Below are positions 1 through 64,000 of a stretch of DNA of 64,000 bases, in pieces; position 1 is the stretch's first letter, and every line of letters starts with the position of its first letter. This DNA comes from Xylophilus sp. GOD-11R. Lineage in GTDB: Bacteria > Pseudomonadota > Gammaproteobacteria > Burkholderiales > Burkholderiaceae_C. The translations under genes were made by a program, and so were the position numbers. Location: positions 930,001-994,000 of the forward strand of contig NZ_CP137854.1 in the NCBI RefSeq assembly GCF_033546935.1. Reading direction: 5' to 3'. The notes under the pieces were generated by a model. That model was not told the origin of the DNA. It did no database searches and worked only from the letters and a program-made list of their open reading frames with translations.

Positions 1-229
1 TGCGCAGGCCCAGGCTCAGGCCGACGGCGGGAATCCAGTCGACCTGCTCGCGCAGCACGCCTACGCCCTGGGCGTGGACCAGGCCCGACAGCGCGCTGAT
101 GGTGAGCCCGGTGCAGGTCACGGCGATGGCGCCGGCGAGCAATGCCCCGGCATTGCGTGCACGCGTGGGCAGGACGGCCGCGAAAAGGCTGCCGATGAAG
201 GGAAGGGCCAGCAGCGTGGTCAGCAGCAT
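1..229 (-). CDS. mrpA: Na+/H+ antiporter subunit A (MrpA/PhaA family), N-terminal part
   Basis: This is the first 76 codons of a minus-strand gene that runs off the left edge. From the ATG at 227-229 it reads as a hydrophobic helix, a short basic loop, a second hydrophobic helix, then a segment containing REQVDWIPAVGLSLGLR. A V-x-W-x-P-x-x-G-L-x-L segment after two N-terminal helices is typical of the large membrane subunit of multisubunit cation/proton antiporters (MnhA/MrpA/PhaA) and of related NuoL-like proteins. In that family the protein is an inner-membrane component of a six- or seven-subunit complex exporting Na+ or K+ against H+. The family call is an inference from about 76 residues; a NuoL/HyfB-type paralogue is the main alternative. 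A terminator at 384-405 separates it from the comEA-like gene upstream. Confidence 0.6.
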   Translation of the reverse strand, partial: MLLTTLLALPFIGSLFAAVLPTRARNAGALLAGAIAVTCTGLTISALSGLVHAQGVGVLREQVDWIPAVGLSLGLR

Positions 230-383
230 GCCGGCCGGGCGTGGGGAAGGTGGGGGGCGGGTGCGGGCATGGCCCTGGATGATCGCCGCAGCGCACCGGT
301 GGCGTGCAACAAAAAACCCGGACCACGATGAGCCACGTGTCGTTTGCCGGCCGGTTTTTCCAAAACGGCATCGCCCAAAAGAA

Positions 384-405
384 AAGCCGCCAGAGCTGGC
401 GGCTT
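384..405 (-). terminator. Rho-independent terminator after the comEA-like gene
   Basis: A perfect 9-bp stem, AAGCCGCCA (384-392) with TGGCGGCTT (397-405), closes a 4-base loop. Read on the minus strand it is followed by a T-rich run (TTTTCTTTTGG, 373-383). It starts 19 bp beyond the stop codon at 424. Confidence 0.85.
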
Positions 406-423
406 GGATGGGAACGCTCCGGC

Positions 424-804
424 TTATTTGCCGGCGACCTTGTCCTTGGCTTCCTTGGCGACTTCCTTGGTCTTGTCGGCGGCTGCGCGGGCGCCGTCCT
501 TGACCTTTTCGGTGGCCGGCTTGCCGGACTTGACCGGCGCGGTGAAGGCAGCGCCGTCGACCGTCAGGCCGTTGGCCGACAGCTTGCTGGCGCGGCTCTC
601 GCCGACACCTTTGACGCGGGAGACGAAATCTTCCCAGTTCTTGAAGGCACCCTTTTCGCGTTCCGCGAGGATGAGTCGCGAGGTGACCGGGCCGACGCCT
701 TTGACGCCATCGAGTTCGGCCGTGCTGGCCTTGTTGACGTCGACCGCCGCGAAGGCGGAAGCGGCGATGAGCATGGCGAACATGGCGACGAGTTTTTTGA
801 GCAT
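424..804 (-). CDS. ComEA-like helix-hairpin-helix DNA-binding protein, exported
   Basis: The product is 126 aa. The start is the ATG at 802-804, preceded by AGGAG at a good distance; longer upstream extensions of the frame lack such a site. Residues 1-19 are a signal peptide ending in Ala-Phe-Ala-Ala. Residues about 20-85 form paired helix-hairpin-helix motifs (VNKASTAELDGVKGVGPVTS and RVKGVGESRASKL), the DNA-binding fold of ComEA. The C-terminal 40 residues are Lys/Ala/Glu rich and probably helical. ComEA proteins bind incoming double-stranded DNA in the periplasm during natural transformation; small betaproteobacterial members may also have other roles. It is a single gene with its own terminator and a 163-bp gap to lapB. 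The family is clear; a role in competence is inferred. Confidence 0.85.
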   Translation of the reverse strand: MLKKLVAMFAMLIAASAFAAVDVNKASTAELDGVKGVGPVTSRLILAEREKGAFKNWEDFVSRVKGVGESRASKLSANGLTVDGAAFTAPVKSGKPATEKVKDGARAAADKTKEVAKEAKDKVAGK

Positions 805-967
805 GGTTTTTTCTCCTGGAACACTGGAACACGGGGATAGGCCGGCGGCAGCCTGCCGGCAAAGGCCCAGGGACAACGCGGCTGGTCTGCGAGGCGTTGA
901 CAGATTCAGGCCAGGAAAAGCCTGGAATGAGAGTGAAAGCTCGCTTTTTCCTTCGCGAGCCGGCGGG

Positions 968-2137
968 TTACAGCTCTTCGACGCGTTTGGTTGGGTAACT
1001 GTCCCAGGTCTGGCAGCCGGGGCATTGCCAGAAATGCTGCTGGGCCTCGAAACCGCAGGCCGCGCAGCGGTAGCGCAGCAGCGGCTTGGCGGCCTGGTCG
1101 AGCGCCTTCTGGATCGGCGGGTGCAGGTCTTCGTGCGCCAGTGTCTCGCCGGCAAGCCACTTGGCCGCGGCCACGAGCGATGGCTCGCGTTCCAGATGGC
1201 GCAGGTACCAGTGCCGGGCTTCGTCGTCGCTGCCTGGGTCGCCACGCTCGAGCAGCACGATGGCGTCGAGCAGGTCGAGCGAGGGCGAAGCCTCATACCG
1301 CGCGGTGAGCAGGGCGCTGGCTTCGGTCGTGCGGCCGGTGGCGATGGCACTGTCGGCCAGCACACGCGCCACCAGCGGCAGCGCGGCGGGGGCGAGCGCG
1401 TCGAGCTGGAGCAAGGCGTCGAAGGCTTCGGCATCGCGGCCACGGCGGCGTTCGAGCAGGGCGAGTTCGATGCGGGGCCGGGGCGCGCCGGGGGCGGATG
1501 CCACGGCCTGCTGCAGCAGGCCGGATGCGCCATCCGGGTCACCCGCAGCACTGCGTGCCACGGCCTGTTCGCACAGGTAGTGCGCGCGGCGGACGGTGAA
1601 GTCGCCCTGGCCCGAGGCGGTGAGGCGCTCGGTGATGGTGGCGGCCTGTTCCCAGTCGCGCGAGCGTTCGTAGATGGCCAGCAGCGCCAGGCGCGCCTGT
1701 TCCTCGTAAGGGGTGCTTTCGAGCCGCCGCAGCGCTTCTTCGGCGCGGTCGAGCAGGCCGGCCTTGAGGTAGTCGAGCGCCAGGGCGTGCTGGGCGCGTT
1801 CGCGGTCGCTGTGGCCGAGGTCGCCGCGGCTCAGCAGATGCTGGTGCACCCGCACCGCGCGTTCGTATTCGCCGCGCCGGCGGAAAAGGTTGCCCAGGGC
1901 GAAGTGCAGCTCGGAGGTGTCCGGGTCGTTCTGCACCGCTTCGATGAAGGCGTCGATGGCCTGGTCCTGCTGCTCGTTGAGCAGGAAGTTCAGGCCGCGG
2001 AAGTAGGCCTTGGGCGCCTGGCGGTTTTCCAGGCGGCCCTGGCGCAGGTCGAAACGGGAGGCGAACCAGCCCAGCACGAAGGCGACCGGCAGACCCAGCA
2101 GGATCCAGCCGAGGCCGGCGACGACGTCAGAGTCCAT
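968..2137 (-). CDS. lapB: Lipopolysaccharide assembly protein B (TPR protein)
   Basis: The product is 389 aa, the same length as E. coli LapB (YciM). Residues 8-25 are a single N-terminal membrane helix followed by Arg-rich sequence. Residues about 45-340 are tetratricopeptide repeats. The end carries two Cys pairs (CAAC and CPGC, around residues 355-373), the rubredoxin-like metal-binding domain of this family. LapB sits in the inner membrane facing the cytoplasm and guides FtsH-dependent degradation of LpxC, so it balances lipid A synthesis. The gene overlaps lapA by 11 bp, indicating translational coupling, and lies in the conserved rpsA-ihfB-lapA-lapB order. Confidence 0.95.
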   Translation of the reverse strand: MDSDVVAGLGWILLGLPVAFVLGWFASRFDLRQGRLENRQAPKAYFRGLNFLLNEQQDQAIDAFIEAVQNDPDTSELHFALGNLFRRRGEYERAVRVHQHLLSRGDLGHSDRERAQHALALDYLKAGLLDRAEEALRRLESTPYEEQARLALLAIYERSRDWEQAATITERLTASGQGDFTVRRAHYLCEQAVARSAAGDPDGASGLLQQAVASAPGAPRPRIELALLERRRGRDAEAFDALLQLDALAPAALPLVARVLADSAIATGRTTEASALLTARYEASPSLDLLDAIVLLERGDPGSDDEARHWYLRHLEREPSLVAAAKWLAGETLAHEDLHPPIQKALDQAAKPLLRYRCAACGFEAQQHFWQCPGCQTWDSYPTKRVEEL

Positions 2138-2441
2138 GCGGCAGCTGTTCGATCGGCAGTGGCGGCTGCACCGGTTCGGCCGCCGGGCTGGCGGCGGCGG
2201 GAGCCGGCGCGGCAGCTTGTGCGCGGCGCAGCGCGTTACGGTCCTTCCACCAGCGCGGAACCATGCCCAGCACGCCGGTGGCGATGCCCAACGCGAAGGC
2301 GCTCAGCACCACCAGCACCAGCGGCGCCTGCCAGCGGGTGCCGAAGAAGAAGTGCACCGTGGCGTCCTGCTGGTTGTTCAGCGCGAAAGCGAAAAGGGTA
2401 AAAAAAATGGCTGCCTTGAGCAGCCATGCGAGGTATTTCAT
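2127..2441 (-). CDS. lapA: LapA-domain inner-membrane protein
   Basis: The product is 104 aa. Residues 4-22 and about 43-62 are two membrane helices flanking a NNQQDATVHFFFG-type segment, the hallmark of the LapA (DUF1049) family. The tail after WKDRNALRR is Ala/Pro rich and cytoplasmic. LapA is the partner of LapB in the inner membrane; its own biochemical role is not settled. The stop lies inside the lapB start region (11-bp overlap), and the ihfB stop is 30 bp upstream, so ihfB-lapA-lapB are probably one transcript. Confidence 0.93.
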   Translation of the reverse strand: MKYLAWLLKAAIFFTLFAFALNNQQDATVHFFFGTRWQAPLVLVVLSAFALGIATGVLGMVPRWWKDRNALRRAQAAAPAPAAASPAAEPVQPPLPIEQLPHGL

Positions 2442-2471
2442 GATCCTGTCCCCGGGTGGCGACTGGCGATT

Positions 2472-2789
2472 CTAGGCGTCTGCCGAGGGCGTGGACTTCA
2501 TCGCGGCGGTGCGCTCGTCGACCGCTTCGCGCAAGGCCTTGCCGGGCTTGAAATGCGGCACCCGCTTTTCGGGGATGGCCACGCTTTCGCCGCTGCGCGG
2601 ATTGCGGCCCATGCGGGGCGGGCGGTGGTTGACGGTGAAGCTGCCGAAGCCGCGGATCTCGATGCGATGGCCGCGCACCAGCGCGTCGGCGACCGCGTCG
2701 AGCACCGTCTTGACGGCGGTTTCCGCATCCCGGTGGGTGAGCTGGGCGAAGCGGGCGGCGAGTTCCTCGACGAGATCGGAGCGGGTCAT
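2472..2789 (-). CDS. ihfB: Integration host factor subunit beta
   Basis: The product is 105 aa. The start [11 protein letters not shown] at 2787-2789 matches the normal IHF-beta N terminus; the longer frame to 2870 runs through a terminator and is rejected. The DNA-binding arm is intact: [20 protein letters not shown] (about residues 64-83) includes the proline that intercalates into DNA. IHF is a heterodimer with IhfA that bends DNA sharply at promoters, including sigma-54 promoters such as the glnA promoter in this window. It lies downstream of rpsA, beyond a terminator, so it may also have its own promoter. Confidence 0.96.
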
Positions 2790-2844
2790 GCGGATCGGAA
2801 AGTGGCGTTTTAGCGAACGGAGTGAATCTGGGGCGGCCAAAAAA

Positions 2845-2878
2845 AAGGCGGCGGCGGCATCATGCCGCACACCGCCTT
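2845..2878 (-). terminator. Terminator between rpsA and ihfB
   Basis: On the minus strand AAGGCGGTGTGCGGC is followed by GCCGCCGCCGCCTT and then a run of eight T (2839-2846). The outer 7 bp pair perfectly and the inner stem is imperfect. It lies just beyond the repeat array at 2883-3005 and should end much of the rpsA transcription. Confidence 0.8.
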
Positions 2879-2882
2879 ATCC

Positions 2883-3005
2883 GACAACGGCTTAGCCGTT
2901 GTCACTTGGGTTTCTCGACAACGACTTAGCCGTTGTCGCCCGGGTTTCTCGACAACGGATCAGCCGTTGTCGCCCGGGTTGCTCGACAGCGATTTAGCCG
3001 TTGTT
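2883..3005. repeat. Four tandem 34-bp hairpin repeats grown from the 3' end of rpsA
   Basis: Four copies of a 21-bp imperfect palindrome (GACAACGGC-TTAG-CCGTTGTC type) begin at 2883, 2917, 2951 and 2985, an exact 34-bp period. They are separated by a conserved spacer (GCCCGGGTTTCTC type). The copy at 2985-3005 contains the last codons and the stop codon of rpsA: read on the minus strand every copy starts with an AACGGCTAA-like string, which is Asn-Gly-stop in rpsA. The array therefore looks like local duplication of the gene end, giving a series of stem-loops before the terminator. Confidence 0.9.
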
Positions 3006-4682
3006 CGAGTTGTCCAGCTTGGCACGCAGCAGGGCGCCCAGGCTGGTGGTGCCGGCGCTTTCGCGCGACGACTGCTGGCTCAGGTTGGCCATCGCGCCTT
3101 GTTCGTCGGCCATGTCCTTGGCCTTGATCGACAGCTGGATGTTGCGGGTCTTGCGATCCACGTTGACCACCACGGCGGTGACTTCGTCACCTTCCTTGAG
3201 CACGTTGCGGGCATCTTCGACACGGTCGCGACCGATTTCCGAAGCACGCAGGTAACCCATGATGCCGTCGGCGAGTTCGATCTCGGCGCCGCGGGCGTCG
3301 ACGGTCTTGACCTTGCCGGTGACGATCTGGCCCTTGTCGTTGACGGTGGTGAAGGTGGTGAACTCATCGCTGTCGAGCTGCTTGATGCCCAGCGAGATGC
3401 GTTCACGGTCCACGTCCACGGCCAGCACGATGGCTTCGACTTCCTGGCCCTTCTTGTAGTTGCGCACGGCGGCTTCGCCAGGCTCGTTCCACGAGAGGTC
3501 GGACAGGTGCACCAGGCCGTCGATGCCGGCAGCCAGGCCGACGAAGACGCCGAAGTCGGTGATCGACTTGATCGGGCCCTTGACGCGGTCGCCGCGCTTG
3601 GTGTTCTGGGCGAACTCCTGCCACGGGTTGGCGCGGGTCTGCTTCATGCCCAGGCTGATACGGCGCTTGTCTTCGTCGATTTCCAGAACCATGACTTCGA
3701 CTTCGTCGCCCAGCGAGACGAGCTTGCTGGGAGCGATGTTCTTGTTGGTCCAGTCCATTTCGGAGACGTGCACCAGGCCTTCGATGCCGGGTTCGAGTTC
3801 GACGAACGCGCCGTAGTCGGCGATGTTGGTGACCTTGCCGAACAGGCGGGTGCTTTGCGGGTAGCGGCGCGAAACGCCCATCCACGGGTCGTCACCCATT
3901 TGCTTGAGACCCAGCGAGACACGGTTCTTCTCGGTGTCGAACTTGAGGATCTTGGCGGTGATTTCCTGACCCGGCTGAACCACTTCGCTCGGGTGGCGAA
4001 CACGGCGCCATGCCATGTCGGTGATGTGCAGCAGGCCGTCGATGCCGCCGAGGTCGATGAACGCACCGTATTCGGTGATGTTCTTGACCACGCCGTTGAC
4101 GATGGCGCCTTCCTTCAGGGTTTCCATCAGCTTGGCGCGTTCTTCGCCCATGCTGGCTTCGACCACGGCACGGCGCGACAGCACGACGTTGTTGCGCTTG
4201 CGGTCGAGCTTGATGACCTTGAATTCGAGGGTCTTGTTCTCGTAGGGGGTCAGGTCCTTGACCGGACGCGTGTCGATCAGCGAGCCCGGCAGGAATGCGC
4301 GGATGCCGTTGACCAGGACAGTCAGGCCGCCCTTGACCTTGCCGGTGGTGGTGCCGGTGACGAATTCGCCGGATTCCAGCGCCTTCTCGAGGGCCAGCCA
4401 GGAAGCCAGGCGCTTGGCCTTGTCGCGCGACAGGATGGTGTCGCCGTAGCCGTTTTCGATGGCGTCGATGGCCACCGAGACGAAGTCGCCGACTTCGACT
4501 TCGACTTCGCCCTTGTCGTTCTTGAACTCTTCGAGGGGAACGTAGGACTCGGACTTGAGACCGGCGTTCACGACGACGAAGTTGTGCTCGATACGCACCA
4601 CTTCGGCGGTGATGACCTCGCCAGCGCGCATTTCAGAGCGCTGCAGCGATTCCTCGAACAAGGCGGCAAAAGATTCAGACAT
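2994..4682 (-). CDS. rpsA: 30S ribosomal protein S1
   Basis: The product is 562 aa, the usual S1 length. The start is [12 protein letters not shown] at 4680-4682, preceded by GGAAAC; the frame to 4787 is an upstream extension without family similarity. The body is six S1 (OB-fold) repeats: two degenerate N-terminal ones that bind the ribosome, then four RNA-binding ones with motifs such as [20 protein letters not shown] and [22 protein letters not shown]1 brings mRNA to the 30S subunit. It sits downstream of the aroA-cmk fusion with a 178-bp gap, long enough for an rpsA leader and promoter. Its 3' end is the template of the tandem repeats at 2883-3005. Confidence 0.97.
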
Positions 4683-4860
4683 GGAGTTTCCTTCCGCACG
4701 GCAGGTCTTGCGCTGGCGCCAATCGCCTGCGATCCGGGGGCTGTGTGCGGTGATGGTTTGCGGTGGGAGCCGCGGTTGGTTGAACAAACCCGCCGATCGG
4801 TGCGCCAGTGGGCGCGGAGGGAATCGGCGGGATCGAATCGGCCCAGGCCGGCCTGCGAAT

Positions 4861-6858
4861 TCAGGCTGGAAAAGGCTGTCTTGCCTGCCACCAGCCGATC
4901 ACCTCGGCCACCGATTGCTCGATGGTGGCGGTGGAGTTGTCCAGCAGCAGGGCATCTGGCGCGGGCTTCAAGGGGGCGACCGGCCGGGAAGAATCCCGCA
5001 GGTCGCGCGCCTCCAGGCCCGCGCGAAGGTCGACGATTCTAGCCTCGATTCCCTTGGCGATCAATTGCTTGTACCTGCGCTCGGCACGGGTTTGCGCGCT
5101 GGCGGTGAGAAAGATCTTGAGCGGCGCCTGCGGGAAGATGACCGTGCCCATGTCGCGCCCGTCGGCGACCAACCCGGGCAGCCGGCGAAAACCCAGTTGC
5201 AGCGCGACCAGTGCGTCGCGCACCGACGGCAGCGCCGACACGCGGGAGGCGTTCATGCCGGCTTCCTCGGTGCGGATCGCGTCGGTCACGTCGTCGTGAC
5301 CGATGAAGACCCGGCCGTCGGCGAAACGCACGGGCAGCGTGCGGGCCAGTGCGGCGATGGCGGGCTCCTGTTCCGCTGCGATGGCCAGCCCGGCGCGCGT
5401 GGCCGCCAGCGCGGTGACGCGGTACATGGCGCCCGAATCGAGGAAGTGATAGCCCAGCCGGGCCGCCACCGCGGCCGCGACGGTGCCCTTGCCCGAGGCG
5501 GTCGGCCCGTCGATGCAAAGCACCGGGATGCTGGCGGCGGGCGTGCCGGCGACCGAGAACAGGGTCTCGAAGTAGTCCGGAAAGGTCTTGGCGACGCACT
5601 TCGGGTCTTCGATGCGCACCGGCAGGCCGTCCGGATTGAAGGCGGCCAGCGAGAAGCACATCGCCACGCGGTGGTCGTCGTAGGTGTGGATGCGGGCGGC
5701 GCGCCACTGGCCGGCCGGCAGCGGATGAATGCGCAGCCAGTCCGGGCCTTCCTCCACCGTGGCGCCGAGCTTGCGCGACTCGATGGCCATGGCGGCGATG
5801 CGGTCGGTTTCCTTCACGCGCCAACTGGCGATGTTGCGCAGCGTGCTCGGGCCGTCGGCGAACAACGCCATGGTGGCCAGCGTCATCGCGGCGTCGGGGA
5901 TGTGGTTGCAGTCGATGTCGATCGCCTTGAGCGGCCAGGCGCCGCGGCGGATCGTCATGCGGTTGGCGCCGCCTTCGACCAGCGCGCCCATCTGCCGCGC
6001 GGCGTCGACGAAGCGGATGTCGCCCTGGATCGAGTCTTCGCCGAGGCCGCGGATGACCAGCGGTCGATCGGTGGCAGCCATGGCGCCGAGGGCGATGAAG
6101 TAGCTGGCCGAGGACGCGTCGGCTTCCACGTGCAGCTTGCCCGGCGAGCGGTAGCGGCTGCCGGCGGGAATCGTGAAGCGCGACCAGCCCTCGCGCTCGA
6201 CCGTGATGCCGAAGCGGCGCAGCAGGTTGAGCGTGATCTCGATGTAGGGCCGCGAGATGAGTTCGCCTTGCACCTCGATGACGATCGCGCGCTCGACGGC
6301 GACCAGTGGCAGAGCCATGAGCAGCGCGGTGAGGAACTGGCTGGAGACGTCGCCGCGCACTGGAATCGGCGCGCCGAGCTTGAGCGTGGGGCGGCCGATG
6401 GACAGCGGCGGATAGCCCTGGTTGCCCAGGTAGCCAATGCTGCAGCCCAAGGCCCGCAGGGCATCGACCAGGTCGCCGATGGGGCGTTCGTGCATGCGCG
6501 GCACGCCTTCGAGCACGAAATCGCCGCCGAGCACGGCCAGCGCCGCGGTGAGCGGGCGCATGGCGGTACCGGCGTTGCCCAGGAACAGCCGTGCCGACAC
6601 GGCGGGCGGCTGGCCGCCGAGTCCGTCGATCTCGACCTGGCCCGGCCCGCCGCGCCGTACGCCGCAGCCCAGTTGCACCAGCGCATCGAGCATGACGCGG
6701 GTGTCGTCCGAATCGAGCAGGTCGTGGACGGCGGTGGTGCCTTCGCTGAGCGCGGCCAGCAGCAGTACGCGGTTGGAAATGCTCTTGGAGCCGGGCAGGG
6801 TCACCTCGCCGGCAGCGGTCTCGAGCGGCGGAAGATCCAGGAATTCGGTGGCGTACAT
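4861..6858 (-). CDS. aroA-cmk: Fused EPSP synthase / cytidylate kinase
   Basis: The product is 665 aa with two complete enzymes in one frame. Residues 1 to about 435 are 5-enolpyruvylshikimate-3-phosphate synthase, with [10 protein letters not shown] (21-30), [10 protein letters not shown] and [12 protein letters not shown]; it joins shikimate-3-phosphate to phosphoenolpyruvate in the chorismate pathway. Residues from about 445 are CMP/dCMP kinase, with the P-loop [13 protein letters not shown], then LDSGAMYR and [12 protein letters not shown] short Ala/Pro linker joins them. In most bacteria aroA and cmk are separate neighbours; here the stop and start between them have been lost. The gene starts 15 bp after the tyrA stop, so tyrA-aroA/cmk are co-transcribed. 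Both sets of active-site motifs look intact. Confidence 0.96.
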
Positions 6859-6873
6859 GGGGTGGGAGTCGGG

Positions 6874-7776
6874 TCAGGTGGGCGTCGTGCCCGCCGCACG
6901 CATGCGCCAGGCGCCACGGGTCTGGCTGGCGCGCGCGATGAGGGAATGCAGGGCCTCGCCGTCGTTGCGGTCCATGGCGTCTTCGAGGGCGGCCAGGGCG
7001 ATGCGGAAGGCGTCGGCCTGGCGGCGCAGCTCGTCGCGGTTGGCCAGCAGGATGTCGCGCCACATGTCGGGGTTGGCGGCGGCGATGCGGCTGTAGTCGC
7101 GAAAGCCGGGGCCGGCCAGGCCCAGGAACTCGTCGCCCTGCGGTTGCGCCTGTACCGCGTTGACCGCGGCGAAGGCCACCAGGTGCGGCAGGTGGCTGAC
7201 CGCGGCGAGAGCGGCGTCGTGCACGTCGGGCGCCATCTGCCGCACCGAGCAGCCGAGCGCGGTCCAGACGGCCTGGGCCTTCTGCAACTGGGCGGTGAGC
7301 GTGCGTTCGATCGGTGTCAGCACGACCTGCCGGTCGCGATAGAGGTCGGCGCGTGCCTTGGACGGGCCGGAGGTTTCGGCGCCGGCGATGGGGTGGGCCG
7401 GCACGAAGGAGCCGATGCGGTCGCGCAAGGCTTCACGCGCGGCATCCACCACGTCGGCCTTGGTGGAGCCGACGTCCATGACCAGCATGGCGGGCGTGAC
7501 GAGCTCGCGGATCGACTTGAGTGTGGGGCCGATGGCGGCGACCGGCACCGCCAGCAGCACGATGTCGGCGCCCGAGGCGGCGAGCAGCGCGGAGGGCGCG
7601 TCGACGTCGATGATGCCCAGCTGGCGTGCCTGCTCGGTGGTGGAGGGCGACTTGCTGTAGCCCACCACGCGCTTGACCAGGCCCGCCTGGCGCAGGGCGA
7701 GCGCGAAGGAGCTGCCCATCAGGCCGCAGCCGATCAGGCCGAGCTGCTCGAACATGGGTTTGACGACCTCGGTCAT
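6874..7776 (-). CDS. tyrA: Prephenate dehydrogenase
   Basis: The product is 300 aa from the ATG at 7774-7776, which overlaps the pheA stop as ATGA; an ATG seven codons further in is an alternative. The Rossmann NAD-binding motif GLIGCGLMGSSFALAL is at about residues 13-28. The substrate-binding stretch VPAHPIAGAETSG (around 122-134) and SHLPHLVAFA are both present. TyrA oxidatively decarboxylates prephenate to 4-hydroxyphenylpyruvate for tyrosine. There is no C-terminal ACT domain, so feedback by tyrosine must act differently, if at all. No hisC-type aminotransferase gene lies between pheA and tyrA, although many Burkholderiales have one there. Confidence 0.95.
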   Translation of the reverse strand: MTEVVKPMFEQLGLIGCGLMGSSFALALRQAGLVKRVVGYSKSPSTTEQARQLGIIDVDAPSALLAASGADIVLLAVPVAAIGPTLKSIRELVTPAMLVMDVGSTKADVVDAAREALRDRIGSFVPAHPIAGAETSGPSKARADLYRDRQVVLTPIERTLTAQLQKAQAVWTALGCSVRQMAPDVHDAALAAVSHLPHLVAFAAVNAVQAQPQGDEFLGLAGPGFRDYSRIAAANPDMWRDILLANRDELRRQADAFRIALAALEDAMDRNDGEALHSLIARASQTRGAWRMRAAGTTPT

Positions 7777-8876
7777 TTGCCGACCGCGTAGGCGCCCAGC
7801 ACCTTGTAGAAGGCGCAGAGCGCGCGCAGCTCCTGCAGGGCGGCGGCTACGTGGGGCTGGCTGGGATGGCCGTCGAGGTCGATGTAGAAGTAGTACTCCC
7901 ACTGGCCGGTCTTGGCCGGACGCGATTCGAAGCGGGTCATGGAGACGCCGTGGGTCTTGAGCGGCATGAGCAGGTCGTGCACCGCGCCGGGCTGGTTGGG
8001 CACCGACACGACCAGGCTGGTGCAGTCGTGGCCGGTGGCCGCCGGCATGGCCAGCGTCTGGGGCAGGGCGATGACGGCGAAGCGGGTGCGGTTGTAGGCG
8101 TCGTCCTGAATCGCGTGCGAAACGATGTGCAGGCCGAACTGCGTGGCCGCGCGCTCACTGGCGATACCGGCCCAGGCCGGGTTGGTGGCGGCCAGCCGCG
8201 CGCCTTCGGCATTGCTGGAGACCGGCCGGCGCTCCACGTGCGGCAGGTGCTTGGACAGCCAGCCCTGGCATTGCGCCAGCGCCTGCGGGTGGGCCAGCAC
8301 GGCCTCGATGCCGGCCAGCGAATTCTCGGTGCGCATCAGGTTGTGGCGGATCAGCAGGCTGACCTCGCCGACGATGTGGCAGGGCGTGTGCAGGAACAGG
8401 TCGAGCGAGCGGGTGACCACGCCTTCGACCGAGTTCTCGACGCCGACCACGCCGTACTGCGCGCTGCCGGCGGCCGTGGCGTGGAACACCTCGTCGAAGT
8501 TGGCGCAATACATCATGTCGGCCGCGCCGCCGAAGAACTCGATGGCCGCCTGTTCGGTGAAGGTGCCCTCGGGACCAAGTACGGCCACCCGTTGCGGCGA
8601 TTCGAGTGCCAGGCACGCCGACATGATCTCGCGCCATACGGCCGCCACATGGTTGCTCTTCAGTGGGCCGGGGTTGGCCGTCTGGATTTTGCCGATGACC
8701 TGCGCGACACGGTCGGGCCGGAAGTAGGGCGTGCCTTCGCGCTTCTTGAGTTCGCCCACGGCCTCGGCCACCAGGGCGCGGTCGTTGAGCAGGCGCAGCA
8801 GCTGGCTGTCGAGCGCGTCGATGCGGTCGCGCAGTTCGGCCAGCGTGAGATCGGGGGGCAGCGGTGCGTGGCTCAT
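7773..8876 (-). CDS. pheA: Bifunctional chorismate mutase / prephenate dehydratase
   Basis: The product is 367 aa. Residues about 10-90 are an AroQ-type chorismate mutase ([20 protein letters not shown]). Residues about 95-275 are prephenate dehydratase ([13 protein letters not shown], and the catalytic region NRTRFAVI). Residues about 285-360 are an ACT domain containing the phenylalanine-binding ESRP motif. It converts chorismate to phenylpyruvate, and the ACT domain predicts feedback inhibition by phenylalanine. Start and stop overlap serC and tyrA as ATGA on both sides, so the three are tightly coupled. Confidence 0.96.
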
Positions 8877-9982
8877 GCGTGGCTTTTCTCGAATTCGCGC
8901 AGGTAGTCGACCAGCGCGTGGATGCCTTCGATCGGCATCGCGTTGTAGATGCTGGCGCGCATGCCGCCGACCGACTTGTGGCCCTTGAGCTGAAGCAGCC
9001 CGCGCGCCTTGGCGCCGGCCAGGAAGGCGTCGTTGCGGCTTTCGTCGCGCAGCAGGAAGGGCACGTTCATGCGCGAGCGTGCGGCTGGATCGATCGGGTT
9101 CACGTAGAGCTGCGATCCGTCGATGTAGTCGTAGAGCGTGCGAGCCTTGGCGATGTTGCGGGCCTCTATCGCGGCGACGCCCGAAAGATCACCCTCGGTC
9201 TGGCGCAGCAGCCAGTCGAAGGTGAGGCCGGCGACATAGATGCCCCAGGTCGGCGGCGTGTTGTACATGGAGTCGTGCTCGGCCACGATCTTGTAGTCGA
9301 AGGCGCTGGGGCAGATCGGCAGGGCGTGACCCAGCAGGTCTTCGCGCACGACGACCACGGTGACGCCGGCCGGCCCGAGGTTCTTCTGCGCACCGGCGAA
9401 GGCGACGCCGACGCGGCTCCAGTCGACCGGCCGCGACGCCACGTGCGAGGAAAAGTCGATGACCAGCGGCGCGTCGCTGCCGAGCGCTGCCAGGTCGGGC
9501 AGTTGCTGGAATTCGACGCCGTGGATCGTCTCGTTGGTGCAGACGTGCACATAGCTCGCGCCGCGGCTGAGCTTCCAGGAGGCCGGGTCCGGAATGCTGC
9601 GATGACCGTCGGCTTCGTTGCTGGCGATCACGTTGACGGTGCTGGCGTACTTGCGCGCTTCCTTCTGCGACTTCTGGCTCCAGCTGCCGGTGACGACCAC
9701 ATCGACCGTCGCGGCGCGCGACAGGTTGAGCGGCACGATGGCGTTCTCGGCCAGGCCGCCGCCCTGCATGAACAGGATCTTGAACTGCGGCGGCACCGAC
9801 AGCAGGGCGCGGAAGTCCGCCTCGGCCTTTTCGTAGATCGAGATGAATTCCTTGCCCCGGTGGCTCATCTCCATGACGCCCATGCCGCTGCCGTGCCAGT
9901 CGAGCATTTCGGCAGCGGCCGTCTTCAGCACTTCTTCGGGAATGGCGGCCGGGCCGGCGGAAAAGTTGTAGGGACGATTCAT
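8873..9982 (-). CDS. serC: Phosphoserine aminotransferase
   Basis: The product is 369 aa from [13 protein letters not shown] at 9980-9982; the longer frame to 10213 is Arg/Pro-rich noise overlapping gyrA. PLP is held by the lysine in [13 protein letters not shown] (about residues 199-211). [13 protein letters not shown] is the characteristic early motif of the SerC family. It makes 3-phosphoserine from 3-phosphohydroxypyruvate and glutamate for serine and also acts in pyridoxal phosphate synthesis. It lies 94 bp downstream of gyrA and overlaps pheA by 4 bp. Confidence 0.96.
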
Positions 9983-10076
9983 CGGATGCGAAAACGAAAG
10001 TGGCGTCGTCAGGTCTGGCCTGGGCGACGCCGGGATGGCTGCGGATCGCCGGCACCGCGATGGGTGCCGGCGCGGG

Positions 10077-12791
10077 TCATTCGGCCGGCGTGTCGGGGGT
10101 GTCCGGGGCGTCGGATGCGTCGGGGCTGGTGGTGCCGTCCGGCGCTGCGGTGTCGTCCGCGCCGGGCGCGTCTTCGTCGCCTTCGGCCGCATCGCCCGTC
10201 GGCGTCGCCGCATCGTTTTCGACGATGCGTTGCAGGCCCGACAGGCGCGAGCCTTCGTCGAGGCCGATCAGGGTCACGCCCTGCGTGGCGCGGCCGAGTT
10301 CACGGATCTCGGCGACGCGGGTGCGCACCAGCACGCCGCGGTCGGTGATCAGCATGATCTCGTCGTCGGCATGCACCAGCGTGGCGGCGACGACCTTGCC
10401 GTTGCGCTCGCTCTGCTGGATGGCGATCATGCCCTTGGTGCCCCGGCCGTGGCGGGTGTACTCGGTGATCGAGGTGCGCTTGCCGTAGCCGTTCTCGGTG
10501 GCGGTGAGCACGCTCTGCTGCTCGTCCTCGGCCACCAGCATCGCGATGACCGACTGGCCTTCGGGCAGGTCCATGCCGCGCACGCCGCGGGTGTTGCGGC
10601 CGAGCGCGCGGACATCGTTCTCGTCGAATCGAACCGCCTTGCCGCCGTCGGAGAACAGCATCACGTCGTGGGTGCCGTCGGTGAGTGCGGCGCCCACGAG
10701 GTAGTCGCCCTCGTCGAGGTTGATGGCGATGATGCCGGCCTTGCGCGGGTTGCTGAATTCGTCGAGAGCGGTCTTCTTGACCGTGCCCATGCGCGTGCCC
10801 ATGAAGACATAGTTGTCGGCCGGGAAGCTGCGGAACTTGCCGGTCAGCGGCAGCACGACGTTGATCTTCTCGCCTTCCTGCAGCGGGAACATGTTGACGA
10901 TGGGCCGGCCGCGAGAACCGCGCGAACCCGAGGGCACTTCCCACACCTTCAGCCAGTACAGCCGGCCACGGTTGGAGAAGCACAGGATGTAGTCGTGTGT
11001 GTTGGCAATGAAGAGCTGGTCGATCCAGTCGTCTTCCTTGGTGGCGGTAGCCTGCTTGCCGCGGCCGCCGCGCTTCTGCGCGCGGTATTCGCCCAGCGGC
11101 TGGCTCTTGATGTAGCCGCCGTGACTGAGCGTCACGACCATGTCGGTCGGGGTGATCAGGTCTTCGGTGGAGAGGTCGAAGGAGCTGTGCTCCACCAGGC
11201 TGCGGCGCGCGCCCAGCTTGGTCTGGCCGAACTCGGAACGGATGTGGCCGAGTTCCTCGCCGATGATGGTGGAGACGCGCTCGGGCCGGGCCAGGATGTC
11301 CAGCAGGTCCTCGATGTGCGACATCACCTCCTTGTACTCGGCGACGATCTTGTCCTGCTCCAGGCCGGTGAGGCGCTGCAGACGCATCTGCAGGATTTCC
11401 TGGGCCTGGACGTCGGAGAGACGGTAGAGGCCGTCGGCGCCCATGCCCAGGCCGGCTTCGAGCGTTTCGGGGCGGTAGTCGTCCGCATTGATCACACCGC
11501 CGTCGGCACGCGTGCGCGTGAGCATCTCGCGCACCAGCTTGCTGTCCCAGGAGCGGGTCATCAGCTCGGCCTTGGCGACCGGCGGCGTGGGCGACTCGCG
11601 GATGATGCGGATGAACTCGTCGATGTTGGCCAGCGCCACCGCCAGGCCTTCGAGCACATGGCCGCGCTCGCGGGCCTTGCGCAGTTCGAACACCGTGCGG
11701 CGGGTGACGACCTCGCGGCGATGCTGCAGGAACACCGCGATGAGTTCGCGCAGGTTGCACAGGCGCGGCTGGCCGTTGACCAGCGCCACCATATTGATGC
11801 CGAAGGTGTCCTGCAGCTGGGTCTGCTTGTACAGGTTGTTCAGCACCACCTCCGGCACTTCGCCGCGCTTCAACTCGATCACCAGGCGCATGCCGGACTT
11901 GTCGGATTCGTCCTGGATGTGGCTGATGCCCTCGATCTTCTTTTCGTGGACCAGCTCGGCCATGCGTTCCTGCAGGGTCTTCTTGTTCACCTGGTAGGGC
12001 AGCTCGTCCACGATGATCGCCTGGCGCTGGCCGCGGTCGATGTCCTCGAAGTGGCACTTGGCCCGCATCACGACCTTGCCGCGCCCGGTGCGGTAACCCT
12101 CGCGCACGCCCTCGATGCCGTAGATGATGCCGGCGGTGGGGAAGTCGGGTGCCGGGATGATCTCCATGAGTTCATCCACCGTAGCCTGCGGGTGCTTGAG
12201 CAGATGCAGGCAGGCGTCGACCACCTCGTTGAGGTTGTGCGGCGGAATGTTGGTGGCCATGCCCACCGCGATGCCGGCCGAGCCGTTGACCAGCAGATTG
12301 GGCAGCTTGCTCGGCAGGACCGAGGGCTCCTGCTCGCTGCCGTCGTAGTTGGGTACGAAGTCGACCGTCTCCTTGTCGATGTCGCCCAGCATCTCGTGGG
12401 CGATCTTGGAGAGGCGGATTTCGGTGTAGCGCATGGCCGCGGCGTTGTCGCCGTCGACCGAGCCGAAGTTGCCCTGGCCATCGACGAGCATGTGACGCAG
12501 GGAGAAGTCCTGGGCCATGCGCACGATGGTGTCGTAGACCGCGCTGTCGCCGTGCGGGTGGTACTTGCCGATGACGTCGCCCACGATACGCGCGGACTTC
12601 TTGTACGGGCGGTTCCAATCGTTGTTGAGCTCGTGCATGGCGAACAGCACGCGGCGATGGACCGGCTTCAGTCCATCACGTGCATCGGGGAGTGCGCGGC
12701 CGACGATCACGCTCATGGCGTAATCGAGATAACTCCGGCGCATTTCCTCTTCGAGGCTGATCGGCAGCGTTTCCTTGGCGAAGGATGTCAT
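10077..12791 (-). CDS. gyrA: DNA gyrase subunit A
   Basis: The product is 904 aa. The catalytic tyrosine is Tyr122 ([11 protein letters not shown]). The quinolone-resistance region [10 protein letters not shown] has Ser83 and Asp87, the susceptible residues. The second half has the six-blade GyrA C-terminal propeller with the GyrA box (QKRGGRGK, about residue 559). The last 45 residues are an Asp/Ala/Pro/Thr-rich acidic tail, a variable feature in gyrases. GyrA with GyrB introduces negative supercoils. The gene heads the block that continues into serC-pheA-tyrA-aroA/cmk, and it is divergent from the ompA-family gene. Confidence 0.97.
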
Positions 12792-12909
12792 ATATGAGCA
12801 GTACCTACAGGCGAGCGGAAAACCTTCGATTTTACGGTCAAGCCCGCTTGTCGCGAACTTGCAACAGCGCGGGGGAAATGCGCTTCAGTCCTACGGTATC
12901 CGTACCGTT

Positions 12910-12938
12910 TTGGCAACGACTCCCGAAACCGCTATGGC
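12910..12938 (+). promoter_or_regulatory. Candidate sigma-70 promoter for the ompA-family gene
   Basis: TTGGCA (12910-12915) and TATGGC (12933-12938) are separated by 17 bp in the 234-bp gap between divergent gyrA and the ompA-family gene. The -10 is a weak match (4 of 6). A neighbouring CACAAT (12938-12943) could serve instead. A clear Shine-Dalgarno AGAGGAGA precedes the start at 13026. Confidence 0.4.
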
Positions 12939-13025
12939 ACAATCTTTTTCAGCGTTTTTGGTGATGGTCACTGAGAACGTACAGGATCGCAGCGCGGCTG
13001 CGGCTTTTTCCCCAAGAGGAGAACC

Positions 13026-13694
13026 ATGAAGAAACTCAACAAAGTGGCGATGTTGTTTGCAGTCGCTGCAGTCGCCTCCGCCGCCGGCGCGCAGACTACT
13101 GGTGTGACGGCTGCCAACGGCGGCAACGCTGTCGATAACTGGAAGAACGGCACCGGCGAACTCGTCTGGAAGAACGGCACCAACGAACTCTGCTGGCGCG
13201 ATGCCAACTGGACCCCCGCTACCGCTGCCAAGGGCTGCGACGGCGCACTGGTTCCTGCAGCCGCTCCTGTTGCTCCTCCTGCTGCCCGTCCTGCTCCGGC
13301 ACCGGCTCCGGTCGCTGTGGCTCCTGCCGTCACCGCCAGCAAGGTCACCTTCGCCGCCGACGCATTCTTCGACTTCGACAAGTCGGTGCTGAAGCCTGAA
13401 GGCAAGGCCAAGCTCGACGAGCTGGTCACCAAGACCAAGGACATCAACCTGGAAGTCATCATCGCCGTGGGTCACACCGACTCCGTGGGCTCCGATGCAT
13501 ACAACCAGAAGCTGTCGGTCCGTCGCGCCGAAGCCGTCAAGGCTTACCTCGTGTCCAAGGGCATCGAGAAGAACCGCGTGTACACCGAAGGCAAGGGCGA
13601 GAAGCAACCTGTGGCGGACAACAAGACCGCTGCTGGCCGCGCCAAGAACCGCCGCGTGGAAATCGAAGTGGTCGGTACCCGCGCCGCCAAGTAA
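13026..13694 (+). CDS. OmpA-family peptidoglycan-binding outer-membrane protein
   Basis: The product is 222 aa. Residues 1-22 are a signal peptide ending in Ala-Gly-Ala. Residues about 23-75 hold a short WKNGTNELCWRDANWTP-type region with two Cys and no beta-barrel. An Ala/Pro linker (about 78-105) follows. Residues about 108-220 are an OmpA C-terminal domain: FDFDKSVLKPEGKAKL, then a TDSVGSDAYNQKLSVRRAE motif that binds diaminopimelate in peptidoglycan. E. coli OmpA has an eight-stranded barrel of about 170 residues that is absent here. It probably tethers the outer membrane to the wall by another anchor. It is monocistronic, with a strong RBS and its own terminator, as expected for an abundant envelope protein. 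Confidence 0.92.
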   Translation: MKKLNKVAMLFAVAAVASAAGAQTTGVTAANGGNAVDNWKNGTGELVWKNGTNELCWRDANWTPATAAKGCDGALVPAAAPVAPPAARPAPAPAPVAVAPAVTASKVTFAADAFFDFDKSVLKPEGKAKLDELVTKTKDINLEVIIAVGHTDSVGSDAYNQKLSVRRAEAVKAYLVSKGIEKNRVYTEGKGEKQPVADNKTAAGRAKNRRVEIEVVGTRAAK

Positions 13695-13718
13695 ATCCCT
13701 TATCCGGATTAACGATCA

Positions 13719-13753
13719 AAGGCCTGCAGGTTTGTCCTGCGGGCCTTTTTTTT
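13719..13753 (+). terminator. Terminator of the ompA-family gene
   Basis: A 12-bp stem, AAGGCCTGCAGG (13719-13730) with CCTGCGGGCCTT (13736-13747), contains one G-T pair and is followed by eight T. An ATG at 13754 directly after it is not used as a start for ubiG. Confidence 0.92.
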
Positions 13754-13774
13754 ATGCCGTGGGAAAATAGCGCG

Positions 13775-14500
13775 ATGCAAGAAACTCTGAATGTGGACCC
13801 CGCCGAGCTGGCCAAGTTTTCCGAATTGGCCCATCGGTGGTGGGACATGGAAAGTGAATTCAAGCCCTTGCACCAGATCAATCCCTTGCGCCTGGGCTGG
13901 ATCGAGTCGCTGGCCCCTTTGGCGGGCCGCAAGGTGGTCGACGTGGGCTGCGGCGGGGGCATCCTGTCGGACGCCATGGCGCGCAGAGGTGCGGAGGTCC
14001 TGGGTGTCGACCTGGCCGATCGATCCCTCAAGGTCGCCCGCTTGCACGCGTTGGAAGCCGGCACCGCCGGGGTTCAGTATCGGCGGGTGAGTGCCGAGGA
14101 TCTGGCTGCCGAACAGCCCGCCGCTTTCGACGTGGTGACCTGCATGGAAATGCTGGAGCACGTGCCCGACCCGGCGTCCGTCGTACGCGCCTGCGCAACG
14201 ATGGTCAAACCTGGTGGATGGGTCTTCTTCTCCACCATCAACCGTAACGCCAAGGCCTTCCTTACGGCCATCGTCGGTGCCGAATACCTGTTGCGCATGC
14301 TGCCGCGCGGCACCCATGAGTACGCACGGCTCATCCAGCCGAGCGAATTGGCCGCCTTCGGGCGGGCGGCGGGGCTCGATCTGCAGGCTTCTCGAGGTCT
14401 CCACTACAACCCCTTGAATCGCCGCTACAGCCTGACGTCCGACACCAGCGTCAACTACATGATCGCCACCCGCCGTGCAGGCGGCGAGCAGGGGGCCTGA
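13775..14500 (+). CDS. ubiG: Ubiquinone biosynthesis O-methyltransferase
   Basis: The product is 241 aa. The start MQETLNVDPAEL at 13775 was chosen because it matches the family; the frame from 13754 begins inside the terminator T-run. The SAM-binding motif VVDVGCGGGILSDA is at about residues 55-68, with the acidic loop LGVDLADRS after it and the post-motif VTCMEMLEHVPDP. UbiG carries out both O-methylation steps of ubiquinone synthesis at the membrane. It is separated by 1 bp from gph, so the two are co-transcribed, as in several proteobacteria. Confidence 0.95.
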   Translation: MQETLNVDPAELAKFSELAHRWWDMESEFKPLHQINPLRLGWIESLAPLAGRKVVDVGCGGGILSDAMARRGAEVLGVDLADRSLKVARLHALEAGTAGVQYRRVSAEDLAAEQPAAFDVVTCMEMLEHVPDPASVVRACATMVKPGGWVFFSTINRNAKAFLTAIVGAEYLLRMLPRGTHEYARLIQPSELAAFGRAAGLDLQASRGLHYNPLNRRYSLTSDTSVNYMIATRRAGGEQGA

Positions 14501-14501
14501 C

Positions 14502-15167
14502 ATGTTCGGCTCCATCGATGCCGTCCTGTTCGACCTGGACGGAACCCTGATCGACAGCGCGCCCGACCTGGGCGGTGCCGCCGACGACATGCGGGTGGCG
14601 CGAGCCATGCCCTGCCTGCCGATCGAACGTTATCGCCCCATGTGCGGCGCGGGCGCTCGCGGCATGCTCGCGGTGGCCTTCGGCATGGCGCCGGAGCATC
14701 CCGACTATCCGGCCATGCGTGAAGAATTCTTCCAGCGCTACGAACAGCGCATGACGCTCAACACGCAGGTGTTCGACGGCGTGACCGACATGATCGATGC
14801 GCTGGAGCAACGCGGCCTGGCCTGGGGCATCGTCACTAACAAGTCGCAGCGCTTCACCGGCCCCTTGCTGGCGTCGGTGGATGAACTCGCCGGCGCGGCC
14901 ACCGCGATCAGCGGCGACACCACGCCGCATGCCAAGCCCCACCCGGCGCCGCTGCTGGAAGCCTGCCGCCGCATGGCGGTGGACCCGGCGCGCTGCGTCT
15001 ACGTCGGCGACGACGAACGCGACATCGTGGCCGGCCTCGCCGCCGGCATGGGAACCGTCGCTGCGGCCTGGGGTTATCTGGGCAGCGCGACGGCCATCGA
15101 GGCGTGGGGTGCACACGCCATCGCCAAATCTCCTGTCGAGCTCTTGAAACTGCTCGATAACGCCTAA
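14502..15167 (+). CDS. gph: Phosphoglycolate phosphatase (HAD family)
   Basis: The product is 221 aa from MFGSIDAVLFDLDGTLIDS at 14502, one base after the ubiG stop. HAD motif I DLDGTLIDS holds both catalytic aspartates; motif II is the VTNKSQ threonine; the lysine is in HAKPHPAPLL; and motif IV is VGDDERDI. It hydrolyses 2-phosphoglycolate, formed during repair of 3'-damaged DNA. Next to ubiG this is the usual betaproteobacterial gph. The stop is 13 bp before the tmRNA gene. Confidence 0.92.
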   Translation: MFGSIDAVLFDLDGTLIDSAPDLGGAADDMRVARAMPCLPIERYRPMCGAGARGMLAVAFGMAPEHPDYPAMREEFFQRYEQRMTLNTQVFDGVTDMIDALEQRGLAWGIVTNKSQRFTGPLLASVDELAGAATAISGDTTPHAKPHPAPLLEACRRMAVDPARCVYVGDDERDIVAGLAAGMGTVAAAWGYLGSATAIEAWGAHAIAKSPVELLKLLDNA

Positions 15168-15180
15168 AATATCAGACTTA

Positions 15181-15624
15181 GGGGCTGCATTGGTTTCGAC
15201 GTAGGTACGGAATCGCTGTGGTGCATGTCGAGCTCGGTGTGCTCGTAAATCAGACCGAAACAAGCTAATTGCCAACGCAAAAAGCACCGGGTTCTCCACT
15301 GTTTCCGCAAACGACGAGCGTGCATACGCTCTCGCTGCTTAAACACTAAGAACCTTCCGTCGCCTCGGCGACGGTCTCGCACCAGTTTGTCTACGGGCTG
15401 GGCACGGTTGACGGAGCAATCCGCCAGCTTTGCAGCGGGGTAATTCACGAAGGCTGGGCCCACCCCGTGCACCTTGGGGATGGGCCGAGATCCAAGGGTG
15501 CTGGTGACGGGTGCAGCGTGCGACTGCGCGACATCCGCCATGAGACTCAAATCAGCTCGCTAAACATGTAGAACTGCACGGTAAAGGCTTGCGGACGGGG
15601 GTTCAAATCCCCCCAGCTCCACCA
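15181..15624 (+). ncRNA. ssrA: Transfer-messenger RNA (tmRNA)
   Basis: The 5' end GGGGCUGCAUUGGUUUCGAC (15181-15200) is a typical tmRNA start. The 3' end is a T-arm (GUUCAAAUCCCCCC) followed by CAGCUCC and an encoded ACCA (15621-15624); GGGGCUG pairs with CAGCUCC across the acceptor stem with one G-U pair. The tag reading frame starts at GCA 15307 and reads ANDERAYALAA then UAA (15340-15342), with the alanine-alanine end that targets tagged proteins to ClpXP. Total length is 444 nt as encoded, on the long side. It rescues ribosomes stalled on broken messages. Confidence 0.97.
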
Positions 15625-15636
15625 CCTAAGACGATC

Positions 15637-15665
15637 AACGCCAATGGGAGACCATTGGCGTTTTT
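15637..15665 (+). terminator. Terminator after tmRNA
   Basis: CGCCAATGG (15639-15647) pairs with CCATTGGCG (15652-15660) around a 4-base loop, followed by TTTTTC. It lies 12 bp after the tmRNA CCA end and also separates it from the convergent chemoreceptor gene. Confidence 0.9.
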
Positions 15666-15688
15666 CTTTGTCCGCAGGCTGCTTTCGA

Positions 15689-17374
15689 CTAGGCAGCGGA
15701 CCAGTCCTGTTCGGCGGGAATCGCGCCGAGCCGGCCCTGCCGCCCCAGGAGCCCCGCCGTGGTGTCGGGTGCCCTCGGCGCGGAATGCTGATTTGCAGCC
15801 GGATGGGCGCGGTGGCCCGCCAGCGGCTCCATCGCGCCGATCCGGAACACCGAGACGGCCATTACGAGTTGCTCGGCCTGCTGCTTGAGCGCCGACGCGG
15901 CCGCAGCACTTTCCTCGACCAGCGCCGCATTCTGCTGGGTGACCTGATCCATCTGCGTCACCGCTTCGCCGACCTGCGAGATGCCGTCGCTTTGCTCGCG
16001 CGTGGCCGTGCTGATTTCCGCCACGATCGAGGCCACCTGCCGGATCGATTCCTGCACCTGGCGCATCGACGCGCCCGCGCGGTCGGCCTGCTCGCTGCCC
16101 TCTCTGACGCGGGCTCCGCTGGTGTCGATCAGGGACTTGATTTCCTTGGCGGCATCGGCGCTGCGCTTGGCCAGGCTGCGGACCTCGGTGGCGACCACCG
16201 CGAAGCCGCGACCCTGCTCGCCTGCCCGCGCTGCTTCGACGGCGGCGTTGAGCGCGAGGATGTTCGTCTGGAAAGCGATCGAGTCGATCACGCCGGTGAT
16301 CTCTCCGATGCTGCGGGAGGCCTGATCGATGGTGCGCATGGTGGCGACCATGGCGCCGACATCCTCCCCGCTGCGCTGCGCCACGCTCGATGCATTGGCG
16401 GCGAGTTCGGCGGCTTGGCGGGCGTTGTCGGCATTGTGGCGAACGGTCGAGCCCAGTTCTTCCATGGAAGCGGCGGTTTGCTCCAGGGCAGAGGCCTGCT
16501 GCTCGGTCCGGCCGGAAAGGTCCTGGTTGCCCTGCGCGATTTCGGCGCTGGCGGTCGCCACGCCTTCGGCGTTTCCGCGCACGTTGCCCACCACCGCTGC
16601 CAGCGAGATACGCATCTGCGACAGCGCCTGCATCAACTGGGCCGGCTCGTCTCGGCCGGCGACTTCGATGTCCATGGTGAGGTCGCCACCGGCCACCCCC
16701 TGGGCGATCTGCACCGCGCGCCCGATCGGACCGGTGATGAGCCGCGTGATCCAGACCGACATGCAGATCGCGATGACCGCCGCCGCGCCGGTCAGAGCCA
16801 GCAGGATCCACTGCGCGCTGGCGTACACGGCGCGCCCCGTCTGTTGCGCCCGAGTGCTGCCCTCCCGGTTGACCGCGGCGAGTTCGCCCAGCGTATCGGT
16901 CATGGCATCGAACGCTTGTTCCGAAGTGCCCAGAAACAGGTCCGACGCCGCCGCCCGGTCCGACGAGGGTAGCGCGAGCAGCTTTTGCTGCTGCGAATAA
17001 TAGGCGTCGCGTCTGCTCTTGTAGACGTCGTAGAGGCGGCTTTCCTCCCCGGCGGTGACCAGCGGGGCATAGACCGCTTCCGCCGCGGCGAGGGCCTGAT
17101 TGCGGCGGCCCAATTCGGCCTTGTACTTGTCGCCCACCTCGGCCGAGGGCGGGAGAAACGTCTCGCTCTCGGTGCGCCGCAGCCGGTTGGCGGCCACGCG
17201 CATGTTGCTGAGCGCGTCCACGCTCGGCAGCCAATTGGTGGAAATGTCTTCGGAGGCCGTATGAAGGGTGGCCAGTTGCCCCCAGGCGAGCACACCGAGC
17301 AGGATGGTGATCAGGGTCACGATGCCGAAGGCGGTCGAAAGCTTGGCCCCGATGCGGAGGTTGTGGAGATGCAT
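15689..17374 (-). CDS. Methyl-accepting chemotaxis protein
   Basis: The product is 561 aa. Residues about 10-30 are the first membrane helix. Residues about 31-190 are a helical periplasmic sensor of the four-helix-bundle type ([20 protein letters not shown] start). Residues about 192-212 are the second membrane helix, followed by a HAMP domain. Residues about 270-510 are the signalling hairpin, with the conserved tip [18 protein letters not shown] flanked by methylation helices. It senses a periplasmic ligand and controls CheA/CheW. The ligand cannot be told from sequence. The last residues, EQDWSAA, only loosely resemble the CheR-docking pentapeptide. It is a solitary chemoreceptor gene with no che genes nearby. 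Confidence 0.93.
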
Positions 17375-17594
17375 GGGTCGGTCGAGTAGTGAGAAACGGT
17401 TTATGCACGGCAGGTGCCTACCGGAACCTGACTGACGTCCTGCCCGGTCGCGACGTGGCTATCGGACTTCCGCGCCGTTGGCCGCACCGCCACTCTGCCC
17501 GGCACTGACTAAAATGCTCGTCTGGGATCGCAGGGCCACGAGTCGCTTCCTTCTTCGGTACCGACGTCATTTCCCGGTCTCCCCGAACGCACTG

Positions 17595-17630
17595 GGCCGC
17601 CTCTTGCCGGGGCGGCCTTTCTTCTTCTTC
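17595..17630 (+). terminator. Terminator-like hairpin in the leader of the RsuA-type gene
   Basis: GGCCGCC (17595-17601) pairs with GGCGGCC (17611-17617), followed by TTTCTTCTTCTTC. No plus-strand gene lies upstream (the chemoreceptor is divergent), and the RsuA-type gene starts only 26 bp downstream. It could be an attenuator or the end of a short unannotated transcript starting near TAAAAT (17510-17515). Confidence 0.5.
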
Positions 17631-17642
17631 AGATCAGGCGGC

Positions 17643-18389
17643 ATGCAGCTTCAGGACATTCTTTTCAGCCAGGGGTTCGGCACCCGACGTGTCTGCGCAG
17701 GGCTGATCCAACAAGGCCTTGTGGCGATAGGGCAGGGCAGCGATGCCATCGTGCTTACCGACGGCACCCACGACGCGAACCCCGAAGGCCTGCACCTGCG
17801 GGTTCAGGGGCGCGACTGGCAAGTGCATGCCAAGGCCTACCTGATGTTGCACAAGCCGGCGGGCACCGAGTGTTCGCAGAAGCCGTCGACCTATCCCAGC
17901 ATCTACACCCTTTTGCCGGCACCACTGCGCCAGCGTCCGTCCAAGAGCGCGGTGCAGGGCGTGCAGGCGATTGGCCGGCTCGACCAGGACACGACCGGCC
18001 TGCTCCTGCTGTCCGACGACGGCCAGTTCATCCACCGCATGGCCTCGCCCAAGCACCACCTGCCCAAGGTGTACGAGGTCACGACCAAGCATGCGCTGGA
18101 AGACCAGCAGGTGAGCCGTCTGCTGGCCGGCGTGGTGCTGGACGACGACCCCCGGCCGGTAGCCGCCGCAGCCTGCGAAATCGTCGGCGAGGCGGGTGTG
18201 TCCTGCCATCTTCGCCTGACGCTGACGCAGGGCAAGTACCACCAGGTCAAACGCATGCTGGCCGCCGTGGGAAACCGGGTCGAGGGGCTGCACCGCTCGC
18301 GCATCGGCGCACTGGAACTGCCGGCCGATCTCGCGCCGGGCCAGTGGCGTTGGCTGCAGCCCGAAGATCTAAGTCTGCTGAAGGCGTGA
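17643..18389 (+). CDS. RsuA-family pseudouridine synthase (16S rRNA Psi516 type)
   Basis: The product is 248 aa from MQLQDILFSQGFG at 17643; the frame upstream runs through a terminator-like hairpin. Residues 1-60 are an S4-type RNA-binding domain. The catalytic motif GRLDQDTTGLLLLS (about residues 111-124) carries the active aspartate, and the KxxHHLPKVYEV and GKYHQVKRMLAAVGN segments are typical of the RsuA/RluE/RluB group. It isomerises a uridine in ribosomal RNA; position 516 of 16S rRNA is the best guess for the RsuA branch. Neighbours give no further clue. Confidence 0.85.
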   Translation: MQLQDILFSQGFGTRRVCAGLIQQGLVAIGQGSDAIVLTDGTHDANPEGLHLRVQGRDWQVHAKAYLMLHKPAGTECSQKPSTYPSIYTLLPAPLRQRPSKSAVQGVQAIGRLDQDTTGLLLLSDDGQFIHRMASPKHHLPKVYEVTTKHALEDQQVSRLLAGVVLDDDPRPVAAAACEIVGEAGVSCHLRLTLTQGKYHQVKRMLAAVGNRVEGLHRSRIGALELPADLAPGQWRWLQPEDLSLLKA

Positions 18390-18494
18390 TTCACGAGGTC
18401 GAATCCCGATTGGACCGTTCGTTACCTCTTCGCGGGAACCTCCGGGTCCGCCGAGCCCCTTACACTCTCCGGTTGCTTGCCACTGCGTCACTCG

Positions 18495-19499
18495 ATGTCG
18501 AACGTTCGTTCTCTTGCCCGTAGCGCAGTATTCGCGCTTGCCACGTTCGCGATTTCCGTGGCGAACGCCCAGCCGGCGGCGCCGGCGATCCGCACTCCGG
18601 TCTTCGTGCTGAATTCGCTCGATGCGAGCGTCAGCGTGATCGACCCCGTCACCTGGACGGAAAAGGAGCGCATTCCGACCGGCAAGGAGCCGCATCATCT
18701 CTACCTGACGCCCGACGAGAAATCGTTGATCGTCGCCAACGCGCTGTCGGATTCGCTGACTTTCCTCGACCCGCGCACCGCCCAGGTTCAGCGCACGGTA
18801 CGCGGCATCGTCGATCCGTACCAGTTGCAGTTCTCGCCCGACATGAAGTGGTTCGTGACGGCTGCCAACCGCCTGAACCATGTCGACATCTATCGCTGGG
18901 ACGGCCAGGACCTGACCCTGGTCAAACGGGTGGCAACCGGCAAGACCCCGAGCCACCTCTTCATCGACAGCAAGAGCACCACGCTGTATTCGTCCATGCA
19001 GGACAGCGACGAGCTGGTCTCCATCGACATGGCCACGCAGACCATCCGCTGGCGCATCAAGACCGGCGCCATGCCGGCCGACGTGTTCGTGGCGCCCGAC
19101 GACCGCACGCTGTTCCTCGGCCTGACCGGCGGCGACGGCGTCGAGGTCTATGACGTCGGCGGCGCGCAGCCCAAGCTTCTGCGCAAGATCGCGACCGGCC
19201 GTGGTGCCCACGCCTTCCGCGGCGCCGGCGACGGGCGGCACCTGTTCGTCAGTAACCGGGTCGCCAACACCATCAGCAAGATCGACATGCAGACGCAGAC
19301 GGTGCTGGCCAGCTATCCCGCACCGGGAGGCCCGGACTGCATGGACCTGTCGGCGGACGGCCGCTTCATTCTCGTCACCTCGCGTTGGGCCAAGAAATTC
19401 ACCATCGTCGATACGGTGACCTCCAAGGTCGTGCTGCAGGTGCCGGTGGGACGTTCTCCGCACGGCGTCTGGACGCTGGACCATGCGCGCCAGCGCTAG
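18495..19499 (+). CDS. Exported YncE-like beta-propeller protein
   Basis: The product is 334 aa from MSNVRSLARSAVFALATF. Residues about 1-27 are a signal peptide ending Ala-Asn-Ala. The rest is a run of about seven blade-like repeats of the YncE type, e.g. VFVLNSLDASVSVIDPVT, LIVANALSDSLTFLDPRT, LFVSNRVANTISKIDMQT and FILVTSRWAKKFTIVDTVT. These periplasmic propellers have no known catalytic activity. Its end overlaps the following deacetylase gene by 17 bp, so the two probably act together, perhaps in envelope or polysaccharide handling; that link is inference only. Confidence 0.8.
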   Translation: MSNVRSLARSAVFALATFAISVANAQPAAPAIRTPVFVLNSLDASVSVIDPVTWTEKERIPTGKEPHHLYLTPDEKSLIVANALSDSLTFLDPRTAQVQRTVRGIVDPYQLQFSPDMKWFVTAANRLNHVDIYRWDGQDLTLVKRVATGKTPSHLFIDSKSTTLYSSMQDSDELVSIDMATQTIRWRIKTGAMPADVFVAPDDRTLFLGLTGGDGVEVYDVGGAQPKLLRKIATGRGAHAFRGAGDGRHLFVSNRVANTISKIDMQTQTVLASYPAPGGPDCMDLSADGRFILVTSRWAKKFTIVDTVTSKVVLQVPVGRSPHGVWTLDHARQR

Positions 19500-20277
19500 C
19501 CGTTTCCTGATGGGCATCGTGGCCGCCGGCGCCACGGTGTCGGCGCTGGCCGCCACCTGCGACAAGCCTGTCTACCTCACGCTCGATACCGGCCACATGG
19601 GCATCGCGCCTTTGGTCGCCGACGTATTGCGGCGGCAGCAGGTGCCGGTCACCTTCTTCGCCGCCAACGAGCCGACCAAGGAAGGCGACGGCAGCCTGGG
19701 CGATCACTGGGCGCCCTGGTGGAAGGCACGCGCTGCGGAAGGCCACGAGTTCGCATCGCACACCTTCGACCATGCCTACTGGCGTGGCGACGTCAAAGGC
19801 TCCGGCGCGGTGCGATTCAAGCTGCGTCCATCGGCCGGACCGCAGACCGGCAAGGAGTCGATCGTCGAAGCGGCGGCCTATTGCGCCGAGGTGCGCCGGT
19901 CGGCCGACCGGCTGCAGCAGATCACCGGGCGCAAGCCGCTGCCGCTGTTCCGTGCGCCCGGCGGCAAGACTTCGCCGGCCCTGATCGCGGCTGCACGCCA
20001 ATGCGGCTATGCGCACGTCGGCTGGTCTCCGGCGGGCTTCCTCGGCGACGAGTTGCCGAGCGAGACCTTCACCAACAAGGCCTTGCTCGACAAGGCGCTG
20101 CGCACCATCCGTCCGGGCGATATCCTGCTGGCACACCTCGGCATCTGGTCGCGCAAGGATCCCTGGGCGCCGGCCGATCTGGAGCCGCTGATCGTGGGTC
20201 TCAAGGAACGCGGCATGTGCTTCGCCACCTTGCGCGAGCATCCCGACTACCGGGCCTGGATCGCGCAACATCCCTGA
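19483..20277 (+). CDS. Exported NodB-fold polysaccharide deacetylase-like protein
   Basis: The product is 264 aa. Residues about 1-25 form a signal peptide ending SALAA. The NodB-homology motifs are: motif 1 LTLDTGHMG, where the usual TFDDG is changed so that the second, metal-binding Asp is Thr; motif 2 HTFDH with both metal histidines; motif 3 FRAPGGKTS; motif 5 ILLAHLG. The family removes N- or O-acetyl groups from chitin-like or peptidoglycan substrates. The motif 1 change means metal use may differ from the family norm. It overlaps the upstream propeller gene by 17 bp. Confidence 0.8.
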   Translation: MRASASRFLMGIVAAGATVSALAATCDKPVYLTLDTGHMGIAPLVADVLRRQQVPVTFFAANEPTKEGDGSLGDHWAPWWKARAAEGHEFASHTFDHAYWRGDVKGSGAVRFKLRPSAGPQTGKESIVEAAAYCAEVRRSADRLQQITGRKPLPLFRAPGGKTSPALIAAARQCGYAHVGWSPAGFLGDELPSETFTNKALLDKALRTIRPGDILLAHLGIWSRKDPWAPADLEPLIVGLKERGMCFATLREHPDYRAWIAQHP

Positions 20278-20323
20278 TACCTTTCGGTTTGAACCGACGG
20301 CCCCGGCCCCGACTCCACCGCAC

Positions 20324-21364
20324 ATGGATTTCTTCGCCAACGCCTTCTCCATCGCCCAGCAGTGGCTCTTCGAAACCGTGGTGCAGCCCGGCATGTTCAT
20401 GCTGGGCATGTCCGGCATGATCGAAGACGCCTACGACGGCACCGGCTGGCTGCTGATCGGGCTGATCGAGATCGCCATCCTGATGGCCGTCGTCGGACCG
20501 CTCCAGCGCTGGCGTCCGGCCGAGCCGGTGCGTGACCGGCGGGCGATTCGCATCGACATCCTCTACACCGTCATCTACCGCGTCGGCCTCTTCCGGGTGG
20601 CTTTGTTCCTGGCAGTGCAGCCGCTGTTCGACGATGTCTTCGGCTGGCTGCGCGTGAACGGCCTGCACACCTTCCAGCTCGACGATATCTGGCCGGGCGT
20701 AACCGACATCGCCTGGGTCAGCTTGCTGCTCTACGTCGTGGTTTTCGACTTCCTGGAGTACTGGATCCACCGCGGCCAGCACCAGCTCGAATGGTGGTGG
20801 AAGCTGCATGCGCTGCACCACTCGCAGCGGCAGATGACCATGTGGAGCGACAACCGCAATCACCTGCTCGACGCGGTGCTGCACGACGCCATCGTGGTGG
20901 TGGTCGCGCAAATCATTGGTGTGCAGCCGAGCCAGTTCATCGCGGTGGTGGTGCTCAGCCAATTGAGCGAAAGCCTGCAGCACGCCAACCTGCGGATCTG
21001 GTTCGGCCGCATCGGCGAGCGCCTGTGGGTGAGCCCGCGATTCCATCGTCGCCACCACAACATCGGCGTCGGCCACGAATGGCCGCTCGCCGTCGACGAT
21101 GCTGCCGCGCGGAATACGCCGGGCGGCGGTCACCAGGGCGACGGCATCCCGCCGGTCGGCACGGCGCTCGGTGGCTGCAATTTCGGCGTGCTGCTGCCTT
21201 GGTGGGACATGCTGTTCCGCACCGCAGACTTCACGGTGCGCTTCGACCCGACCGGCATACGCGACCAGGTCGAGCCCGATGTCCACGGACGCGTGCGGGA
21301 CTACGGCGAGGGCTTCTGGTCGCAGCAATGGCTGGGCGTCAAGCGCCTGTTCGGGCGCGGCTGA
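20324..21364 (+). CDS. Fatty acid hydroxylase / sterol desaturase family membrane protein
   Basis: The product is 346 aa with several membrane helices (about residues 15-35, 42-62, 80-105, 120-145). The di-iron histidine boxes are HRGQH, LHALHHSQ and HRRHHN (about residues 149-153, 164-171, 237-242), spaced as in the C-4 sterol desaturase/fatty acid hydroxylase superfamily. Such enzymes hydroxylate or desaturate lipids at the inner membrane using O2. The substrate is unknown. It follows the deacetylase by 46 bp on the same strand. Confidence 0.85.
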   Translation: MDFFANAFSIAQQWLFETVVQPGMFMLGMSGMIEDAYDGTGWLLIGLIEIAILMAVVGPLQRWRPAEPVRDRRAIRIDILYTVIYRVGLFRVALFLAVQPLFDDVFGWLRVNGLHTFQLDDIWPGVTDIAWVSLLLYVVVFDFLEYWIHRGQHQLEWWWKLHALHHSQRQMTMWSDNRNHLLDAVLHDAIVVVVAQIIGVQPSQFIAVVVLSQLSESLQHANLRIWFGRIGERLWVSPRFHRRHHNIGVGHEWPLAVDDAAARNTPGGGHQGDGIPPVGTALGGCNFGVLLPWWDMLFRTADFTVRFDPTGIRDQVEPDVHGRVRDYGEGFWSQQWLGVKRLFGRG

Positions 21365-21424
21365 CACACCCGCGCCGCTCGCCGTGCGCTGGCAAGCGTC
21401 ATGGCCAACGGCTAGGATGGCCGG

Positions 21425-22273
21425 ATGACCACACTGCAGCCTTCATCCCCGGCCGACACCGCACCGGCCTTCGGGCTGATCATCGTCGGCGACGAAATCC
21501 TGTCGGGCAAGCGGGCCGACAAACACATGCCCAAGGTGATCGAACTGCTCGCGGCGCGCGGCCTCCAGCTCGCCTGGGCCGACTACGTGGGCGATTCGCC
21601 CGAGCGCCTCACCGCCACCCTGGCCCGGGCATTCGCGGGCAACGACGTGGTCTTCAGCTGCGGCGGCATCGGCGCGACGCCGGACGACCACACGCGCCAG
21701 TCTGCCGCCGAGGCCCTCGGACAGCCGCTGCAGCTTCATCCCGAGGCCGAAGCCCTGATCCGCGAGCGAATGCAGGACGTGGCCCGCGAGGCCGGCCAAC
21801 CCTATGAGCCGGACCGTGCCGACAACCTCCACCGACTCAACATGGGCGTGTTTCCGGCCGCGGCCCGCATCATTCCCAACCCCTACAACAAGATCCCCGG
21901 CTTCAGTTGCAAGGGAGTGGGCGGCGGCGAGGTGCACTGCGTGCCCGGGTTCCCGGTGATGGCCTGGCCGATGATCGAGTGGGTGCTCGAAGACCGCTAT
22001 CCGCACCTGTTCCATCGGCGGGTTTTCGAAGAGCGATCGGTGATCGTCTACGGTGCGATGGAGTCGGCCCTGACACCCCTCATGGTGCAGATTGAGGCCG
22101 TGCATCCAGGGGTGAAGGTGTTCAGTTTGCCGAGCGTGGACCATCCGGTGCATGGCCGCCATATCGAGCTCGGCGTCAAGGGTGAGGCAGCCGAAGCCCG
22201 CGCGGCGTACCCGGCATTGCTCGCCGGCCTTCATGTCTTTGGTGCGAAGCTAGGCCCCGAATTGGTGCGCTGA
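21425..22273 (+). CDS. Molybdopterin-binding (CinA N-terminal / MoCF-like) protein
   Basis: The product is 282 aa. Residues about 17-190 are the MoCF/CinA N-terminal fold: GLIIVGDEILSGKRADKH near the start and FSCGGIGATPDDHTRQSAAE in the middle match the pterin-binding loops. There is no CinA C-terminal nicotinamide deamidase domain, so it is the short stand-alone form found widely in proteobacteria. Its role is not established. The 3' end lies 3 bp before the first NtrC-type site of the glnA control region. Confidence 0.82.
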   Translation: MTTLQPSSPADTAPAFGLIIVGDEILSGKRADKHMPKVIELLAARGLQLAWADYVGDSPERLTATLARAFAGNDVVFSCGGIGATPDDHTRQSAAEALGQPLQLHPEAEALIRERMQDVAREAGQPYEPDRADNLHRLNMGVFPAAARIIPNPYNKIPGFSCKGVGGGEVHCVPGFPVMAWPMIEWVLEDRYPHLFHRRVFEERSVIVYGAMESALTPLMVQIEAVHPGVKVFSLPSVDHPVHGRHIELGVKGEAAEARAAYPALLAGLHVFGAKLGPELVR

Positions 22274-22276
22274 ACT

Positions 22277-22317
22277 TGCATGGTCTTGGTGCATTGGGCA
22301 TGCGCCGTGATGGTGCA
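22277..22317 (+). promoter_or_regulatory. Two NtrC-type enhancer sites upstream of glnA
   Basis: TGCATGGTCTTGGTGCA (22277-22293) and TGCGCCGTGATGGTGCA (22301-22317) are 17-bp dyads resembling the NtrC consensus TGCAC-N7-GTGCA. Their centres are 24 bp apart. They lie about 105-145 bp upstream of the sigma-54 promoter, a normal enhancer distance, and ntrBC are 2 kb downstream. Confidence 0.7.
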
Positions 22318-22419
22318 TTTCCAGGGCGGTTTTTTACAAACTTTTAGGTACTCCGACCCGAGGAGGTTACAGGTCGTCGGCACAATCTCGCGTCGGGCGC
22401 ATGGGCATGTGCACCACGT

Positions 22420-22437
22420 TTGGCACAGAAACTGCAT
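22420..22437 (+). promoter_or_regulatory. Sigma-54 promoter of glnA
   Basis: TTGGCACAGAAACTGCAT contains TGGCAC (-24) and TGCA (-12), with the invariant GG and GC at the correct spacing. It lies 53 bp before the glnA start and fits activation by phosphorylated NtrC under nitrogen limitation. Confidence 0.85.
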
Positions 22438-22489
22438 CGGCTTCTGCTGCTAGCTTTTCCAACGCGCATTCAACTTTCTGGAGATCCTG

Positions 22490-23905
22490 ATGGCCAAGAC
22501 CGTCGCAGACGTGATGAAGATGGTGAAAGAAAACGAGGTCAAGTTCGTTGACTTCCGTTTCACCGATACCCGCGGCAAAGAACAACACGTCACCGTGCCG
22601 GTTTCGCACTTCGACGAAGACAAGTTCACCTCCGGCCACGCATTCGACGGCTCGTCCATCGCTGGCTGGAAGGGCATCGAAGCCTCGGACATGCAGCTCA
22701 TGCCCGACCCGAACACCGCCAACATCGATCCGTTCTTCGAAGAGCCGACGATGATCCTGACCTGTGACGTGATCGACCCGGTCGACGGCAAGGCCTACGA
22801 ACGCGACCCCCGCTCCCTCGCCAAGCGCGCCGAAGCCTACATGAAGGCCTCCGGCCTGGGCGATACCGCTTACTTCGGACCGGAACCCGAATTCTTCGTC
22901 TTCGATAGCGTTCGCTGGAAGAACGACATGTCCGGCTGCTTCGTCAAGATCGACTCGGAAGAAGCTTCCTGGAACACCGACAAGGAATACGAACACGGCA
23001 ACACCGGCCATCGTCCGGCCGTCAAGGGTGGCTACTTCCCGGTTCCCCCGGTCGACAGCTTCCAGGACATGCGCTCGGAAATGTGCCTGGTGCTCGAAGG
23101 CCTGGGCATTCCGGTCGAAGTGCATCACCACGAAGTGGCCAACGCCGGCCAGATGGAACTCGGCACCAAGTTCAGCACGCTGATCCAGCGTGCCGACTGG
23201 GTCCAGCTGCAGAAGTACGTCATCCAGAACGTCGCCCACGCCTACGGCAAGACCGCGACCTTCATGCCCAAGCCGATCGTCGGCGACAACGGCTCTGGCA
23301 TGCACGTGCACCAGTCGGTCTGGAAGGACGGCAAGAACCTGTTCGCCGGTGACGGCTACGCCGGCCTGTCGGACTTCGCGCTGTACTACATCGGCGGCAT
23401 CATCAAGCACGCCCGTGCCCTGAACGCGATCACCAACCCCGGCACCAACAGCTACAAGCGTCTGGTCCCCGGCTTCGAAGCACCGGTGAAGCTGGCCTAC
23501 TCGGCCAAGAACCGCTCGGCTTCCATCCGCATTCCGTTCGTCGCCAACCCGAAGGGCCGTCGCGTCGAAGCGCGTTTCCCGGATCCGCTGATGAACCCGT
23601 ATCTGGGCTTCGCCGCGCTCCTGATGGCTGGCCTCGACGGCGTCGAGAACAAGATCCACCCGGGCGAAGCCGCCACCAAGGACCTGTACCACCTCCCGCC
23701 GGAAGAAGACGCGCTGATCCCGACCGTTTGCCACAGCCTCGACCAGGCGCTGGAGCATCTGGACAAAGACCGCGCCTTCCTGACCAAGGGTGGCGTATTC
23801 ACCGACTCCTACATCGATGCCTACATCGACCTGAAGATGCAGGAAGTCACCCGCTTCCGCATGGCGACCCATCCGGTCGAGTTCGACATGTACTACTCGC
23901 TGTAA
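22490..23905 (+). CDS. glnA: Glutamine synthetase type I
   Basis: The product is 471 aa. The start follows CTGGAGATCCTG. Signatures include [17 protein letters not shown] (about residues 50-66), the metal-binding PEPEFFVFD, the ATP-binding region [16 protein letters not shown] and [13 protein letters not shown]. The adenylylation site is the Tyr at about residue 400 in [10 protein letters not shown], so activity should be set by GlnE. It makes glutamine from glutamate and ammonia as a dodecamer. It has a sigma-54 promoter with NtrC sites upstream and a strong terminator downstream. Confidence 0.98.
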
Positions 23906-23936
23906 TCCTGCGGGCCTGCTTCGGCAGGTTTCGACC

Positions 23937-23960
23937 AAGGGCGGCTTCGGCCGCCCTTTT
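23937..23960 (+). terminator. Terminator of glnA (UUCG tetraloop)
   Basis: AAGGGCGGC (23937-23945) pairs with GCCGCCCTT (23950-23958) around a TTCG loop and is followed by TT. A second small hairpin, CCTGC-TTCG-GCAGG, sits just upstream (23915-23928). Confidence 0.85.
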
Positions 23961-24081
23961 CCGTGGTGCCGCGGCGTGTGCCGTCATCGACGCCGGGTGC
24001 CCCGGCGTTAGTAGGGCTGGTCGAGCCCGGCGTGCGTGATTGGCGCGATACTGCCCGGTTCGTCCGCGGAGCAATTTTTCG

Positions 24082-24597
24082 ATGATCCAGGTTTTCCGGT
24101 TTCCGATTCCCGCCTGCATGGCCTTCGCACTGCTGCTCGGCTGCTGCGCAGCGGCCACGGCCCAGGACGCGCGCATCTACCGGTGCGGCAACGAATACAC
24201 CAACAATCCCGCCGTGGCCAAGCAGCGCGACTGCAAGCTCATGGAGGGCGGCAACGTCACGATCGTGCAGGGCACACGGGCCGGCGGGGGAGGCGGCGGT
24301 AACGCAACGCCGGTCGTCACGGCGCCGCCGTCGGCGGCGCGGATCGACAACGACCAGCAGCGCGCACGCGACGCCGATGCCCGTGCCATCCTGGAAAACG
24401 AACTCCGCCGTGCCCAGCTCCGTCAGGCCGAGCTGCAGAAGGAATACAACAACGGCGAGCCCGAACGCATGGGCTCCGAAACCCGCAATTACCAGAAATA
24501 CCTCGATCGCGTGGCCGAGCTCAAGGCCAGCATCGCCCGCAACGACAGCGACATGGAGGGCATCCGGCGCGAGCTGGCCCGCCTGCAATCCCGATGA
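24082..24597 (+). CDS. Small exported protein with coiled-coil C terminus
   Basis: The product is 171 aa from MIQVFRFPIPACMAF at 24082. Residues 1-27 are a signal peptide. Residues 28-60 include IYRCGNEYTNNP and RDCKLMEG, a two-cysteine segment like the short DUF4124-type exported domain. A Gly-rich linker (about 72-78) and a charged, Arg/Glu/Gln-rich helical region (about 92-171) follow. I do not know its function. It sits between glnA and ntrB, and its stop overlaps the ntrB start as ATGA, so it is translated with ntrBC. Confidence 0.75.
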   Translation: MIQVFRFPIPACMAFALLLGCCAAATAQDARIYRCGNEYTNNPAVAKQRDCKLMEGGNVTIVQGTRAGGGGGGNATPVVTAPPSAARIDNDQQRARDADARAILENELRRAQLRQAELQKEYNNGEPERMGSETRNYQKYLDRVAELKASIARNDSDMEGIRRELARLQSR

Positions 24598-25691
24598 GTC
24601 TGCGAATCCCCGGCGTCGGCAAACGGCCGCCGCCACCGGCTGCCGAGCGTTATCAATCCTTCGACCTGCTCGCCACCCTGGTGGCGGTGGTCCGCTCCGA
24701 CGGCGCCGTGCTTTTTGCCAATGCGGCGCTCGAGGACGCCATCGGCACCTCGCGCCGGACGATCGAAGGTACTCCGATCGGGGATTTCTTCATCGAACCC
24801 GAGTTGCTGCGCAACGCGCTCAACGGCGCGGTCGACAACGAATTCGCGGCCCTGCGCTACGACGATGCGATCCGGCGTGCCAACCACGAGACCTTCCCGG
24901 TCCATGTCATCGTCGCGCCGACCGACCGCAAGGGCGAAGTCGTCATCGAACTGCTGCCGATGGAGCAGCAGGCCAAGCAGGATCGCGAAGAGCGCCTGAT
25001 CGACCAGACGCAAGCCAACAAGGAGCTCATTCGCAACCTCGCGCACGAGATCAAGAACCCGCTCGGCGGCATCCGCGGCGCGGCGCAGCTGCTGCAGATG
25101 GAGATCGAGTCGCGCGACCTGATCGAATACACCCAGGTCATCATCCACGAGGCCGACCGGCTGCAGGCGCTGGTCGACCGGCTGCTGGCGCCGCATCGCC
25201 GGCCGCACCTGGTGGGCGACGTGAACATCCACGAGGTGTGCGAGCGGGTGCGCTCGCTGATCGTGGCGGAGTTTCCGCGCGGTTTGCGGGTGGTGCGCGA
25301 CTACGACACCTCCATCCCGGAATTTCGCGGCGACCGGGAGCAGCTGATCCAGGCGGTGCTCAACATCACCCACAACGCGGCGCAGGCGCTGGCCGAACGC
25401 ATCGCCGACGGCGAGGGCCGCATCGTGCTCAAGACCCGCATCGCGCGGCAGGTCACCTTCGGCAAGCAGCGCTACCGACTGGCACTGGAATTGCATGTCA
25501 TCGACAACGGACCGGGCGTGCCGGCCTCGATCAAGGATCGCATTTTCTACCCGCTGGTGTCGGGCAGGGAAGGTGGTTCCGGCCTCGGCCTGACCCTGGC
25601 GCAGACCTTCGTGCAGCAGCACCATGGACTGATCGAGTGCGAAAGCGTCCCGGGAAAGACAGACTTCAAGCTGCTGATCCCGTTGCCGTGA
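24594..25691 (+). CDS. ntrB: Nitrogen regulation sensor kinase NtrB
   Basis: The product is 365 aa and has no membrane segments, so it is cytoplasmic like GlnL/NtrB. Residues about 22-125 are a PAS domain. The phosphorylated histidine is His151 in NLAHEIKNPLGGIRGAAQLL. The ATPase domain has the N-box NITHNAAQAL, the G1 box DNGPGVP and the G2 box GREGGSGLGLTLAQTF. It phosphorylates NtrC when nitrogen is short and dephosphorylates it when PII signals plenty. It is coupled to the preceding gene by ATGA and is 45 bp before ntrC. Confidence 0.95.
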   Translation: MSLRIPGVGKRPPPPAAERYQSFDLLATLVAVVRSDGAVLFANAALEDAIGTSRRTIEGTPIGDFFIEPELLRNALNGAVDNEFAALRYDDAIRRANHETFPVHVIVAPTDRKGEVVIELLPMEQQAKQDREERLIDQTQANKELIRNLAHEIKNPLGGIRGAAQLLQMEIESRDLIEYTQVIIHEADRLQALVDRLLAPHRRPHLVGDVNIHEVCERVRSLIVAEFPRGLRVVRDYDTSIPEFRGDREQLIQAVLNITHNAAQALAERIADGEGRIVLKTRIARQVTFGKQRYRLALELHVIDNGPGVPASIKDRIFYPLVSGREGGSGLGLTLAQTFVQQHHGLIECESVPGKTDFKLLIPLP

Positions 25692-25736
25692 ATCTGACCG
25701 ACTGACAACGAAAACCGACTGGGCGATAAGCAAGAC

Positions 25737-27302
25737 ATGAAGCCGATCTGGATAGTAGACGACGACCAATCCATCCGCTTCGTGCTGGAAAAAGCCCTGC
25801 TGCGGGAAGACCTCCCCACCCGCAGCTTCACCAATCCGCGCGAAGTGCTGGCCGCCCTCGAGGACGCCGGTGAAGACGATCCCGACAACCAGGGGCCGCA
25901 GATCCTGGTCAGCGACATCCGCATGCCGGGTGGCTCCGGACTGGACCTGCTCGAGAAGGTCAAGGCCAAGCATCCGGGCCTGCCGGTCATCATCATGACC
26001 GCCTTCTCCGACCTCGACAGCGCCGTCTCGGCCTTCCAGGGCGGCGCCTTCGAATACCTGCCCAAGCCTTTCGACCTGCCGAAGGCGGTCGAACTCATCC
26101 GCCGTGCGGTCGAGGAAAGCCAGCGCGAGGAGATCGCCGAAGAACGCATGGCCGCCACGCCCGAGATGCTCGGGCAGGCGCCGGCGATGCAGGATGTCTT
26201 TCGTGCCATCGGTCGGCTGTCGCAAAGCAACGTCACGGTAATGATCACCGGCGAGTCCGGTTCCGGCAAGGAACTGGTGGCGCGTGCGCTGCACAAGCAC
26301 TCGCCGCGCGCCAACGGGCCGTTCGTCGCGATCAATACCGCAGCCATCCCCAAGGACCTTCTGGAAAGCGAGCTCTTCGGCCATGAGCGCGGCGCCTTCA
26401 CCGGCGCGCAGACCATGCGTCGCGGCCGCTTCGAGCAGGCCGAGGGCGGCACGCTGTTCCTCGACGAAATCGGCGATATGCCCTTCGACCTGCAGACCCG
26501 TTTGCTGCGCGTGCTGTCGGACGGCCATTTCTACCGGGTCGGCGGCCACAACGCGGTCAAGGCCAATGTCCGCGTGATCGCCGCCACTCACCAGGACCTG
26601 GAACTGCGCGTCAAGGACGGCGTGTTCCGCGAAGACCTGTTCCACCGCCTCAACGTCATCCGGCTGCGCCTGCCCGCACTGCGCGAACGGCGCGAGGACG
26701 TGCCCACGCTCACCCGCCATTTCCTGCAGCAGAGCGCCAAGCAGCTCGGCGTGGAACCCAAACGCATCTCCGACGGCGCGCTGGCGCGGCTGGCCACGTT
26801 CGGCTTTCCCGGCAACGTGCGGCAGCTCGAGAACATCTGCCACTGGCTGACGGTGATGGCGCCGGCGCAGGTGATCGAGCCCAAGGATCTGCCGCCGGAG
26901 GTCTCCGGCGTGGAGCCGCTGCCTTCGGCCAACGCCGCGGCGCCGGCTCTGGTGGTGCCCCAGGTTCCGGCTGCGTCTTCGCTGGCTGCACCGACCTACG
27001 CGGTCGCGGCGCCGCTGCCCGCCGGCTTGGATGGCAGTCCGAGAATCGTCCCGCCGGTCATCGCCGACGTCCCGACTGCCGCGGGCGGCGATGCCTGGGA
27101 GCAGGGCCTGGAAGCCGAGGCCCTGGGCTTGCTGGCCGACGGCCGCAACGATGTGTGGGACCAGCTGTCGCGCCGCTTCGAGTCGCGACTCATCCTGACC
27201 GCGCTCGCCAGCACCCGCGGGCGCCGCATCGAGGCCGCCCAGCGCCTGGGCATCGGCCGCAACACCATCACCCGCAAGATCCAGGAGCTGGGTCTCGAAT
27301 AG
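25737..27302 (+). CDS. ntrC: Nitrogen regulation response regulator NtrC
   Basis: The product is 521 aa. The receiver domain has the phospho-acceptor Asp60 (LVSDIRMPGG); the domain carries a few extra residues before it (EDAGEDDPDNQG) compared with the usual Asp54. The AAA+ domain starts near residue 145, with Walker A GESGSGKE, the sigma-54 contact loop GAFTGAQ and Walker B GTLFLDEIGDMP. An Ala/Pro/Val-rich linker (about 395-450) leads to a Fis-type helix-turn-helix at the end (RRIEAAQRLGIGRNTITRKI). It activates sigma-54 promoters such as that of glnA. Confidence 0.97.
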   Translation: MKPIWIVDDDQSIRFVLEKALLREDLPTRSFTNPREVLAALEDAGEDDPDNQGPQILVSDIRMPGGSGLDLLEKVKAKHPGLPVIIMTAFSDLDSAVSAFQGGAFEYLPKPFDLPKAVELIRRAVEESQREEIAEERMAATPEMLGQAPAMQDVFRAIGRLSQSNVTVMITGESGSGKELVARALHKHSPRANGPFVAINTAAIPKDLLESELFGHERGAFTGAQTMRRGRFEQAEGGTLFLDEIGDMPFDLQTRLLRVLSDGHFYRVGGHNAVKANVRVIAATHQDLELRVKDGVFREDLFHRLNVIRLRLPALRERREDVPTLTRHFLQQSAKQLGVEPKRISDGALARLATFGFPGNVRQLENICHWLTVMAPAQVIEPKDLPPEVSGVEPLPSANAAAPALVVPQVPAASSLAAPTYAVAAPLPAGLDGSPRIVPPVIADVPTAAGGDAWEQGLEAEALGLLADGRNDVWDQLSRRFESRLILTALASTRGRRIEAAQRLGIGRNTITRKIQELGLE

Positions 27303-27328
27303 AGACCCTTCACTGATCGCCCAGGCGC

Positions 27329-28108
27329 TCAGCCGCCCAGTGTCACTACCACCGGTGCGTGGTCGCTGGGCTGCTTGTTCTTGCGCGGCGCGCGGTCGAC
27401 GGTGCAAGCCGTCACCTTCGGCTTGAGCGCCGCGCTCACCAGAATGTGGTCGATGCGCAGTCCGCGGTTTTTCTGGAACCCAAGCATGCGGTAGTCCCAC
27501 CACGAAAAGCTTTTCTCCGGCTGGTCGAACAGGCGGAAGGCGTCGGTCAGGCCGAGGTCCAGCAGGGCCTGGAAATGCTGGCGCTCTTCGGTGGTGTGGT
27601 GGATGGTTTCGCGCAGGCCCACCGGGTCGAAACTGTCGCGGTCTTCCGGGGTGATGTTGAAGTCGCCCAGCAGCACCAGCCGTTCGTGCGTGTCCAGTTC
27701 CTTGGCGACCTGGGCGCGCAACGCGTCCAGCCAGCGCATCTTGTAGGCAAACTTTTCGCTGCCGGGCTCCTGGCCGTTGACGAAGTAGCCGTTGACCACC
27801 CGCACCGGGCCGTCGGCCGTCTCTATCGTCGCGCTGATGACGCGGCTCTGCTCGTCCTCGAAACCGCCGATGTTGCGCACCACGTCGGCCAGCGGCCGCA
27901 GGCTCAGGATGGCGACGCCGTTGTAGGTCTTCTGGCCGAAGGTGGCCGCCTGGTAGCCGGCCTCGCGCAGGACGTCGAGCGGAAACTTGTCGTCGGTGAG
28001 CTTGAGCTCCTGCAGGCAAAGCACGTCGACCGGATTGGCGATGAGCCAGTCGAGCACCTGCGGCAGGCGCACGGCCAGGGAGTTGACGTTCCAGGTGGCT
28101 ATACGCAA
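27329..28108 (-). CDS. xthA: Exodeoxyribonuclease III (AP endonuclease family)
   Basis: The product is 259 aa and starts at a TTG codon (28106-28108): the N terminus (M)RIATWNVNSLAVRLPQVLDWL matches the family exactly, and no ATG is available in the right place. Metal and catalytic residues are in CLQELKLTDDKFP, NGYFVNGQEPGSEKF, LLGDFNITPEDRD, and the C-terminal RIDHILVS and SDHAPVVV. It removes nucleotides from 3' ends and cuts at abasic sites in base-excision repair. It is convergent with ntrC, with 26 bp between them. Confidence 0.93.
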   Translation of the reverse strand: MRIATWNVNSLAVRLPQVLDWLIANPVDVLCLQELKLTDDKFPLDVLREAGYQAATFGQKTYNGVAILSLRPLADVVRNIGGFEDEQSRVISATIETADGPVRVVNGYFVNGQEPGSEKFAYKMRWLDALRAQVAKELDTHERLVLLGDFNITPEDRDSFDPVGLRETIHHTTEERQHFQALLDLGLTDAFRLFDQPEKSFSWWDYRMLGFQKNRGLRIDHILVSAALKPKVTACTVDRAPRKNKQPSDHAPVVVTLGG

Positions 28109-28322
28109 GGGTTGCCCCGTTTCATAGGTGATTCATGGAAGATTGGTTCGGGCTCGACTTGCTTATGTCCTGCGTCGTATCGAAAAACGGTTGGTCCGGC
28201 CCGAAAGGGCTGACGGAAGCAGGGCAATCGAGCGCCGATGGTGCCGGCAGGATATCAGGCGCCGGAACACCGTCTGGCGTTCGAATCTGCATGGCATACC
28301 GCCGCCCAGCACCGTGTTCCGG

Positions 28323-29348
28323 TCACGCCAAGCCGAGTCGTTCCTTGGCGAGCTTCGTGCCTGCTGCCAGTGCCTGCAACTTGCGCCAGGCCACATTTCG
28401 CCCCATCGGCGCTAGGCCGCAGTTCGTGCAAGGAAACAGCCGCTCCTTCGGCACGAACTCCAGCGCCCGGCCGATGGTGTCCGCCACCTCCTCGGGAGTC
28501 TCGACCACGTCGCTCGCCACATCGATCACGCCGACCAGCACGTCTTTTCCGGCCAGCAGCCGCATCAGGTCGGGCGGCACATGGGAATGGATGCACTCCA
28601 GGCTCACCTGATCGATGCTGCTGCGGGCAAGCGCGGGGAACACCGCTTCGTACTGGCGCCATTCGCGACCCAGGGTGCTCTTCCAGTCGGTATTGGCCTT
28701 GATGCCATACCCGTAGCAGATGTGCACGGCCGTGGTACAGGTCAGGCCTTGCGCCGCTCGTTCGAGCGCCTTCACGCCCCAGTCGGCGGCATCCTGCAGG
28801 TAGACATTGAAGGCGGGCTCGTCGAACTGGATGATGTCCACGCCATCGGCTTGCAGCGCGAGCGCCTCCTGGTTGAGCAATTCTGCGAACGCGAAGGCCA
28901 TCGCGACCTTGTCGCCATAGAAGCGGTCCGCCACGGTGTCGACGATGGTCATCGGGCCGGGGAGGGTGAACTTCAGCTTCTTCTGCGTATGCGCACGCGC
29001 CAGCTGTGCCTCGACGGCGTGCACGCGGCCTTTGAGGCGCAGTGCCGACACGACCTGCGGCACCATGGCGTCGTAGCGGTTGTCGCGGATGCCCATCTTC
29101 ACCTTGTGCTCGAAGTCGATGCCTTCGACCTGCTCGAGAAAGCCATGCACGAAATGCTGGCGCGATTGCTCGCCGTCGCAGACGATGTCCAGGCCGGCGT
29201 CTTCCTGGGCCTTGATCCAAAGCAGGGTCGCGTCGGCCTTGGCTTGGGCAAGCGCGTCGCCCTCAGCCTGCCATTGCGGCCAGAGTTTGTTGGTTTCGGC
29301 CAGCCAGGCTGGTTTCGGCAGGCTGCCGGCGATGGAGGTTTCAAACAT
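28323..29348 (-). CDS. mesD: Folate-independent methionine synthase core (MesD-type, MetE C-terminal family)
   Basis: The product is 341 aa from MFETSIAGSLPKPAWLAET at 29348, about the length of the MetE catalytic half alone; the folate-binding N-terminal half of MetE (over 350 residues) is absent. The zinc site is present as AVHICYGYG (His and Cys), LECIHSH (Glu) and FPCTNCGLAPMG (Cys). QFDEPAFNVYLQDAADWGVK and KANTDWKSTLG are typical of the MesD group. Its partner mesX lies 65 bp upstream on the same strand. MesD enzymes methylate homocysteine without a folate methyl donor and need MesX and oxygen in vivo; the methyl donor is not known. Assignment as mesD rests on the family and on the DUF1852 neighbour. 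Confidence 0.88.
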   Translation of the reverse strand: MFETSIAGSLPKPAWLAETNKLWPQWQAEGDALAQAKADATLLWIKAQEDAGLDIVCDGEQSRQHFVHGFLEQVEGIDFEHKVKMGIRDNRYDAMVPQVVSALRLKGRVHAVEAQLARAHTQKKLKFTLPGPMTIVDTVADRFYGDKVAMAFAFAELLNQEALALQADGVDIIQFDEPAFNVYLQDAADWGVKALERAAQGLTCTTAVHICYGYGIKANTDWKSTLGREWRQYEAVFPALARSSIDQVSLECIHSHVPPDLMRLLAGKDVLVGVIDVASDVVETPEEVADTIGRALEFVPKERLFPCTNCGLAPMGRNVAWRKLQALAAGTKLAKERLGLA

Positions 29349-29413
29349 TCGAAGATTCCTTTTGGACAATTCGGGTGTGGCGGACGTGTTGTCCGAGGGT
29401 GGAATCTGACCGG

Positions 29414-30397
29414 TCAGAGCACGCAATCGGACGCCCATTTATCGAGAACGCTTTTGTAGGGCTTGATGAAGTTTTCTTCCGCGAATTTCCCCTGCGTCAC
29501 GGCCAATTGGCTACGCTCTTGCCGGTCATAAAAAATTTGGGTCACCGAGTAATCCTGGTTATTCAGGCTCGGTTTGTAGATTTTTCCGGCTGCCGAATTG
29601 GCGTTGTAGAGCTCAGGGCGGTATATTTTCTGAAAGGTTTCCATCGTGCTGATGGTGCCGATCAACTCGAGATTGGTGTAGTTGCCCAGCAGATCGTCAT
29701 GAAAATAGAAGGCCAGTGGCGCGACGCCGTCCGGCGGCATGAAGAAGCGCACCTGCATCCCCATTTTTGCGAAGTATCGGTCGGTCGAGGACATTTCATT
29801 TTGCCGATATTCGAAACCGAGTACGGGATGCCGGTCGCCCGTCCGCTCGTAGGTCTTGCTGGTCGAGGCGCTGATGCAGATGACGGGTGGCTTGCTGAAG
29901 CGCTCACGGTAAGCACTTGATTGGGCGAATTGCTTGAACAGCTTGCCATGCAGGTCACCGAAATCTGCCGGGGTACCGAATTCGGCTCGGTGCGCGTTGT
30001 AGTCCGGGAGCAGCACGCTGAAGTCGTAGTCGCGCACATAGGAGGAGAAATTGTTCCCGGCGATACCCTCGATGCGACTGTTTGTTTTCTTGTCAAGAAT
30101 GTTCGTCTGCAATATTTCGATCAACGGAAACGCATCGTCGGTGTTGTCCGCGCCTAGCACCATCTCCACGGAAATAATATTCAGTTCTACCGAATATCGA
30201 TCTCCCGACGGATTATCCCAGTGCGCAAGATTGTTGAAGCGATTGTCAATCATGTTCAAGGTGTTGCGCAGGTTTTTCCGCTGACTTGGCCCTCGGGCCA
30301 GATTGGCGAAATTGGTTGTCAGGCGGGTACCAGCTGCCGGCTGATAATTTTCATCAAAACGGATGGTTTTGAGCTTGAAATTAAATTCTTCGTTCAT
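29414..30397 (-). CDS. mesX: MesX / DUF1852 protein required with MesD
   Basis: The product is 327 aa from MNEEFNFKLKTIRFDENYQP at 30397; the ORF extends 38 codons further up but without family similarity. It is a full-length DUF1852 protein with RLTTNFANLARG, NTLNMIDNRFNNLAHWDNP, GNNFSSYVRDYDFSVLLPDY and FEYRQNEMSSTDRYFAKMGM. It has no signal peptide or membrane segments. In known mesD-mesX pairs MesX is needed for MesD activity and is suspected to be an oxygenase. This gene and mesD are clearly less GC rich at the mesX end than their neighbours. Promoter elements should lie in the region after 30397. Confidence 0.88.
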   Translation of the reverse strand: MNEEFNFKLKTIRFDENYQPAAGTRLTTNFANLARGPSQRKNLRNTLNMIDNRFNNLAHWDNPSGDRYSVELNIISVEMVLGADNTDDAFPLIEILQTNILDKKTNSRIEGIAGNNFSSYVRDYDFSVLLPDYNAHRAEFGTPADFGDLHGKLFKQFAQSSAYRERFSKPPVICISASTSKTYERTGDRHPVLGFEYRQNEMSSTDRYFAKMGMQVRFFMPPDGVAPLAFYFHDDLLGNYTNLELIGTISTMETFQKIYRPELYNANSAAGKIYKPSLNNQDYSVTQIFYDRQERSQLAVTQGKFAEENFIKPYKSVLDKWASDCVL

Positions 30398-30596
30398 GGC
30401 GATATAACGGCCGGATTCTCTGAAAGTACCGACTGGTGATTTGAGTTCGAGGCATGTCGTCGACCTGATTTCTCGCGCGCGCCGAATTTCAGGCGTCGAC
30501 CAGGCAATCAATGTGAGCGGATGCTATGAAAGACGATCGATCAAGTAAAGTGGCTTTATCTCATTCATCCATGAGAAAAGATCATTCCACTCGCCT

Positions 30597-30764
30597 CGCA
30601 TTGCGCCGACGGCGAACCGTGCTTTCAACATCTTGCCGCCGGACGCCAACGGCATCGCGTCCAGCCCCACACCGGACGATGTGGTGAACATCGTCTATCT
30701 CAAGCCGTTCCCGGTCAGCCAGGGCGGCTTCTTCCCAGCGGTCGTCAACGCAGCCTGCGCATGA
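30597..30764 (+). pseudogene. Remnant of the 3' end of an unidentified gene
   Basis: Between mesX and the prpR-like gene a frame ending in TGA (30762-30764) reads AFNILPPDANGIASSPTPDD followed by VVNIVYLKPFPVSQGG and an Ala-rich end. It has ordinary protein composition and GC-rich third positions, but no start codon or RBS, and the frame closes upstream at 30546. It looks like the surviving C terminus of a lost gene. I do not recognise the family. The rest of the 409-bp gap (30398-30806) is AT richer on the mesX side and shows nothing else I can name. Confidence 0.4.
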
Positions 30765-30806
30765 ACAGCTTGTTCATCTGATTGGTGTCGGGCCCGGCTC
30801 GCCGCG

Positions 30807-32222
30807 TCAGGCGACCGGGTAGGGCGTGAATCGCCGGTCGTTCTCGTCCACATCGAGCGGCCGGCCCGCAAACGGAAACGCCCGTTGCGGGCAGGCTTCG
30901 CGCTCGCAGACCTTGCAGCCCATGCCGATCGGCGTGGGCACTTCCGCATCGTGCAGGTCCAGACCCTTGGAATACACCAGTCGCGGCGCATGGCGGATGT
31001 CGCAGCCCATGGCCACGGCGAAGGTCTTGCGCGGCGAGCCATAACCCATCAACCCTTGCGACACGGTGCGTGCCACCCACAGGTAAGCCCGCCCGTCCGG
31101 CATGCGCGCCAGCTGGGTCAACACCTTGCCCGGCTGTGCGAACGCCTCGTAGACGTTCCACAGCGGGCAGGTGCCGCCGGTCTTGGAAAAATGGAAATGC
31201 GTGGCCGACTGCCGCTTGGAGATGTTGCCCGCCCGATCGACGCGGATGAAGAAAAAGGGCACACCTGGCGAGCCTGAGCGCTGCAGGGTGCTGAGCCGGT
31301 GGCAGATGGTCTCGAAACCCACGCCGAAGCGTCGCGCCAGCAGGTCGATGTCGTAGCGCAGCGTTTCGGCGGCGCGCAAAAACTCCCCGTAGGGCAGCAG
31401 CAGGGCGCCCGCGAAGTAGTTGGCCAGGCCGATGCGGGCAAGGGTGCGCGAGGCGGTGTCGGCGAGTTCGGGCACTTCAGTGAGCTGGCGAATCGGTTCG
31501 TCGTGTTCCAGCAGTGCGAGTTGGGTTGCGAGCTGGAAAGCTTGCTGCCCGGTCGCCAGTTCGGACGACACGGTAAGCACACGGCGCAGCGGATCGTAGC
31601 GGCGCTGGCTGTCGGCGCTGACGTTGTCGGCCGGCAGCACACGCACACCGTGCTGGTCGGCCAAGCGTTTCACCAGCCATTCGCCGAGCGTGGCGCCCTG
31701 TACGGCGAACTGGGCGGCCGTGGCTTCGGCGGCGGTGTCGAGCGCATCGAAATAGTTCTGGTGAGCGAAAAAGAAGTCACGCACCACCTCGAAGGGCATG
31801 GGCCGCGCAGGCAGCACACCGCCTCGCCCGTCGCCGAGTTCTTCCGACATGGTCTCCAGCCGCGCCATCCATTCGATGTTGCGCTGGTGCAGGGCGAGCA
31901 GGGCGCGCCCGACGGCGGGCATCTGCGAAGCGATTTCATGGAGTTCGGTCAGTGCCACCGGCTCGCCACCCGGGTTGTCGGCCAGGGCGTCGCGCATGTC
32001 GGCGACCAGTCGGGATTCTTCGTCTTCCGAAAAAGCGCGCAGATCGACATCGAGTACGCGGCTGATCTTGAGCATGGCCGCGACCGTCAACGGCCGCTGG
32101 TTTTGCTCGATCTGGTTGACGTAGCTGGCCGAAAGCCCGGCCGCCTGCGACAGCGCCACTTGCGACATGCCCCGCTCGGCACGTAGCGTGCGCAGGCGTA
32201 TTCCGATGAAGTTCTTTCTCAT
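30807..32222 (-). CDS. prpR: XRE/ImmA-IrrE short-chain fatty acyl regulator of the prp genes
   Basis: The product is 471 aa. Residues about 6-62 are an XRE helix-turn-helix (LRAERGMSQVALSQAAGLSASYVNQIE). The middle (about 180-310) is an ImmA/IrrE-like domain. The C-terminal part is the DUF2083-type domain with several Cys residues (MGCDIRHAPRLVYSK; GMGCKVCEREACPQRAFPF) that could bind a metal. This architecture defines the ScfR/RamB/PrpR regulators that respond to acyl-CoA from short-chain fatty acids. It is divergent from prpC with a 132-bp gap, so it most likely controls the methylcitrate genes. It is unrelated to the sigma-54-type PrpR of E. coli despite the name. Confidence 0.88.
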   Translation of the reverse strand: MRKNFIGIRLRTLRAERGMSQVALSQAAGLSASYVNQIEQNQRPLTVAAMLKISRVLDVDLRAFSEDEESRLVADMRDALADNPGGEPVALTELHEIASQMPAVGRALLALHQRNIEWMARLETMSEELGDGRGGVLPARPMPFEVVRDFFFAHQNYFDALDTAAEATAAQFAVQGATLGEWLVKRLADQHGVRVLPADNVSADSQRRYDPLRRVLTVSSELATGQQAFQLATQLALLEHDEPIRQLTEVPELADTASRTLARIGLANYFAGALLLPYGEFLRAAETLRYDIDLLARRFGVGFETICHRLSTLQRSGSPGVPFFFIRVDRAGNISKRQSATHFHFSKTGGTCPLWNVYEAFAQPGKVLTQLARMPDGRAYLWVARTVSQGLMGYGSPRKTFAVAMGCDIRHAPRLVYSKGLDLHDAEVPTPIGMGCKVCEREACPQRAFPFAGRPLDVDENDRRFTPYPVA

Positions 32223-32242
32223 GGGAGGCTTGGTCGATTCAC

Positions 32243-32320
32243 AGAATTTGCATCTTTCGAGCGCGCATTCGCAAGTTTTCGCGTCGTTAGTTCTTTCTTC
32301 TGACGACGATTTTGCGTAGA
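32243..32320. promoter_or_regulatory. Candidate operator region between prpR and prpC
   Basis: The divergent gap contains three TTTGC/TTGCG-like half-sites: AATTTGCA (32245-32252), TTCGCAAG (32268-32275, opposite orientation) and TTTTGCG (32310-32316). Members of the RamB/PrpR group are reported to bind TTTGC/GCAAA-type motifs. The assignment is speculative. Confidence 0.3.
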
Positions 32321-32354
32321 TTGTGAATCAACCAACCATAAAAAAGGAGACTGC

Positions 32355-33515
32355 ATGAGCAACGACACCGCCGCCGCGCCCGCGTTCAAACCCAAGAAAT
32401 CCGTTGCGCTCTCCGGCGTGACCGCCGGCAACACCGCCTTGTGTACCGTAGGCCGCACCGGCAACGACCTGCACTACCGCGGCTACGACATCCTGGACAT
32501 CGCCACCCGCTGCGAATTCGAGGAAATCGCCTACCTGCTGGTGCACGGCAAGCTGCCCACCGAAGCCGAACTGCGCGGCTACAAGGCCAAGCTGAAATCG
32601 CTGCGCGGCATTCCGGCCGGCGTGCGCGCGGTGCTGGAGCAACTGCCGCCGAGCACCCACCCCATGGACGTGATGCGCACGGCGGTCTCGGCCATCGGCT
32701 GCCTGCAGCCCGAAAAGGACGACCACAACGCGCCGGGTGCGCGCGACATCGCCGACAAGCTCATGGCCTCGCTCGGCTCGATGCTGCTGTACTGGTACCA
32801 CTGGTCGCACAACGGCGTGCGCATTCAGGTCGAGACCGACGACCACTCCATCGGCGCGCACTTTCTGCACCTGCTGCACGGCCGCCCGGCGCCCACCAGT
32901 TGGGAGCGGGCCATGCACGTGTCGCTCAACCTCTATGCCGAGCACGAATTCAACGCATCGACCTTCGCCTGCCGCGTGGTGGCGGGCACCGGCTCGGACC
33001 TGTACTCGGCCATCACCGCCGGTATCGGCGCGCTGCGAGGCCCCAAGCACGGCGGTGCCAACGAGGTCGCCTTCGAGGTGCAGAAGCGCTACGACACGCC
33101 CGACGAGGCCGAGGCCGACGTGCGCCGCCGGGTCGAGGCCAAGGAAGTCGTGATCGGTTTCGGCCATCCGGTCTACACCGTGAGCGACCCGCGCAACGTG
33201 GTCATCAAGGACGTGGCGAGGCAGCTCTCGGACGAAGCCGGCTCGCGCAAGATGTTCGACATCGCCGAGCGGCTGGAAACCGTCATGTGGGACGCCAAGA
33301 AGATGTTCCCCAACCTCGACTGGTTCAGCGCGGTGAGCTATCACATGATGGGCGTGCCGACGGCGATGTTCACGCCGCTGTTCGTCATCGCCCGAACGGC
33401 CGGCTGGTCGGCGCACGTGATGGAACAGCGTGTGGACAACAAGATCATCCGGCCGAGCGCCAACTACACCGGTCCGGAAGACCTGAAGTACGTGCCGATC
33501 GCCGAGCGCGTCTAG
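32355..33515 (+). CDS. prpC: 2-Methylcitrate synthase
   Basis: The product is 386 aa and follows an AAGGAGA ribosome-binding site. It belongs to the citrate synthase fold; the segments [33 protein letters not shown] and [20 protein letters not shown] are typical of PrpC rather than GltA. It condenses propionyl-CoA with oxaloacetate to 2-methylcitrate, the entry to propionate use. It heads prpC-acnD-prpF. Confidence 0.95.
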
Positions 33516-33570
33516 GCTCACGCAGGCAGAACAGAAAGCCTGCTGGCAAACGGCAGGCGAGGCACCCACC

Positions 33571-36192
33571 ATGAACACCCAATACCGCAAACCCCTGCCG
33601 GGCACCACGCTCGACTATTTCGATGCGCGCGAGGCGGTAGACGCCTTCCAGCCCGGCGCCTACGACCGCCTGCCCTACACCTCGCGCGTGCATGCCGAGA
33701 ACCTGGTGCGCCGATGCGACCCGGCGATCCTGGAGCAGTCGCTGCGCCAGCTCGTCGAGCGCCGCAGCGATCACGACTTTCCGTGGTTTCCGGCGCGTGT
33801 CGTATGCCACGACATCCTGGGCCAGACCGCGCTGGTCGACCTGGCCGGCCTGCGCGACGCCATCGCCGACATGGGCGGCGACCCGGCCAAGGTGAACCCG
33901 GTGGTGCAGACCCAGCTCATCGTCGACCATTCGCTGGCGGTGGAATTCGCCGGCTTCGACCCGGACGCCTTCGCCAAGAACCGCGCGGTGGAAGACCGCC
34001 GCAACGAGGATCGCTTTCACTTCATCGAGTGGACCAAGAAGGCCTTCGAGAACGTCGAGGTGATCCCGCCGGGGAACGGGATCATGCATCAGATCAACCT
34101 GGAGCGAATGAGCCCGGTGGTGCATGCCAAGGATGGCGTGGCCTTCCCCGACACCCTGGTCGGCACTGACAGCCACACGCCGCACGTCGATGCACTGGGC
34201 GTCATCGCCATCGGTGTCGGCGGGCTCGAAGCCGAGAGCGTGATGCTCGGCCGTGCGTCGTGGATGCGCCTGCCCGACATCGTCGGGGTGGAGCTGTCGG
34301 GCCGGCCGGCGCCGGGCATCACCGCGACCGACGTGGTGCTGGCCCTGACCGAATTCCTGCGCCAGCAGAAGGTGGTCGGCGCGTACCTGGAGTTCTTCGG
34401 CGAGGGCGCCGCCGCGCTCACGCTGGGCGACCGCGCCACCATCTCCAACATGACGCCCGAATTCGGCGCGACGGCGGCGATGTTCTCGATCGACCGGATG
34501 ACCATCGACTACCTGCGGCTCACCGGCCGCGAGGACGAGCAGGTCAGGCTGGTCGAGCTGTACGCCAAACAGACCGGCCTGTGGTCCGACTCGCTCGCCA
34601 CCGCCGAATACGAACGCGTGCTGCGCTTCGACCTTTCGACTGTCGTGCGCAATATGGCGGGCCCCTCCAACCCGCACAAGCGCCTGCCCACTAGCGACCT
34701 CGCCGCGCGCGGCATCGCAGGCGAGTGGACCGAACAGCCGGGCCTGATGCCCGACGGTGCGGTCATCATCGCGGCCATCACCAGTTGCACGAACACCAGC
34801 AATCCGCGCAACGTGATCGCGGCCGGGTTGCTGGCGCGCAATGCCAATGCGCGCGGACTGGTGCGCAAGCCCTGGGTCAAGTCTTCGCTGGCGCCCGGCT
34901 CCAAGGCGGTGCAGCTGTACCTGGAAGAGGCCGGGCTGCTGCCGGAGCTCGAAAAGCTCGGCTTCGGCATCGTCGCTTTCGCCTGCACCACCTGCAACGG
35001 CATGAGTGGCGCGCTCGACCCGGCGATCCAGCAGGAGGTGATCGAGCGCGACCTCTACGCTACCGCGGTGCTGTCGGGCAACCGCAATTTCGACGGCCGC
35101 ATCCACCCGTATGCCAAGCAGGCCTTTTTGGCCTCGCCGCCGCTGGTGGTGGCCTACGCCATCGCCGGCACGGTGCGTTTCGACATCGAGAAGGACGTGC
35201 TCGGCACCGACGCCGCCGGCGTGCCGGTGACGCTCAAGGACCTCTGGCCGAGTGACGAGGAGATCGACGCGGTGGTCGCGGCCAGCGTCAAGCCCGAGCA
35301 CTTCCGCCGGGTGTACGACCCGATGTTCCGCATCGACGTGGCCAACGACGAGCGCATCAGCCCGCTCTACGAATGGCGGCCGCAGAGCACCTACATCCGC
35401 CGCCCGCCGTACTGGGAAGGCGCCCTGGCCGGCGAGCGCACCCTGACCGGCCTGCGCCCGCTCGCCCTGCTGCCGGACAACATCACCACCGACCACCTGT
35501 CGCCGTCCAACGCCATCCTGCGCGACAGTGCCGCCGGCGAATACCTGCACATGATGGGCGTGCCGGAAGAGGACTTCAATTCCTACGCCACCCATCGCGG
35601 CGACCACCTCACCGCGCAGCGCGCCACCTTCGCCAACCCGCAGCTCGTCAACGAGATGGCGATCGTCGACGGCAAGGTCAAGAAAGGCTCGCTGACCCGG
35701 CTGGAGCCCGAGGGCACCGTGGTGCGCATGTGGGAAGGCATCGAGGCCTACATGACCCGCAAGCAGCCGCTGATCATCGTCGCCGGTGCCGACTACGGCC
35801 AGGGCAGCTCGCGCGACTGGGCCGCCAAGGGCGTGCGGCTGGCGGGTGTCGAGGCGATCGCGGCCGAAGGCTTCGAACGCATCCATCGCACCAATCTCAT
35901 CGGCATGGGCGTGCTGCCGCTGGAATTCAAGCCGGGCGTGAACCGCCTGACGCTCGAGCTCGACGGCACCGAAACCTACGACGTAGTCGGCGAGCGGCGT
36001 CCGCGTGCCGACCTGACGCTGGTCGTGCATCGCCGCGACGGCGAGCGCCTCGAAGTCCCCGTGACCTGCCGGCTCGACACCGCCGAAGAGGTCTCCATCT
36101 ACGAAGCCGGCGGCGTGCTGCAGCGCTTCGCGCAGGACTTCCTGGCTTCTTCGACGGCTTCAACGTCTTCCACGTCTCCTCAGGCAGCCTGA
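33571..36192 (+). CDS. acnD: Fe/S-dependent 2-methylcitrate dehydratase AcnD
   Basis: The product is 873 aa, an aconitase-superfamily protein. The [4Fe-4S] ligands are in ITSCTNTSNP (about residues 405-414) and ACTTCNGMSG (about 470-479). The swivel domain has GADYGQGSSRDWAAKGVRL (about residues 734-752) and the end of the active site follows. AcnD dehydrates 2-methylcitrate to 2-methylaconitate and works only together with PrpF; the pair replaces PrpD. It lies 55 bp after prpC, and its stop is 1 bp before the prpF start. Confidence 0.95.
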   Translation: MNTQYRKPLPGTTLDYFDAREAVDAFQPGAYDRLPYTSRVHAENLVRRCDPAILEQSLRQLVERRSDHDFPWFPARVVCHDILGQTALVDLAGLRDAIADMGGDPAKVNPVVQTQLIVDHSLAVEFAGFDPDAFAKNRAVEDRRNEDRFHFIEWTKKAFENVEVIPPGNGIMHQINLERMSPVVHAKDGVAFPDTLVGTDSHTPHVDALGVIAIGVGGLEAESVMLGRASWMRLPDIVGVELSGRPAPGITATDVVLALTEFLRQQKVVGAYLEFFGEGAAALTLGDRATISNMTPEFGATAAMFSIDRMTIDYLRLTGREDEQVRLVELYAKQTGLWSDSLATAEYERVLRFDLSTVVRNMAGPSNPHKRLPTSDLAARGIAGEWTEQPGLMPDGAVIIAAITSCTNTSNPRNVIAAGLLARNANARGLVRKPWVKSSLAPGSKAVQLYLEEAGLLPELEKLGFGIVAFACTTCNGMSGALDPAIQQEVIERDLYATAVLSGNRNFDGRIHPYAKQAFLASPPLVVAYAIAGTVRFDIEKDVLGTDAAGVPVTLKDLWPSDEEIDAVVAASVKPEHFRRVYDPMFRIDVANDERISPLYEWRPQSTYIRRPPYWEGALAGERTLTGLRPLALLPDNITTDHLSPSNAILRDSAAGEYLHMMGVPEEDFNSYATHRGDHLTAQRATFANPQLVNEMAIVDGKVKKGSLTRLEPEGTVVRMWEGIEAYMTRKQPLIIVAGADYGQGSSRDWAAKGVRLAGVEAIAAEGFERIHRTNLIGMGVLPLEFKPGVNRLTLELDGTETYDVVGERRPRADLTLVVHRRDGERLEVPVTCRLDTAEEVSIYEAGGVLQRFAQDFLASSTASTSSTSPQAA

Positions 36193-36193
36193 C

Positions 36194-37387
36194 ATGGCCC
36201 ACGCACCACAAATCCGCATCCCCGCGACCTACATGCGCGGCGGCACCAGCAAGGGCGTGTTCTTTCGCCTGCAGGACCTGCCCGAGGCTGCGCAGCAGCC
36301 CGGCCGCGCGCGCGACGAACTGCTGCTGCGCGTGATCGGCAGTCCCGACCCCTACGGCAAGCAGATCGACGGCATGGGCGCGGCCACGTCGAGCACCAGC
36401 AAGACGGTGATCCTGTCGAAGAGCGAGCGGCCCGACCACGACGTCGACTACCTCTTCGGCCAGGTCTCCATCGACCAGCCTTTCGTCGACTGGAGCGGCA
36501 ACTGCGGCAACCTCTCGGCCGCCGTCGGGCCCTTCGCCATCAGCAATGGCCTGGTCGATGCGGCCCGCGTCCCGCGCGACGGCACGGCGGTCGTGCGCAT
36601 CTGGCAGGCCAACATCGGCAAGACCATCGTCGCCCACGTTCCCATCACCGACGGCCAGGTCCAGGAAACCGGCGACTTCGAACTGGACGGCGTGACCTTT
36701 CCGGCCGCCGAAGTCGCGCTCGAATTCATCGACCCGGCCGACGAAGGCGATGGCGACGGGGGCGGTGCGATGTTCCCCACCGGCAAACTGATCGACGAAC
36801 TCGACGTGCCGGGCGTCGGCACGCTGCAGGCTACGCTCATCAACGCCGGCATCCCGACGATCTTTCTGAACGCCGACGCCATCGGCTACACCGGCACCGA
36901 ACTGCAGGACGTGATCAACGGCGACCCGACAGCGCTGGCGAAGTTCGAAACCATCCGCGCGCACGGCGCGGTGCGCATGGGCCTGATCGGCCACGTCGAC
37001 GAAGCCGCCCGGCGTCAACACACGCCCAAGGTCGCGTTCGTGGCGCGACCGGCGGGCTATGCGGCATCGAGCGGGAAGGCCGTCGCGGCCGGCGATGTGG
37101 ATCTGCTCGTGCGTGCCATGTCGATGGGCAAGCTGCACCACGCGATGATGGGCACGGCGGCGGTGGCCATCGGCACGGCGGCCGCCATTCCGGGAACACT
37201 GGTCAACCTGGCCGCGGGCGGCGGCGAACGCAACAGCGTGCGTTTCGGCCATCCCTCGGGCACCTTGCGTGTGGGCGCCGAAGCCACCGTGGTTGATGGC
37301 CAATGGGTGGTCACCAAGGCCTTGATGAGCCGCAGTGCCCGGGTGTTGATGGAAGGCTTCGTCCGCGTGCCCGCGACTGGCTGCTGA
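36194..37387 (+). CDS. prpF: 2-Methylaconitate isomerase PrpF
   Basis: The product is 397 aa. The N terminus IPATYMRGGTSKGVFFRLQD and the SWNCGN-like segment DWSGNCGNLSAAVGPFAI (catalytic Cys region) are diagnostic of PrpF, which has a diaminopimelate epimerase fold. It isomerises the AcnD product so that aconitase can hydrate it to 2-methylisocitrate. No methylisocitrate lyase gene (prpB) follows; the next gene is a tiny ORF on the other strand, so prpB must be elsewhere. Confidence 0.95.
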   Translation: MAHAPQIRIPATYMRGGTSKGVFFRLQDLPEAAQQPGRARDELLLRVIGSPDPYGKQIDGMGAATSSTSKTVILSKSERPDHDVDYLFGQVSIDQPFVDWSGNCGNLSAAVGPFAISNGLVDAARVPRDGTAVVRIWQANIGKTIVAHVPITDGQVQETGDFELDGVTFPAAEVALEFIDPADEGDGDGGGAMFPTGKLIDELDVPGVGTLQATLINAGIPTIFLNADAIGYTGTELQDVINGDPTALAKFETIRAHGAVRMGLIGHVDEAARRQHTPKVAFVARPAGYAASSGKAVAAGDVDLLVRAMSMGKLHHAMMGTAAVAIGTAAAIPGTLVNLAAGGGERNSVRFGHPSGTLRVGAEATVVDGQWVVTKALMSRSARVLMEGFVRVPATGC

Positions 37388-37414
37388 TGCCGCCGGCTTG
37401 ACGGCGACATGGTT

Positions 37415-37612
37415 TCAGCGGTTCAGCTGGGCAGCCCGGCAACGCAGCACAATCGTCAGCAGCATGCCCAGACCGGCCACGACGAGCGCCGGGGTCGACC
37501 AGGTGCCGTCGTCCGAGAGCGTCTGCGCGGCCCCGCTGCTGAGGAAGACCGAGGCCGCCGAAACCGCCGAAGCACTCAGCGTCATCAAGAGAATCGGCAC
37601 CAGGTATTTCAT
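37415..37612 (-). CDS. Possible small membrane protein
   Basis: The frame encodes 65 aa, with a signal-like N terminus (KYLVPILLMTLSASAVSAAS) and a second hydrophobic stretch near residues 42-58 ending in basic residues. It has no convincing ribosome-binding site and no recognised family. It is the only sensible frame in the 354-bp gap between prpF and the UDP-glucose dehydrogenase gene. Confidence 0.4.
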   Translation of the reverse strand: MKYLVPILLMTLSASAVSAASVFLSSGAAQTLSDDGTWSTPALVVAGLGMLLTIVLRCRAAQLNR

Positions 37613-37741
37613 TTCGGGTCGCTCCGCATCAACACTGGGGAAGCCTCCGAAATACGCGAGGCATCAAAGACCCATTCTGAGATGCGGGCACGGCGGCGGG
37701 CAATAGTCAGGCCAGACTAAGCCGCCGCGTTGCACGCTAAT

Positions 37742-39079
37742 TCACCGTCGACCGATGGAGAGGTAGTCGATGCCCGAAGCGCGGATCAGTTCCGGGTCGT
37801 AGAGATTGCGCCCGTCAAACACGACGCGGTCCTTGAGTGCGTCACGCATCGCTTCGAAGTCCGGCGTGCGGAACTCCTTCCACTCGGTGATGATGACCAG
37901 CGCGTCCGCACCCTCCAGCGCGTCGCTGGCCGACTTGGCGAAAACCAGTCCTTTGTGCGGGGTGTCATCGGCAGCACGCAGTACGCGAGCCGCTTCTTCT
38001 GCCGCGACCGGATCGTAGGCGCGAACATGGGCGCCCATGCCCAGCAAGGCCTCGATCACCACGCGGCTTGGCGCCTCGCGCATGTCATCCGTATTGGGCT
38101 TGAAAGCCAGGCCCCACATGGCAAAGGTCTTGCCCTTCAGATCCACGCCGTAACGTGCGGTGATCTTATTCACCAGCACCTGCTTCTGCGCGTCGTTCAC
38201 CGCCTCTACCGCATCGAGCATGAGGGAGGGCTCGCCGGCCTCGGCCGCGATGCGGATCAGCGCCTTGACATCCTTGGGAAAGCAGGAGCCGCCATAACCG
38301 GCGCCCGGGTAGAGGAACTGCGTGCCTATGCGCGGATCGCTGCCGATGCCCACGCGTACCAGTTCGATATCGGCGCCGAGACGCTCCGCCAGCCGAGACA
38401 ACTCGTTCATGAAGCTGATGCGGGTCGCGAGCATCGCGTTGGCGGCGTACTTGGTGAACTCGGCGCTGCGAACGTCCATCACCAGCATGCGGTCACGATT
38501 GCGAACGAAGGGTTGGTAGAGGGAACGCAGCAGCAGGATCGCCCGTTCGTCCTCGGCGCCCACGACCACGCGATCCGGTCGCATGAAGTCGGCGACGGCT
38601 GCGCCTTCCTTGAGGAATTCGGGGTTCGAGGCAACGGCAAACTCGACCTTCACCCCGCGTTTGTCGAGCTCTGCCTGGATGGCAGCCTTGACCTTGTCCG
38701 CCGTACCCACCGGTACCGTGCTCTTGTCGATGACGACCTTGTAATCGGTCATGGTTCTGCCGATGCTTCGCGCCGCTGCGAGCACGTATTGCAGGTCGGC
38801 AGATCCATCTTCGTCTGGAGGAGTACCGACCGCGATGAACTGAAGCGTTCCGTGGACGACGGCTGCTTCGACATCGGTGGTGAATTCCAGTCGTCCGGCA
38901 TGCGCATTGGCGCGCACGATCTCCTGCAGTCCCGGCTCGTATATTGGAATGCCGCCGGCGTTGAGCATGTCGATCTTGCGCGGGTCGACGTCCAGGCAAA
39001 GGACGTGGTTACCCATTTCAGCCAGACAAGCGCCAGTCACGAGCCCGACATATCCGCTACCGATGACGGTAATTTTCAA
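37742..39079 (-). CDS. ugd: UDP-glucose 6-dehydrogenase
   Basis: The product is 445 aa. The start is TTG at 39077-39079: it gives (M)[20 protein letters not shown], the exact family N terminus, and lies 7 bp after a perfect GGGAGGT (39087-39093). The Rossmann NAD motif is GSGYVG. The catalytic Cys is in [17 protein letters not shown], and the C-terminal part has the UDP-binding domain ([18 protein letters not shown]). It oxidises UDP-glucose to UDP-glucuronate for polysaccharide synthesis. Its likely partner, a UDP-glucuronate epimerase, survives only as a pseudogene at 42694-43068. Confidence 0.95.
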
Positions 39080-39785
39080 TTTGAATACCTCCCTAAAGTT
39101 GGCTGTTAATACCATGGCAGTCGACGCGGCCAGGTTCGAAGAGGCCGGCTGCACTCGGCCCGCTTCGATGTCCGATCTCAGCATCGTATAGGACCGGCGA
39201 TTGCGACCGATGACCAGTCTTCATTCCATGCAAGCGATCGGCGAGAGAGGTCAATGTGGCTCCGATCTCGTCTTTGGCCTGCTCGCCGCCGCTGAAGCGC
39301 GGTTCAGTGCGCCAGAGTAAATGTATGCAAGCGCTGGCTTTCGATTTTGTGGTTTGATAGTGTTGGAAGAAGCCGGACCGACTCTTGCTAGCACCAATCG
39401 TGCAAGCAAAAAAAGTAGATTCGAATCATTTTTTCATTAAAGGTAATCCACCTGTCGCGCTTGCGAAAATTCAATTTTTACGCTTGCACCGCTCGATGAG
39501 GATAGCGTAAACCACCGCCGCCAGATTGGCGACGCGAGGATCGGATGAAGTATCAAATCGCAGGCCTGACCGGCTCGATCGGTTAACATGAACCAAACAT
39601 CCGCTCCATCCTCGAGCGGCGGTCCGCGAGGGCCCTTCTTTTCCACGTCGACCCAACCGGCGGCAGCAAGTGGTCCAGTCTTTTAAGTTATTGGTATGTT
39701 TTATTCTGCATTAATTCATTGTCACCCTTGTGCAACGCAGCGCTAACGCGCTGTCATATTCGGTGTACTGAAAAATAGGCTGCTA
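39080..39785. other. 706-bp AT-rich gap without a convincing gene
   Basis: This stretch between ugd and the first glycosyltransferase holds the ugd promoter region and otherwise only broken frames. One minus-strand frame ends SDPRVANLAAVVYAILIERC (about 39484-39555) and has protein-like composition, so a degenerate gene is possible, but nothing can be identified. Base composition drops sharply compared with the left half of the window. Confidence 0.5.
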
Positions 39786-40754
39786 ATGATTGGGTCGATA
39801 ACAATCGTCGCTCCTTTGTATAACAAAAGAGATTGTACCGGGATGCCAATAAGGTCGGCTGCGGAGCAGGAATGCAATCCTGTGGGGGGAATTGTTGACG
39901 ACGACGGATCCACTGGTGGCAACTCGGCGATCATTCATGCTCTCAGCCTAACCGGAGCCAGCTTGATCACACAGGAAAGCGGTGTCGTGTCAGGCGCGCG
40001 TAACTACGGTCTTGCAGAAGTTCGGAAAGAATGGTTCGTCTCTCTCGATTCTGACGATATCCTTCACTGGAGTTTTTTGACCGAAATCTCCCGCCTGGTG
40101 GGCGCGCATTTGGCATTGCACATGCTGGCGACCACGTATATCAGTGCTGAAGTCGGAAATATTGATTCGGATAACTGCGAGGAGAGTCCGCGCGATCACG
40201 CCATCGAAATCGTGAATACATTGCCGGCGCGTTGGATTCACGGTGCGAGCTTTTACACGAGTTCTCTTGCCGTTCGAGTATCGGCATTGCGTGCGTTGGG
40301 CGCTCAAATTCCGGTCGGTGAATACCGTGGCGAAGATGCGGATGTCTGGTGTCGGCTTGCCGAGCAAAATCCTGTGCCTCTCGGTCATGTCCCGCTTGTC
40401 ACGCGTGTATGGACTAAAAGTAACCTTCCATTTTTCGCGGCGAGGTCAAGGGACTGTTCCAGTCCGGATTTCATTACAAGAATGATTGCGCGAGTCGACC
40501 GCCAATCCCCGAGCCTGACTTCGGCCCAGCGCCAATCGTTGACGAAAGATGATCGGTACCATTGGGTTTCTTTGGCCCGTGTCGCAATTTCAGACGGGAA
40601 CCGGGCACAGGCGCTCGCACCGCTGGGCAAGGCCCGCACTTGTGGCTTGCATCGCCGATGGTGCGTTACGGCGGTCATGGCGTGCCTGATTCCACGGGGA
40701 CCGGTTTACGGCTGGCCGCATTGGCGCAAGCGACGCCGCATGATCATCAAATAA
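39786..40754 (+). CDS. Family 2 glycosyltransferase
   Basis: The product is 322 aa. The N terminus ITIVAPLYNKRDC and the DxD region FVSLDSDDILHWSF (about residues 82-95) are those of GT-A glycosyltransferases. The first nucleotide-binding motif reads VDDDGSTGG instead of the usual VDDGSTDG. EYRGEDADVWCRLAEQNP is the expected acceptor-side ED motif. It should transfer a sugar from a nucleotide donor during exopolysaccharide assembly; the sugar is unknown. There is no clear ribosome-binding site. It is the first of three closely spaced plus-strand genes (10- and 17-bp gaps). Confidence 0.8.
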   Translation: MIGSITIVAPLYNKRDCTGMPIRSAAEQECNPVGGIVDDDGSTGGNSAIIHALSLTGASLITQESGVVSGARNYGLAEVRKEWFVSLDSDDILHWSFLTEISRLVGAHLALHMLATTYISAEVGNIDSDNCEESPRDHAIEIVNTLPARWIHGASFYTSSLAVRVSALRALGAQIPVGEYRGEDADVWCRLAEQNPVPLGHVPLVTRVWTKSNLPFFAARSRDCSSPDFITRMIARVDRQSPSLTSAQRQSLTKDDRYHWVSLARVAISDGNRAQALAPLGKARTCGLHRRWCVTAVMACLIPRGPVYGWPHWRKRRRMIIK

Positions 40755-40764
40755 AGTTTCGCCC

Positions 40765-41298
40765 GTGAAAAACAGATCTATCATTGCCGACGATTTTCAT
40801 GTTGCCCGCGAAGGGTTGCTGACGCTAGGGTTCTGGGCGCTTGCTGTTTATCGATTCGGTCGCCTTCGATTCAAATTCAAGTCGAAGCCGATCCGCATGG
40901 TGTTGGGAGCCATACATCTTATCCTGGCCAAGATGGCCGAGATAGTGTGTGGCGTGACCATTGGTGTGTCCGCCCGAATCGGACGAAGACTGACCATAGA
41001 GCACTCGGGAGCCATCGTGATTCATGGTAATGCAGTCATCGGCGATGACTGCATCATCAGACAGGGCGTAACCATCGGGAATAAAAGGCTCGACGATCCT
41101 TTCGGCGCACCTGTGTTGGGAAATCGGGTGAATGTGGGGGCTGGTGCCAAGATTCTCGGGCGCGTCGTCATCGGCGACGATGTCGATATAGGAGCCAATG
41201 CCGTGGTTACAAAAGATGTGCCGGCCAATTGCTTGGCAGTCGGCGTGCCGGCAAAAATCATCGAGAAATCGCCGCCTGTTACTAAATCTGCCTCCTGA
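40765..41298 (+). CDS. Hexapeptide-repeat acetyltransferase (serine acetyltransferase-like)
   Basis: The product is 177 aa. Residues about 60-165 are left-handed beta-helix hexapeptide repeats (IGVSARIGRRLTIEHSGAIV, IGDDCIIRQGVTIG, VVIGDDVDIGANAVVTKDVP), ending in AVGVPAKII as in CysE/WcaB-type enzymes. Lacking the CysE N-terminal domain, it is more likely a sugar or polymer O-acetyltransferase of the exopolysaccharide pathway than a cysteine enzyme. It lies between two glycosyltransferase genes. Confidence 0.82.
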   Translation: MKNRSIIADDFHVAREGLLTLGFWALAVYRFGRLRFKFKSKPIRMVLGAIHLILAKMAEIVCGVTIGVSARIGRRLTIEHSGAIVIHGNAVIGDDCIIRQGVTIGNKRLDDPFGAPVLGNRVNVGAGAKILGRVVIGDDVDIGANAVVTKDVPANCLAVGVPAKIIEKSPPVTKSAS

Positions 41299-41315
41299 CA
41301 ACGACCCGAAATTTC

Positions 41316-42326
41316 ATGGCTGGACCACACAAAGTTTCGATCATCATAAAATGTCTGAACGAAGAAGCTCGGATAGAGCAGGCAATCGAATCCGCCCTGG
41401 AGTCCCTCGCTTCGGTACAAGGTGAGGTGATCCTGGCCGACGCATTGTCGACCGACCGAACAATCGAATTGGCCAGTAAATATCCGATCAGGATCGTGCA
41501 GCTGGTTTCGACCGCCGATCGATCCTGTGGGGCTGGGCCGCAACTTGGCTACCAGCACTCGACGGGTGAGTACGTCTACGTGTTGGATGCAGACATGATC
41601 CTGCACCGTCGCTTCATCGACGCGGCTGTAACGTTTCTTGATTCGCATCCTGACGTTGCCGCAGTCGGCGGAATGATCAACGAGCGCAATATCGAAAGCC
41701 TGGAATACATTGCGCGGGTCAAGCGAAATTCCGCCCATATGGCGGCCGGCGAGGTTGATCGTCTCGATATGGGTGGGCTGTACAGGAGAACCGCCGTGGA
41801 GGCGGCCGGATACCTGTCCAACAAACTCCTCCACAGTTATGAGGAGCTAGACCTCGCCGTTCGTCTGAGAGTCATGGGCTGGACCATTCACAGAATTGCA
41901 GAGGTATCCGCCGATCATTTCGGGCACGACAAAAACCCGTATGCCTTGTTAAAAAACCGTTGGAAAACAAAATACATCAACGGCGCAGGCGAAATAATCA
42001 GGTATTCGTTCGGAAAGCCATGGCAATCACTTCTGCTTCGGTCCTTGCGTGAAGCTTGGCTTTACGCAGCATTCGCTGCATGGAATCTTTTTATGGTGGG
42101 TGTCTTGACCTATCAAGTGATTTTTAATTTCAGTTCGTTCTTCTCTGCTTTGGCAGTTTTGGGTTTTGCACTGCCTTTTGCAGTTTTAGCCTTCAAGAAA
42201 AAAAGCCTCAACGCTGGAGGCTATGCCTATGTTTCAATGTTGATGAGTACCCTCGGTACGCTGAGAGGCCTTGCTTTTTCGCCCAGACAAAGTAGCCCAA
42301 ATGTCTCCAGTCAAGTCATCCAGTAA
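41316..42326 (+). CDS. Family 2 glycosyltransferase with C-terminal membrane helices
   Basis: The product is 336 aa. The GT-A core is well conserved: VSIIIKCLNEEARIEQAIES at the start, the donor-site ADALSTDRTIELA, the DxD motif VLDADMILH, and the acceptor-side SYEELDLAVRLRVMGWTI. Two or three hydrophobic helices near residues 240-300 would hold it at the inner membrane. Spacing is tight to the acetyltransferase gene upstream. Downstream lies degenerate DNA, so this is the last intact gene of the plus-strand run. Confidence 0.85.
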   Translation: MAGPHKVSIIIKCLNEEARIEQAIESALESLASVQGEVILADALSTDRTIELASKYPIRIVQLVSTADRSCGAGPQLGYQHSTGEYVYVLDADMILHRRFIDAAVTFLDSHPDVAAVGGMINERNIESLEYIARVKRNSAHMAAGEVDRLDMGGLYRRTAVEAAGYLSNKLLHSYEELDLAVRLRVMGWTIHRIAEVSADHFGHDKNPYALLKNRWKTKYINGAGEIIRYSFGKPWQSLLLRSLREAWLYAAFAAWNLFMVGVLTYQVIFNFSSFFSALAVLGFALPFAVLAFKKKSLNAGGYAYVSMLMSTLGTLRGLAFSPRQSSPNVSSQVIQ

Positions 42327-42693
42327 TAATGACGAAGAATCGGAGCGGGTTTGTCATTGGTAGCGGAAGCCAGCTTTTCAAGCTTGGATCGCTAGCCCAT
42401 CTTTGATTGCAAGCAATGCCCGAGAAGGTGATTTATGCCAAAGGGGGGCCATGCGATCTATGAGGCGGAGCGTCTGCTGCGCTGGCGCGGCTATCTGCCG
42501 GATGGTGGGGCCATCCATTTTCTTGCTTGCAGTGCGTCATCATTCGCGCGAAGCCGTTTTCGGGCTCGGATTTCTCGGCCCCGAGACGCCGCGTCCGAAT
42601 TTCTGGAGCTGAAGTATTCGAACACGGCGGCCAACCCGACGTCTGGATTTCGTTTGTCGAAGCCAGTTCAGTATTTCCTGTCAGCATTCACCG
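42327..42693. other. Gene-free degenerate stretch upstream of the epimerase pseudogene
   Basis: About 370 bp contain only short broken frames on both strands with no RBS. I recognise no homology. The stretch may be debris from the same deletion that truncated the epimerase. Confidence 0.45.
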
Positions 42694-43068
42694 TTGTTAA
42701 GAAACGTTCATCTCGCCGCGCAACCTAGCGTACGATATTCCATTACGCATCCTCATGCGTATGCGAAGGATAGTCTGGTTGCTTTCCTTAGTATTCTAAA
42801 GCGCTGTCGTGACATTCAGGTACAGCATCTGATTTACGCAAGCTCCTCAAGCGTGTCTGGCGGAAATGCCAAAGTGCCGTTTTTTATCCGCTAGTTGGAG
42901 CGAGCGCTAGGGCGTACAGCCATCAAGAATATTTTTCCGATGCAGGCAAGTGACGTAGTCGCAACATCGGCGGACCCGTCAAAACTTAAGAAATGGACCG
43001 ATTTTAAACCGGTTACGCCACTTACCGAGGACGTCGAAAAAGTTGTCTGGTATAAAGACTATTGCGGC
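42694..43068 (+). pseudogene. UDP-glucuronate 4-epimerase, deleted remnant
   Basis: Two pieces of one SDR epimerase lie back to back in the same frame. The first (to the TAG at 42892-42894) reads HLAAQPSVRYSITHPHAYA and HLIYASSSSVSGGNAKVPF, the middle of a CapI/LspL-type epimerase (the usual SSVYGG is now SSVSGG). The second, directly after it, reads ALGRTAIKNIFPMQASDV and KKWTDFKPVTPLTEDVEK, the extreme C terminus. The NAD-binding N terminus (about 70 residues) and the catalytic core (about 170 residues) are gone. The intact enzyme would convert UDP-glucuronate to UDP-galacturonate, downstream of Ugd. Confidence 0.85.
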
Positions 43069-43160
43069 TGCGCACGACGGCGCCCCAGGCGGTTTTTTCG
43101 ATTTTTTCGAAAAACAGGTCGCTGATTCGTCAAGAACCCATTGATCGTTGAGTTCGAGTG

Positions 43161-43838
43161 CTACTGCGAAGATCCGATAAAGCGATTTCGGAAGCCGCCC
43201 GGCAAACTGGAAACGAGCGCATTTGCGAAGTCGAGCTGCGCTGCGTACGCTGTTGCTGTATTTCCGTCGACCGACGAAACCCGCACCAACATGCCGTCCG
43301 GAATTTGTCCTTTGAACCCATAACTCATCTCTGCAAGTTTTTTACTGATGCCGCCTTGATAATTACGTTCACCCACCACGGTCCAATAGGTCAGCGGTTC
43401 AGGGCGCGGGCCCTGCGTCAGCATCTGGACGGCTCTGACGGGTTTTCCGGCGATTTCAAGCAAAAGCGGCGTTCGATCGATGACCGAGAAACCTTGCGCC
43501 GGGTAGCAGACCTCTGGTTGGTGAAGTTCAAAGCCGTCGCGTTGATCTTTGCCATAGGCTACTGACAGCATTACCGCGTATTGTTTTGAATTGACGTAAA
43601 CCCTTGAAAGTGACTCGCTGTAAATTCTGTCAATTACCTTCTGCCTGCCAGGATCGACAATCAATGATGGAGCTGACGCAACCTCAGTCCAATCACCAAA
43701 TGACGTCGGAATTTCTTTTTTTAAATTTATTGGTTCTTTTGTGGATGCAATATGCATCCGAGGCGTAATTGCCCAAGTCACTGCGGCAGTGGCAAGCATG
43801 GCGCCCATCAGCATGAGGCTTCGCAGAGAGCGTTTCAT
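43161..43838 (-). CDS. epsI: Exosortase-associated protein EpsI
   Basis: The product is 225 aa. Residues about 5-25 are a membrane-anchoring signal helix, and the rest is a DUF3485/EpsI domain (PTSFGDWTEV, VMLSVAYGKDQRDGFELHQP, EVCYPAQGFSV). EpsI is found beside or fused to exosortases; it is thought to assist exosortase function or polymer secretion at the periplasmic face. The start overlaps the xrtB stop as ATGA. The gene ends the minus-strand eps series; beyond its stop lies the epimerase wreck. Confidence 0.92.
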   Translation of the reverse strand: MKRSLRSLMLMGAMLATAAVTWAITPRMHIASTKEPINLKKEIPTSFGDWTEVASAPSLIVDPGRQKVIDRIYSESLSRVYVNSKQYAVMLSVAYGKDQRDGFELHQPEVCYPAQGFSVIDRTPLLLEIAGKPVRAVQMLTQGPRPEPLTYWTVVGERNYQGGISKKLAEMSYGFKGQIPDGMLVRVSSVDGNTATAYAAQLDFANALVSSLPGGFRNRFIGSSQ

Positions 43839-44755
43839 GGCGCAACGTTAGTGGTTTTTTGGAATTTGACGCCTTGTGTCTTCAGTCTGGAAAGTGTTGT
43901 GAGCAAACTATCCAGACCTATGATCAACGCAAGTGCACTGAGAAAAAGTACCATTCCTGCAAAGCCGTGAAGAAATCCTTGGCCTGCTGCATCGCCGAAA
44001 TGGTAGGTTATCAATACCAAACTAGTGACGCGAATCACGTTCGCCGTAAACGAGATTGGAATAATGAGAATCGCTAGGCAAGTATTACGAAATGTCGAGT
44101 CGCGACGAATGATATTTAGGTAAAGCAGCCCGAGCGCTTCCAGTGTCAGCAAGGTATGGAGACCTGCACAGGCGTCGGCCACCAACAGCTTGTATTGGCC
44201 TATTTGCAAGATCACGCCGGTGCGCGAAATGGGATAGCCTAACCAATACAGCACATGCTCCGAGACATACGACACGGCAATCTTCATGGGCATGGTGACC
44301 AGATCCACTACCTGTGATGGTAATGGCACCATGAAAAGCATGAAGAAAAGGCCGAACCACTGCGCTTTCAGTGCGATCGTCCCACGTGTGAGTAGCAGTA
44401 TTGCCGACAGGATCCAGACGAGCGAACCCACTTCAAACAATAATATTCCCTGCGATCTCCCAACGAAATAAAGTGCCAATCCTATAAAGGCAGCAGGCCA
44501 GCCCCAGGCCGATGGTGAGTCATAAGAGCTTTTGACCCACATCTCATCCCATCTTCTGTAAAAAAGCCAACAGCAAATTGCCAGAATCATGGGCCCGTGG
44601 CCTTGCTCTCCCTCAGTCCAAAGCCCTGTCGCGAGTCCAACGAAAGTCGGTAGATAGAGTGCGGCCAGACCGGCAAGCACCGGACCCCAGACCGGCGCGT
44701 GCTCGCGTAAGGCGACGACTCGTGTCGAAACAGGTAATGAAGCTGAAGGGTACAT
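43835..44755 (-). CDS. xrtB: Exosortase B
   Basis: The product is 306 aa and highly hydrophobic, with about eight membrane helices. The catalytic triad of exosortases is visible: Cys196 in LLVADACAGLH, Arg242 in TANVIRVTS and His263 in GQGFLHGFAG. The short N-terminal region and the EpsG/EpsF context identify the XrtB class of betaproteobacterial exopolysaccharide loci. It cleaves PEP-CTERM proteins, such as the one at 50455-51027, at the inner membrane, much as sortases handle LPXTG. It lies between epsG and epsI in one operon. Confidence 0.95.
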   Translation of the reverse strand: MYPSASLPVSTRVVALREHAPVWGPVLAGLAALYLPTFVGLATGLWTEGEQGHGPMILAICCWLFYRRWDEMWVKSSYDSPSAWGWPAAFIGLALYFVGRSQGILLFEVGSLVWILSAILLLTRGTIALKAQWFGLFFMLFMVPLPSQVVDLVTMPMKIAVSYVSEHVLYWLGYPISRTGVILQIGQYKLLVADACAGLHTLLTLEALGLLYLNIIRRDSTFRNTCLAILIIPISFTANVIRVTSLVLITYHFGDAAGQGFLHGFAGMVLFLSALALIIGLDSLLTTLSRLKTQGVKFQKTTNVAP

Positions 44756-44763
44756 GGCCAGCC

Positions 44764-45663
44764 TCAGGAATCGTTCAGGACCGATCCCACCACCGTCGCG
44801 CCAAATTGCTGAAGATTGCGCAGCAACTGGTTCGATTTCGGCAACGATGTCCGATCACGTCGCGCCACCATCAGGGCCGCCCCAGCTCGCACTGCGACGG
44901 TTTCCGCATCCGCGTAGCGCGTTCCGGCCGGGGTGTCCAGAATAATGACGTCAAAATCGTGCCCCAACGTCTGCAGCAGACCGGTGAAAGAGGATCGACC
45001 AAGCAGTTCCTGGGGGTTGGGCGGAGTGGGGCCCGCCGGCAAAACCGACAATCCAAGCAGCGAAGTAATGGGCTTGATGGCGTCCATTCCCGCACGGTCG
45101 GACAACAGACTCGACAACCCGTGGCCGTCGCCGAGCTTGAATAATTTGTGTTGCGACGGATTGCGCAGGTCGGCGTCGATCAAGAGCGTTCGCTCGCCTA
45201 GTTGCGAAAACACGATCGCCAGGTTGGCGGCAAGATAGCTCCGGCCGTCATTTGCTTCGGCACTGACAACAGCCAATGCTTTGCGATTTGCATCACTGTC
45301 AAACCACCGCAGCATCAACTGGCTGCGAAGGGCGCGCAACTGCTCGACCGACGGACTGAACGGCTGATACGCCGCGACAAGCTCCTTGCTCAGCGAGTTA
45401 TCTTCGACTGGCAGATATGGGTAGTCGAATTGATGCGACAGTGCGTGCCGAATGTCGTCCTCGGACAGCAGTCCGAGTCGGATCGCCGCCTCACCGAACC
45501 GCAGGCCTTCGTCCTTTTGGAGCCTCAGGATGCGTTCGGCATTCTCTGGTGTCAGGCGTCCACGGTCGACCAAAATGGCGCCGATGGAACGGCCGGCACC
45601 AGCTGCTCTTGTGCGGAGATTTGAGCCGTTGGGGTCAAGTACTTCAATCGGAGAGTGGTTCAT
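44764..45663 (-). CDS. epsG: Chain-length tyrosine kinase EpsG
   Basis: The product is 299 aa. Residues about 25-85 are a GspE/PilB N-terminal-like domain (SIGAILVDRGRLTPENAERI, GLLSEDDIRHALSHQFDYPY). Residues about 110-299 are a BY-kinase/MinD-like P-loop ATPase, with LLIDADLRNPSQHKLF as Walker A' and VIILDTPAG as Walker B. The P-loop is SAEANDGRSYLAAN, with Arg in the usual Lys place (GRS for GKS). EpsG works with EpsF to control polymer length. Start and stop abut epsF (ATGA overlap) and xrtB (8-bp gap). Confidence 0.92.
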   Translation of the reverse strand: MNHSPIEVLDPNGSNLRTRAAGAGRSIGAILVDRGRLTPENAERILRLQKDEGLRFGEAAIRLGLLSEDDIRHALSHQFDYPYLPVEDNSLSKELVAAYQPFSPSVEQLRALRSQLMLRWFDSDANRKALAVVSAEANDGRSYLAANLAIVFSQLGERTLLIDADLRNPSQHKLFKLGDGHGLSSLLSDRAGMDAIKPITSLLGLSVLPAGPTPPNPQELLGRSSFTGLLQTLGHDFDVIILDTPAGTRYADAETVAVRAGAALMVARRDRTSLPKSNQLLRNLQQFGATVVGSVLNDS

Positions 45664-47066
45664 GTCGCGCTCCGTTGGCCCAGTGCAGGCAACGAGGGGT
45701 TTGAAGATAGCTTTCGAGCCTTTCCTGAGAGGCGGCTGCTCGAAGAAATGGATGCCAAGACCGGAAGCTCAAGAAAATAGGCGAGGTCTTCAGTCGACCG
45801 CACCCGCCTGTTCATGAGTTCGACGGCCAATGCAACAGCAATCCCTAGAAGCGTGCCGACAAACACGGATGCCAACATGTTGAGAAGAACGCGAGGGCTG
45901 GACGATGCCAACGGGGGCGTTGCGATGGAAAGCGTGGCGATATTGGTCTGGTTCGAGAGGCTCTCAAGTCGACTCTGTGCCGCGCGTTGACTAACTGCTT
46001 CAAACTCGCGTTGCGCTGCGGCGACGTCGCCGCGAAGCACATTGAGTTCATTGCGATAGTTGTTCATTTCGATCACGCGAGCTTTTTGATCGGCCACGAC
46101 TTTTTGCAGCTCGCGTTCGCGTTGTTTGCCAACTTGATAAGACGTATTGATCGAAGCGGTAATGCGCGAGATCTCGGAATTGAGTTGCCCTTTGAGACTG
46201 TTCAGTTCCGCTTCGGTCCGCAAAGTCTGCGGATGGTTGGACCCCAAGTTGCCGCTACTTTCCTGAAGCTTGGATTCGACCCGCGCAATGTCGGTTTTTA
46301 GGCTATTCACCAGGGGGCTCTGCATCACCTCGGCGACCGTGCTGCCAGCACCACGTTTGCTTTGGCTATCGGTCGTCATGGTCTGGATGGTTGCTAATTG
46401 AGTAGCAGCTTCATTCAGGCGCGCAGACTCGAAATCGAGGCGGTCATCCGATGCAACGATCCCGACTTTCTGCTGATAGGCGTAAAGGGCCTTTTGTGCT
46501 CCGTCCAGTTTGTCGCGTGATACCTTGGTCTGTTCCTCAAACCAGGCCGCATATAGTTTGGCTGGTTCTACTTTCAGATCAAGATTGATGTCGACATAGG
46601 CTTTCGCGAAGGCATTGGCAGCTGCCGCGGCAAAATCGGGATCGGAAGTTTTATAGTCGATCGTGATGACGTTGCTGTCGCGCGCCGGGCGAACGTCCAA
46701 GTTGCGCTGCAAATTGCTAGCCAGCCAACTGACCAACGTTCCTTTGCTATCGGTCGCTTCGACCCACTGGCTCCGCACCTCCGGATTCTTGTCGAGGCCC
46801 AGCAGCGTTACGACCCGTTGTGCCACCCGGTCGCTGTTGATGATGTCAACCTGCGTCGCCATGTATCCAGGAGCGACAAGGCCCGGCAGGAGCACGCCGG
46901 CAACGGGGTCTGGAGACTTGACGTCGACCATCACCGCGGCTGTCGCGGTGTAGCGTCGAGGCATTAAAGCCGTCACTATCGCTGCAATGGCAATCGTGCA
47001 GAAAAGTGTCAGAAGGGCGGCCTTATAACGGGCACGCAATATTAAAAGGAATTGGTGAATCGTCAT
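45660..47066 (-). CDS. epsF: Polysaccharide chain-length determinant EpsF (Wzz/GumC family)
   Basis: The product is 468 aa from MTIHQFLLILRARYKAALLT at 47064-47066. Membrane helices lie near residues 15-35 and 395-420, enclosing a periplasmic Wzz domain with a long coiled coil (about residues 170-370). The PRRYTATAAVMVDVKSPDPV start and SSPRVLLNMLASVFVGTLLG end are typical of polysaccharide co-polymerases. It sets chain length together with the EpsG kinase. It follows epsE by 30 bp. Confidence 0.93.
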   Translation of the reverse strand: MTIHQFLLILRARYKAALLTLFCTIAIAAIVTALMPRRYTATAAVMVDVKSPDPVAGVLLPGLVAPGYMATQVDIINSDRVAQRVVTLLGLDKNPEVRSQWVEATDSKGTLVSWLASNLQRNLDVRPARDSNVITIDYKTSDPDFAAAAANAFAKAYVDINLDLKVEPAKLYAAWFEEQTKVSRDKLDGAQKALYAYQQKVGIVASDDRLDFESARLNEAATQLATIQTMTTDSQSKRGAGSTVAEVMQSPLVNSLKTDIARVESKLQESSGNLGSNHPQTLRTEAELNSLKGQLNSEISRITASINTSYQVGKQRERELQKVVADQKARVIEMNNYRNELNVLRGDVAAAQREFEAVSQRAAQSRLESLSNQTNIATLSIATPPLASSSPRVLLNMLASVFVGTLLGIAVALAVELMNRRVRSTEDLAYFLELPVLASISSSSRLSGKARKLSSNPSLPALGQRSAT

Positions 47067-47096
47067 GGAATTCGCCCTATCGTGCAATTCATCTGG

Positions 47097-47903
47097 CTAG
47101 AAAAGGCTCTCTCGGACGTAAATAACGTCGTCGGACTGTATGGGGTCGGTAAGTTTGGGAGTAATGTCTTCCACCACTCCCTTGGCATTCTTCCGCGTGA
47201 GTCGAAGTCGCGTTTCGCTTCCACGTGGCGTCGGACCGCCTCCTTGCGCCAAGGCCTGCATGATCGTCATGCCACGTTCGATACGGTAGGGCCCTGGTCG
47301 TTGCGCTTCACCATAAATGTAGAAAACGGGCGCCCGATTCACGTAGATGGTGTCGCCGTCCTGCAAAGTGATCTGCTTGGTGGGGTCCATCGTTATAAAA
47401 AGGCCTGGAATATCAATGGTTTCTCTAAACTCTTTTCCATTGCGTACTCCAATGACGATGGCAACGTCATCACCGGTAGGCGTTACTCCCCCGGCCGCTG
47501 CCAGCATGTCGCTTGGGCGAGCGCTGTAATTTTCGAGCGGAAAGCGCCCAGGTCGGTTGACCTGACCAAGCACAGACACTTGCGACCCTCTGATTTGGCC
47601 GAGCGTGATGGTGACCTGAGGGTTCTTGACGAACTTCCCTTGCTGAAGAGCGTCCGCAATGGCCTTTTGAGCAGCGGTGACGCTCAAGCCACCGATGTTG
47701 ACTTTGCCGATGAGCGGATAACTGATAACGCCCGTATCCGGAACCCGTGTTTCGACGGCGAGATCAGGGTTTTGAAAGACTTGGATGCGAATATCATCGC
47801 CTGCGCCAAGTCGATAATCGGAGACGTTTTGCGCCATGCTCGGTAAAGACGCTGATAACACCAGCAGAGCAGTCAAAAGTCGGCTTCTAAATATTTTGAA
47901 CAT
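47097..47903 (-). CDS. epsE: Outer-membrane polysaccharide export protein EpsE (Wza family)
   Basis: The product is 268 aa with a signal peptide ending SMAQ (residues 1-25); there is no lipobox cysteine. The polysaccharide export (Poly_export) domain starts at DYRLGAGDDIRIQVF, followed by two SLBB domains (SVLGQVNRPGRFPLENYSAR; FYIYGEAQRPGPYRIERG). It would form the outer-membrane channel for the polymer. It has a good GGAG ribosome-binding site and belongs to the epsL-D-E-F-G-xrtB-epsI series. Confidence 0.95.
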   Translation of the reverse strand: MFKIFRSRLLTALLVLSASLPSMAQNVSDYRLGAGDDIRIQVFQNPDLAVETRVPDTGVISYPLIGKVNIGGLSVTAAQKAIADALQQGKFVKNPQVTITLGQIRGSQVSVLGQVNRPGRFPLENYSARPSDMLAAAGGVTPTGDDVAIVIGVRNGKEFRETIDIPGLFITMDPTKQITLQDGDTIYVNRAPVFYIYGEAQRPGPYRIERGMTIMQALAQGGGPTPRGSETRLRLTRKNAKGVVEDITPKLTDPIQSDDVIYVRESLF

Positions 47904-47929
47904 TCACTGGATCTCCGTAGGCTGATGCA

Positions 47930-48781
47930 TCACTTGGCAGGTGTTGGAACTGGTTCTGAAAATTCACCGAGGTAGCTGATTTGCGACTTCGATCTCAGGC
48001 TCTTGACTAGAGCAGATACATTTTGGCTAACGCTTTGATTGGCCAGAAACTGTGCGATTCGAGGACCGGCGACATTTTCCGCAACCGGCGCTTCCTGGAA
48101 ATTCTTGACAAAGACCATCGTAACCATCTGTTCATTGCCTGACACGATACCTTGCCCTTGTCGAATCCGGTAGAGCTTTGGAAGGATGTCCAGCGAAATT
48201 TGTTCCGAAGACCGTGCAGATTCGGTGCTAGCAAAATTCACACCGCGACCTTGCAGGATTTTTGCAACGTCTTCGCTGGTCCGTCCGGCTTCGACCCCTT
48301 CGATCGCGGCGGCTACCGCCTCCTTGTCGGCAGTCCGTGGCACATTGAATTCGGTGAACTGGAAGACGCGACGTTTGGCGAAAAGCTCCGGATGGTTGAT
48401 GTAGTAATCATTCACTTCCTTATCGGATGGCTTCGTGTTGCTCGCGGCGGCCGCTTTTAGATAAGCTTCTGCGAGTACATCCTTCCGGGCGTTTTCGAGC
48501 GCCATCTGAACATCGGGCGACCTGTCCAGCTTGTCCTCAATTGATTTTTGCACCAGCAGTTGCTGATCAATCAACTTTTCGAGTACTTGCCGCTTCAAGG
48601 ATGCTGCGGCTTCAGGCGATCCGGGGTTGGCGTTAGCGCGGGTCAGCAGATAGTTGATCTGGTGAAGTGAAATTTCAGTATTGTCGACCTTCGCGGCTAC
48701 CTGCGTTTGGCTTTCAGGCGCGTTTTTTCCTGAACAAGCCGAAATCACAAACAAAAACGCGACGGCGGCGCAACGCGTCAT
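47930..48781 (-). CDS. epsD: Peptidyl-prolyl isomerase-like lipoprotein EpsD
   Basis: The product is 283 aa from the ATG at 48779-48781. This start gives a lipoprotein signal, AFLFVISAC, with the lipidated Cys at residue 16. Starting at 48889 would overlap the epsL stop and give no signal. Residues about 30-130 are the SurA-like helical chaperone part (TEISLHQINYLLTRANANP), and residues about 135-240 are a degenerate parvulin-type isomerase domain. EpsD proteins of exosortase loci are thought to help fold or insert envelope components of the pathway. Confidence 0.85.
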   Translation of the reverse strand: MTRCAAVAFLFVISACSGKNAPESQTQVAAKVDNTEISLHQINYLLTRANANPGSPEAAASLKRQVLEKLIDQQLLVQKSIEDKLDRSPDVQMALENARKDVLAEAYLKAAAASNTKPSDKEVNDYYINHPELFAKRRVFQFTEFNVPRTADKEAVAAAIEGVEAGRTSEDVAKILQGRGVNFASTESARSSEQISLDILPKLYRIRQGQGIVSGNEQMVTMVFVKNFQEAPVAENVAGPRIAQFLANQSVSQNVSALVKSLRSKSQISYLGEFSEPVPTPAK

Positions 48782-48848
48782 TATCGGGCGAAATGAATTG
48801 GGCGCTGGGTGCGGTTGCACTGGTGTGTCCTTTGCCGGGTCAAGAATA

Positions 48849-50063
48849 TTAAAAGGATATTTGAGCCAAAAGGCCAATGGTTCGAGCATTAAAATCGAAC
48901 CCGGTAAAATTGGTACTTCTGTTGTTACGCTGGAACCAAGCGCTCAACTGCATTTTTTCACGAGGTTCCCACTCGATGCTCAAACGCGTCAGATTCAGAT
49001 GGTCCGAACGCTGAACGTTTGTGGCGCCAACCGGAGTTGCCCCCTTGAAGTTTCGGTGTGAAAATTCTTGGTTGAAGATCAGTTTTAGTTTTTCTTTGAT
49101 TTGCCATGACGGCGCAAAGGCGATACGGTCGGATTCCACGTAGCTCGAATAGACCGTCTGATAATCGGCAATCTGTCGGCTCAATGTTATCGCCAAATCC
49201 ACGCGAGGGCTCACCGACCAAAACAAAGTGGAGCTTGCATTGAGGCCGCTGTAGTCTCGAAAGTCGTAATTGCCGAAATTTTTCTGCAGGTACGACACTC
49301 GGGCATTTAGCAGCGTTTTTGCGCTTAAAAACCAGCGAACGTTGAGTTGATTCTCGGTTTCAGTATACGAAGATGGTAGAAAAAGCTGGGTTGCAAATGA
49401 AGCGTCGGAATAGTCGCCGCTGCCTCTCCGTATTGTGTAAACAATTTCTGATCCCGAAGGGAAAACTTTCTTCAATCCAGCGTCGACGGAATCTGTGCTG
49501 AAGGCTCTTTGTTCAATAATCGTGGCACTGTTTTTAACCTCTTGCCGATAAACAGAGCCGATCACTTGCCAAGTACCGTCGAGCTCATATAAACCTTGTG
49601 CGCGCGTCGTGGTGGCGATCCGTTTGTTTCGGACAGTGTAATTTCGGAAGTCGTTAAATCCGCTCAAATTTTCTTGCCTGTCGGCAAAGACACTTCCGCG
49701 AAACCTAGGAGTGAGGCTCCAGCCAAAGGTGCCGGTGTAGTTTAACGCGGTAAATCCGAGGTAGCCGAAATTTTTATAATCATAGTTGACCGCGTTGACA
49801 TTTAGCTTGACGTTCTGTAGTCCGTAATCCTTATCAAAATTCAATCCTGCCGTCGTCGCGTGGATGGTTTCGGCGGCAGAACTCCTGCCAATGAGTGCCT
49901 GCGCATCTCGACTTTTGGAAAGTAGAAATAGGTTGTCTGTGTGACTGATGCTATAGCTCGCCGACAACTGGAGCGCATCGTTCGGATTCGCGCGTGCACC
50001 CGTTGCAACGAGAAAAATTGGAATGCAATGTGCGGAAAAGATCCAGCCTGAAATCTTTTTCAT
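48849..50063 (-). CDS. epsL: Outer-membrane beta-barrel protein EpsL
   Basis: The product is 404 aa with a signal peptide ending ARAN (about residues 1-26). The rest is alternating polar/aromatic strands ending in a terminal Phe (TIGLLAQISF), as expected of an outer-membrane barrel. Composition and position match EpsL of XrtB loci. It may help secretion or anchoring of the polymer at the outer membrane. It is the first gene of the minus-strand eps series; no clear promoter was found within the gap upstream. Confidence 0.88.
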   Translation of the reverse strand: MKKISGWIFSAHCIPIFLVATGARANPNDALQLSASYSISHTDNLFLLSKSRDAQALIGRSSAAETIHATTAGLNFDKDYGLQNVKLNVNAVNYDYKNFGYLGFTALNYTGTFGWSLTPRFRGSVFADRQENLSGFNDFRNYTVRNKRIATTTRAQGLYELDGTWQVIGSVYRQEVKNSATIIEQRAFSTDSVDAGLKKVFPSGSEIVYTIRRGSGDYSDASFATQLFLPSSYTETENQLNVRWFLSAKTLLNARVSYLQKNFGNYDFRDYSGLNASSTLFWSVSPRVDLAITLSRQIADYQTVYSSYVESDRIAFAPSWQIKEKLKLIFNQEFSHRNFKGATPVGATNVQRSDHLNLTRLSIEWEPREKMQLSAWFQRNNRSTNFTGFDFNARTIGLLAQISF

Positions 50064-50396
50064 TTTATGACGAGCAGGGCAGTATTGTTTTGGAAGCTAT
50101 GGCTAAAGTGCCATCGGGGCGCCGTTGCAGGCGGGAAAAATGCACATTATTTTCAGAATTGAGTGCGCGCTGGTGACGATTTCTTGAAAAATTCGCTTGT
50201 CGGTTCTCACGAATGCCTTTCTCCCATGCAGTGCGGTGTCTTGTTTGAACCATGGATCGATTTCGACTCATTGTTCAAAATGGCTTACTCATCCAATCTC
50301 AACTCGCTATGTTATTTTTGATCAAATTGCGGGCTTGATTTTTTCTGGCTCCGACTCAGGGCGAGTTTTCACCAGTTTTATCTTACAGCCAAAAAC
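50064..50396. other. Gap between epsL and the terminator
   Basis: This AT-rich stretch should contain the epsL promoter on the minus strand. Only short frames without RBS are present. Nothing else can be recognised. Confidence 0.5.
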
Positions 50397-50428
50397 AATG
50401 GAGTACCTCGCGGTACTCCATTATTTTT
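50397..50428. terminator. Bidirectional terminator after the PEP-CTERM gene
   Basis: AATGGAGTACC (50397-50407) pairs perfectly with GGTACTCCATT (50412-50422), an 11-bp stem with a 4-base loop. T-runs lie on both sides: ATTTTTTC on the plus strand and GTTTTTGG on the minus strand. It lies 33 bp beyond the stop of the PEP-CTERM gene. Confidence 0.9.
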
Positions 50429-50454
50429 TCTCCGCAGAAGCGAAGTGTGGCAAA

Positions 50455-51027
50455 TTACCGATTCTTTTGGCGTCGGCGTGCGATGAAGCCCATCATGCCT
50501 AGGCCGGCAGCAAGCATCGCATAAGTTTCGGGCTCAGGCACGGGTGGAGCGATGTTCAACGGCGAGATCGCGATCAATCCAGTGTATGTGCTTACTCCGT
50601 TGCTCTTACCCGTGACGGCGAGGGTGTAAACCTGGCTTTCCAACAATGACGCATACGTCGAAAACCTCGTGTCGTTCGCAACAGGATTGGCGCCCGTCGG
50701 CACCAGATTTTTGATCGCGGGAAGAGACACTGGTGTCAGGCCGTTCAACGAAGCTTCATCGGCGAACGCTCCCAAGAACACTTGCATGCTCTGTACTTCG
50801 ATACCGTAGCCGGTAGAGAACTTGATGGAGGTGGTTGCGAAGCCTGCAGCGCTATCGAGCGGGGTGGAGAAATGCCAAAGGTCAGCGAATGTCCCGGTTT
50901 TCGTGACGGATGAAATGACTTTGGTTCCGGTGATAGCGCCGAGGTCGGTCGGGGCCGCTTGGGCCGGTGCCTGAAAACTGCAGGCAAGGACGGCAGCGAC
51001 CGCTGCAGCGGTAAATAGTTTGCGCAT
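50455..51027 (-). CDS. PEP-CTERM sorted protein (FxDxF type)
   Basis: The product is 190 aa from MRKLFTAAAVAAVLACSF at 51027. Residues 1-25 are a signal peptide ending AQAA. A TFADLWHF segment resembles the FxDxF motif of one PEP-CTERM subfamily. The C terminus is a textbook sorting signal: PPVPEPETYAM, then a hydrophobic helix (about 166-181), then a basic end ARRRQKNR. It should be exported, held in the inner membrane, and cleaved by exosortase B. It is the only PEP-CTERM protein in the window and has its own terminator. Confidence 0.95.
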   Translation of the reverse strand: MRKLFTAAAVAAVLACSFQAPAQAAPTDLGAITGTKVISSVTKTGTFADLWHFSTPLDSAAGFATTSIKFSTGYGIEVQSMQVFLGAFADEASLNGLTPVSLPAIKNLVPTGANPVANDTRFSTYASLLESQVYTLAVTGKSNGVSTYTGLIAISPLNIAPPVPEPETYAMLAAGLGMMGFIARRRQKNR

Positions 51028-51384
51028 GGTGATTTCCATAAAAGTAGAGGACAAGGGACGGAGGGGACGTCTTCAATGTCGCATGTCACCATCACAACTC
51101 TCAATAGACCGATGAGACTAGCTTGCAATGTCTCGCGTAACTCGTTGAACTAGCGCATTTCTCTCGCATCAATTACCTTATGCGACTGTCGTTGGTATGG
51201 GATGCGGTGAAGAATTGCGCTATTCTTCTTGTGTCAAGCTGTATCAACATGAATCATGAAATAGACGGAAGTGAGTGAACACACACATGTGGATTATTGA
51301 CAGGCTGGTGAGCAAGGCTGGTGATGCTGGGGTCCGGGGCAGTCGGCGGCTACGGGTGGATGCCGCCTAGATCGGTTTGACGTC
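51028..51384. other. Divergent control region of the PEP-CTERM gene and epsA
   Basis: A 357-bp gap between two divergent genes. It must hold both promoters. I found no convincing -35/-10 pair, no sigma-54 -24/-12 element and no strong ribosome-binding site for epsA. Confidence 0.5.
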
Positions 51385-52191
51385 ATGACATTCTTTTCAT
51401 CGCTTTCGTCCGATGACATCAGTCGTTACTTCCGGATCATTACGCAGGCCGTCAGCGTCAAGCGGCATTTCGATTTGCTTGTCTGGCTTCAGGGAGATGT
51501 GCAGGCGCACATTCCACACGACATTCTGGTTGCAGGATGGGGTAATTTCGAGCGCGGGACGTTGTATCACGATGTGGTGTCCGACCTGCACGGCGTTCGC
51601 TCTGAAAATATCGATTCAAAGGCGCTTACGCCATTTCTAAAATCACTTTTTCAACATTGGCTCAAGTACCAGAAGCGGCCGTTCGTGATTACCGCCAACG
51701 AAGCGGGTTGGTTCACGGATGATGTCGACCTTCAGCGAGAATTGGGGGACGGGTTGCAACGTGCCCGCTCCATGCTGGTGCATGGAATCAGCGATGAGCG
51801 TGGTCAACACGATTGCATCTATATCATCCTGAGCACAAAGACCATCTACGGCGACGCGGTCTGCAGCGCCATGGAAGTTTTGTTGCCTTACATCGATACG
51901 GCGCTCCGGCAGGTTGCGCACCTTCCGCATCAACAGAACAACGGAGACGTCGAAAAGCCAGTCGTCACGTCCACGGAAGCCTCGCCTGCAGATCTTTGGA
52001 ACCTGAGTCCGCGTGAGGTGGAGATCATGCATTGGGTTGAAATGGGGAAGACGAATTTCGAGATCGGCAGCATCCTCAATATCAGCTCGTTCACCGTGAA
52101 AAACCACATGCAGCGGATATTCAAAAAGTTGGATGTATCCAACCGCATGCAAGCTGTTTCTGCATTCAAGGCGGCACGGGCCAATGAATAG
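51385..52191 (+). CDS. epsA: LuxR-type regulator EpsA of the exopolysaccharide locus
   Basis: The product is 268 aa. Residues about 10-185 are the EpsA sensor-like region typical of XrtB loci (HFDLLVWLQGDVQAHIPHD, VLVAGWGNFERG region). Residues about 205-265 are a LuxR helix-turn-helix (LSPREVEIMHWVEMGKTNFE, FTVKNHMQRIFKKLDVSNRM). It probably controls eps transcription. It overlaps epsB by 8 bp (ATGAATAG), so the two are one operon. Confidence 0.92.
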   Translation: MTFFSSLSSDDISRYFRIITQAVSVKRHFDLLVWLQGDVQAHIPHDILVAGWGNFERGTLYHDVVSDLHGVRSENIDSKALTPFLKSLFQHWLKYQKRPFVITANEAGWFTDDVDLQRELGDGLQRARSMLVHGISDERGQHDCIYIILSTKTIYGDAVCSAMEVLLPYIDTALRQVAHLPHQQNNGDVEKPVVTSTEASPADLWNLSPREVEIMHWVEMGKTNFEIGSILNISSFTVKNHMQRIFKKLDVSNRMQAVSAFKAARANE

Positions 52192-53593
52192 TCAGGGCTC
52201 GACCGCCCGAGCCAGACGTCAAGTAGCGGCTCCCGGGCCTCGCGAGGGGTTGGTGGGCGTGATCGAGTCGATCCTGGAGCCGTGTGTCTTGATCGGCTCG
52301 CTTTGGATTCTTGCCGCGCACGCTTTGGGTGAGGTAACGGCGCCCTATATGGTGCTGTCGTTGATAATTTTTGCGCTAACTTTTCCCGGCCTTTCGCGTT
52401 CACAACTTCCAATCTGGCAACTTGCCGCGCGGGTCATGGTTTCCTGGGTTTGGATCGCCGCATTGTTATTGATGGGGGGATATGCAACGCGAGCGCTGCC
52501 ATTGTTCGACACTGGAGTGCTCGCCAATTGGCTCTGGGTAGCGCCTTCTGCACTTATCCTCGCGCTCCTGCTCCTTAAAAAGCTTGCGCCATGGATCACG
52601 GCGTTGCAAGGGGCCCCGCAAAAGGTCGTGATCGTTGGCGTAAATGCACAAGGTTTGGCACTTGCCGAGCGCATCAATCATGCGTCGTTGTCACGGCTGT
52701 CGTTTTCAGGTTTTTTCGACGACCGGGATTTCGTTCGCCTTCCGGCAGAAGCTTCTCAGTTTCGGTTGGGGATCGTGGATGATTTACCCGCTTATGTGAG
52801 AGAAAACGATGTTGCGGTGATATTTCTCTCGCTGCCCATGGCCGCCGAACCGCGCGTGCTTGAGATTCTCGATGCCCTCAAGGATACGACTGCTTCGATT
52901 TACTTCGTTCCAGATATGTTTGTGACTGACCTTATTCAAGCGCGGGCATCAAACGTGGAAGGTATTCCGGTCATCGCGGTCTGCGAAACGCCATTTCATG
53001 GAATGATGGGCGTAATAAAGCGCAGCAGTGACATGGTTCTCGCTCTCTTCATTCTGTGCTTGATCGCGCCGCTGATGATCGGCCTTAGCATCGCGATAAA
53101 GCTCACGTCGCCCGGCCCGATTATTTTTCGTCAACGTCGGTATGGCCTAGACGGAAAGCAAATCACAGTCTACAAGTTTCGGTCGATGCATGTCGGGGAA
53201 GACGATGAGGCAGTCCGCCAAGCCAAGCGAAACGACAGTCGAATCACCCCCCTGGGGGCTTTCATGCGTAAGACGTCACTTGATGAACTTCCTCAGTTCA
53301 TCAACGTGCTTCAGTGGCGGATGAGTATCGTAGGTCCTCGGCCACACGCGGTGTCTCACAACGAGTTGTATCGCAAATTGATCAAGGGGTACATGGTCCG
53401 GCACAAGGTCAAGCCCGGAATCACGGGATGGGCACAAGTCAACGGATTTCGAGGCGAAACAGAAACGCTGGACAAGATGCAATCTCGAATAGAGTTCGAC
53501 TTAGATTACTTGCGTAACTGGTCGTTACGATTGGATTTGAGCATCATTCTGCAGACCGTTCGCCTGGTATTCAAAGACCACCGGGCATACTGA
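52184..53593 (+). CDS. epsB: Undecaprenyl-phosphate sugar phosphotransferase EpsB (WcaJ family)
   Basis: The product is 469 aa from MNSQGSTARARR at 52184, overlapping the epsA stop. There are four N-terminal membrane helices (about residues 30-145), a Rossmann-like CoA-binding-like region (VVIVGVNAQGLALAE, about 160) and a C-terminal bacterial sugar transferase domain, with KRSSDMVLALFILCLIAPLM, GPIIFRQRRYGLDGK, YKFRSMHVG, TSLDELPQFINVLQ and MSIVGPRPHA. It loads the first sugar phosphate onto undecaprenyl phosphate. It is the start of polymer assembly and the partner of the glycosyltransferases at 39.8-42.3 kb. Confidence 0.95.
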   Translation: MNSQGSTARARRQVAAPGPREGLVGVIESILEPCVLIGSLWILAAHALGEVTAPYMVLSLIIFALTFPGLSRSQLPIWQLAARVMVSWVWIAALLLMGGYATRALPLFDTGVLANWLWVAPSALILALLLLKKLAPWITALQGAPQKVVIVGVNAQGLALAERINHASLSRLSFSGFFDDRDFVRLPAEASQFRLGIVDDLPAYVRENDVAVIFLSLPMAAEPRVLEILDALKDTTASIYFVPDMFVTDLIQARASNVEGIPVIAVCETPFHGMMGVIKRSSDMVLALFILCLIAPLMIGLSIAIKLTSPGPIIFRQRRYGLDGKQITVYKFRSMHVGEDDEAVRQAKRNDSRITPLGAFMRKTSLDELPQFINVLQWRMSIVGPRPHAVSHNELYRKLIKGYMVRHKVKPGITGWAQVNGFRGETETLDKMQSRIEFDLDYLRNWSLRLDLSIILQTVRLVFKDHRAY

Positions 53594-53725
53594 TTCACCG
53601 AGGTCGAGCAGGTCATAGTCCGAGCGGATTCGCGCGTCCAAAAGTAGATGTGTGCGCACACTTGCGTGGCACATAATGTGCCTTTTTTGAACAGATGTGC
53701 CTCGACAACGGGCAACGCATGATTC

Positions 53726-54442
53726 ATGGGCATAGTCGAATGGACGGCTGGTTACGCGGCGGTAGGTGTCATTGCTCTGGCGGTGCTGGGCTGCTATTGC
53801 GTTTCGGCACGCGGCGGTTCTGTCATCCGCCAGTACCGGCTGGCTGAACCGCAGCGCGCCAGATACCGGCGCGGCCGGGCGGTTCAGGACAGCGCTGGAG
53901 ATGTTCACCTTGTCATGAACTTTCTCAATCGCTTGGCCGCCGAATCCGGAGCTTTGCCTGAAGGAAGGCTCGACCAGATCTGCGATTTGGCCGACTACTT
54001 GCGGCAATGCCTTTCCTATGCCGAGCCCAAGTCCATCAGTGTGTCCGCCGAGCTCTCCTTGGTAGAGCACTACGTCGCCTTGATTGCTGGCGCCCGGGGC
54101 TGGCAGCTTCCCATATGCATCACGGCCCCTGCGAACGTGAGAGCACGGCATATCACGGCCCATTCGATCTGTCTCATCTTCCAAACGCTTTTGCACGCGC
54201 AGCTGCGCTTGCCGGCAGGAACCTACCCGATCTGGCTGGTGTTGAGCGAACCCTCGCCCGACCAGCTGGTGGTGCTGATGAGCATCAGGAAATCCGCCGA
54301 TGGTCTCGCATCCTGCTCAGCTTTCATTGACTCGGAATTTGCGCAGCTGTGCACGGCGATGTCATCCGGCTCGCAGCGGTGGAGTTGCAGCCCTGTACGC
54401 CACACCGACGCGGCCATCGAAGTGTCCGTGCTGATTCGTTGA
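53726..54442 (+). CDS. LytS-like membrane-anchored protein with degenerate kinase
   Basis: The product is 238 aa. Residues 5-25 are one membrane helix. Residues about 60-125 resemble the LytS-type histidine kinase core: DVHLVMNFLNRLAAESG in place of PHFLFNALN, then LADYLRQCLSY and VSAELSLVEHYVALIAGARG. The ATP-binding half is degenerate: the N-box place reads FQTLLHAQL and there is no DxGxG or GxGLxN. It therefore looks like a pseudokinase or scaffold. It is followed by a small ORF, a response regulator and a SARP-type regulator on the same strand, suggesting a signalling unit beside the type III genes. The family link is remote. Confidence 0.6.
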   Translation: MGIVEWTAGYAAVGVIALAVLGCYCVSARGGSVIRQYRLAEPQRARYRRGRAVQDSAGDVHLVMNFLNRLAAESGALPEGRLDQICDLADYLRQCLSYAEPKSISVSAELSLVEHYVALIAGARGWQLPICITAPANVRARHITAHSICLIFQTLLHAQLRLPAGTYPIWLVLSEPSPDQLVVLMSIRKSADGLASCSAFIDSEFAQLCTAMSSGSQRWSCSPVRHTDAAIEVSVLIR

Positions 54443-54504
54443 CATTTTTATGTCGACCGGGAAAGTGGCCGCGAGCTCGCGTCCATCCAGGTGGGAGCCC
54501 TCGA

Positions 54505-54672
54505 ATGAAGATCGGAAATTCGGCTGAACCAGATGTTGACCATGCCGTCTCGTGGGAAGCGTCGGTAAACCCCCGCACTTGGCGGTCATGGTGCATCCGG
54601 CACGAGCGGGCTACCGTGGGTGCGAAGGTCGTCAGTGCGTGGTTCGGGAAAAAATTCGGCTGTCGATCATGA
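54505..54672 (+). CDS. Possible 55-residue small protein upstream of the response regulator
   Basis: The frame from ATG 54505 has a good ribosome-binding site (GTGGGAG, 54491-54497) at 7 bp spacing. Its stop overlaps the next gene start as ATGA (54669-54672), the coupling seen between real genes. It encodes a Trp/Arg-rich protein (MKIGNSAEPDVDHAVSWEAS start) without recognised family, membrane helix or signal. It could be a leader peptide for translation of the response regulator rather than a functional protein. Confidence 0.45.
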   Translation: MKIGNSAEPDVDHAVSWEASVNPRTWRSWCIRHERATVGAKVVSAWFGKKFGCRS

Positions 54673-55367
54673 CGGTTGGGACGACTGCGCTCGAGGCGCC
54701 ATCCGCAGGTGCCGGTGTCTCGAAAGCTATCCACGTAGCGGTACTGGATGACCACGCCGTGGTGCGGTACGGGATTGAACTCCTGACCAAAAACGGTATT
54801 GGGTTCGCCTGGACGGGGGCGGCCGCTACCGCTGCGGAACTGCTGGGCCTATTGGCAAGCCGGCCCTGTCACGTCCTGGTACTCGATTACCAGCTCTCCT
54901 CACGTGAGATCGATGGCTGGAGCCTTGTTCGGCGCATCAGATCGTATTTCCCGCACGTGCGCATCCTTGTCTACACCAGTCACGAAAGCAAACAGGTTGC
55001 CGACGTTGTACGAAAGGCAGGAGCCCATGGCTTTCTGGCAAAAAGCGCAGGACTGGAGCCTTTGCTGCACGCGATACGTGCCCTCGCCATGGGCGAAACA
55101 CTTTTTGCTAAACCATCCCACTCAGCCGACAAATGGGCAGGTCTCGGTGGGGCGGCCGCTGCGCTTTCGCCGCGCGAAAACGAGGTGTTGCGCTGCTTTC
55201 TTCAGGGTATGAGCGTGACCAGCATCGCCTTGAAATTTCAGCGAAGTGTGAAGACGGTAAGTTCTCAAAAACGTGCCGGTTTCCGGAAACTAGGCGTACA
55301 CACCGACCACGAATTCCTGAGACAGTACGGCAACGAACGCATCGCCGTTCATGAGGGGCAGCGCTGA
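54669..55367 (+). CDS. NarL/RcsB-type response regulator
   Basis: The product is 232 aa from MTVGTTALEAPS. Residues about 20-140 are a receiver domain: AVLDDHAVVRYGIE gives the acidic pocket, VLVLDYQLSSREIDGWSLV the phospho-acceptor Asp, YTSHESK the Thr/Ser, and FLAKSAG the Lys. Residues about 155-215 are a LuxR-type helix-turn-helix (LSPRENEVLRCFLQGMSVTS, RSVKTVSSQKRAGFRKLGV), closest to RcsB/FixJ. Phospho-signalling residues look intact, unlike in the kinase-like neighbour. The stop overlaps the following SARP-type gene (TGATG). A role in controlling type III genes is inferred from position. Confidence 0.85.
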   Translation: MTVGTTALEAPSAGAGVSKAIHVAVLDDHAVVRYGIELLTKNGIGFAWTGAAATAAELLGLLASRPCHVLVLDYQLSSREIDGWSLVRRIRSYFPHVRILVYTSHESKQVADVVRKAGAHGFLAKSAGLEPLLHAIRALAMGETLFAKPSHSADKWAGLGGAAAALSPRENEVLRCFLQGMSVTSIALKFQRSVKTVSSQKRAGFRKLGVHTDHEFLRQYGNERIAVHEGQR

Positions 55368-56245
55368 TGCAAGGCGAGTCCGGCCAGAAATGGGAAAGGC
55401 GGTCTTCGATTGCGGCCAGACGTCTTAACGTGGATGACATGCTCGCGCCCCGCGACCACCAAGCTATCGACGAGGGCGCAAGCCATCGTGAAGCGGAATT
55501 GAGTCTGGCATTCGGGGATGCCAACGTTGACGAGGGGTTTTCCATGCAGCCCCTGCCGCTTCTGGGCTCGGATGCAGGCGAACACCTCCGAATTCGCACA
55601 TTCGGAGGTTTGCAGGTCATCGGTGCGGACGGGCGTCCGGTTGGATCCCTCCGTGGCCGGCAACTGCAATTGCTGCGTTGGCTGGTGCTGGCACGTTGGG
55701 GCTCACCTTTGGGCGTTGCGGCCGTTATCGACGCCATGTGGCCAGAGGCGGAGGGGGCGGCGGCAAGCAGCAATTTTGCCAGCACTGTCAGGCGGCTGCG
55801 CGGTACGCTGGGTAATGCGGCTGCCATTCGAGTGAGTGCCGGCCGTCTCTCGCTCGTGCCTACGTATTGCAGGGTCGATCTGGACGACTTTCAGCCTCTC
55901 GATGTTTTTTTCCGCGGCTCGAACGGTGCGGGTAATTCGGAAGAGGCTTCCCGCCTGGCCAACCGATGGTTACTGCTCTTCGACGAAGAAAACCCGGTGC
56001 TCAATGCGCCGCCCGATACGCCCGACATGGCGTCGCGGATTCGATCCGTCGGCATCGCATGGCGACATGCGACGTTACGCTTGTGTCAATTGCTTCGTGG
56101 CACTCCGGAGGCAGAGAAGGCGCTGCGCCTTTGCGAGGCGATCGAACGCCATGGATTTGCAGATACCCGGGTGATGGCGGAATGGCATTCCCTCACCGTG
56201 CGTGGCGACCCCGGACGCCGTAAAGCCGAACGGCGATCGGGCTGA
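55367..56245 (+). CDS. SARP-type transcriptional regulator
   Basis: The product is 292 aa. Residues about 75-175 are an OmpR-like winged helix of the SARP/BTAD kind: RIRTFGGLQVIGADGRPV, LRGRQLQLLRWLVLARWG, AVIDAMWPEAEG, SNFASTVRRLRGTLG and VSAGRLSLVPTYCRVDLDDF. Residues about 185-275 are helical and BTAD-like. The first 70 residues are of low complexity and unassigned. There is no receiver domain. It is coupled to the response regulator gene upstream and runs to within 1 bp of the convergent sctO-like gene. It may be a local regulator of secretion genes; HrpG of Xanthomonas/Ralstonia has a different (receiver plus winged-helix) layout. Confidence 0.75.
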   Translation: MQGESGQKWERRSSIAARRLNVDDMLAPRDHQAIDEGASHREAELSLAFGDANVDEGFSMQPLPLLGSDAGEHLRIRTFGGLQVIGADGRPVGSLRGRQLQLLRWLVLARWGSPLGVAAVIDAMWPEAEGAAASSNFASTVRRLRGTLGNAAAIRVSAGRLSLVPTYCRVDLDDFQPLDVFFRGSNGAGNSEEASRLANRWLLLFDEENPVLNAPPDTPDMASRIRSVGIAWRHATLRLCQLLRGTPEAEKALRLCEAIERHGFADTRVMAEWHSLTVRGDPGRRKAERRSG

Positions 56246-56246
56246 G

Positions 56247-56744
56247 TCAAACGCGCTCCGGCCGGGTGGTGCCATGGCTTTCGGATCGTTCATCTTCTTC
56301 ACGGTCTTCGGCCGCCAGCACCAACACCTGACGCCATTGCCGAGCCTGGCTCTCCAGAAGGTCGACCAACACACCATTCGCGGCGATTTGCCGCGACAGT
56401 TCGTCGCAGGACGCGGCAGCCTCTTGGCTTGCGGCCACGGCGTTCGTGAGTTCCTGGGCGGCGCCATCGGTGCGTTGGCGCAATGTGTCGAGATGGTCGC
56501 GGCCACCCTGCAGATCGGCGATCCGCACCGCCGCCCCAGCGGCTGTGCGCGCGATGAGCGTCTGCGCGTAAGTTCGGTCCTCCTCCTGTCGGGCGGCCAG
56601 CGCATCGCGGCAGATCGTCTCGCGCTCACGAAGGCGGTCGAGCACTTCCTGGGCCTGGCGACGCTGCAATTGGAGCGCCTTGCCGCGCCGGCGATTGATT
56701 TCCGCCAGCGTCGTGTAGTCGCGGATGTCGCGCGGCTCGGCCAC
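56247..56744 (-). CDS. SctO/HrpB7-like coiled-coil protein of type III secretion
   Basis: The product is 165 aa and almost entirely charged, Ala/Gln/Arg/Glu-rich helix without Pro between about residues 15 and 145, as in SctO/YscO/FliJ stalk proteins. These connect the secretion ATPase SctN to the export gate SctV. Length fits HrpB7 (about 170 aa). It follows the AraC-type regulator gene by 21 bp. Unusually, neither sctN nor sctT lies next to it. The assignment rests on composition, size and location, not on a specific motif. Confidence 0.55.
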   Translation of the reverse strand: MAEPRDIRDYTTLAEINRRRGKALQLQRRQAQEVLDRLRERETICRDALAARQEEDRTYAQTLIARTAAGAAVRIADLQGGRDHLDTLRQRTDGAAQELTNAVAASQEAAASCDELSRQIAANGVLVDLLESQARQWRQVLVLAAEDREEDERSESHGTTRPERV

Positions 56745-56765
56745 GGATTCGACCGGCCTGGCGTA

Positions 56766-58277
56766 TCAGCCCATGCTGGTCTGGCTGGGCGTCTCGTTGT
56801 AGTAACGACGATAGCCAGCCGTCAGCGCGGTCCGATTCTTGATGCCGTGTTTCATGGCCACCTCCATCACGCCCGCACCGGTTGCTTCCTGCAGGTCTTC
56901 CCTGATTTTCTGCATGCGATGCCGGCGAAGCACTTCGCGCGGCGACAGACCGATGTGCTCCTTGAACGCCAATTGCAATGCACGTTCGGAAACGCCGATG
57001 ACATTGGCGATGTCGTTGATGGACAGGCTGGGCATGTGTGCGTGGGCCACCATGTATTGATAGGCGCGACGATAGCGAGCGGGAAGTCGGGCACTGATGT
57101 CGTCCTTGACCACTGCGTAGTGACTCGACGGCTTTTCGTCGTAGCGCTGGGAGATCGGGTAGACGTGTCGCATGGCCTGCATGGCCAGCAAGGCGTAGTT
57201 GGCATACATCGTCAGCCCTTCGTCGGACAGGCCTTGCAGCAAGCGCAGCTTCGCGTAGCAATACACCAGCTGCCGCTGCTGGGGGTCGGTTCCATCGGCG
57301 TTGGCCAGGCTGCGCTGCAGGGTAGTGGAGCCGCCGCCGACGATCAGGATCTCGGCGATGTGGACCAGCTTGCCGGCCAGTGCCGCCTGTGTCATTTCCA
57401 GCACCACGGTCTGGTGGCATTGCGGCGACAGCTGGCGCGTGTGGCTCAGGCAGTTCTGCACGGTGAGGGTGTCGCACGACTGACCGCGTGCGAGGGCCAG
57501 CAAGCGGGCCAACTGATCGGCACGCTGCCGAACCAGTCGGCTGGAGGCGCCATCGCAAGGGCCGGACGCCTGCTGCATGACCGGTGGTTCCACCACAGCG
57601 CTGCCCGCGCCCAGCGACTGCCAGTAGATGTCGTCCCGCAATCCTTGGGATTGCTGCACCGCGTTGCGTACGTTGAAGTCAAAGGCCATGAGCAGCATCA
57701 GTTGCTGCCAGCCGAAAGCACCCAGGCCCGCCGCTTCTTCTGCGCCGGTGGTCAGCAATTCACGTGCTCGGGCACGCAGGCCGGATTCGAAGAAGACACC
57801 CGCCAGGAGCGCGTGGGCCTCCAAACGCAATGCAGCCGTGCAGGTGCTTCGGTGGACTTTCTGGAAACAGCTCGCAGCCGTTTCGAAGCGTCGCTGGAAG
57901 AGGGCGAGCAGACCTGCCGACCGGCATGAGAGCGCTTCCGCGTCGACCGACGGTTCCAGGGCCTTCAGCGACTGGCGGTAGACGTCCTCTGCTTCCTCGA
58001 ACGCGCCACGCAGCAGGTGGATATCACCGCAAACCTGTCGCAATCTCGCAAGCTGGAGCGGTTCGGTGTTGGTCTCGCTGGCGCTGAGCACGGCTGTCAT
58101 GGCCTCTGACAGGCGGCCCTCGGCCATGCAGAGCGACGCGGGTGGCGCGATGGCGCCGCAGTCGATCGTGGAACTGATGAGCAAGTAGTGGTAGGCAATC
58201 ATCTTGGAACCGGGGTCAACCGATAGAGGGCGGGATTCCTTCAGTGTGTCGAGCCTCGATGGCTGCGGCACTTGCAT
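56766..58277 (-). CDS. AraC-family activator, HrpB/HrpX-like
   Basis: The product is 503 aa from the ATG at 58275-58277; an internal ATG at 58202 is possible, and neither has a strong ribosome-binding site. Residues about 50-360 are helical and TPR-like (AFEEAEDVYRQSLKALEPSV; LEAHALLAGVFFESGLRAR). Residues about 400-500 are an AraC DNA-binding domain: SINDIANVIGVSERALQLAF, GLSPREVLRRHRMQKIREDL and the second helix-turn-helix near KNRTALTAGYRRYY. Size and layout match HrpB of Ralstonia and HrpX of Xanthomonas (about 476 aa), which bind PIP boxes. Three PIP boxes lie within 1.4 kb. A candidate PIP box also lies 220 bp upstream of this gene itself. Confidence 0.85.
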   Translation of the reverse strand: MQVPQPSRLDTLKESRPLSVDPGSKMIAYHYLLISSTIDCGAIAPPASLCMAEGRLSEAMTAVLSASETNTEPLQLARLRQVCGDIHLLRGAFEEAEDVYRQSLKALEPSVDAEALSCRSAGLLALFQRRFETAASCFQKVHRSTCTAALRLEAHALLAGVFFESGLRARARELLTTGAEEAAGLGAFGWQQLMLLMAFDFNVRNAVQQSQGLRDDIYWQSLGAGSAVVEPPVMQQASGPCDGASSRLVRQRADQLARLLALARGQSCDTLTVQNCLSHTRQLSPQCHQTVVLEMTQAALAGKLVHIAEILIVGGGSTTLQRSLANADGTDPQQRQLVYCYAKLRLLQGLSDEGLTMYANYALLAMQAMRHVYPISQRYDEKPSSHYAVVKDDISARLPARYRRAYQYMVAHAHMPSLSINDIANVIGVSERALQLAFKEHIGLSPREVLRRHRMQKIREDLQEATGAGVMEVAMKHGIKNRTALTAGYRRYYNETPSQTSMG

Positions 58278-58497
58278 TCCGCTTGCATCTGTCTAGGACG
58301 ATTCCTAAAGCGAAGCGGATGGTGCGGGTACCGCGTGTGTCGCTGGACTTTCAGCAACGACGCCCTACCCGGCGGAGTCGGTTCAAGTCCGTGGTTTTCG
58401 CGGCGGGCTGGTGGTGGTCATGTCTCGCTTGTCTGGTTCATCAAAGATCTGCAGCGACCCATGATCCATTCGGGCTCTTCGGGTTTTTGCAGCTCAG

Positions 58498-58522
58498 ACG
58501 AAGTTGTGTCGAGCAAACCGAA
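58498..58522 (-). promoter_or_regulatory. Candidate PIP (hrp II) box upstream of the HrpB/HrpX-like gene
   Basis: On the minus strand TTCGG-N15-TTCGT (TTCG at 58522-58519 and 58502-58499, 16 bases between) fits TTCGB-N15-TTCGB. A GATCAT at 58466-58461 is about 31 bp downstream but is only a partial -10. The surrounding 293-bp gap (58278-58570) has no gene. Confidence 0.5.
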
Positions 58523-58570
58523 AGGCGACGAGACGCTCATGCCCATACTGGCTATCGCCCTCGGGACGGC

Positions 58571-59419
58571 TTAGTCGTCGATCTGGTTCCCGTCGAGCGG
58601 GCGCTGAGCCAGCACGGGCTTCGCAGCCTGATTTGCCGCCATATCGGTGGGCGCTTTCATCGGTGCCGGAGCAAGAGCCAACTCCTTCGCGCGTTTGAGT
58701 TGGGCGTTCATGGCGATGACTTCGGTCAGTTGGCGCGGATTGAAGGTGAAGTGCTGGACTTGACCAACCCCGATTTGCCGAGCCTGCTCATTCAGACGAT
58801 CGCCGAGTTGCCTGGCGAGGTATCGGCAGGTTTCGGCGTAGCGGGTGCCATCGACGTCCCCGACAATGCCCATTTTGATTTCTTCGTCAAGCGCATCCTG
58901 CATCTCGCGCTCAAGCTCGCGAATGCCGTCCCAGATGTCTGTGCCAACGAACTTCAGGAGCTTTTCCATGGCAGGGGAGCTGGGCGGGATCAAGCTGGTG
59001 CTGACGTTGGCGACCAGTTTCACCATCGCGTTTTCCGAGGCCCGCAGAAAGTTGGCGATGGTGGTTTCCAGCGCTGCCAACTGCTCCGGCGAGCCATTGG
59101 CCAGCACGTGGTCGCGCAGCGCCAGGTATTGGCCGGCCTGGTCGTCGATCTGTTTGAGCATGCTTTCCAGAGCATCACGCGCGATTTCCTCGACCCTCGA
59201 GGCCGGCATCGAAATGGCATCGACCGCCGTGGACTCCTGAACACTGAAATGGCCTCCTGCGGCCGCAGGAGGCGCGCCGAGCAGATCCGAGAAGCGTTCG
59301 TCCTCCCGGGGCACTTCGGCTGATTTCGCGCCGGCTGCATTCGCGTCCTTCGTTCGGGCAGCAAGCGGTGAGACCGAGCTCTGCTGAGCTGCGGACACGT
59401 GTGGGGTCGGGAAGTACAT
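58571..59419 (-). CDS. Unrecognised protein under PIP-box control, type III secretion locus
   Basis: The product is 282 aa from MYFPTPHVSAAQQSS at 59419, with AAGGAA 8 bp upstream; the frame extends further but through the promoter. Residues 1-60 are Ser/Ala/Pro-rich and lack a Sec signal or hydrophobic helix, as in type III secreted proteins. Residues about 75-235 are mainly helical (ISMPASRVEEIARDALESML, LAALETTIANFLRASENAMV, IWDGIRELEREMQDALDEEI). The C terminus is Pro/Ala-rich. A perfect PIP box with a correctly placed -10 drives it. I do not recognise a family; candidates are a secreted effector, translocator or gatekeeper of the Hrp system. Confidence 0.75.
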   Translation of the reverse strand: MYFPTPHVSAAQQSSVSPLAARTKDANAAGAKSAEVPREDERFSDLLGAPPAAAGGHFSVQESTAVDAISMPASRVEEIARDALESMLKQIDDQAGQYLALRDHVLANGSPEQLAALETTIANFLRASENAMVKLVANVSTSLIPPSSPAMEKLLKFVGTDIWDGIRELEREMQDALDEEIKMGIVGDVDGTRYAETCRYLARQLGDRLNEQARQIGVGQVQHFTFNPRQLTEVIAMNAQLKRAKELALAPAPMKAPTDMAANQAAKPVLAQRPLDGNQIDD

Positions 59420-59454
59420 GTCGGCGATTCCTTGTTGTCGGTTCGATGGATCAA

Positions 59455-59517
59455 AGCGTAGGCCTGGGTCTCGCAGGCGGGCTGCCGAGTGGGCGAAGCC
59501 CTGCGGCGGCAGGCGAA
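59455..59517 (-). promoter_or_regulatory. PIP box and -10 for the unrecognised gene at 58571-59419
   Basis: Minus-strand TTCGC-N15-TTCGC (TTCG at 59517-59514 and 59497-59494, 16 bases between) is an exact match to the consensus. After 32 bases comes TACGCT (59460-59455), matching the YANNNT -10. The predicted transcript starts about 30 bases before the gene. Confidence 0.85.
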
Positions 59518-59616
59518 GTTGTGATGGCCCGGGTGCCGATTGGCGAGGGGCGGCCTGCATTTGTTCGTCTTTCCGACATCTCGCGAAGGCCCATCCAGCC
59601 TCAACACGATGAACGG

Positions 59617-59677
59617 TTCGCAAAACGGGACGCAGCTTCGGGTGGGGTGGTCTCAAAAGTAAGCGAGTCCCTACGCT
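59617..59677 (+). promoter_or_regulatory. PIP box and -10 for the sctQ operon
   Basis: Plus-strand TTCGC-N15-TTCGG (TTCG at 59617-59620 and 59637-59640) is an exact match. After 30 bases comes TACGCT (59672-59677), the same hexamer as in the divergent promoter. The sctQ start lies 52 bp further on. Confidence 0.88.
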
Positions 59678-59728
59678 CGCTTCAAATCCAATGCCATCCC
59701 GCTTCGTCCAGCAATCCATCCCTTCGCC

Positions 59729-60793
59729 GTGAACGCCGCATTCGTCAACCTGTCACGCGCCTTGCCTTCGGCCGACGGTGCAGCCGTGCGTCTTCGGCGC
59801 TGGGCGGGTCGGACGGTCTCGCGTGGCGCGCAGCCGAATTTCTTCGCATTTCGGACCGATTTGACCCCTTCGGCGCCCATCGCGCCGGATGCGCTACTGG
59901 CGATCGTGTGTACTTCCGTCGGCGAATTCGACCTTGCCCTGGAGCCTCGCCAATGGCCTGACCTCGCCTTGGCCGCCGGGTTGCCCGACGCCGGCCGGCG
60001 TAGCGCGGTTGCCATGTTGTTGCTGTCGGAATGCATCGGCGCTTCGGCAGCCGAGTTGCTTTCGGTCGACCTGCGCACCACCGCGCCGCCAGGCAGCCGA
60101 AGCATCGGTGTCGAGCTGAGCCGAGGTGACAGCAGGGCGCAGCTTCTTCGAATGGACGAAGCCCTCTTCCGCTCCCTCGAGCGTTCGCTCGACAAAACGC
60201 CGCCGCGCCTGGCGCAGGGCGCACTCCGCATGCGTCTGCCGAGCCGTGTCGTGCTCGCATCGCGCGGCCTTTCGAACCAGGTCTTGCAAAGGCTGCGGCA
60301 GCGGGACGTTCTGCTGCTTCCCGACGTTCCGGCGCGACCCGGTGCCGGTGCGGCCGGCATGCCCATGGTCAACGCATGCCTGGCCTGGGGCCCCGGCTCG
60401 CGAGGTGCGCTGCGCGTGCCGGTTCTTCTTCAGGACACCAAGATGACCCTTACCTCTCCACTCGATCTGGCCATGCCGGACATGGCGCCCGTTCCTTCGA
60501 CGAACTCGCATCACGGCCACGCCGGCGATGCCGGAATTTCGGATGCGCTCGCCCGTATGGAGCTTCCCGTGCAGTTCGAAATGGCCGGCCCGTCGCTGCA
60601 GCTCGCCGATATCGCCAGCCTGGTCGCCGACGACGTGCTCGAGCTGCCGATGGCGGTCGAGCAATCGCGGGTTCGCATGGTCGTCGCCGGGCAGTGCGTC
60701 GGCCTGGGCGAACTCGTCGCGGTGGGCAATCGGCTCGGCGTGCGGATCCTGCGCATGGACCTCGCCAGCGAAATGCCGGGGGCAGGTTCATGA
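59729..60793 (+). CDS. sctQ: Type III secretion cytoplasmic ring protein SctQ (HrcQ)
   Basis: The product is 354 aa. The start is the GTG at 59729-59731; no in-frame ATG fits the promoter position, and there is no strong ribosome-binding site. The N-terminal two thirds are poorly conserved. Residues about 275-345 are a SpoA domain (LPVQFEMAGPSLQLADIASL, VRMVVAGQCVGLGELVAVGN, LGVRILRM), the part shared with FliN/FliM. SctQ forms the sorting-platform ring under the injectisome. It is one complete protein here, not split as in Pseudomonas HrcQA/QB. It overlaps sctR by 4 bp. Confidence 0.93.
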   Translation: MNAAFVNLSRALPSADGAAVRLRRWAGRTVSRGAQPNFFAFRTDLTPSAPIAPDALLAIVCTSVGEFDLALEPRQWPDLALAAGLPDAGRRSAVAMLLLSECIGASAAELLSVDLRTTAPPGSRSIGVELSRGDSRAQLLRMDEALFRSLERSLDKTPPRLAQGALRMRLPSRVVLASRGLSNQVLQRLRQRDVLLLPDVPARPGAGAAGMPMVNACLAWGPGSRGALRVPVLLQDTKMTLTSPLDLAMPDMAPVPSTNSHHGHAGDAGISDALARMELPVQFEMAGPSLQLADIASLVADDVLELPMAVEQSRVRMVVAGQCVGLGELVAVGNRLGVRILRMDLASEMPGAGS

Positions 60794-61440
60794 ACTTCCA
60801 GACGGGCGATGTCGTCACGCTGGCAACCCTCGCCATCCTGGCGGGCTTGCTGCCGTTCTTGGTGATGTCGTTGACTTCGTTCGTCAAGATCGTGGTGGTG
60901 CTGAACCTCGTGCGCAACGCGCTCGGCGTGCAGCAAGTGCCGCCGACCATGGTGATCAACGGCCTGGCGCTGGTGCTGACCGCCTACATCCTCATGCCGG
61001 TCGCCCGCGAGACGATGGATGCGGTCAAGAACAAGCCCGAGGCCAGCATTTCGCAGCGTGCGGTCGACCTGATCGAGGCTGCCAGAGAGCCATTTCGCAG
61101 CTTTCTTTCCAAGCATGCGCACGAACGCGAGAAGCGCTATTTCCTGAAGTCGGCGGCCGACCTGTGGCCGAAGAAGGATGCCGAAGACCTGCGCCCCGAC
61201 GACCTGATGGTGGTGGCGCCGGCTTTCGTCGTCAGCGAGCTGGCGGAGGGTTTCCGTATCGGCTTCCTGCTGTACCTGGCGTTCATCGTGGTCGACTTGG
61301 TCGTCGCCAACGTGCTGGTGGCCATCGGGCTGACGCAGGCCTCGCCCACCAACATCGCCATTCCCCTGAAGCTGTTGCTGTTCGTCGTGCTCGACGGCTG
61401 GTCGGCCCTGTTGCACGGCCTCGTGCAAACCTATCGTTGA
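60790..61440 (+). CDS. sctR: Type III export gate protein SctR (HrcR)
   Basis: The product is 216 aa from MNFQTGDVVTLATLAILAGL at 60790 (ATGA overlap with sctQ). The family signature FVKIVVVLNLVRNALGVQQVPP and the four membrane helices are clear, as is SELAEGFRIGFLLYLAFIVV in the C-terminal half. SctR forms the helical export gate with SctS and SctT in the inner membrane. Confidence 0.97.
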   Translation: MNFQTGDVVTLATLAILAGLLPFLVMSLTSFVKIVVVLNLVRNALGVQQVPPTMVINGLALVLTAYILMPVARETMDAVKNKPEASISQRAVDLIEAAREPFRSFLSKHAHEREKRYFLKSAADLWPKKDAEDLRPDDLMVVAPAFVVSELAEGFRIGFLLYLAFIVVDLVVANVLVAIGLTQASPTNIAIPLKLLLFVVLDGWSALLHGLVQTYR

Positions 61441-61450
61441 GGCCATTCGC

Positions 61451-61714
61451 ATGAATCCCGACGACATCGTCCGCTTCACATCGCAGGCCATGCTGGTCTG
61501 CCTGCTGGCTTCGTTGCCGGCCATCGTGGCCTCGGCCGTCATCGGATTGCTGGTGGCCTTCATCCAGGCCGTCACGTCCTTGCAGGACGCCAGCATTTCG
61601 CACGGCATCAAGCTCCTGATCGTGTCGGCCGTCATCGCGGTCACCGCTTCGTGGTCGGCTGCGCGGATCGTCCATTTCTCGCAGACCCTGTTGCAGGCGG
61701 CGTTCCGTCCATGA
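61451..61714 (+). CDS. sctS: Type III export gate protein SctS (HrcS)
   Basis: The product is 87 aa with two membrane helices (about residues 12-38 and 50-72). The segment GLLVAFIQAVTSLQDASISH is typical of the FliQ/SctS family. It lies 10 bp after sctR, with GAGG as ribosome-binding site, and overlaps the next gene by 4 bp. Confidence 0.96.
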   Translation: MNPDDIVRFTSQAMLVCLLASLPAIVASAVIGLLVAFIQAVTSLQDASISHGIKLLIVSAVIAVTASWSAARIVHFSQTLLQAAFRP

Positions 61715-62619
61715 GCAATTTCCTGCCTCCCATCAGCCTGGTGCCGGTGAGTCCGACCTACCGGCAGAACGCGCCCGGCACCGGTAGCGGCCAGGCACTG
61801 CCGACGGCACCGGGCGTCGCCGCTCCGGCGACGCCCGACCAGCAGATCTCGCCCGAGGTCCATGCGCTGCTGGCGCTGCCGACAAGGCCGCGGGCCGCGC
61901 AGCGCGGCAACCGCGCGGCCGACGGCGGGCGCAAGGAGCGAGGTGAAGACTCGTCGCCCGAGGAAGAAGGCCTGTTGAATGGGGCGCTCGGTGGAGCACG
62001 TTTCCATTACGGCGGTGGCTCCGGCCAGTCCTCGGAGCAGAACGGCGAACAGCAAGGCGATCGATCGGCGGGCATGCGACCGCTACCCAGGCTGGAGGAC
62101 GGATTTCTCGACGCGACGACCAAGTCCGCATCGCCACCCTTTGCCAACATGACGGCGTACGCCGCCGGCCTGGCGGAGCGTTGCGGGGTCCATCACGCCA
62201 CCCACGGCCAGGAGTCCATGAACGCATTTCTGCGCACCGTGATGGTCGGCCTGCTGCCGAGCTTCATGCGCGACCTGGTCGAACAGATCGCCGAGACCGT
62301 CAAGACCGATCGTGCCGGCAAGGGCTTCGATGCGCTCGGCCCCATACGGCTTGCCTGCCAGGAGTTTCTGGACCTGATGCGACCGCTGTATGCGCGTTAC
62401 GCGAACGGGCCTTATCTGGTGTCCGACGCCCGCGATGTGCTGTGCGCCGCCCAGGACCTTCTGGCGCAGGAAGCGGATCGATTCGAGCATTCAACGCCAC
62501 GCGTGGCGACCTTGCTCACCGACAGTGTCCGCCCCTTGTTGCCTGTACTGGTCATGGCCGGAATGCCCCGCCCGCTTCAGATCGAGGCGTTTGAGCAGCC
62601 CGTGGGGAGCGCCGCGTGA
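61711..62619 (+). CDS. HpaA-position protein of the type III operon
   Basis: The product is 302 aa from MSNFLPPISLVPVSPTYRQN. Residues 1-130 are Pro/Gly/Ser/Glu-rich and probably disordered, with no Sec signal. Residues about 150-290 are helical (MNAFLRTVMVGLLPSFMRDL, GPIRLACQEFLDLMRPLYAR). It sits between sctS and sctD, the place of HpaA in Xanthomonas (hrcS-hpaA-hrpD5), a secreted control protein. Sequence alone does not establish homology. It overlaps both neighbours by 4 bp, so it is certainly translated with them. Confidence 0.7.
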   Translation: MSNFLPPISLVPVSPTYRQNAPGTGSGQALPTAPGVAAPATPDQQISPEVHALLALPTRPRAAQRGNRAADGGRKERGEDSSPEEEGLLNGALGGARFHYGGGSGQSSEQNGEQQGDRSAGMRPLPRLEDGFLDATTKSASPPFANMTAYAAGLAERCGVHHATHGQESMNAFLRTVMVGLLPSFMRDLVEQIAETVKTDRAGKGFDALGPIRLACQEFLDLMRPLYARYANGPYLVSDARDVLCAAQDLLAQEADRFEHSTPRVATLLTDSVRPLLPVLVMAGMPRPLQIEAFEQPVGSAA

Positions 62620-63614
62620 AGACCTTGCGTGTTCTGGCCGGCCTGCATGCGGGGGCGCGACTGGCATTGGCGCCAGGGCTTTACCGCGTCGGCAGCTCCG
62701 CCATAAGCGATGCCCTGTCGACGCCGGACGCCACGCCCATCGAACTGCTGGACTGGACCGAGCCAATGCTGTCGATCGCAGTAGATGCGGCCGGGCGCGT
62801 GATCGTATTGCCGTCAGGGGACGAGGCAACCGGGCAAGCCTCACAGGCAGCGGCTGGCGATGCTTGGGCAGACCTGGTTCCGCGCCGGTTCGGCGACGTG
62901 GTGCTGTGCGTCGGTGCTTCGGACCAGCCGTGGCCCGACGACGCCCAACTGGTGGCGCTGCTGAACAAGCCGGTTGTCGGTGAATCGAGCGCGCCGGCGA
63001 CGCGCCGCGCCTCGTGGGGCATGCGCGCCGGATTCATCGGCGCCGGATTGCTGGCGGCTGTCAGCGCGCTTTACGGCCGATCCGACGCCCCGACGCACCA
63101 GACGCCGCCGGCGCGCCCCGAACAGGCGGCGCAGTTGCTCAAGCAGAGCCTGGAAAGCCGAGGCTTCAAGGAACTGCAGGTACGCGAGGAGCGCGACGCC
63201 GTGATCCTCGCCGGGCTCGTGCCCGACGCCAACGCCGGTCGCTCCGTGCGCAGCGCGACGCTGGAGGTGGAGCGGACATCCGGCGTACCGGTCGTGATGC
63301 AATGGGAAGTCGCCGACGACATCGCTTCCACGATCGAAGCGGCCTTGCGCCTCCCCGGCGTTCACGCCCGATACGTGGGCGCCGGGCGCTTCGAGATCGA
63401 AGGCATCGTGGCCGATCCCGCCGCGGTTCGCGAGAGCGCTGGACCGCTGACCAAGGATCTGGGGGCGAATGTGAAGGGCATCAATTTTTCCCTGGAGCGC
63501 CGCCACCGGGCGGCCGCACCTTTCAGTTCGGCCATCGTGGCCGACGCCCTGCGCTATTCGGAGCGACCCGACGGCGCCAAGGTGTTCCAGGACAACACCG
63601 CCATAGCGAGGTAG
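62616..63614 (+). CDS. sctD: Type III inner-membrane ring protein SctD (HrpD5-like)
   Basis: The product is 332 aa from a GTG start (62616) that overlaps the preceding stop as GTGA. Residues 1-125 are the cytoplasmic FHA-like part. One membrane helix lies at about 133-151 (MRAGFIGAGLLAAVSALYG). The periplasmic part has ring-building and BON-like repeats (LKQSLESRGFKELQVREERD, LRLPGVHARYVGAGRFEIEG). SctD forms the outer of the two inner-membrane rings. It is somewhat short compared with YscD (about 420 aa) and similar to HrpD5 of Xanthomonas. Confidence 0.85.
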   Translation: MKTLRVLAGLHAGARLALAPGLYRVGSSAISDALSTPDATPIELLDWTEPMLSIAVDAAGRVIVLPSGDEATGQASQAAAGDAWADLVPRRFGDVVLCVGASDQPWPDDAQLVALLNKPVVGESSAPATRRASWGMRAGFIGAGLLAAVSALYGRSDAPTHQTPPARPEQAAQLLKQSLESRGFKELQVREERDAVILAGLVPDANAGRSVRSATLEVERTSGVPVVMQWEVADDIASTIEAALRLPGVHARYVGAGRFEIEGIVADPAAVRESAGPLTKDLGANVKGINFSLERRHRAAAPFSSAIVADALRYSERPDGAKVFQDNTAIAR

Positions 63615-63616
63615 CC

Positions 63617-63862
63617 ATGTTCGAAGTTTTCACCCAGGAACACGAGGACGCCATTGCCCGCCTGACGCAAGGAGTGGCGAGCGACGACGCGACAGGGTTG
63701 GCCGCGGCGATTTCGGCATTGCATGCCTGCCGTCGCGACGTCGTACGTGCGTTGGAGCAGCAGCGCGGTTCCGCCGCTCGTCTTGAATGGCAGACGTTGT
63801 ATGACGGATTAAGCCAACTCTCTGATTTTCTGACGACCGATTGCGAAAAGTCGATCGAATGA
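63617..63862 (+). CDS. HrpD6-like small type III protein
   Basis: The product is 81 aa from the ATG at 63617, two bases after the sctD stop. It is helical and acidic, with MFEVFTQEHEDAIARLTQGV at the start, and no membrane segment. Size (HrpD6 is about 80 aa) and place after sctD match Xanthomonas hrpD6, whose product influences hrp gene expression. The call is positional. Confidence 0.65.
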   Translation: MFEVFTQEHEDAIARLTQGVASDDATGLAAAISALHACRRDVVRALEQQRGSAARLEWQTLYDGLSQLSDFLTTDCEKSIE

Positions 63863-63869
63863 ATTACTG

Positions 63870-63888
63870 ATTCATTCTTTTTGAATGA
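63870..63888 (+). other. Hairpin between the hrpD6-like gene and the pilin-position gene
   Basis: TTCATTC (63870-63876) pairs with GAATGAA (63882-63888) around TTTTT. It could slow transcription or protect the following message, helping the next gene to be expressed at a different level. It lacks a following T-run. Confidence 0.45.
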
Positions 63889-63927
63889 AGCCGTCTCCCG
63901 CGGTTCGGGATTTTTGGAGTATTTGAA

Positions 63928-64000
63928 ATGGCATTGCAAATCGGCAACACATTGAGCAATCTTAAAAGTGCATTAGGGAATATCGCGGCTGGAAAAATTC
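63928..64000 (+). CDS. Start of a small gene at the Hrp pilin position (partial)
   Basis: From ATG 63928, preceded by TTGGAG, the frame is open to the window edge and reads MALQIGNTLSNLKSALGNIA then AGKI. It is small-residue rich and amphipathic. Following the hrpD6-like gene, this is where Xanthomonas has hrpE (the Hrp pilus subunit), and Ralstonia HrpY is similarly composed. The identity is inferred from only 24 codons. Confidence 0.5.
   Translation, partial: MALQIGNTLSNLKSALGNIAAGKI

Follow-up and report, generated by a model that had tools for sequence, protein, structure and literature searches.

The DNA between sctQ and the gene divergent from it in Xylophilus sp. GOD-11R very probably holds two back-to-back promoters of the HrpX/HrpB PIP-box type, by which the TPR-AraC regulator encoded nearby would activate both an sct unit of a type III secretion system (T3SS) and the divergent gene. 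We analysed a stretch of 64,000 nucleotides of this genome (G000:C1:930001-994000), referred to here as the window, and its features are collected in the table. This reading is supported by the elements themselves, which match exactly, by their retention in X. rhododendri (G002) and by an excess of such composites in both genomes that carry the regulator. The HrpX promoter of Xanthomonas has been described as TTCGB-N15-16-TTCGB-N30-32-YANNNT (PMC3285194; also PMC4652430 and PMC7831014). Both elements of the window are exact TTCGB-N15-TTCGB matches in sense direction, followed by TACGCT after 32 bases on the minus strand and 30 on the plus strand, letter for letter as the first-pass annotation had given them. 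The boxes lie 74 nt from the ATG of the divergent gene and 88 nt from the GTG of sctQ, each in the correct direction. The regulator would bind each pair of TTCG half-sites and recruit RNA polymerase to the TACGCT hexamer, activating transcription from predicted start sites. The plus promoter would then drive sctQ-sctR-sctS-(hpaA position)-sctD, and perhaps collinear sct genes past the window, and the minus promoter a fast-evolving, probably secreted protein.

Table. Features of the window (hyphens in the strand column denote the minus strand; G002, X. rhododendri)
Feature	Position	Strand	Remarks
LuxR-family response regulator nearest RcsB	54552-55367	+	candidate activator of the AraC regulator gene
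AraC-family regulator (P0004)	56766-58202	-	TPR-like N half and HTH_18; ORF extends to 58277, start conserved in relatives 58202
Palindrome TAGGA-N4-TCCTA, RcsB-box-like, upstream of regulator gene	58294-58307
-10-like GATCAT, N31 past third box	58461-58466	-	A...T retained, Y absent; GATCAT at N31 also in G002
Third PIP box TTCGG-N15-TTCGT, upstream of AraC gene	58498-58522	-	candidate self-activation site; positional counterpart L033:2328-2352 in G002
Divergent gene (P0001), 282 aa	58571-59419	-	disordered ends, helical middle (predicted)
-10 TACGCT of divergent gene, N32 past box	59455-59460	-	exact; TACGCT at N31 in G002
PIP box TTCGC-N15-TTCGC of divergent gene	59493-59517	-	exact match; G002 counterpart L033:3150-3174
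PIP box TTCGC-N15-TTCGG of sctQ unit	59617-59641	+	exact match; G002 counterpart L033:3270-3294
-10 TACGCT of sctQ unit, N30 past box	59672-59677	+	exact; hexamer and spacing identical in G002
Fourth PIP match, adjoining sctQ start	59703-59727	+	exact match
sctQ, first of plus-strand unit	59729-60793	+
sctR	60790-61440	+	FliP family, 7.1e-62
sctS	61451-61714	+	Bac_export_3, 3.3e-18
hpaA-position gene between sctS and sctD	61711-62619	+	position only
sctD, HrpD5 type	62616-63614	+	HrpD5 6.6e-67, under curated cut-off

Hrp2-type clusters comprise an HrpD5-type sctD, a hrpB1-like gene and sctQ, R, S, J, L, N, T, U, V and C. This whole set was found here, the HrpD5, SctQ, SctL, SctU and HrpB1 matches falling under their curated cut-offs. 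The boxes had been proposed to divide sctQ-sctR-sctS-sctD from an unrecognised gene, and their position agrees with that. However, a further gene lies between sctS and sctD, which had no family match in profile searches and which is tentatively called hpaA from its position. The supposedly unrecognised gene is a fast-evolving one with a syntenic counterpart. Past sctD, the next collinear gene is some 600 bases away, with one small ORF on the plus strand in between, so that continuous transcription from sctQ onward is assumed.

In X. rhododendri the pair of promoters was found in the same place and orientation, reading TTCGC-N15-TTCGG-N31-TACGCT on the minus strand and TTCGC-N15-TTCGC-N30-TACGCT on the plus strand. 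When the intergenic DNA was aligned, most half-site letters and the CCTACGCT of both promoters were retained amid diverged sequence. The genes follow one another in the same order in the two genomes from the regulator past sctV as far as sctC, and the arrangement of regulator and divergent promoters was seen in these two only. The divergent protein (282 aa; 232 aa in X. rhododendri) is very variable, with 32% identity over 107 residues in BLAST, about a third of its length. No homologue past this counterpart was found in a protein search, and profile searches returned no family match. In a structural model built from two sequences (mean pLDDT 67.5), residues 1-57, 60-67 and 254-277 have low confidence and helices lie between 73 and 249; fold comparison with VIA-align gave middling helical-bundle matches only. 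The promoter, the place, the disordered start and the rapid change fit a secreted substrate or a translocon part, for which HpaT (PMC5483457) and HrpF are examples, and we consider the product of the divergent gene a probable substrate of the T3SS.

The variability of this protein and its narrow distribution could also mean that the divergent promoter is minor or vestigial and that the region, with genuine PIP-box promoters, serves mainly sctQ. This reading is compatible with the main one, and we consider it quite unlikely, as the box and TACGCT of the divergent gene are kept as well as those of sctQ and the gene has retained its reading frame and its place in both genomes.

Very unlikely, in our view, is that a TTCG-rich stretch yielded the boxes by chance and that ordinary promoters serve the genes. 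TTCG is indeed common in the window (474 and 394 on its two strands), and shuffled windows contained a mean of 2.53 bare boxes, with at least four in 21 of 100 shuffles. In the 5.13-Mb genome (a contig of 5,127,500 bases) the bare box occurs 110 times, near the 90 of the reversed-pattern control. The argument of the first-pass annotation, that three such eight-base motifs in 1.1 kb are not accidental, therefore fails as stated, and there are four boxes rather than three. What stands is the clustering, since all four exact matches of the window fall inside 58498-59727 (1.23 kb; chance about 3e-4), and the improbability of the composite. YANNNT at N30-32 follows two of the four boxes, namely the divergent pair. 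Resampling the window 300 times (order 1) gave a mean of 0.13 composites, two being reached once, and TACGCT never occurred as the -10 of a composite. Against chance also speak the retention of both composites by X. rhododendri in diverged DNA and the -10 excess described below.

Regulators of the HrpX/HrpB family are about 480-500 aa long, with a TPR-like N half and a C-terminal AraC helix-turn-helix (HTH). The regulator of the window has this build, with an ORF of 503 aa, 478 aa from the conserved start, and matches to HTH_18 (2e-17) and TPR_16 (4.9e-4, under the curated cut-off). It is 78% identical to protein P0005 of X. rhododendri, and among seven genomes of the genus, its own included, it was found in these two (E 0 and 1.7e-243). 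G001 encodes two more distant regulators (27-28%) and a T3SS of another layout, G004-G006 gave HTH-domain matches only (in G005 at E 1.6e-5 or weaker), and G003 gave no match to the regulator. Matches of 29-35% occur in five other genomes of the family; there, as in G001, sct genes and PIP boxes lie nearby. PIP boxes with a -10 were likewise present at 72 named regulator loci, and none of the relatives examined bears HrpX or HrpB as its record name.

The genome-wide scan for the composite, which had been suggested as a check, was run, and the -10 was read behind 100 of the 110 boxes, with expectations taken from other offsets. A hexamer with A second and T last (A...T) followed 29 of the 100 at N30-32 (7.2 expected), namely 8 at N30, 18 at N31 and 3 at N32. 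Y stood first in 15 (3.5 expected) and T in 4 (0.8 expected). After removal of the five sites of the T3SS cluster, A...T was found behind 26 of 95 (7.0 expected) and Y first in 13 (3.4 expected). Strict TANNNT was not significant outside the cluster (2 of 95, 0.79 expected, P 0.19; Poisson values assume independent sites), and the A...T excess there comes from hexamers that begin with C, G or A. In X. rhododendri, A...T at N30-32 followed 16 of 30 loci among the matches listed, of 154 boxes (2.3 expected). G003 and G005, which are without the regulator, showed no excess (4 of 59, 4.6 expected; 30 loci each among the matches listed, G003 having 91 boxes and G005 74, with one repeat omitted). 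Relative to the reversed control, the number of bare boxes varied among genomes without the regulator (91 against 63 in G003, 74 against 137 in G005 and 67 against 40 in G006). Six other genomes encode a regulator of this type, and in their clusters A...T stood behind 27 of 36 boxes; at the 72 named loci it stood behind 155 of 205. Identical boxes were counted once in both sets, and loci matching the HTH only were retained among the 72; the sequences within each set are related, so P values overstate the case. The promoters were thus supported as HrpX/HrpB-type by their conservation, the nearby TPR-AraC gene, the -10 excess and the composites beside distant regulators. That another AraC-family protein of the genome activates the boxes is hardly credible: AraC-family HTH domains are common and adjacency is no proof, but the neighbour is the sole match to itself at E <= 1e-3 in its genome, and the -10 excess tracks the regulator, being present in its own genome and X. 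rhododendri and absent from G003 and G005, the latter with HTH-only matches. The sctQ unit and the divergent gene would both depend on the neighbouring AraC regulator.

The first base of the -10 was T in 106 of 155 cases at the named loci and in 4 of 29 in the own genome. This comparison is uneven, as the named loci are regulator neighbourhoods and the own set is genome-wide, with about seven background cases, so that it offers only a suggestion of a relaxed -10 with mostly C or G as first base genome-wide. At 21 of the 29 sites with a -10, including those of the divergent gene and sctQ, an ORF of no less than 150 aa begins 40-135 nt past the box, and the same holds for 14 of 23 sites without a -10 (sites with enough flank); the presence of an ORF thus does not by itself separate the two kinds of boxes. 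The fraction of Ser and Pro in the first 30 residues was 0.29 behind boxes with a -10 (n=21), 0.13 behind those without (n=14, P 7e-5) and 0.14 in 33 long ORFs of window positions 1-55000 (P 2e-5); this measure was picked after the sequences had been viewed, and ORF starts were assigned by script. These Ser/Pro-rich starts suggest that genes behind composite boxes may include dispersed effector genes. Ten of the 21 candidates were searched against Pfam. Seven had no match at E 0.05, and the others matched PPR repeats (4e-15), a ketopantoate reductase C-terminal domain (2e-25) and, marginally, one further family (0.009).

Several loci of the scan are described here in their own right. Four genes of 597-639 aa lie at L218:4277-14366 (G000:C1:1029277-1039366), and every one of them follows a PIP box that has an A...T -10. 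By eye, their N-terminal parts resemble F-boxes (L-P-x-E-L-L or similar), and Pfam gave no match to any of the four at E 0.05. The adjacent genes L226:1927-2586 and 2838-3542 (near G000:C1:4339238 and 4340117) also lie behind PIP boxes; the first is the one with PPR repeats in Pfam and the second is PPR-like by eye. At loci L241, L243, L255 and L258 of X. rhododendri a wider -10 pattern is shared, CA.AGT followed by similar letters, as from duplicated promoters.

Two further exact boxes are present in the window. The -10-like hexamer of the third box, GATCAT, does not read YANNNT. No ATG or GTG ORF of more than 12 residues was found by script to start 40-135 nt behind this box in the window, and the first large gene behind it is that of the AraC regulator. 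The box may serve self-activation of the regulator gene. In X. rhododendri an ORF of about 70 residues sits between the counterpart of the box and the regulator gene, which argues against the regulator as its direct target there. The fourth box, which lacks A...T at N30-32, probably matches by chance.

Elsewhere in the cluster, an imperfect box (TTCCG-N15-TTCGC-N31-GAAATT, G000:C1:1006811-1006835, minus strand) precedes a 342-aa gene, sctU and sctV, and the matching place in X. rhododendri has the same mismatch, spacing and -10. Composite sites with up to one mismatch numbered 5 in the own genome (0-5 at control offsets) and, in a modest rise, 9 rows for 8 sites in X. rhododendri (2-6 at control offsets); with counts so near the control, only its conservation supports the imperfect box. 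Upstream of sctC no composite site was found with up to one mismatch allowed. In both genomes an exact box precedes the 640-aa gene that comes after sctT; this box is followed by AACAAT at N30 in X. rhododendri and by no A...T at N30-32 in the own genome. In three relatives (L043:16163, L045:6463 and L040:7595, the latter two on the minus strand) a PIP box with a -10 overlaps the start of sctD, whereas the sctD start in the window has no exact PIP box.

The response regulator gene on the other side of the AraC gene encodes a protein nearest to RcsB, with 8.5e-25 and 87.5 bits in NCBIfam against a curated cut-off of 235, and its best solved relatives are RcsB structures (PDB, 2e-24). Its HTH reads KTVSSQK where RcsB has KTISSQK, a stretch that we take to be the recognition helix. 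A protein encoded near the X. rhododendri cluster shares 64% identity with it; in nine other genomes searched the best match was 30-34% in eight, and there was none in one. The palindrome TAGGA-N4-TCCTA upstream of the AraC gene occurs once more in the own genome (G000:C1:265442-265455) and twice in X. rhododendri (G002:C1:4256958-4256971 and 1450879-1450892). In both genomes one site lies upstream of the regulator gene and the other before a start MKQTL, a likeness judged by eye. The palindrome was not found in G001, G003, G005 and G006, where a reversed-pattern control gave 1-3 per strand. The RcsAB box consensus is given as TAAGAATATTCCTA (PMC12388358); TAGGAATCGTCCTA, read on the regulator strand, agrees with it at 11 of 14 positions, the consensus coming from another lineage. 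The RcsB-like protein is a candidate activator of the AraC gene. Exosortase, exopolysaccharide and PEP-CTERM genes with an XrtB-associated regulator adjoin the RcsB-like gene (window 43835-53593), and several genes of this region are kept in X. rhododendri.

A more far-reaching proposal, which we put forward tentatively and hold to be rather doubtful, is that of a rewired switch. The RcsB-like protein would switch on the AraC gene via the near-unique palindrome, the AraC regulator would activate itself through the PIP box, making the switch bistable, and a relaxed N-A-N-N-N-T at effector genes as against TACGCT at the apparatus would order the machine before its effectors.

The system resembles that of Xanthomonas HrpX in half-sites, spacing, -10 position, the AraC-type activator and the sct and candidate effector genes behind boxes. 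That sctC has no box is reminiscent of Xanthomonas hrcC, where a PIP box is also missing although HrpX induces the gene (PMC7831014). Unlike in Xanthomonas, the regulator gene is itself preceded by a box whose -10-like hexamer is conserved (Table 4 of PMC4652430 has a '-' for hrpX in its PIP column), most -10 hexamers of the genome-wide set begin with C or G, and the response regulator beside the cluster is LuxR/RcsB-like, whereas HrpG is of the OmpR type (PMC4652430). In Acidovorax citrulli, where 78 boxes were listed and 41 showed significant HrpX regulation, perfect PIP boxes likewise precede sct and scattered effector genes (PMC6913199), a likeness seen here from sequence only. The divergent pair, the box before the regulator gene and the RcsB-like palindrome are absent from the A. 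citrulli description in the available part of that source. HrpB of Ralstonia solanacearum, likewise of the AraC type, activates sct and effector genes through the hrpII box TTCG-N16-TTCG (PMC3815929, PMC6913199); it is downstream of HrpG (PMC3815929), while the candidate input here is RcsB-like. In Burkholderia glumae a site for the response regulator GluR with an inverted repeat lies upstream of the AraC gene hrpB (PMC9452761), as is predicted for the binding site here. GluR, however, is OmpR-type and encoded outside the T3SS cluster (PMC9452761), whereas the RcsB-like protein is encoded near it. Compared with RcsB and the RcsAB box, the lineage and the target gene are different here, the site is predicted and the protein falls under the RcsB cut-off. 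Further literature sources were PMC6122198 and PMC5829831. Among the matches listed in the literature search, work on HrpX with RcsB was mostly on Erwinia, and no title dealt with a Xylophilus type III system.

The promoters are thus ordinary members of the PIP-box class, in a genus for which our literature search found no description, and the surrounding wiring is a predicted variant and the part that deserves specialist attention. The same-genus genomes without the regulator serve as an internal control when PIP boxes are assessed by their -10 and not by the box alone. Our analysis extends the HrpX/PIP-box regulon to Xylophilus, with 19 dispersed candidate genes beyond the window pair, and most of the ten put to Pfam are without a family. 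The predicted RcsB-like input and feedback loop could explain a switch-like onset of secretion.
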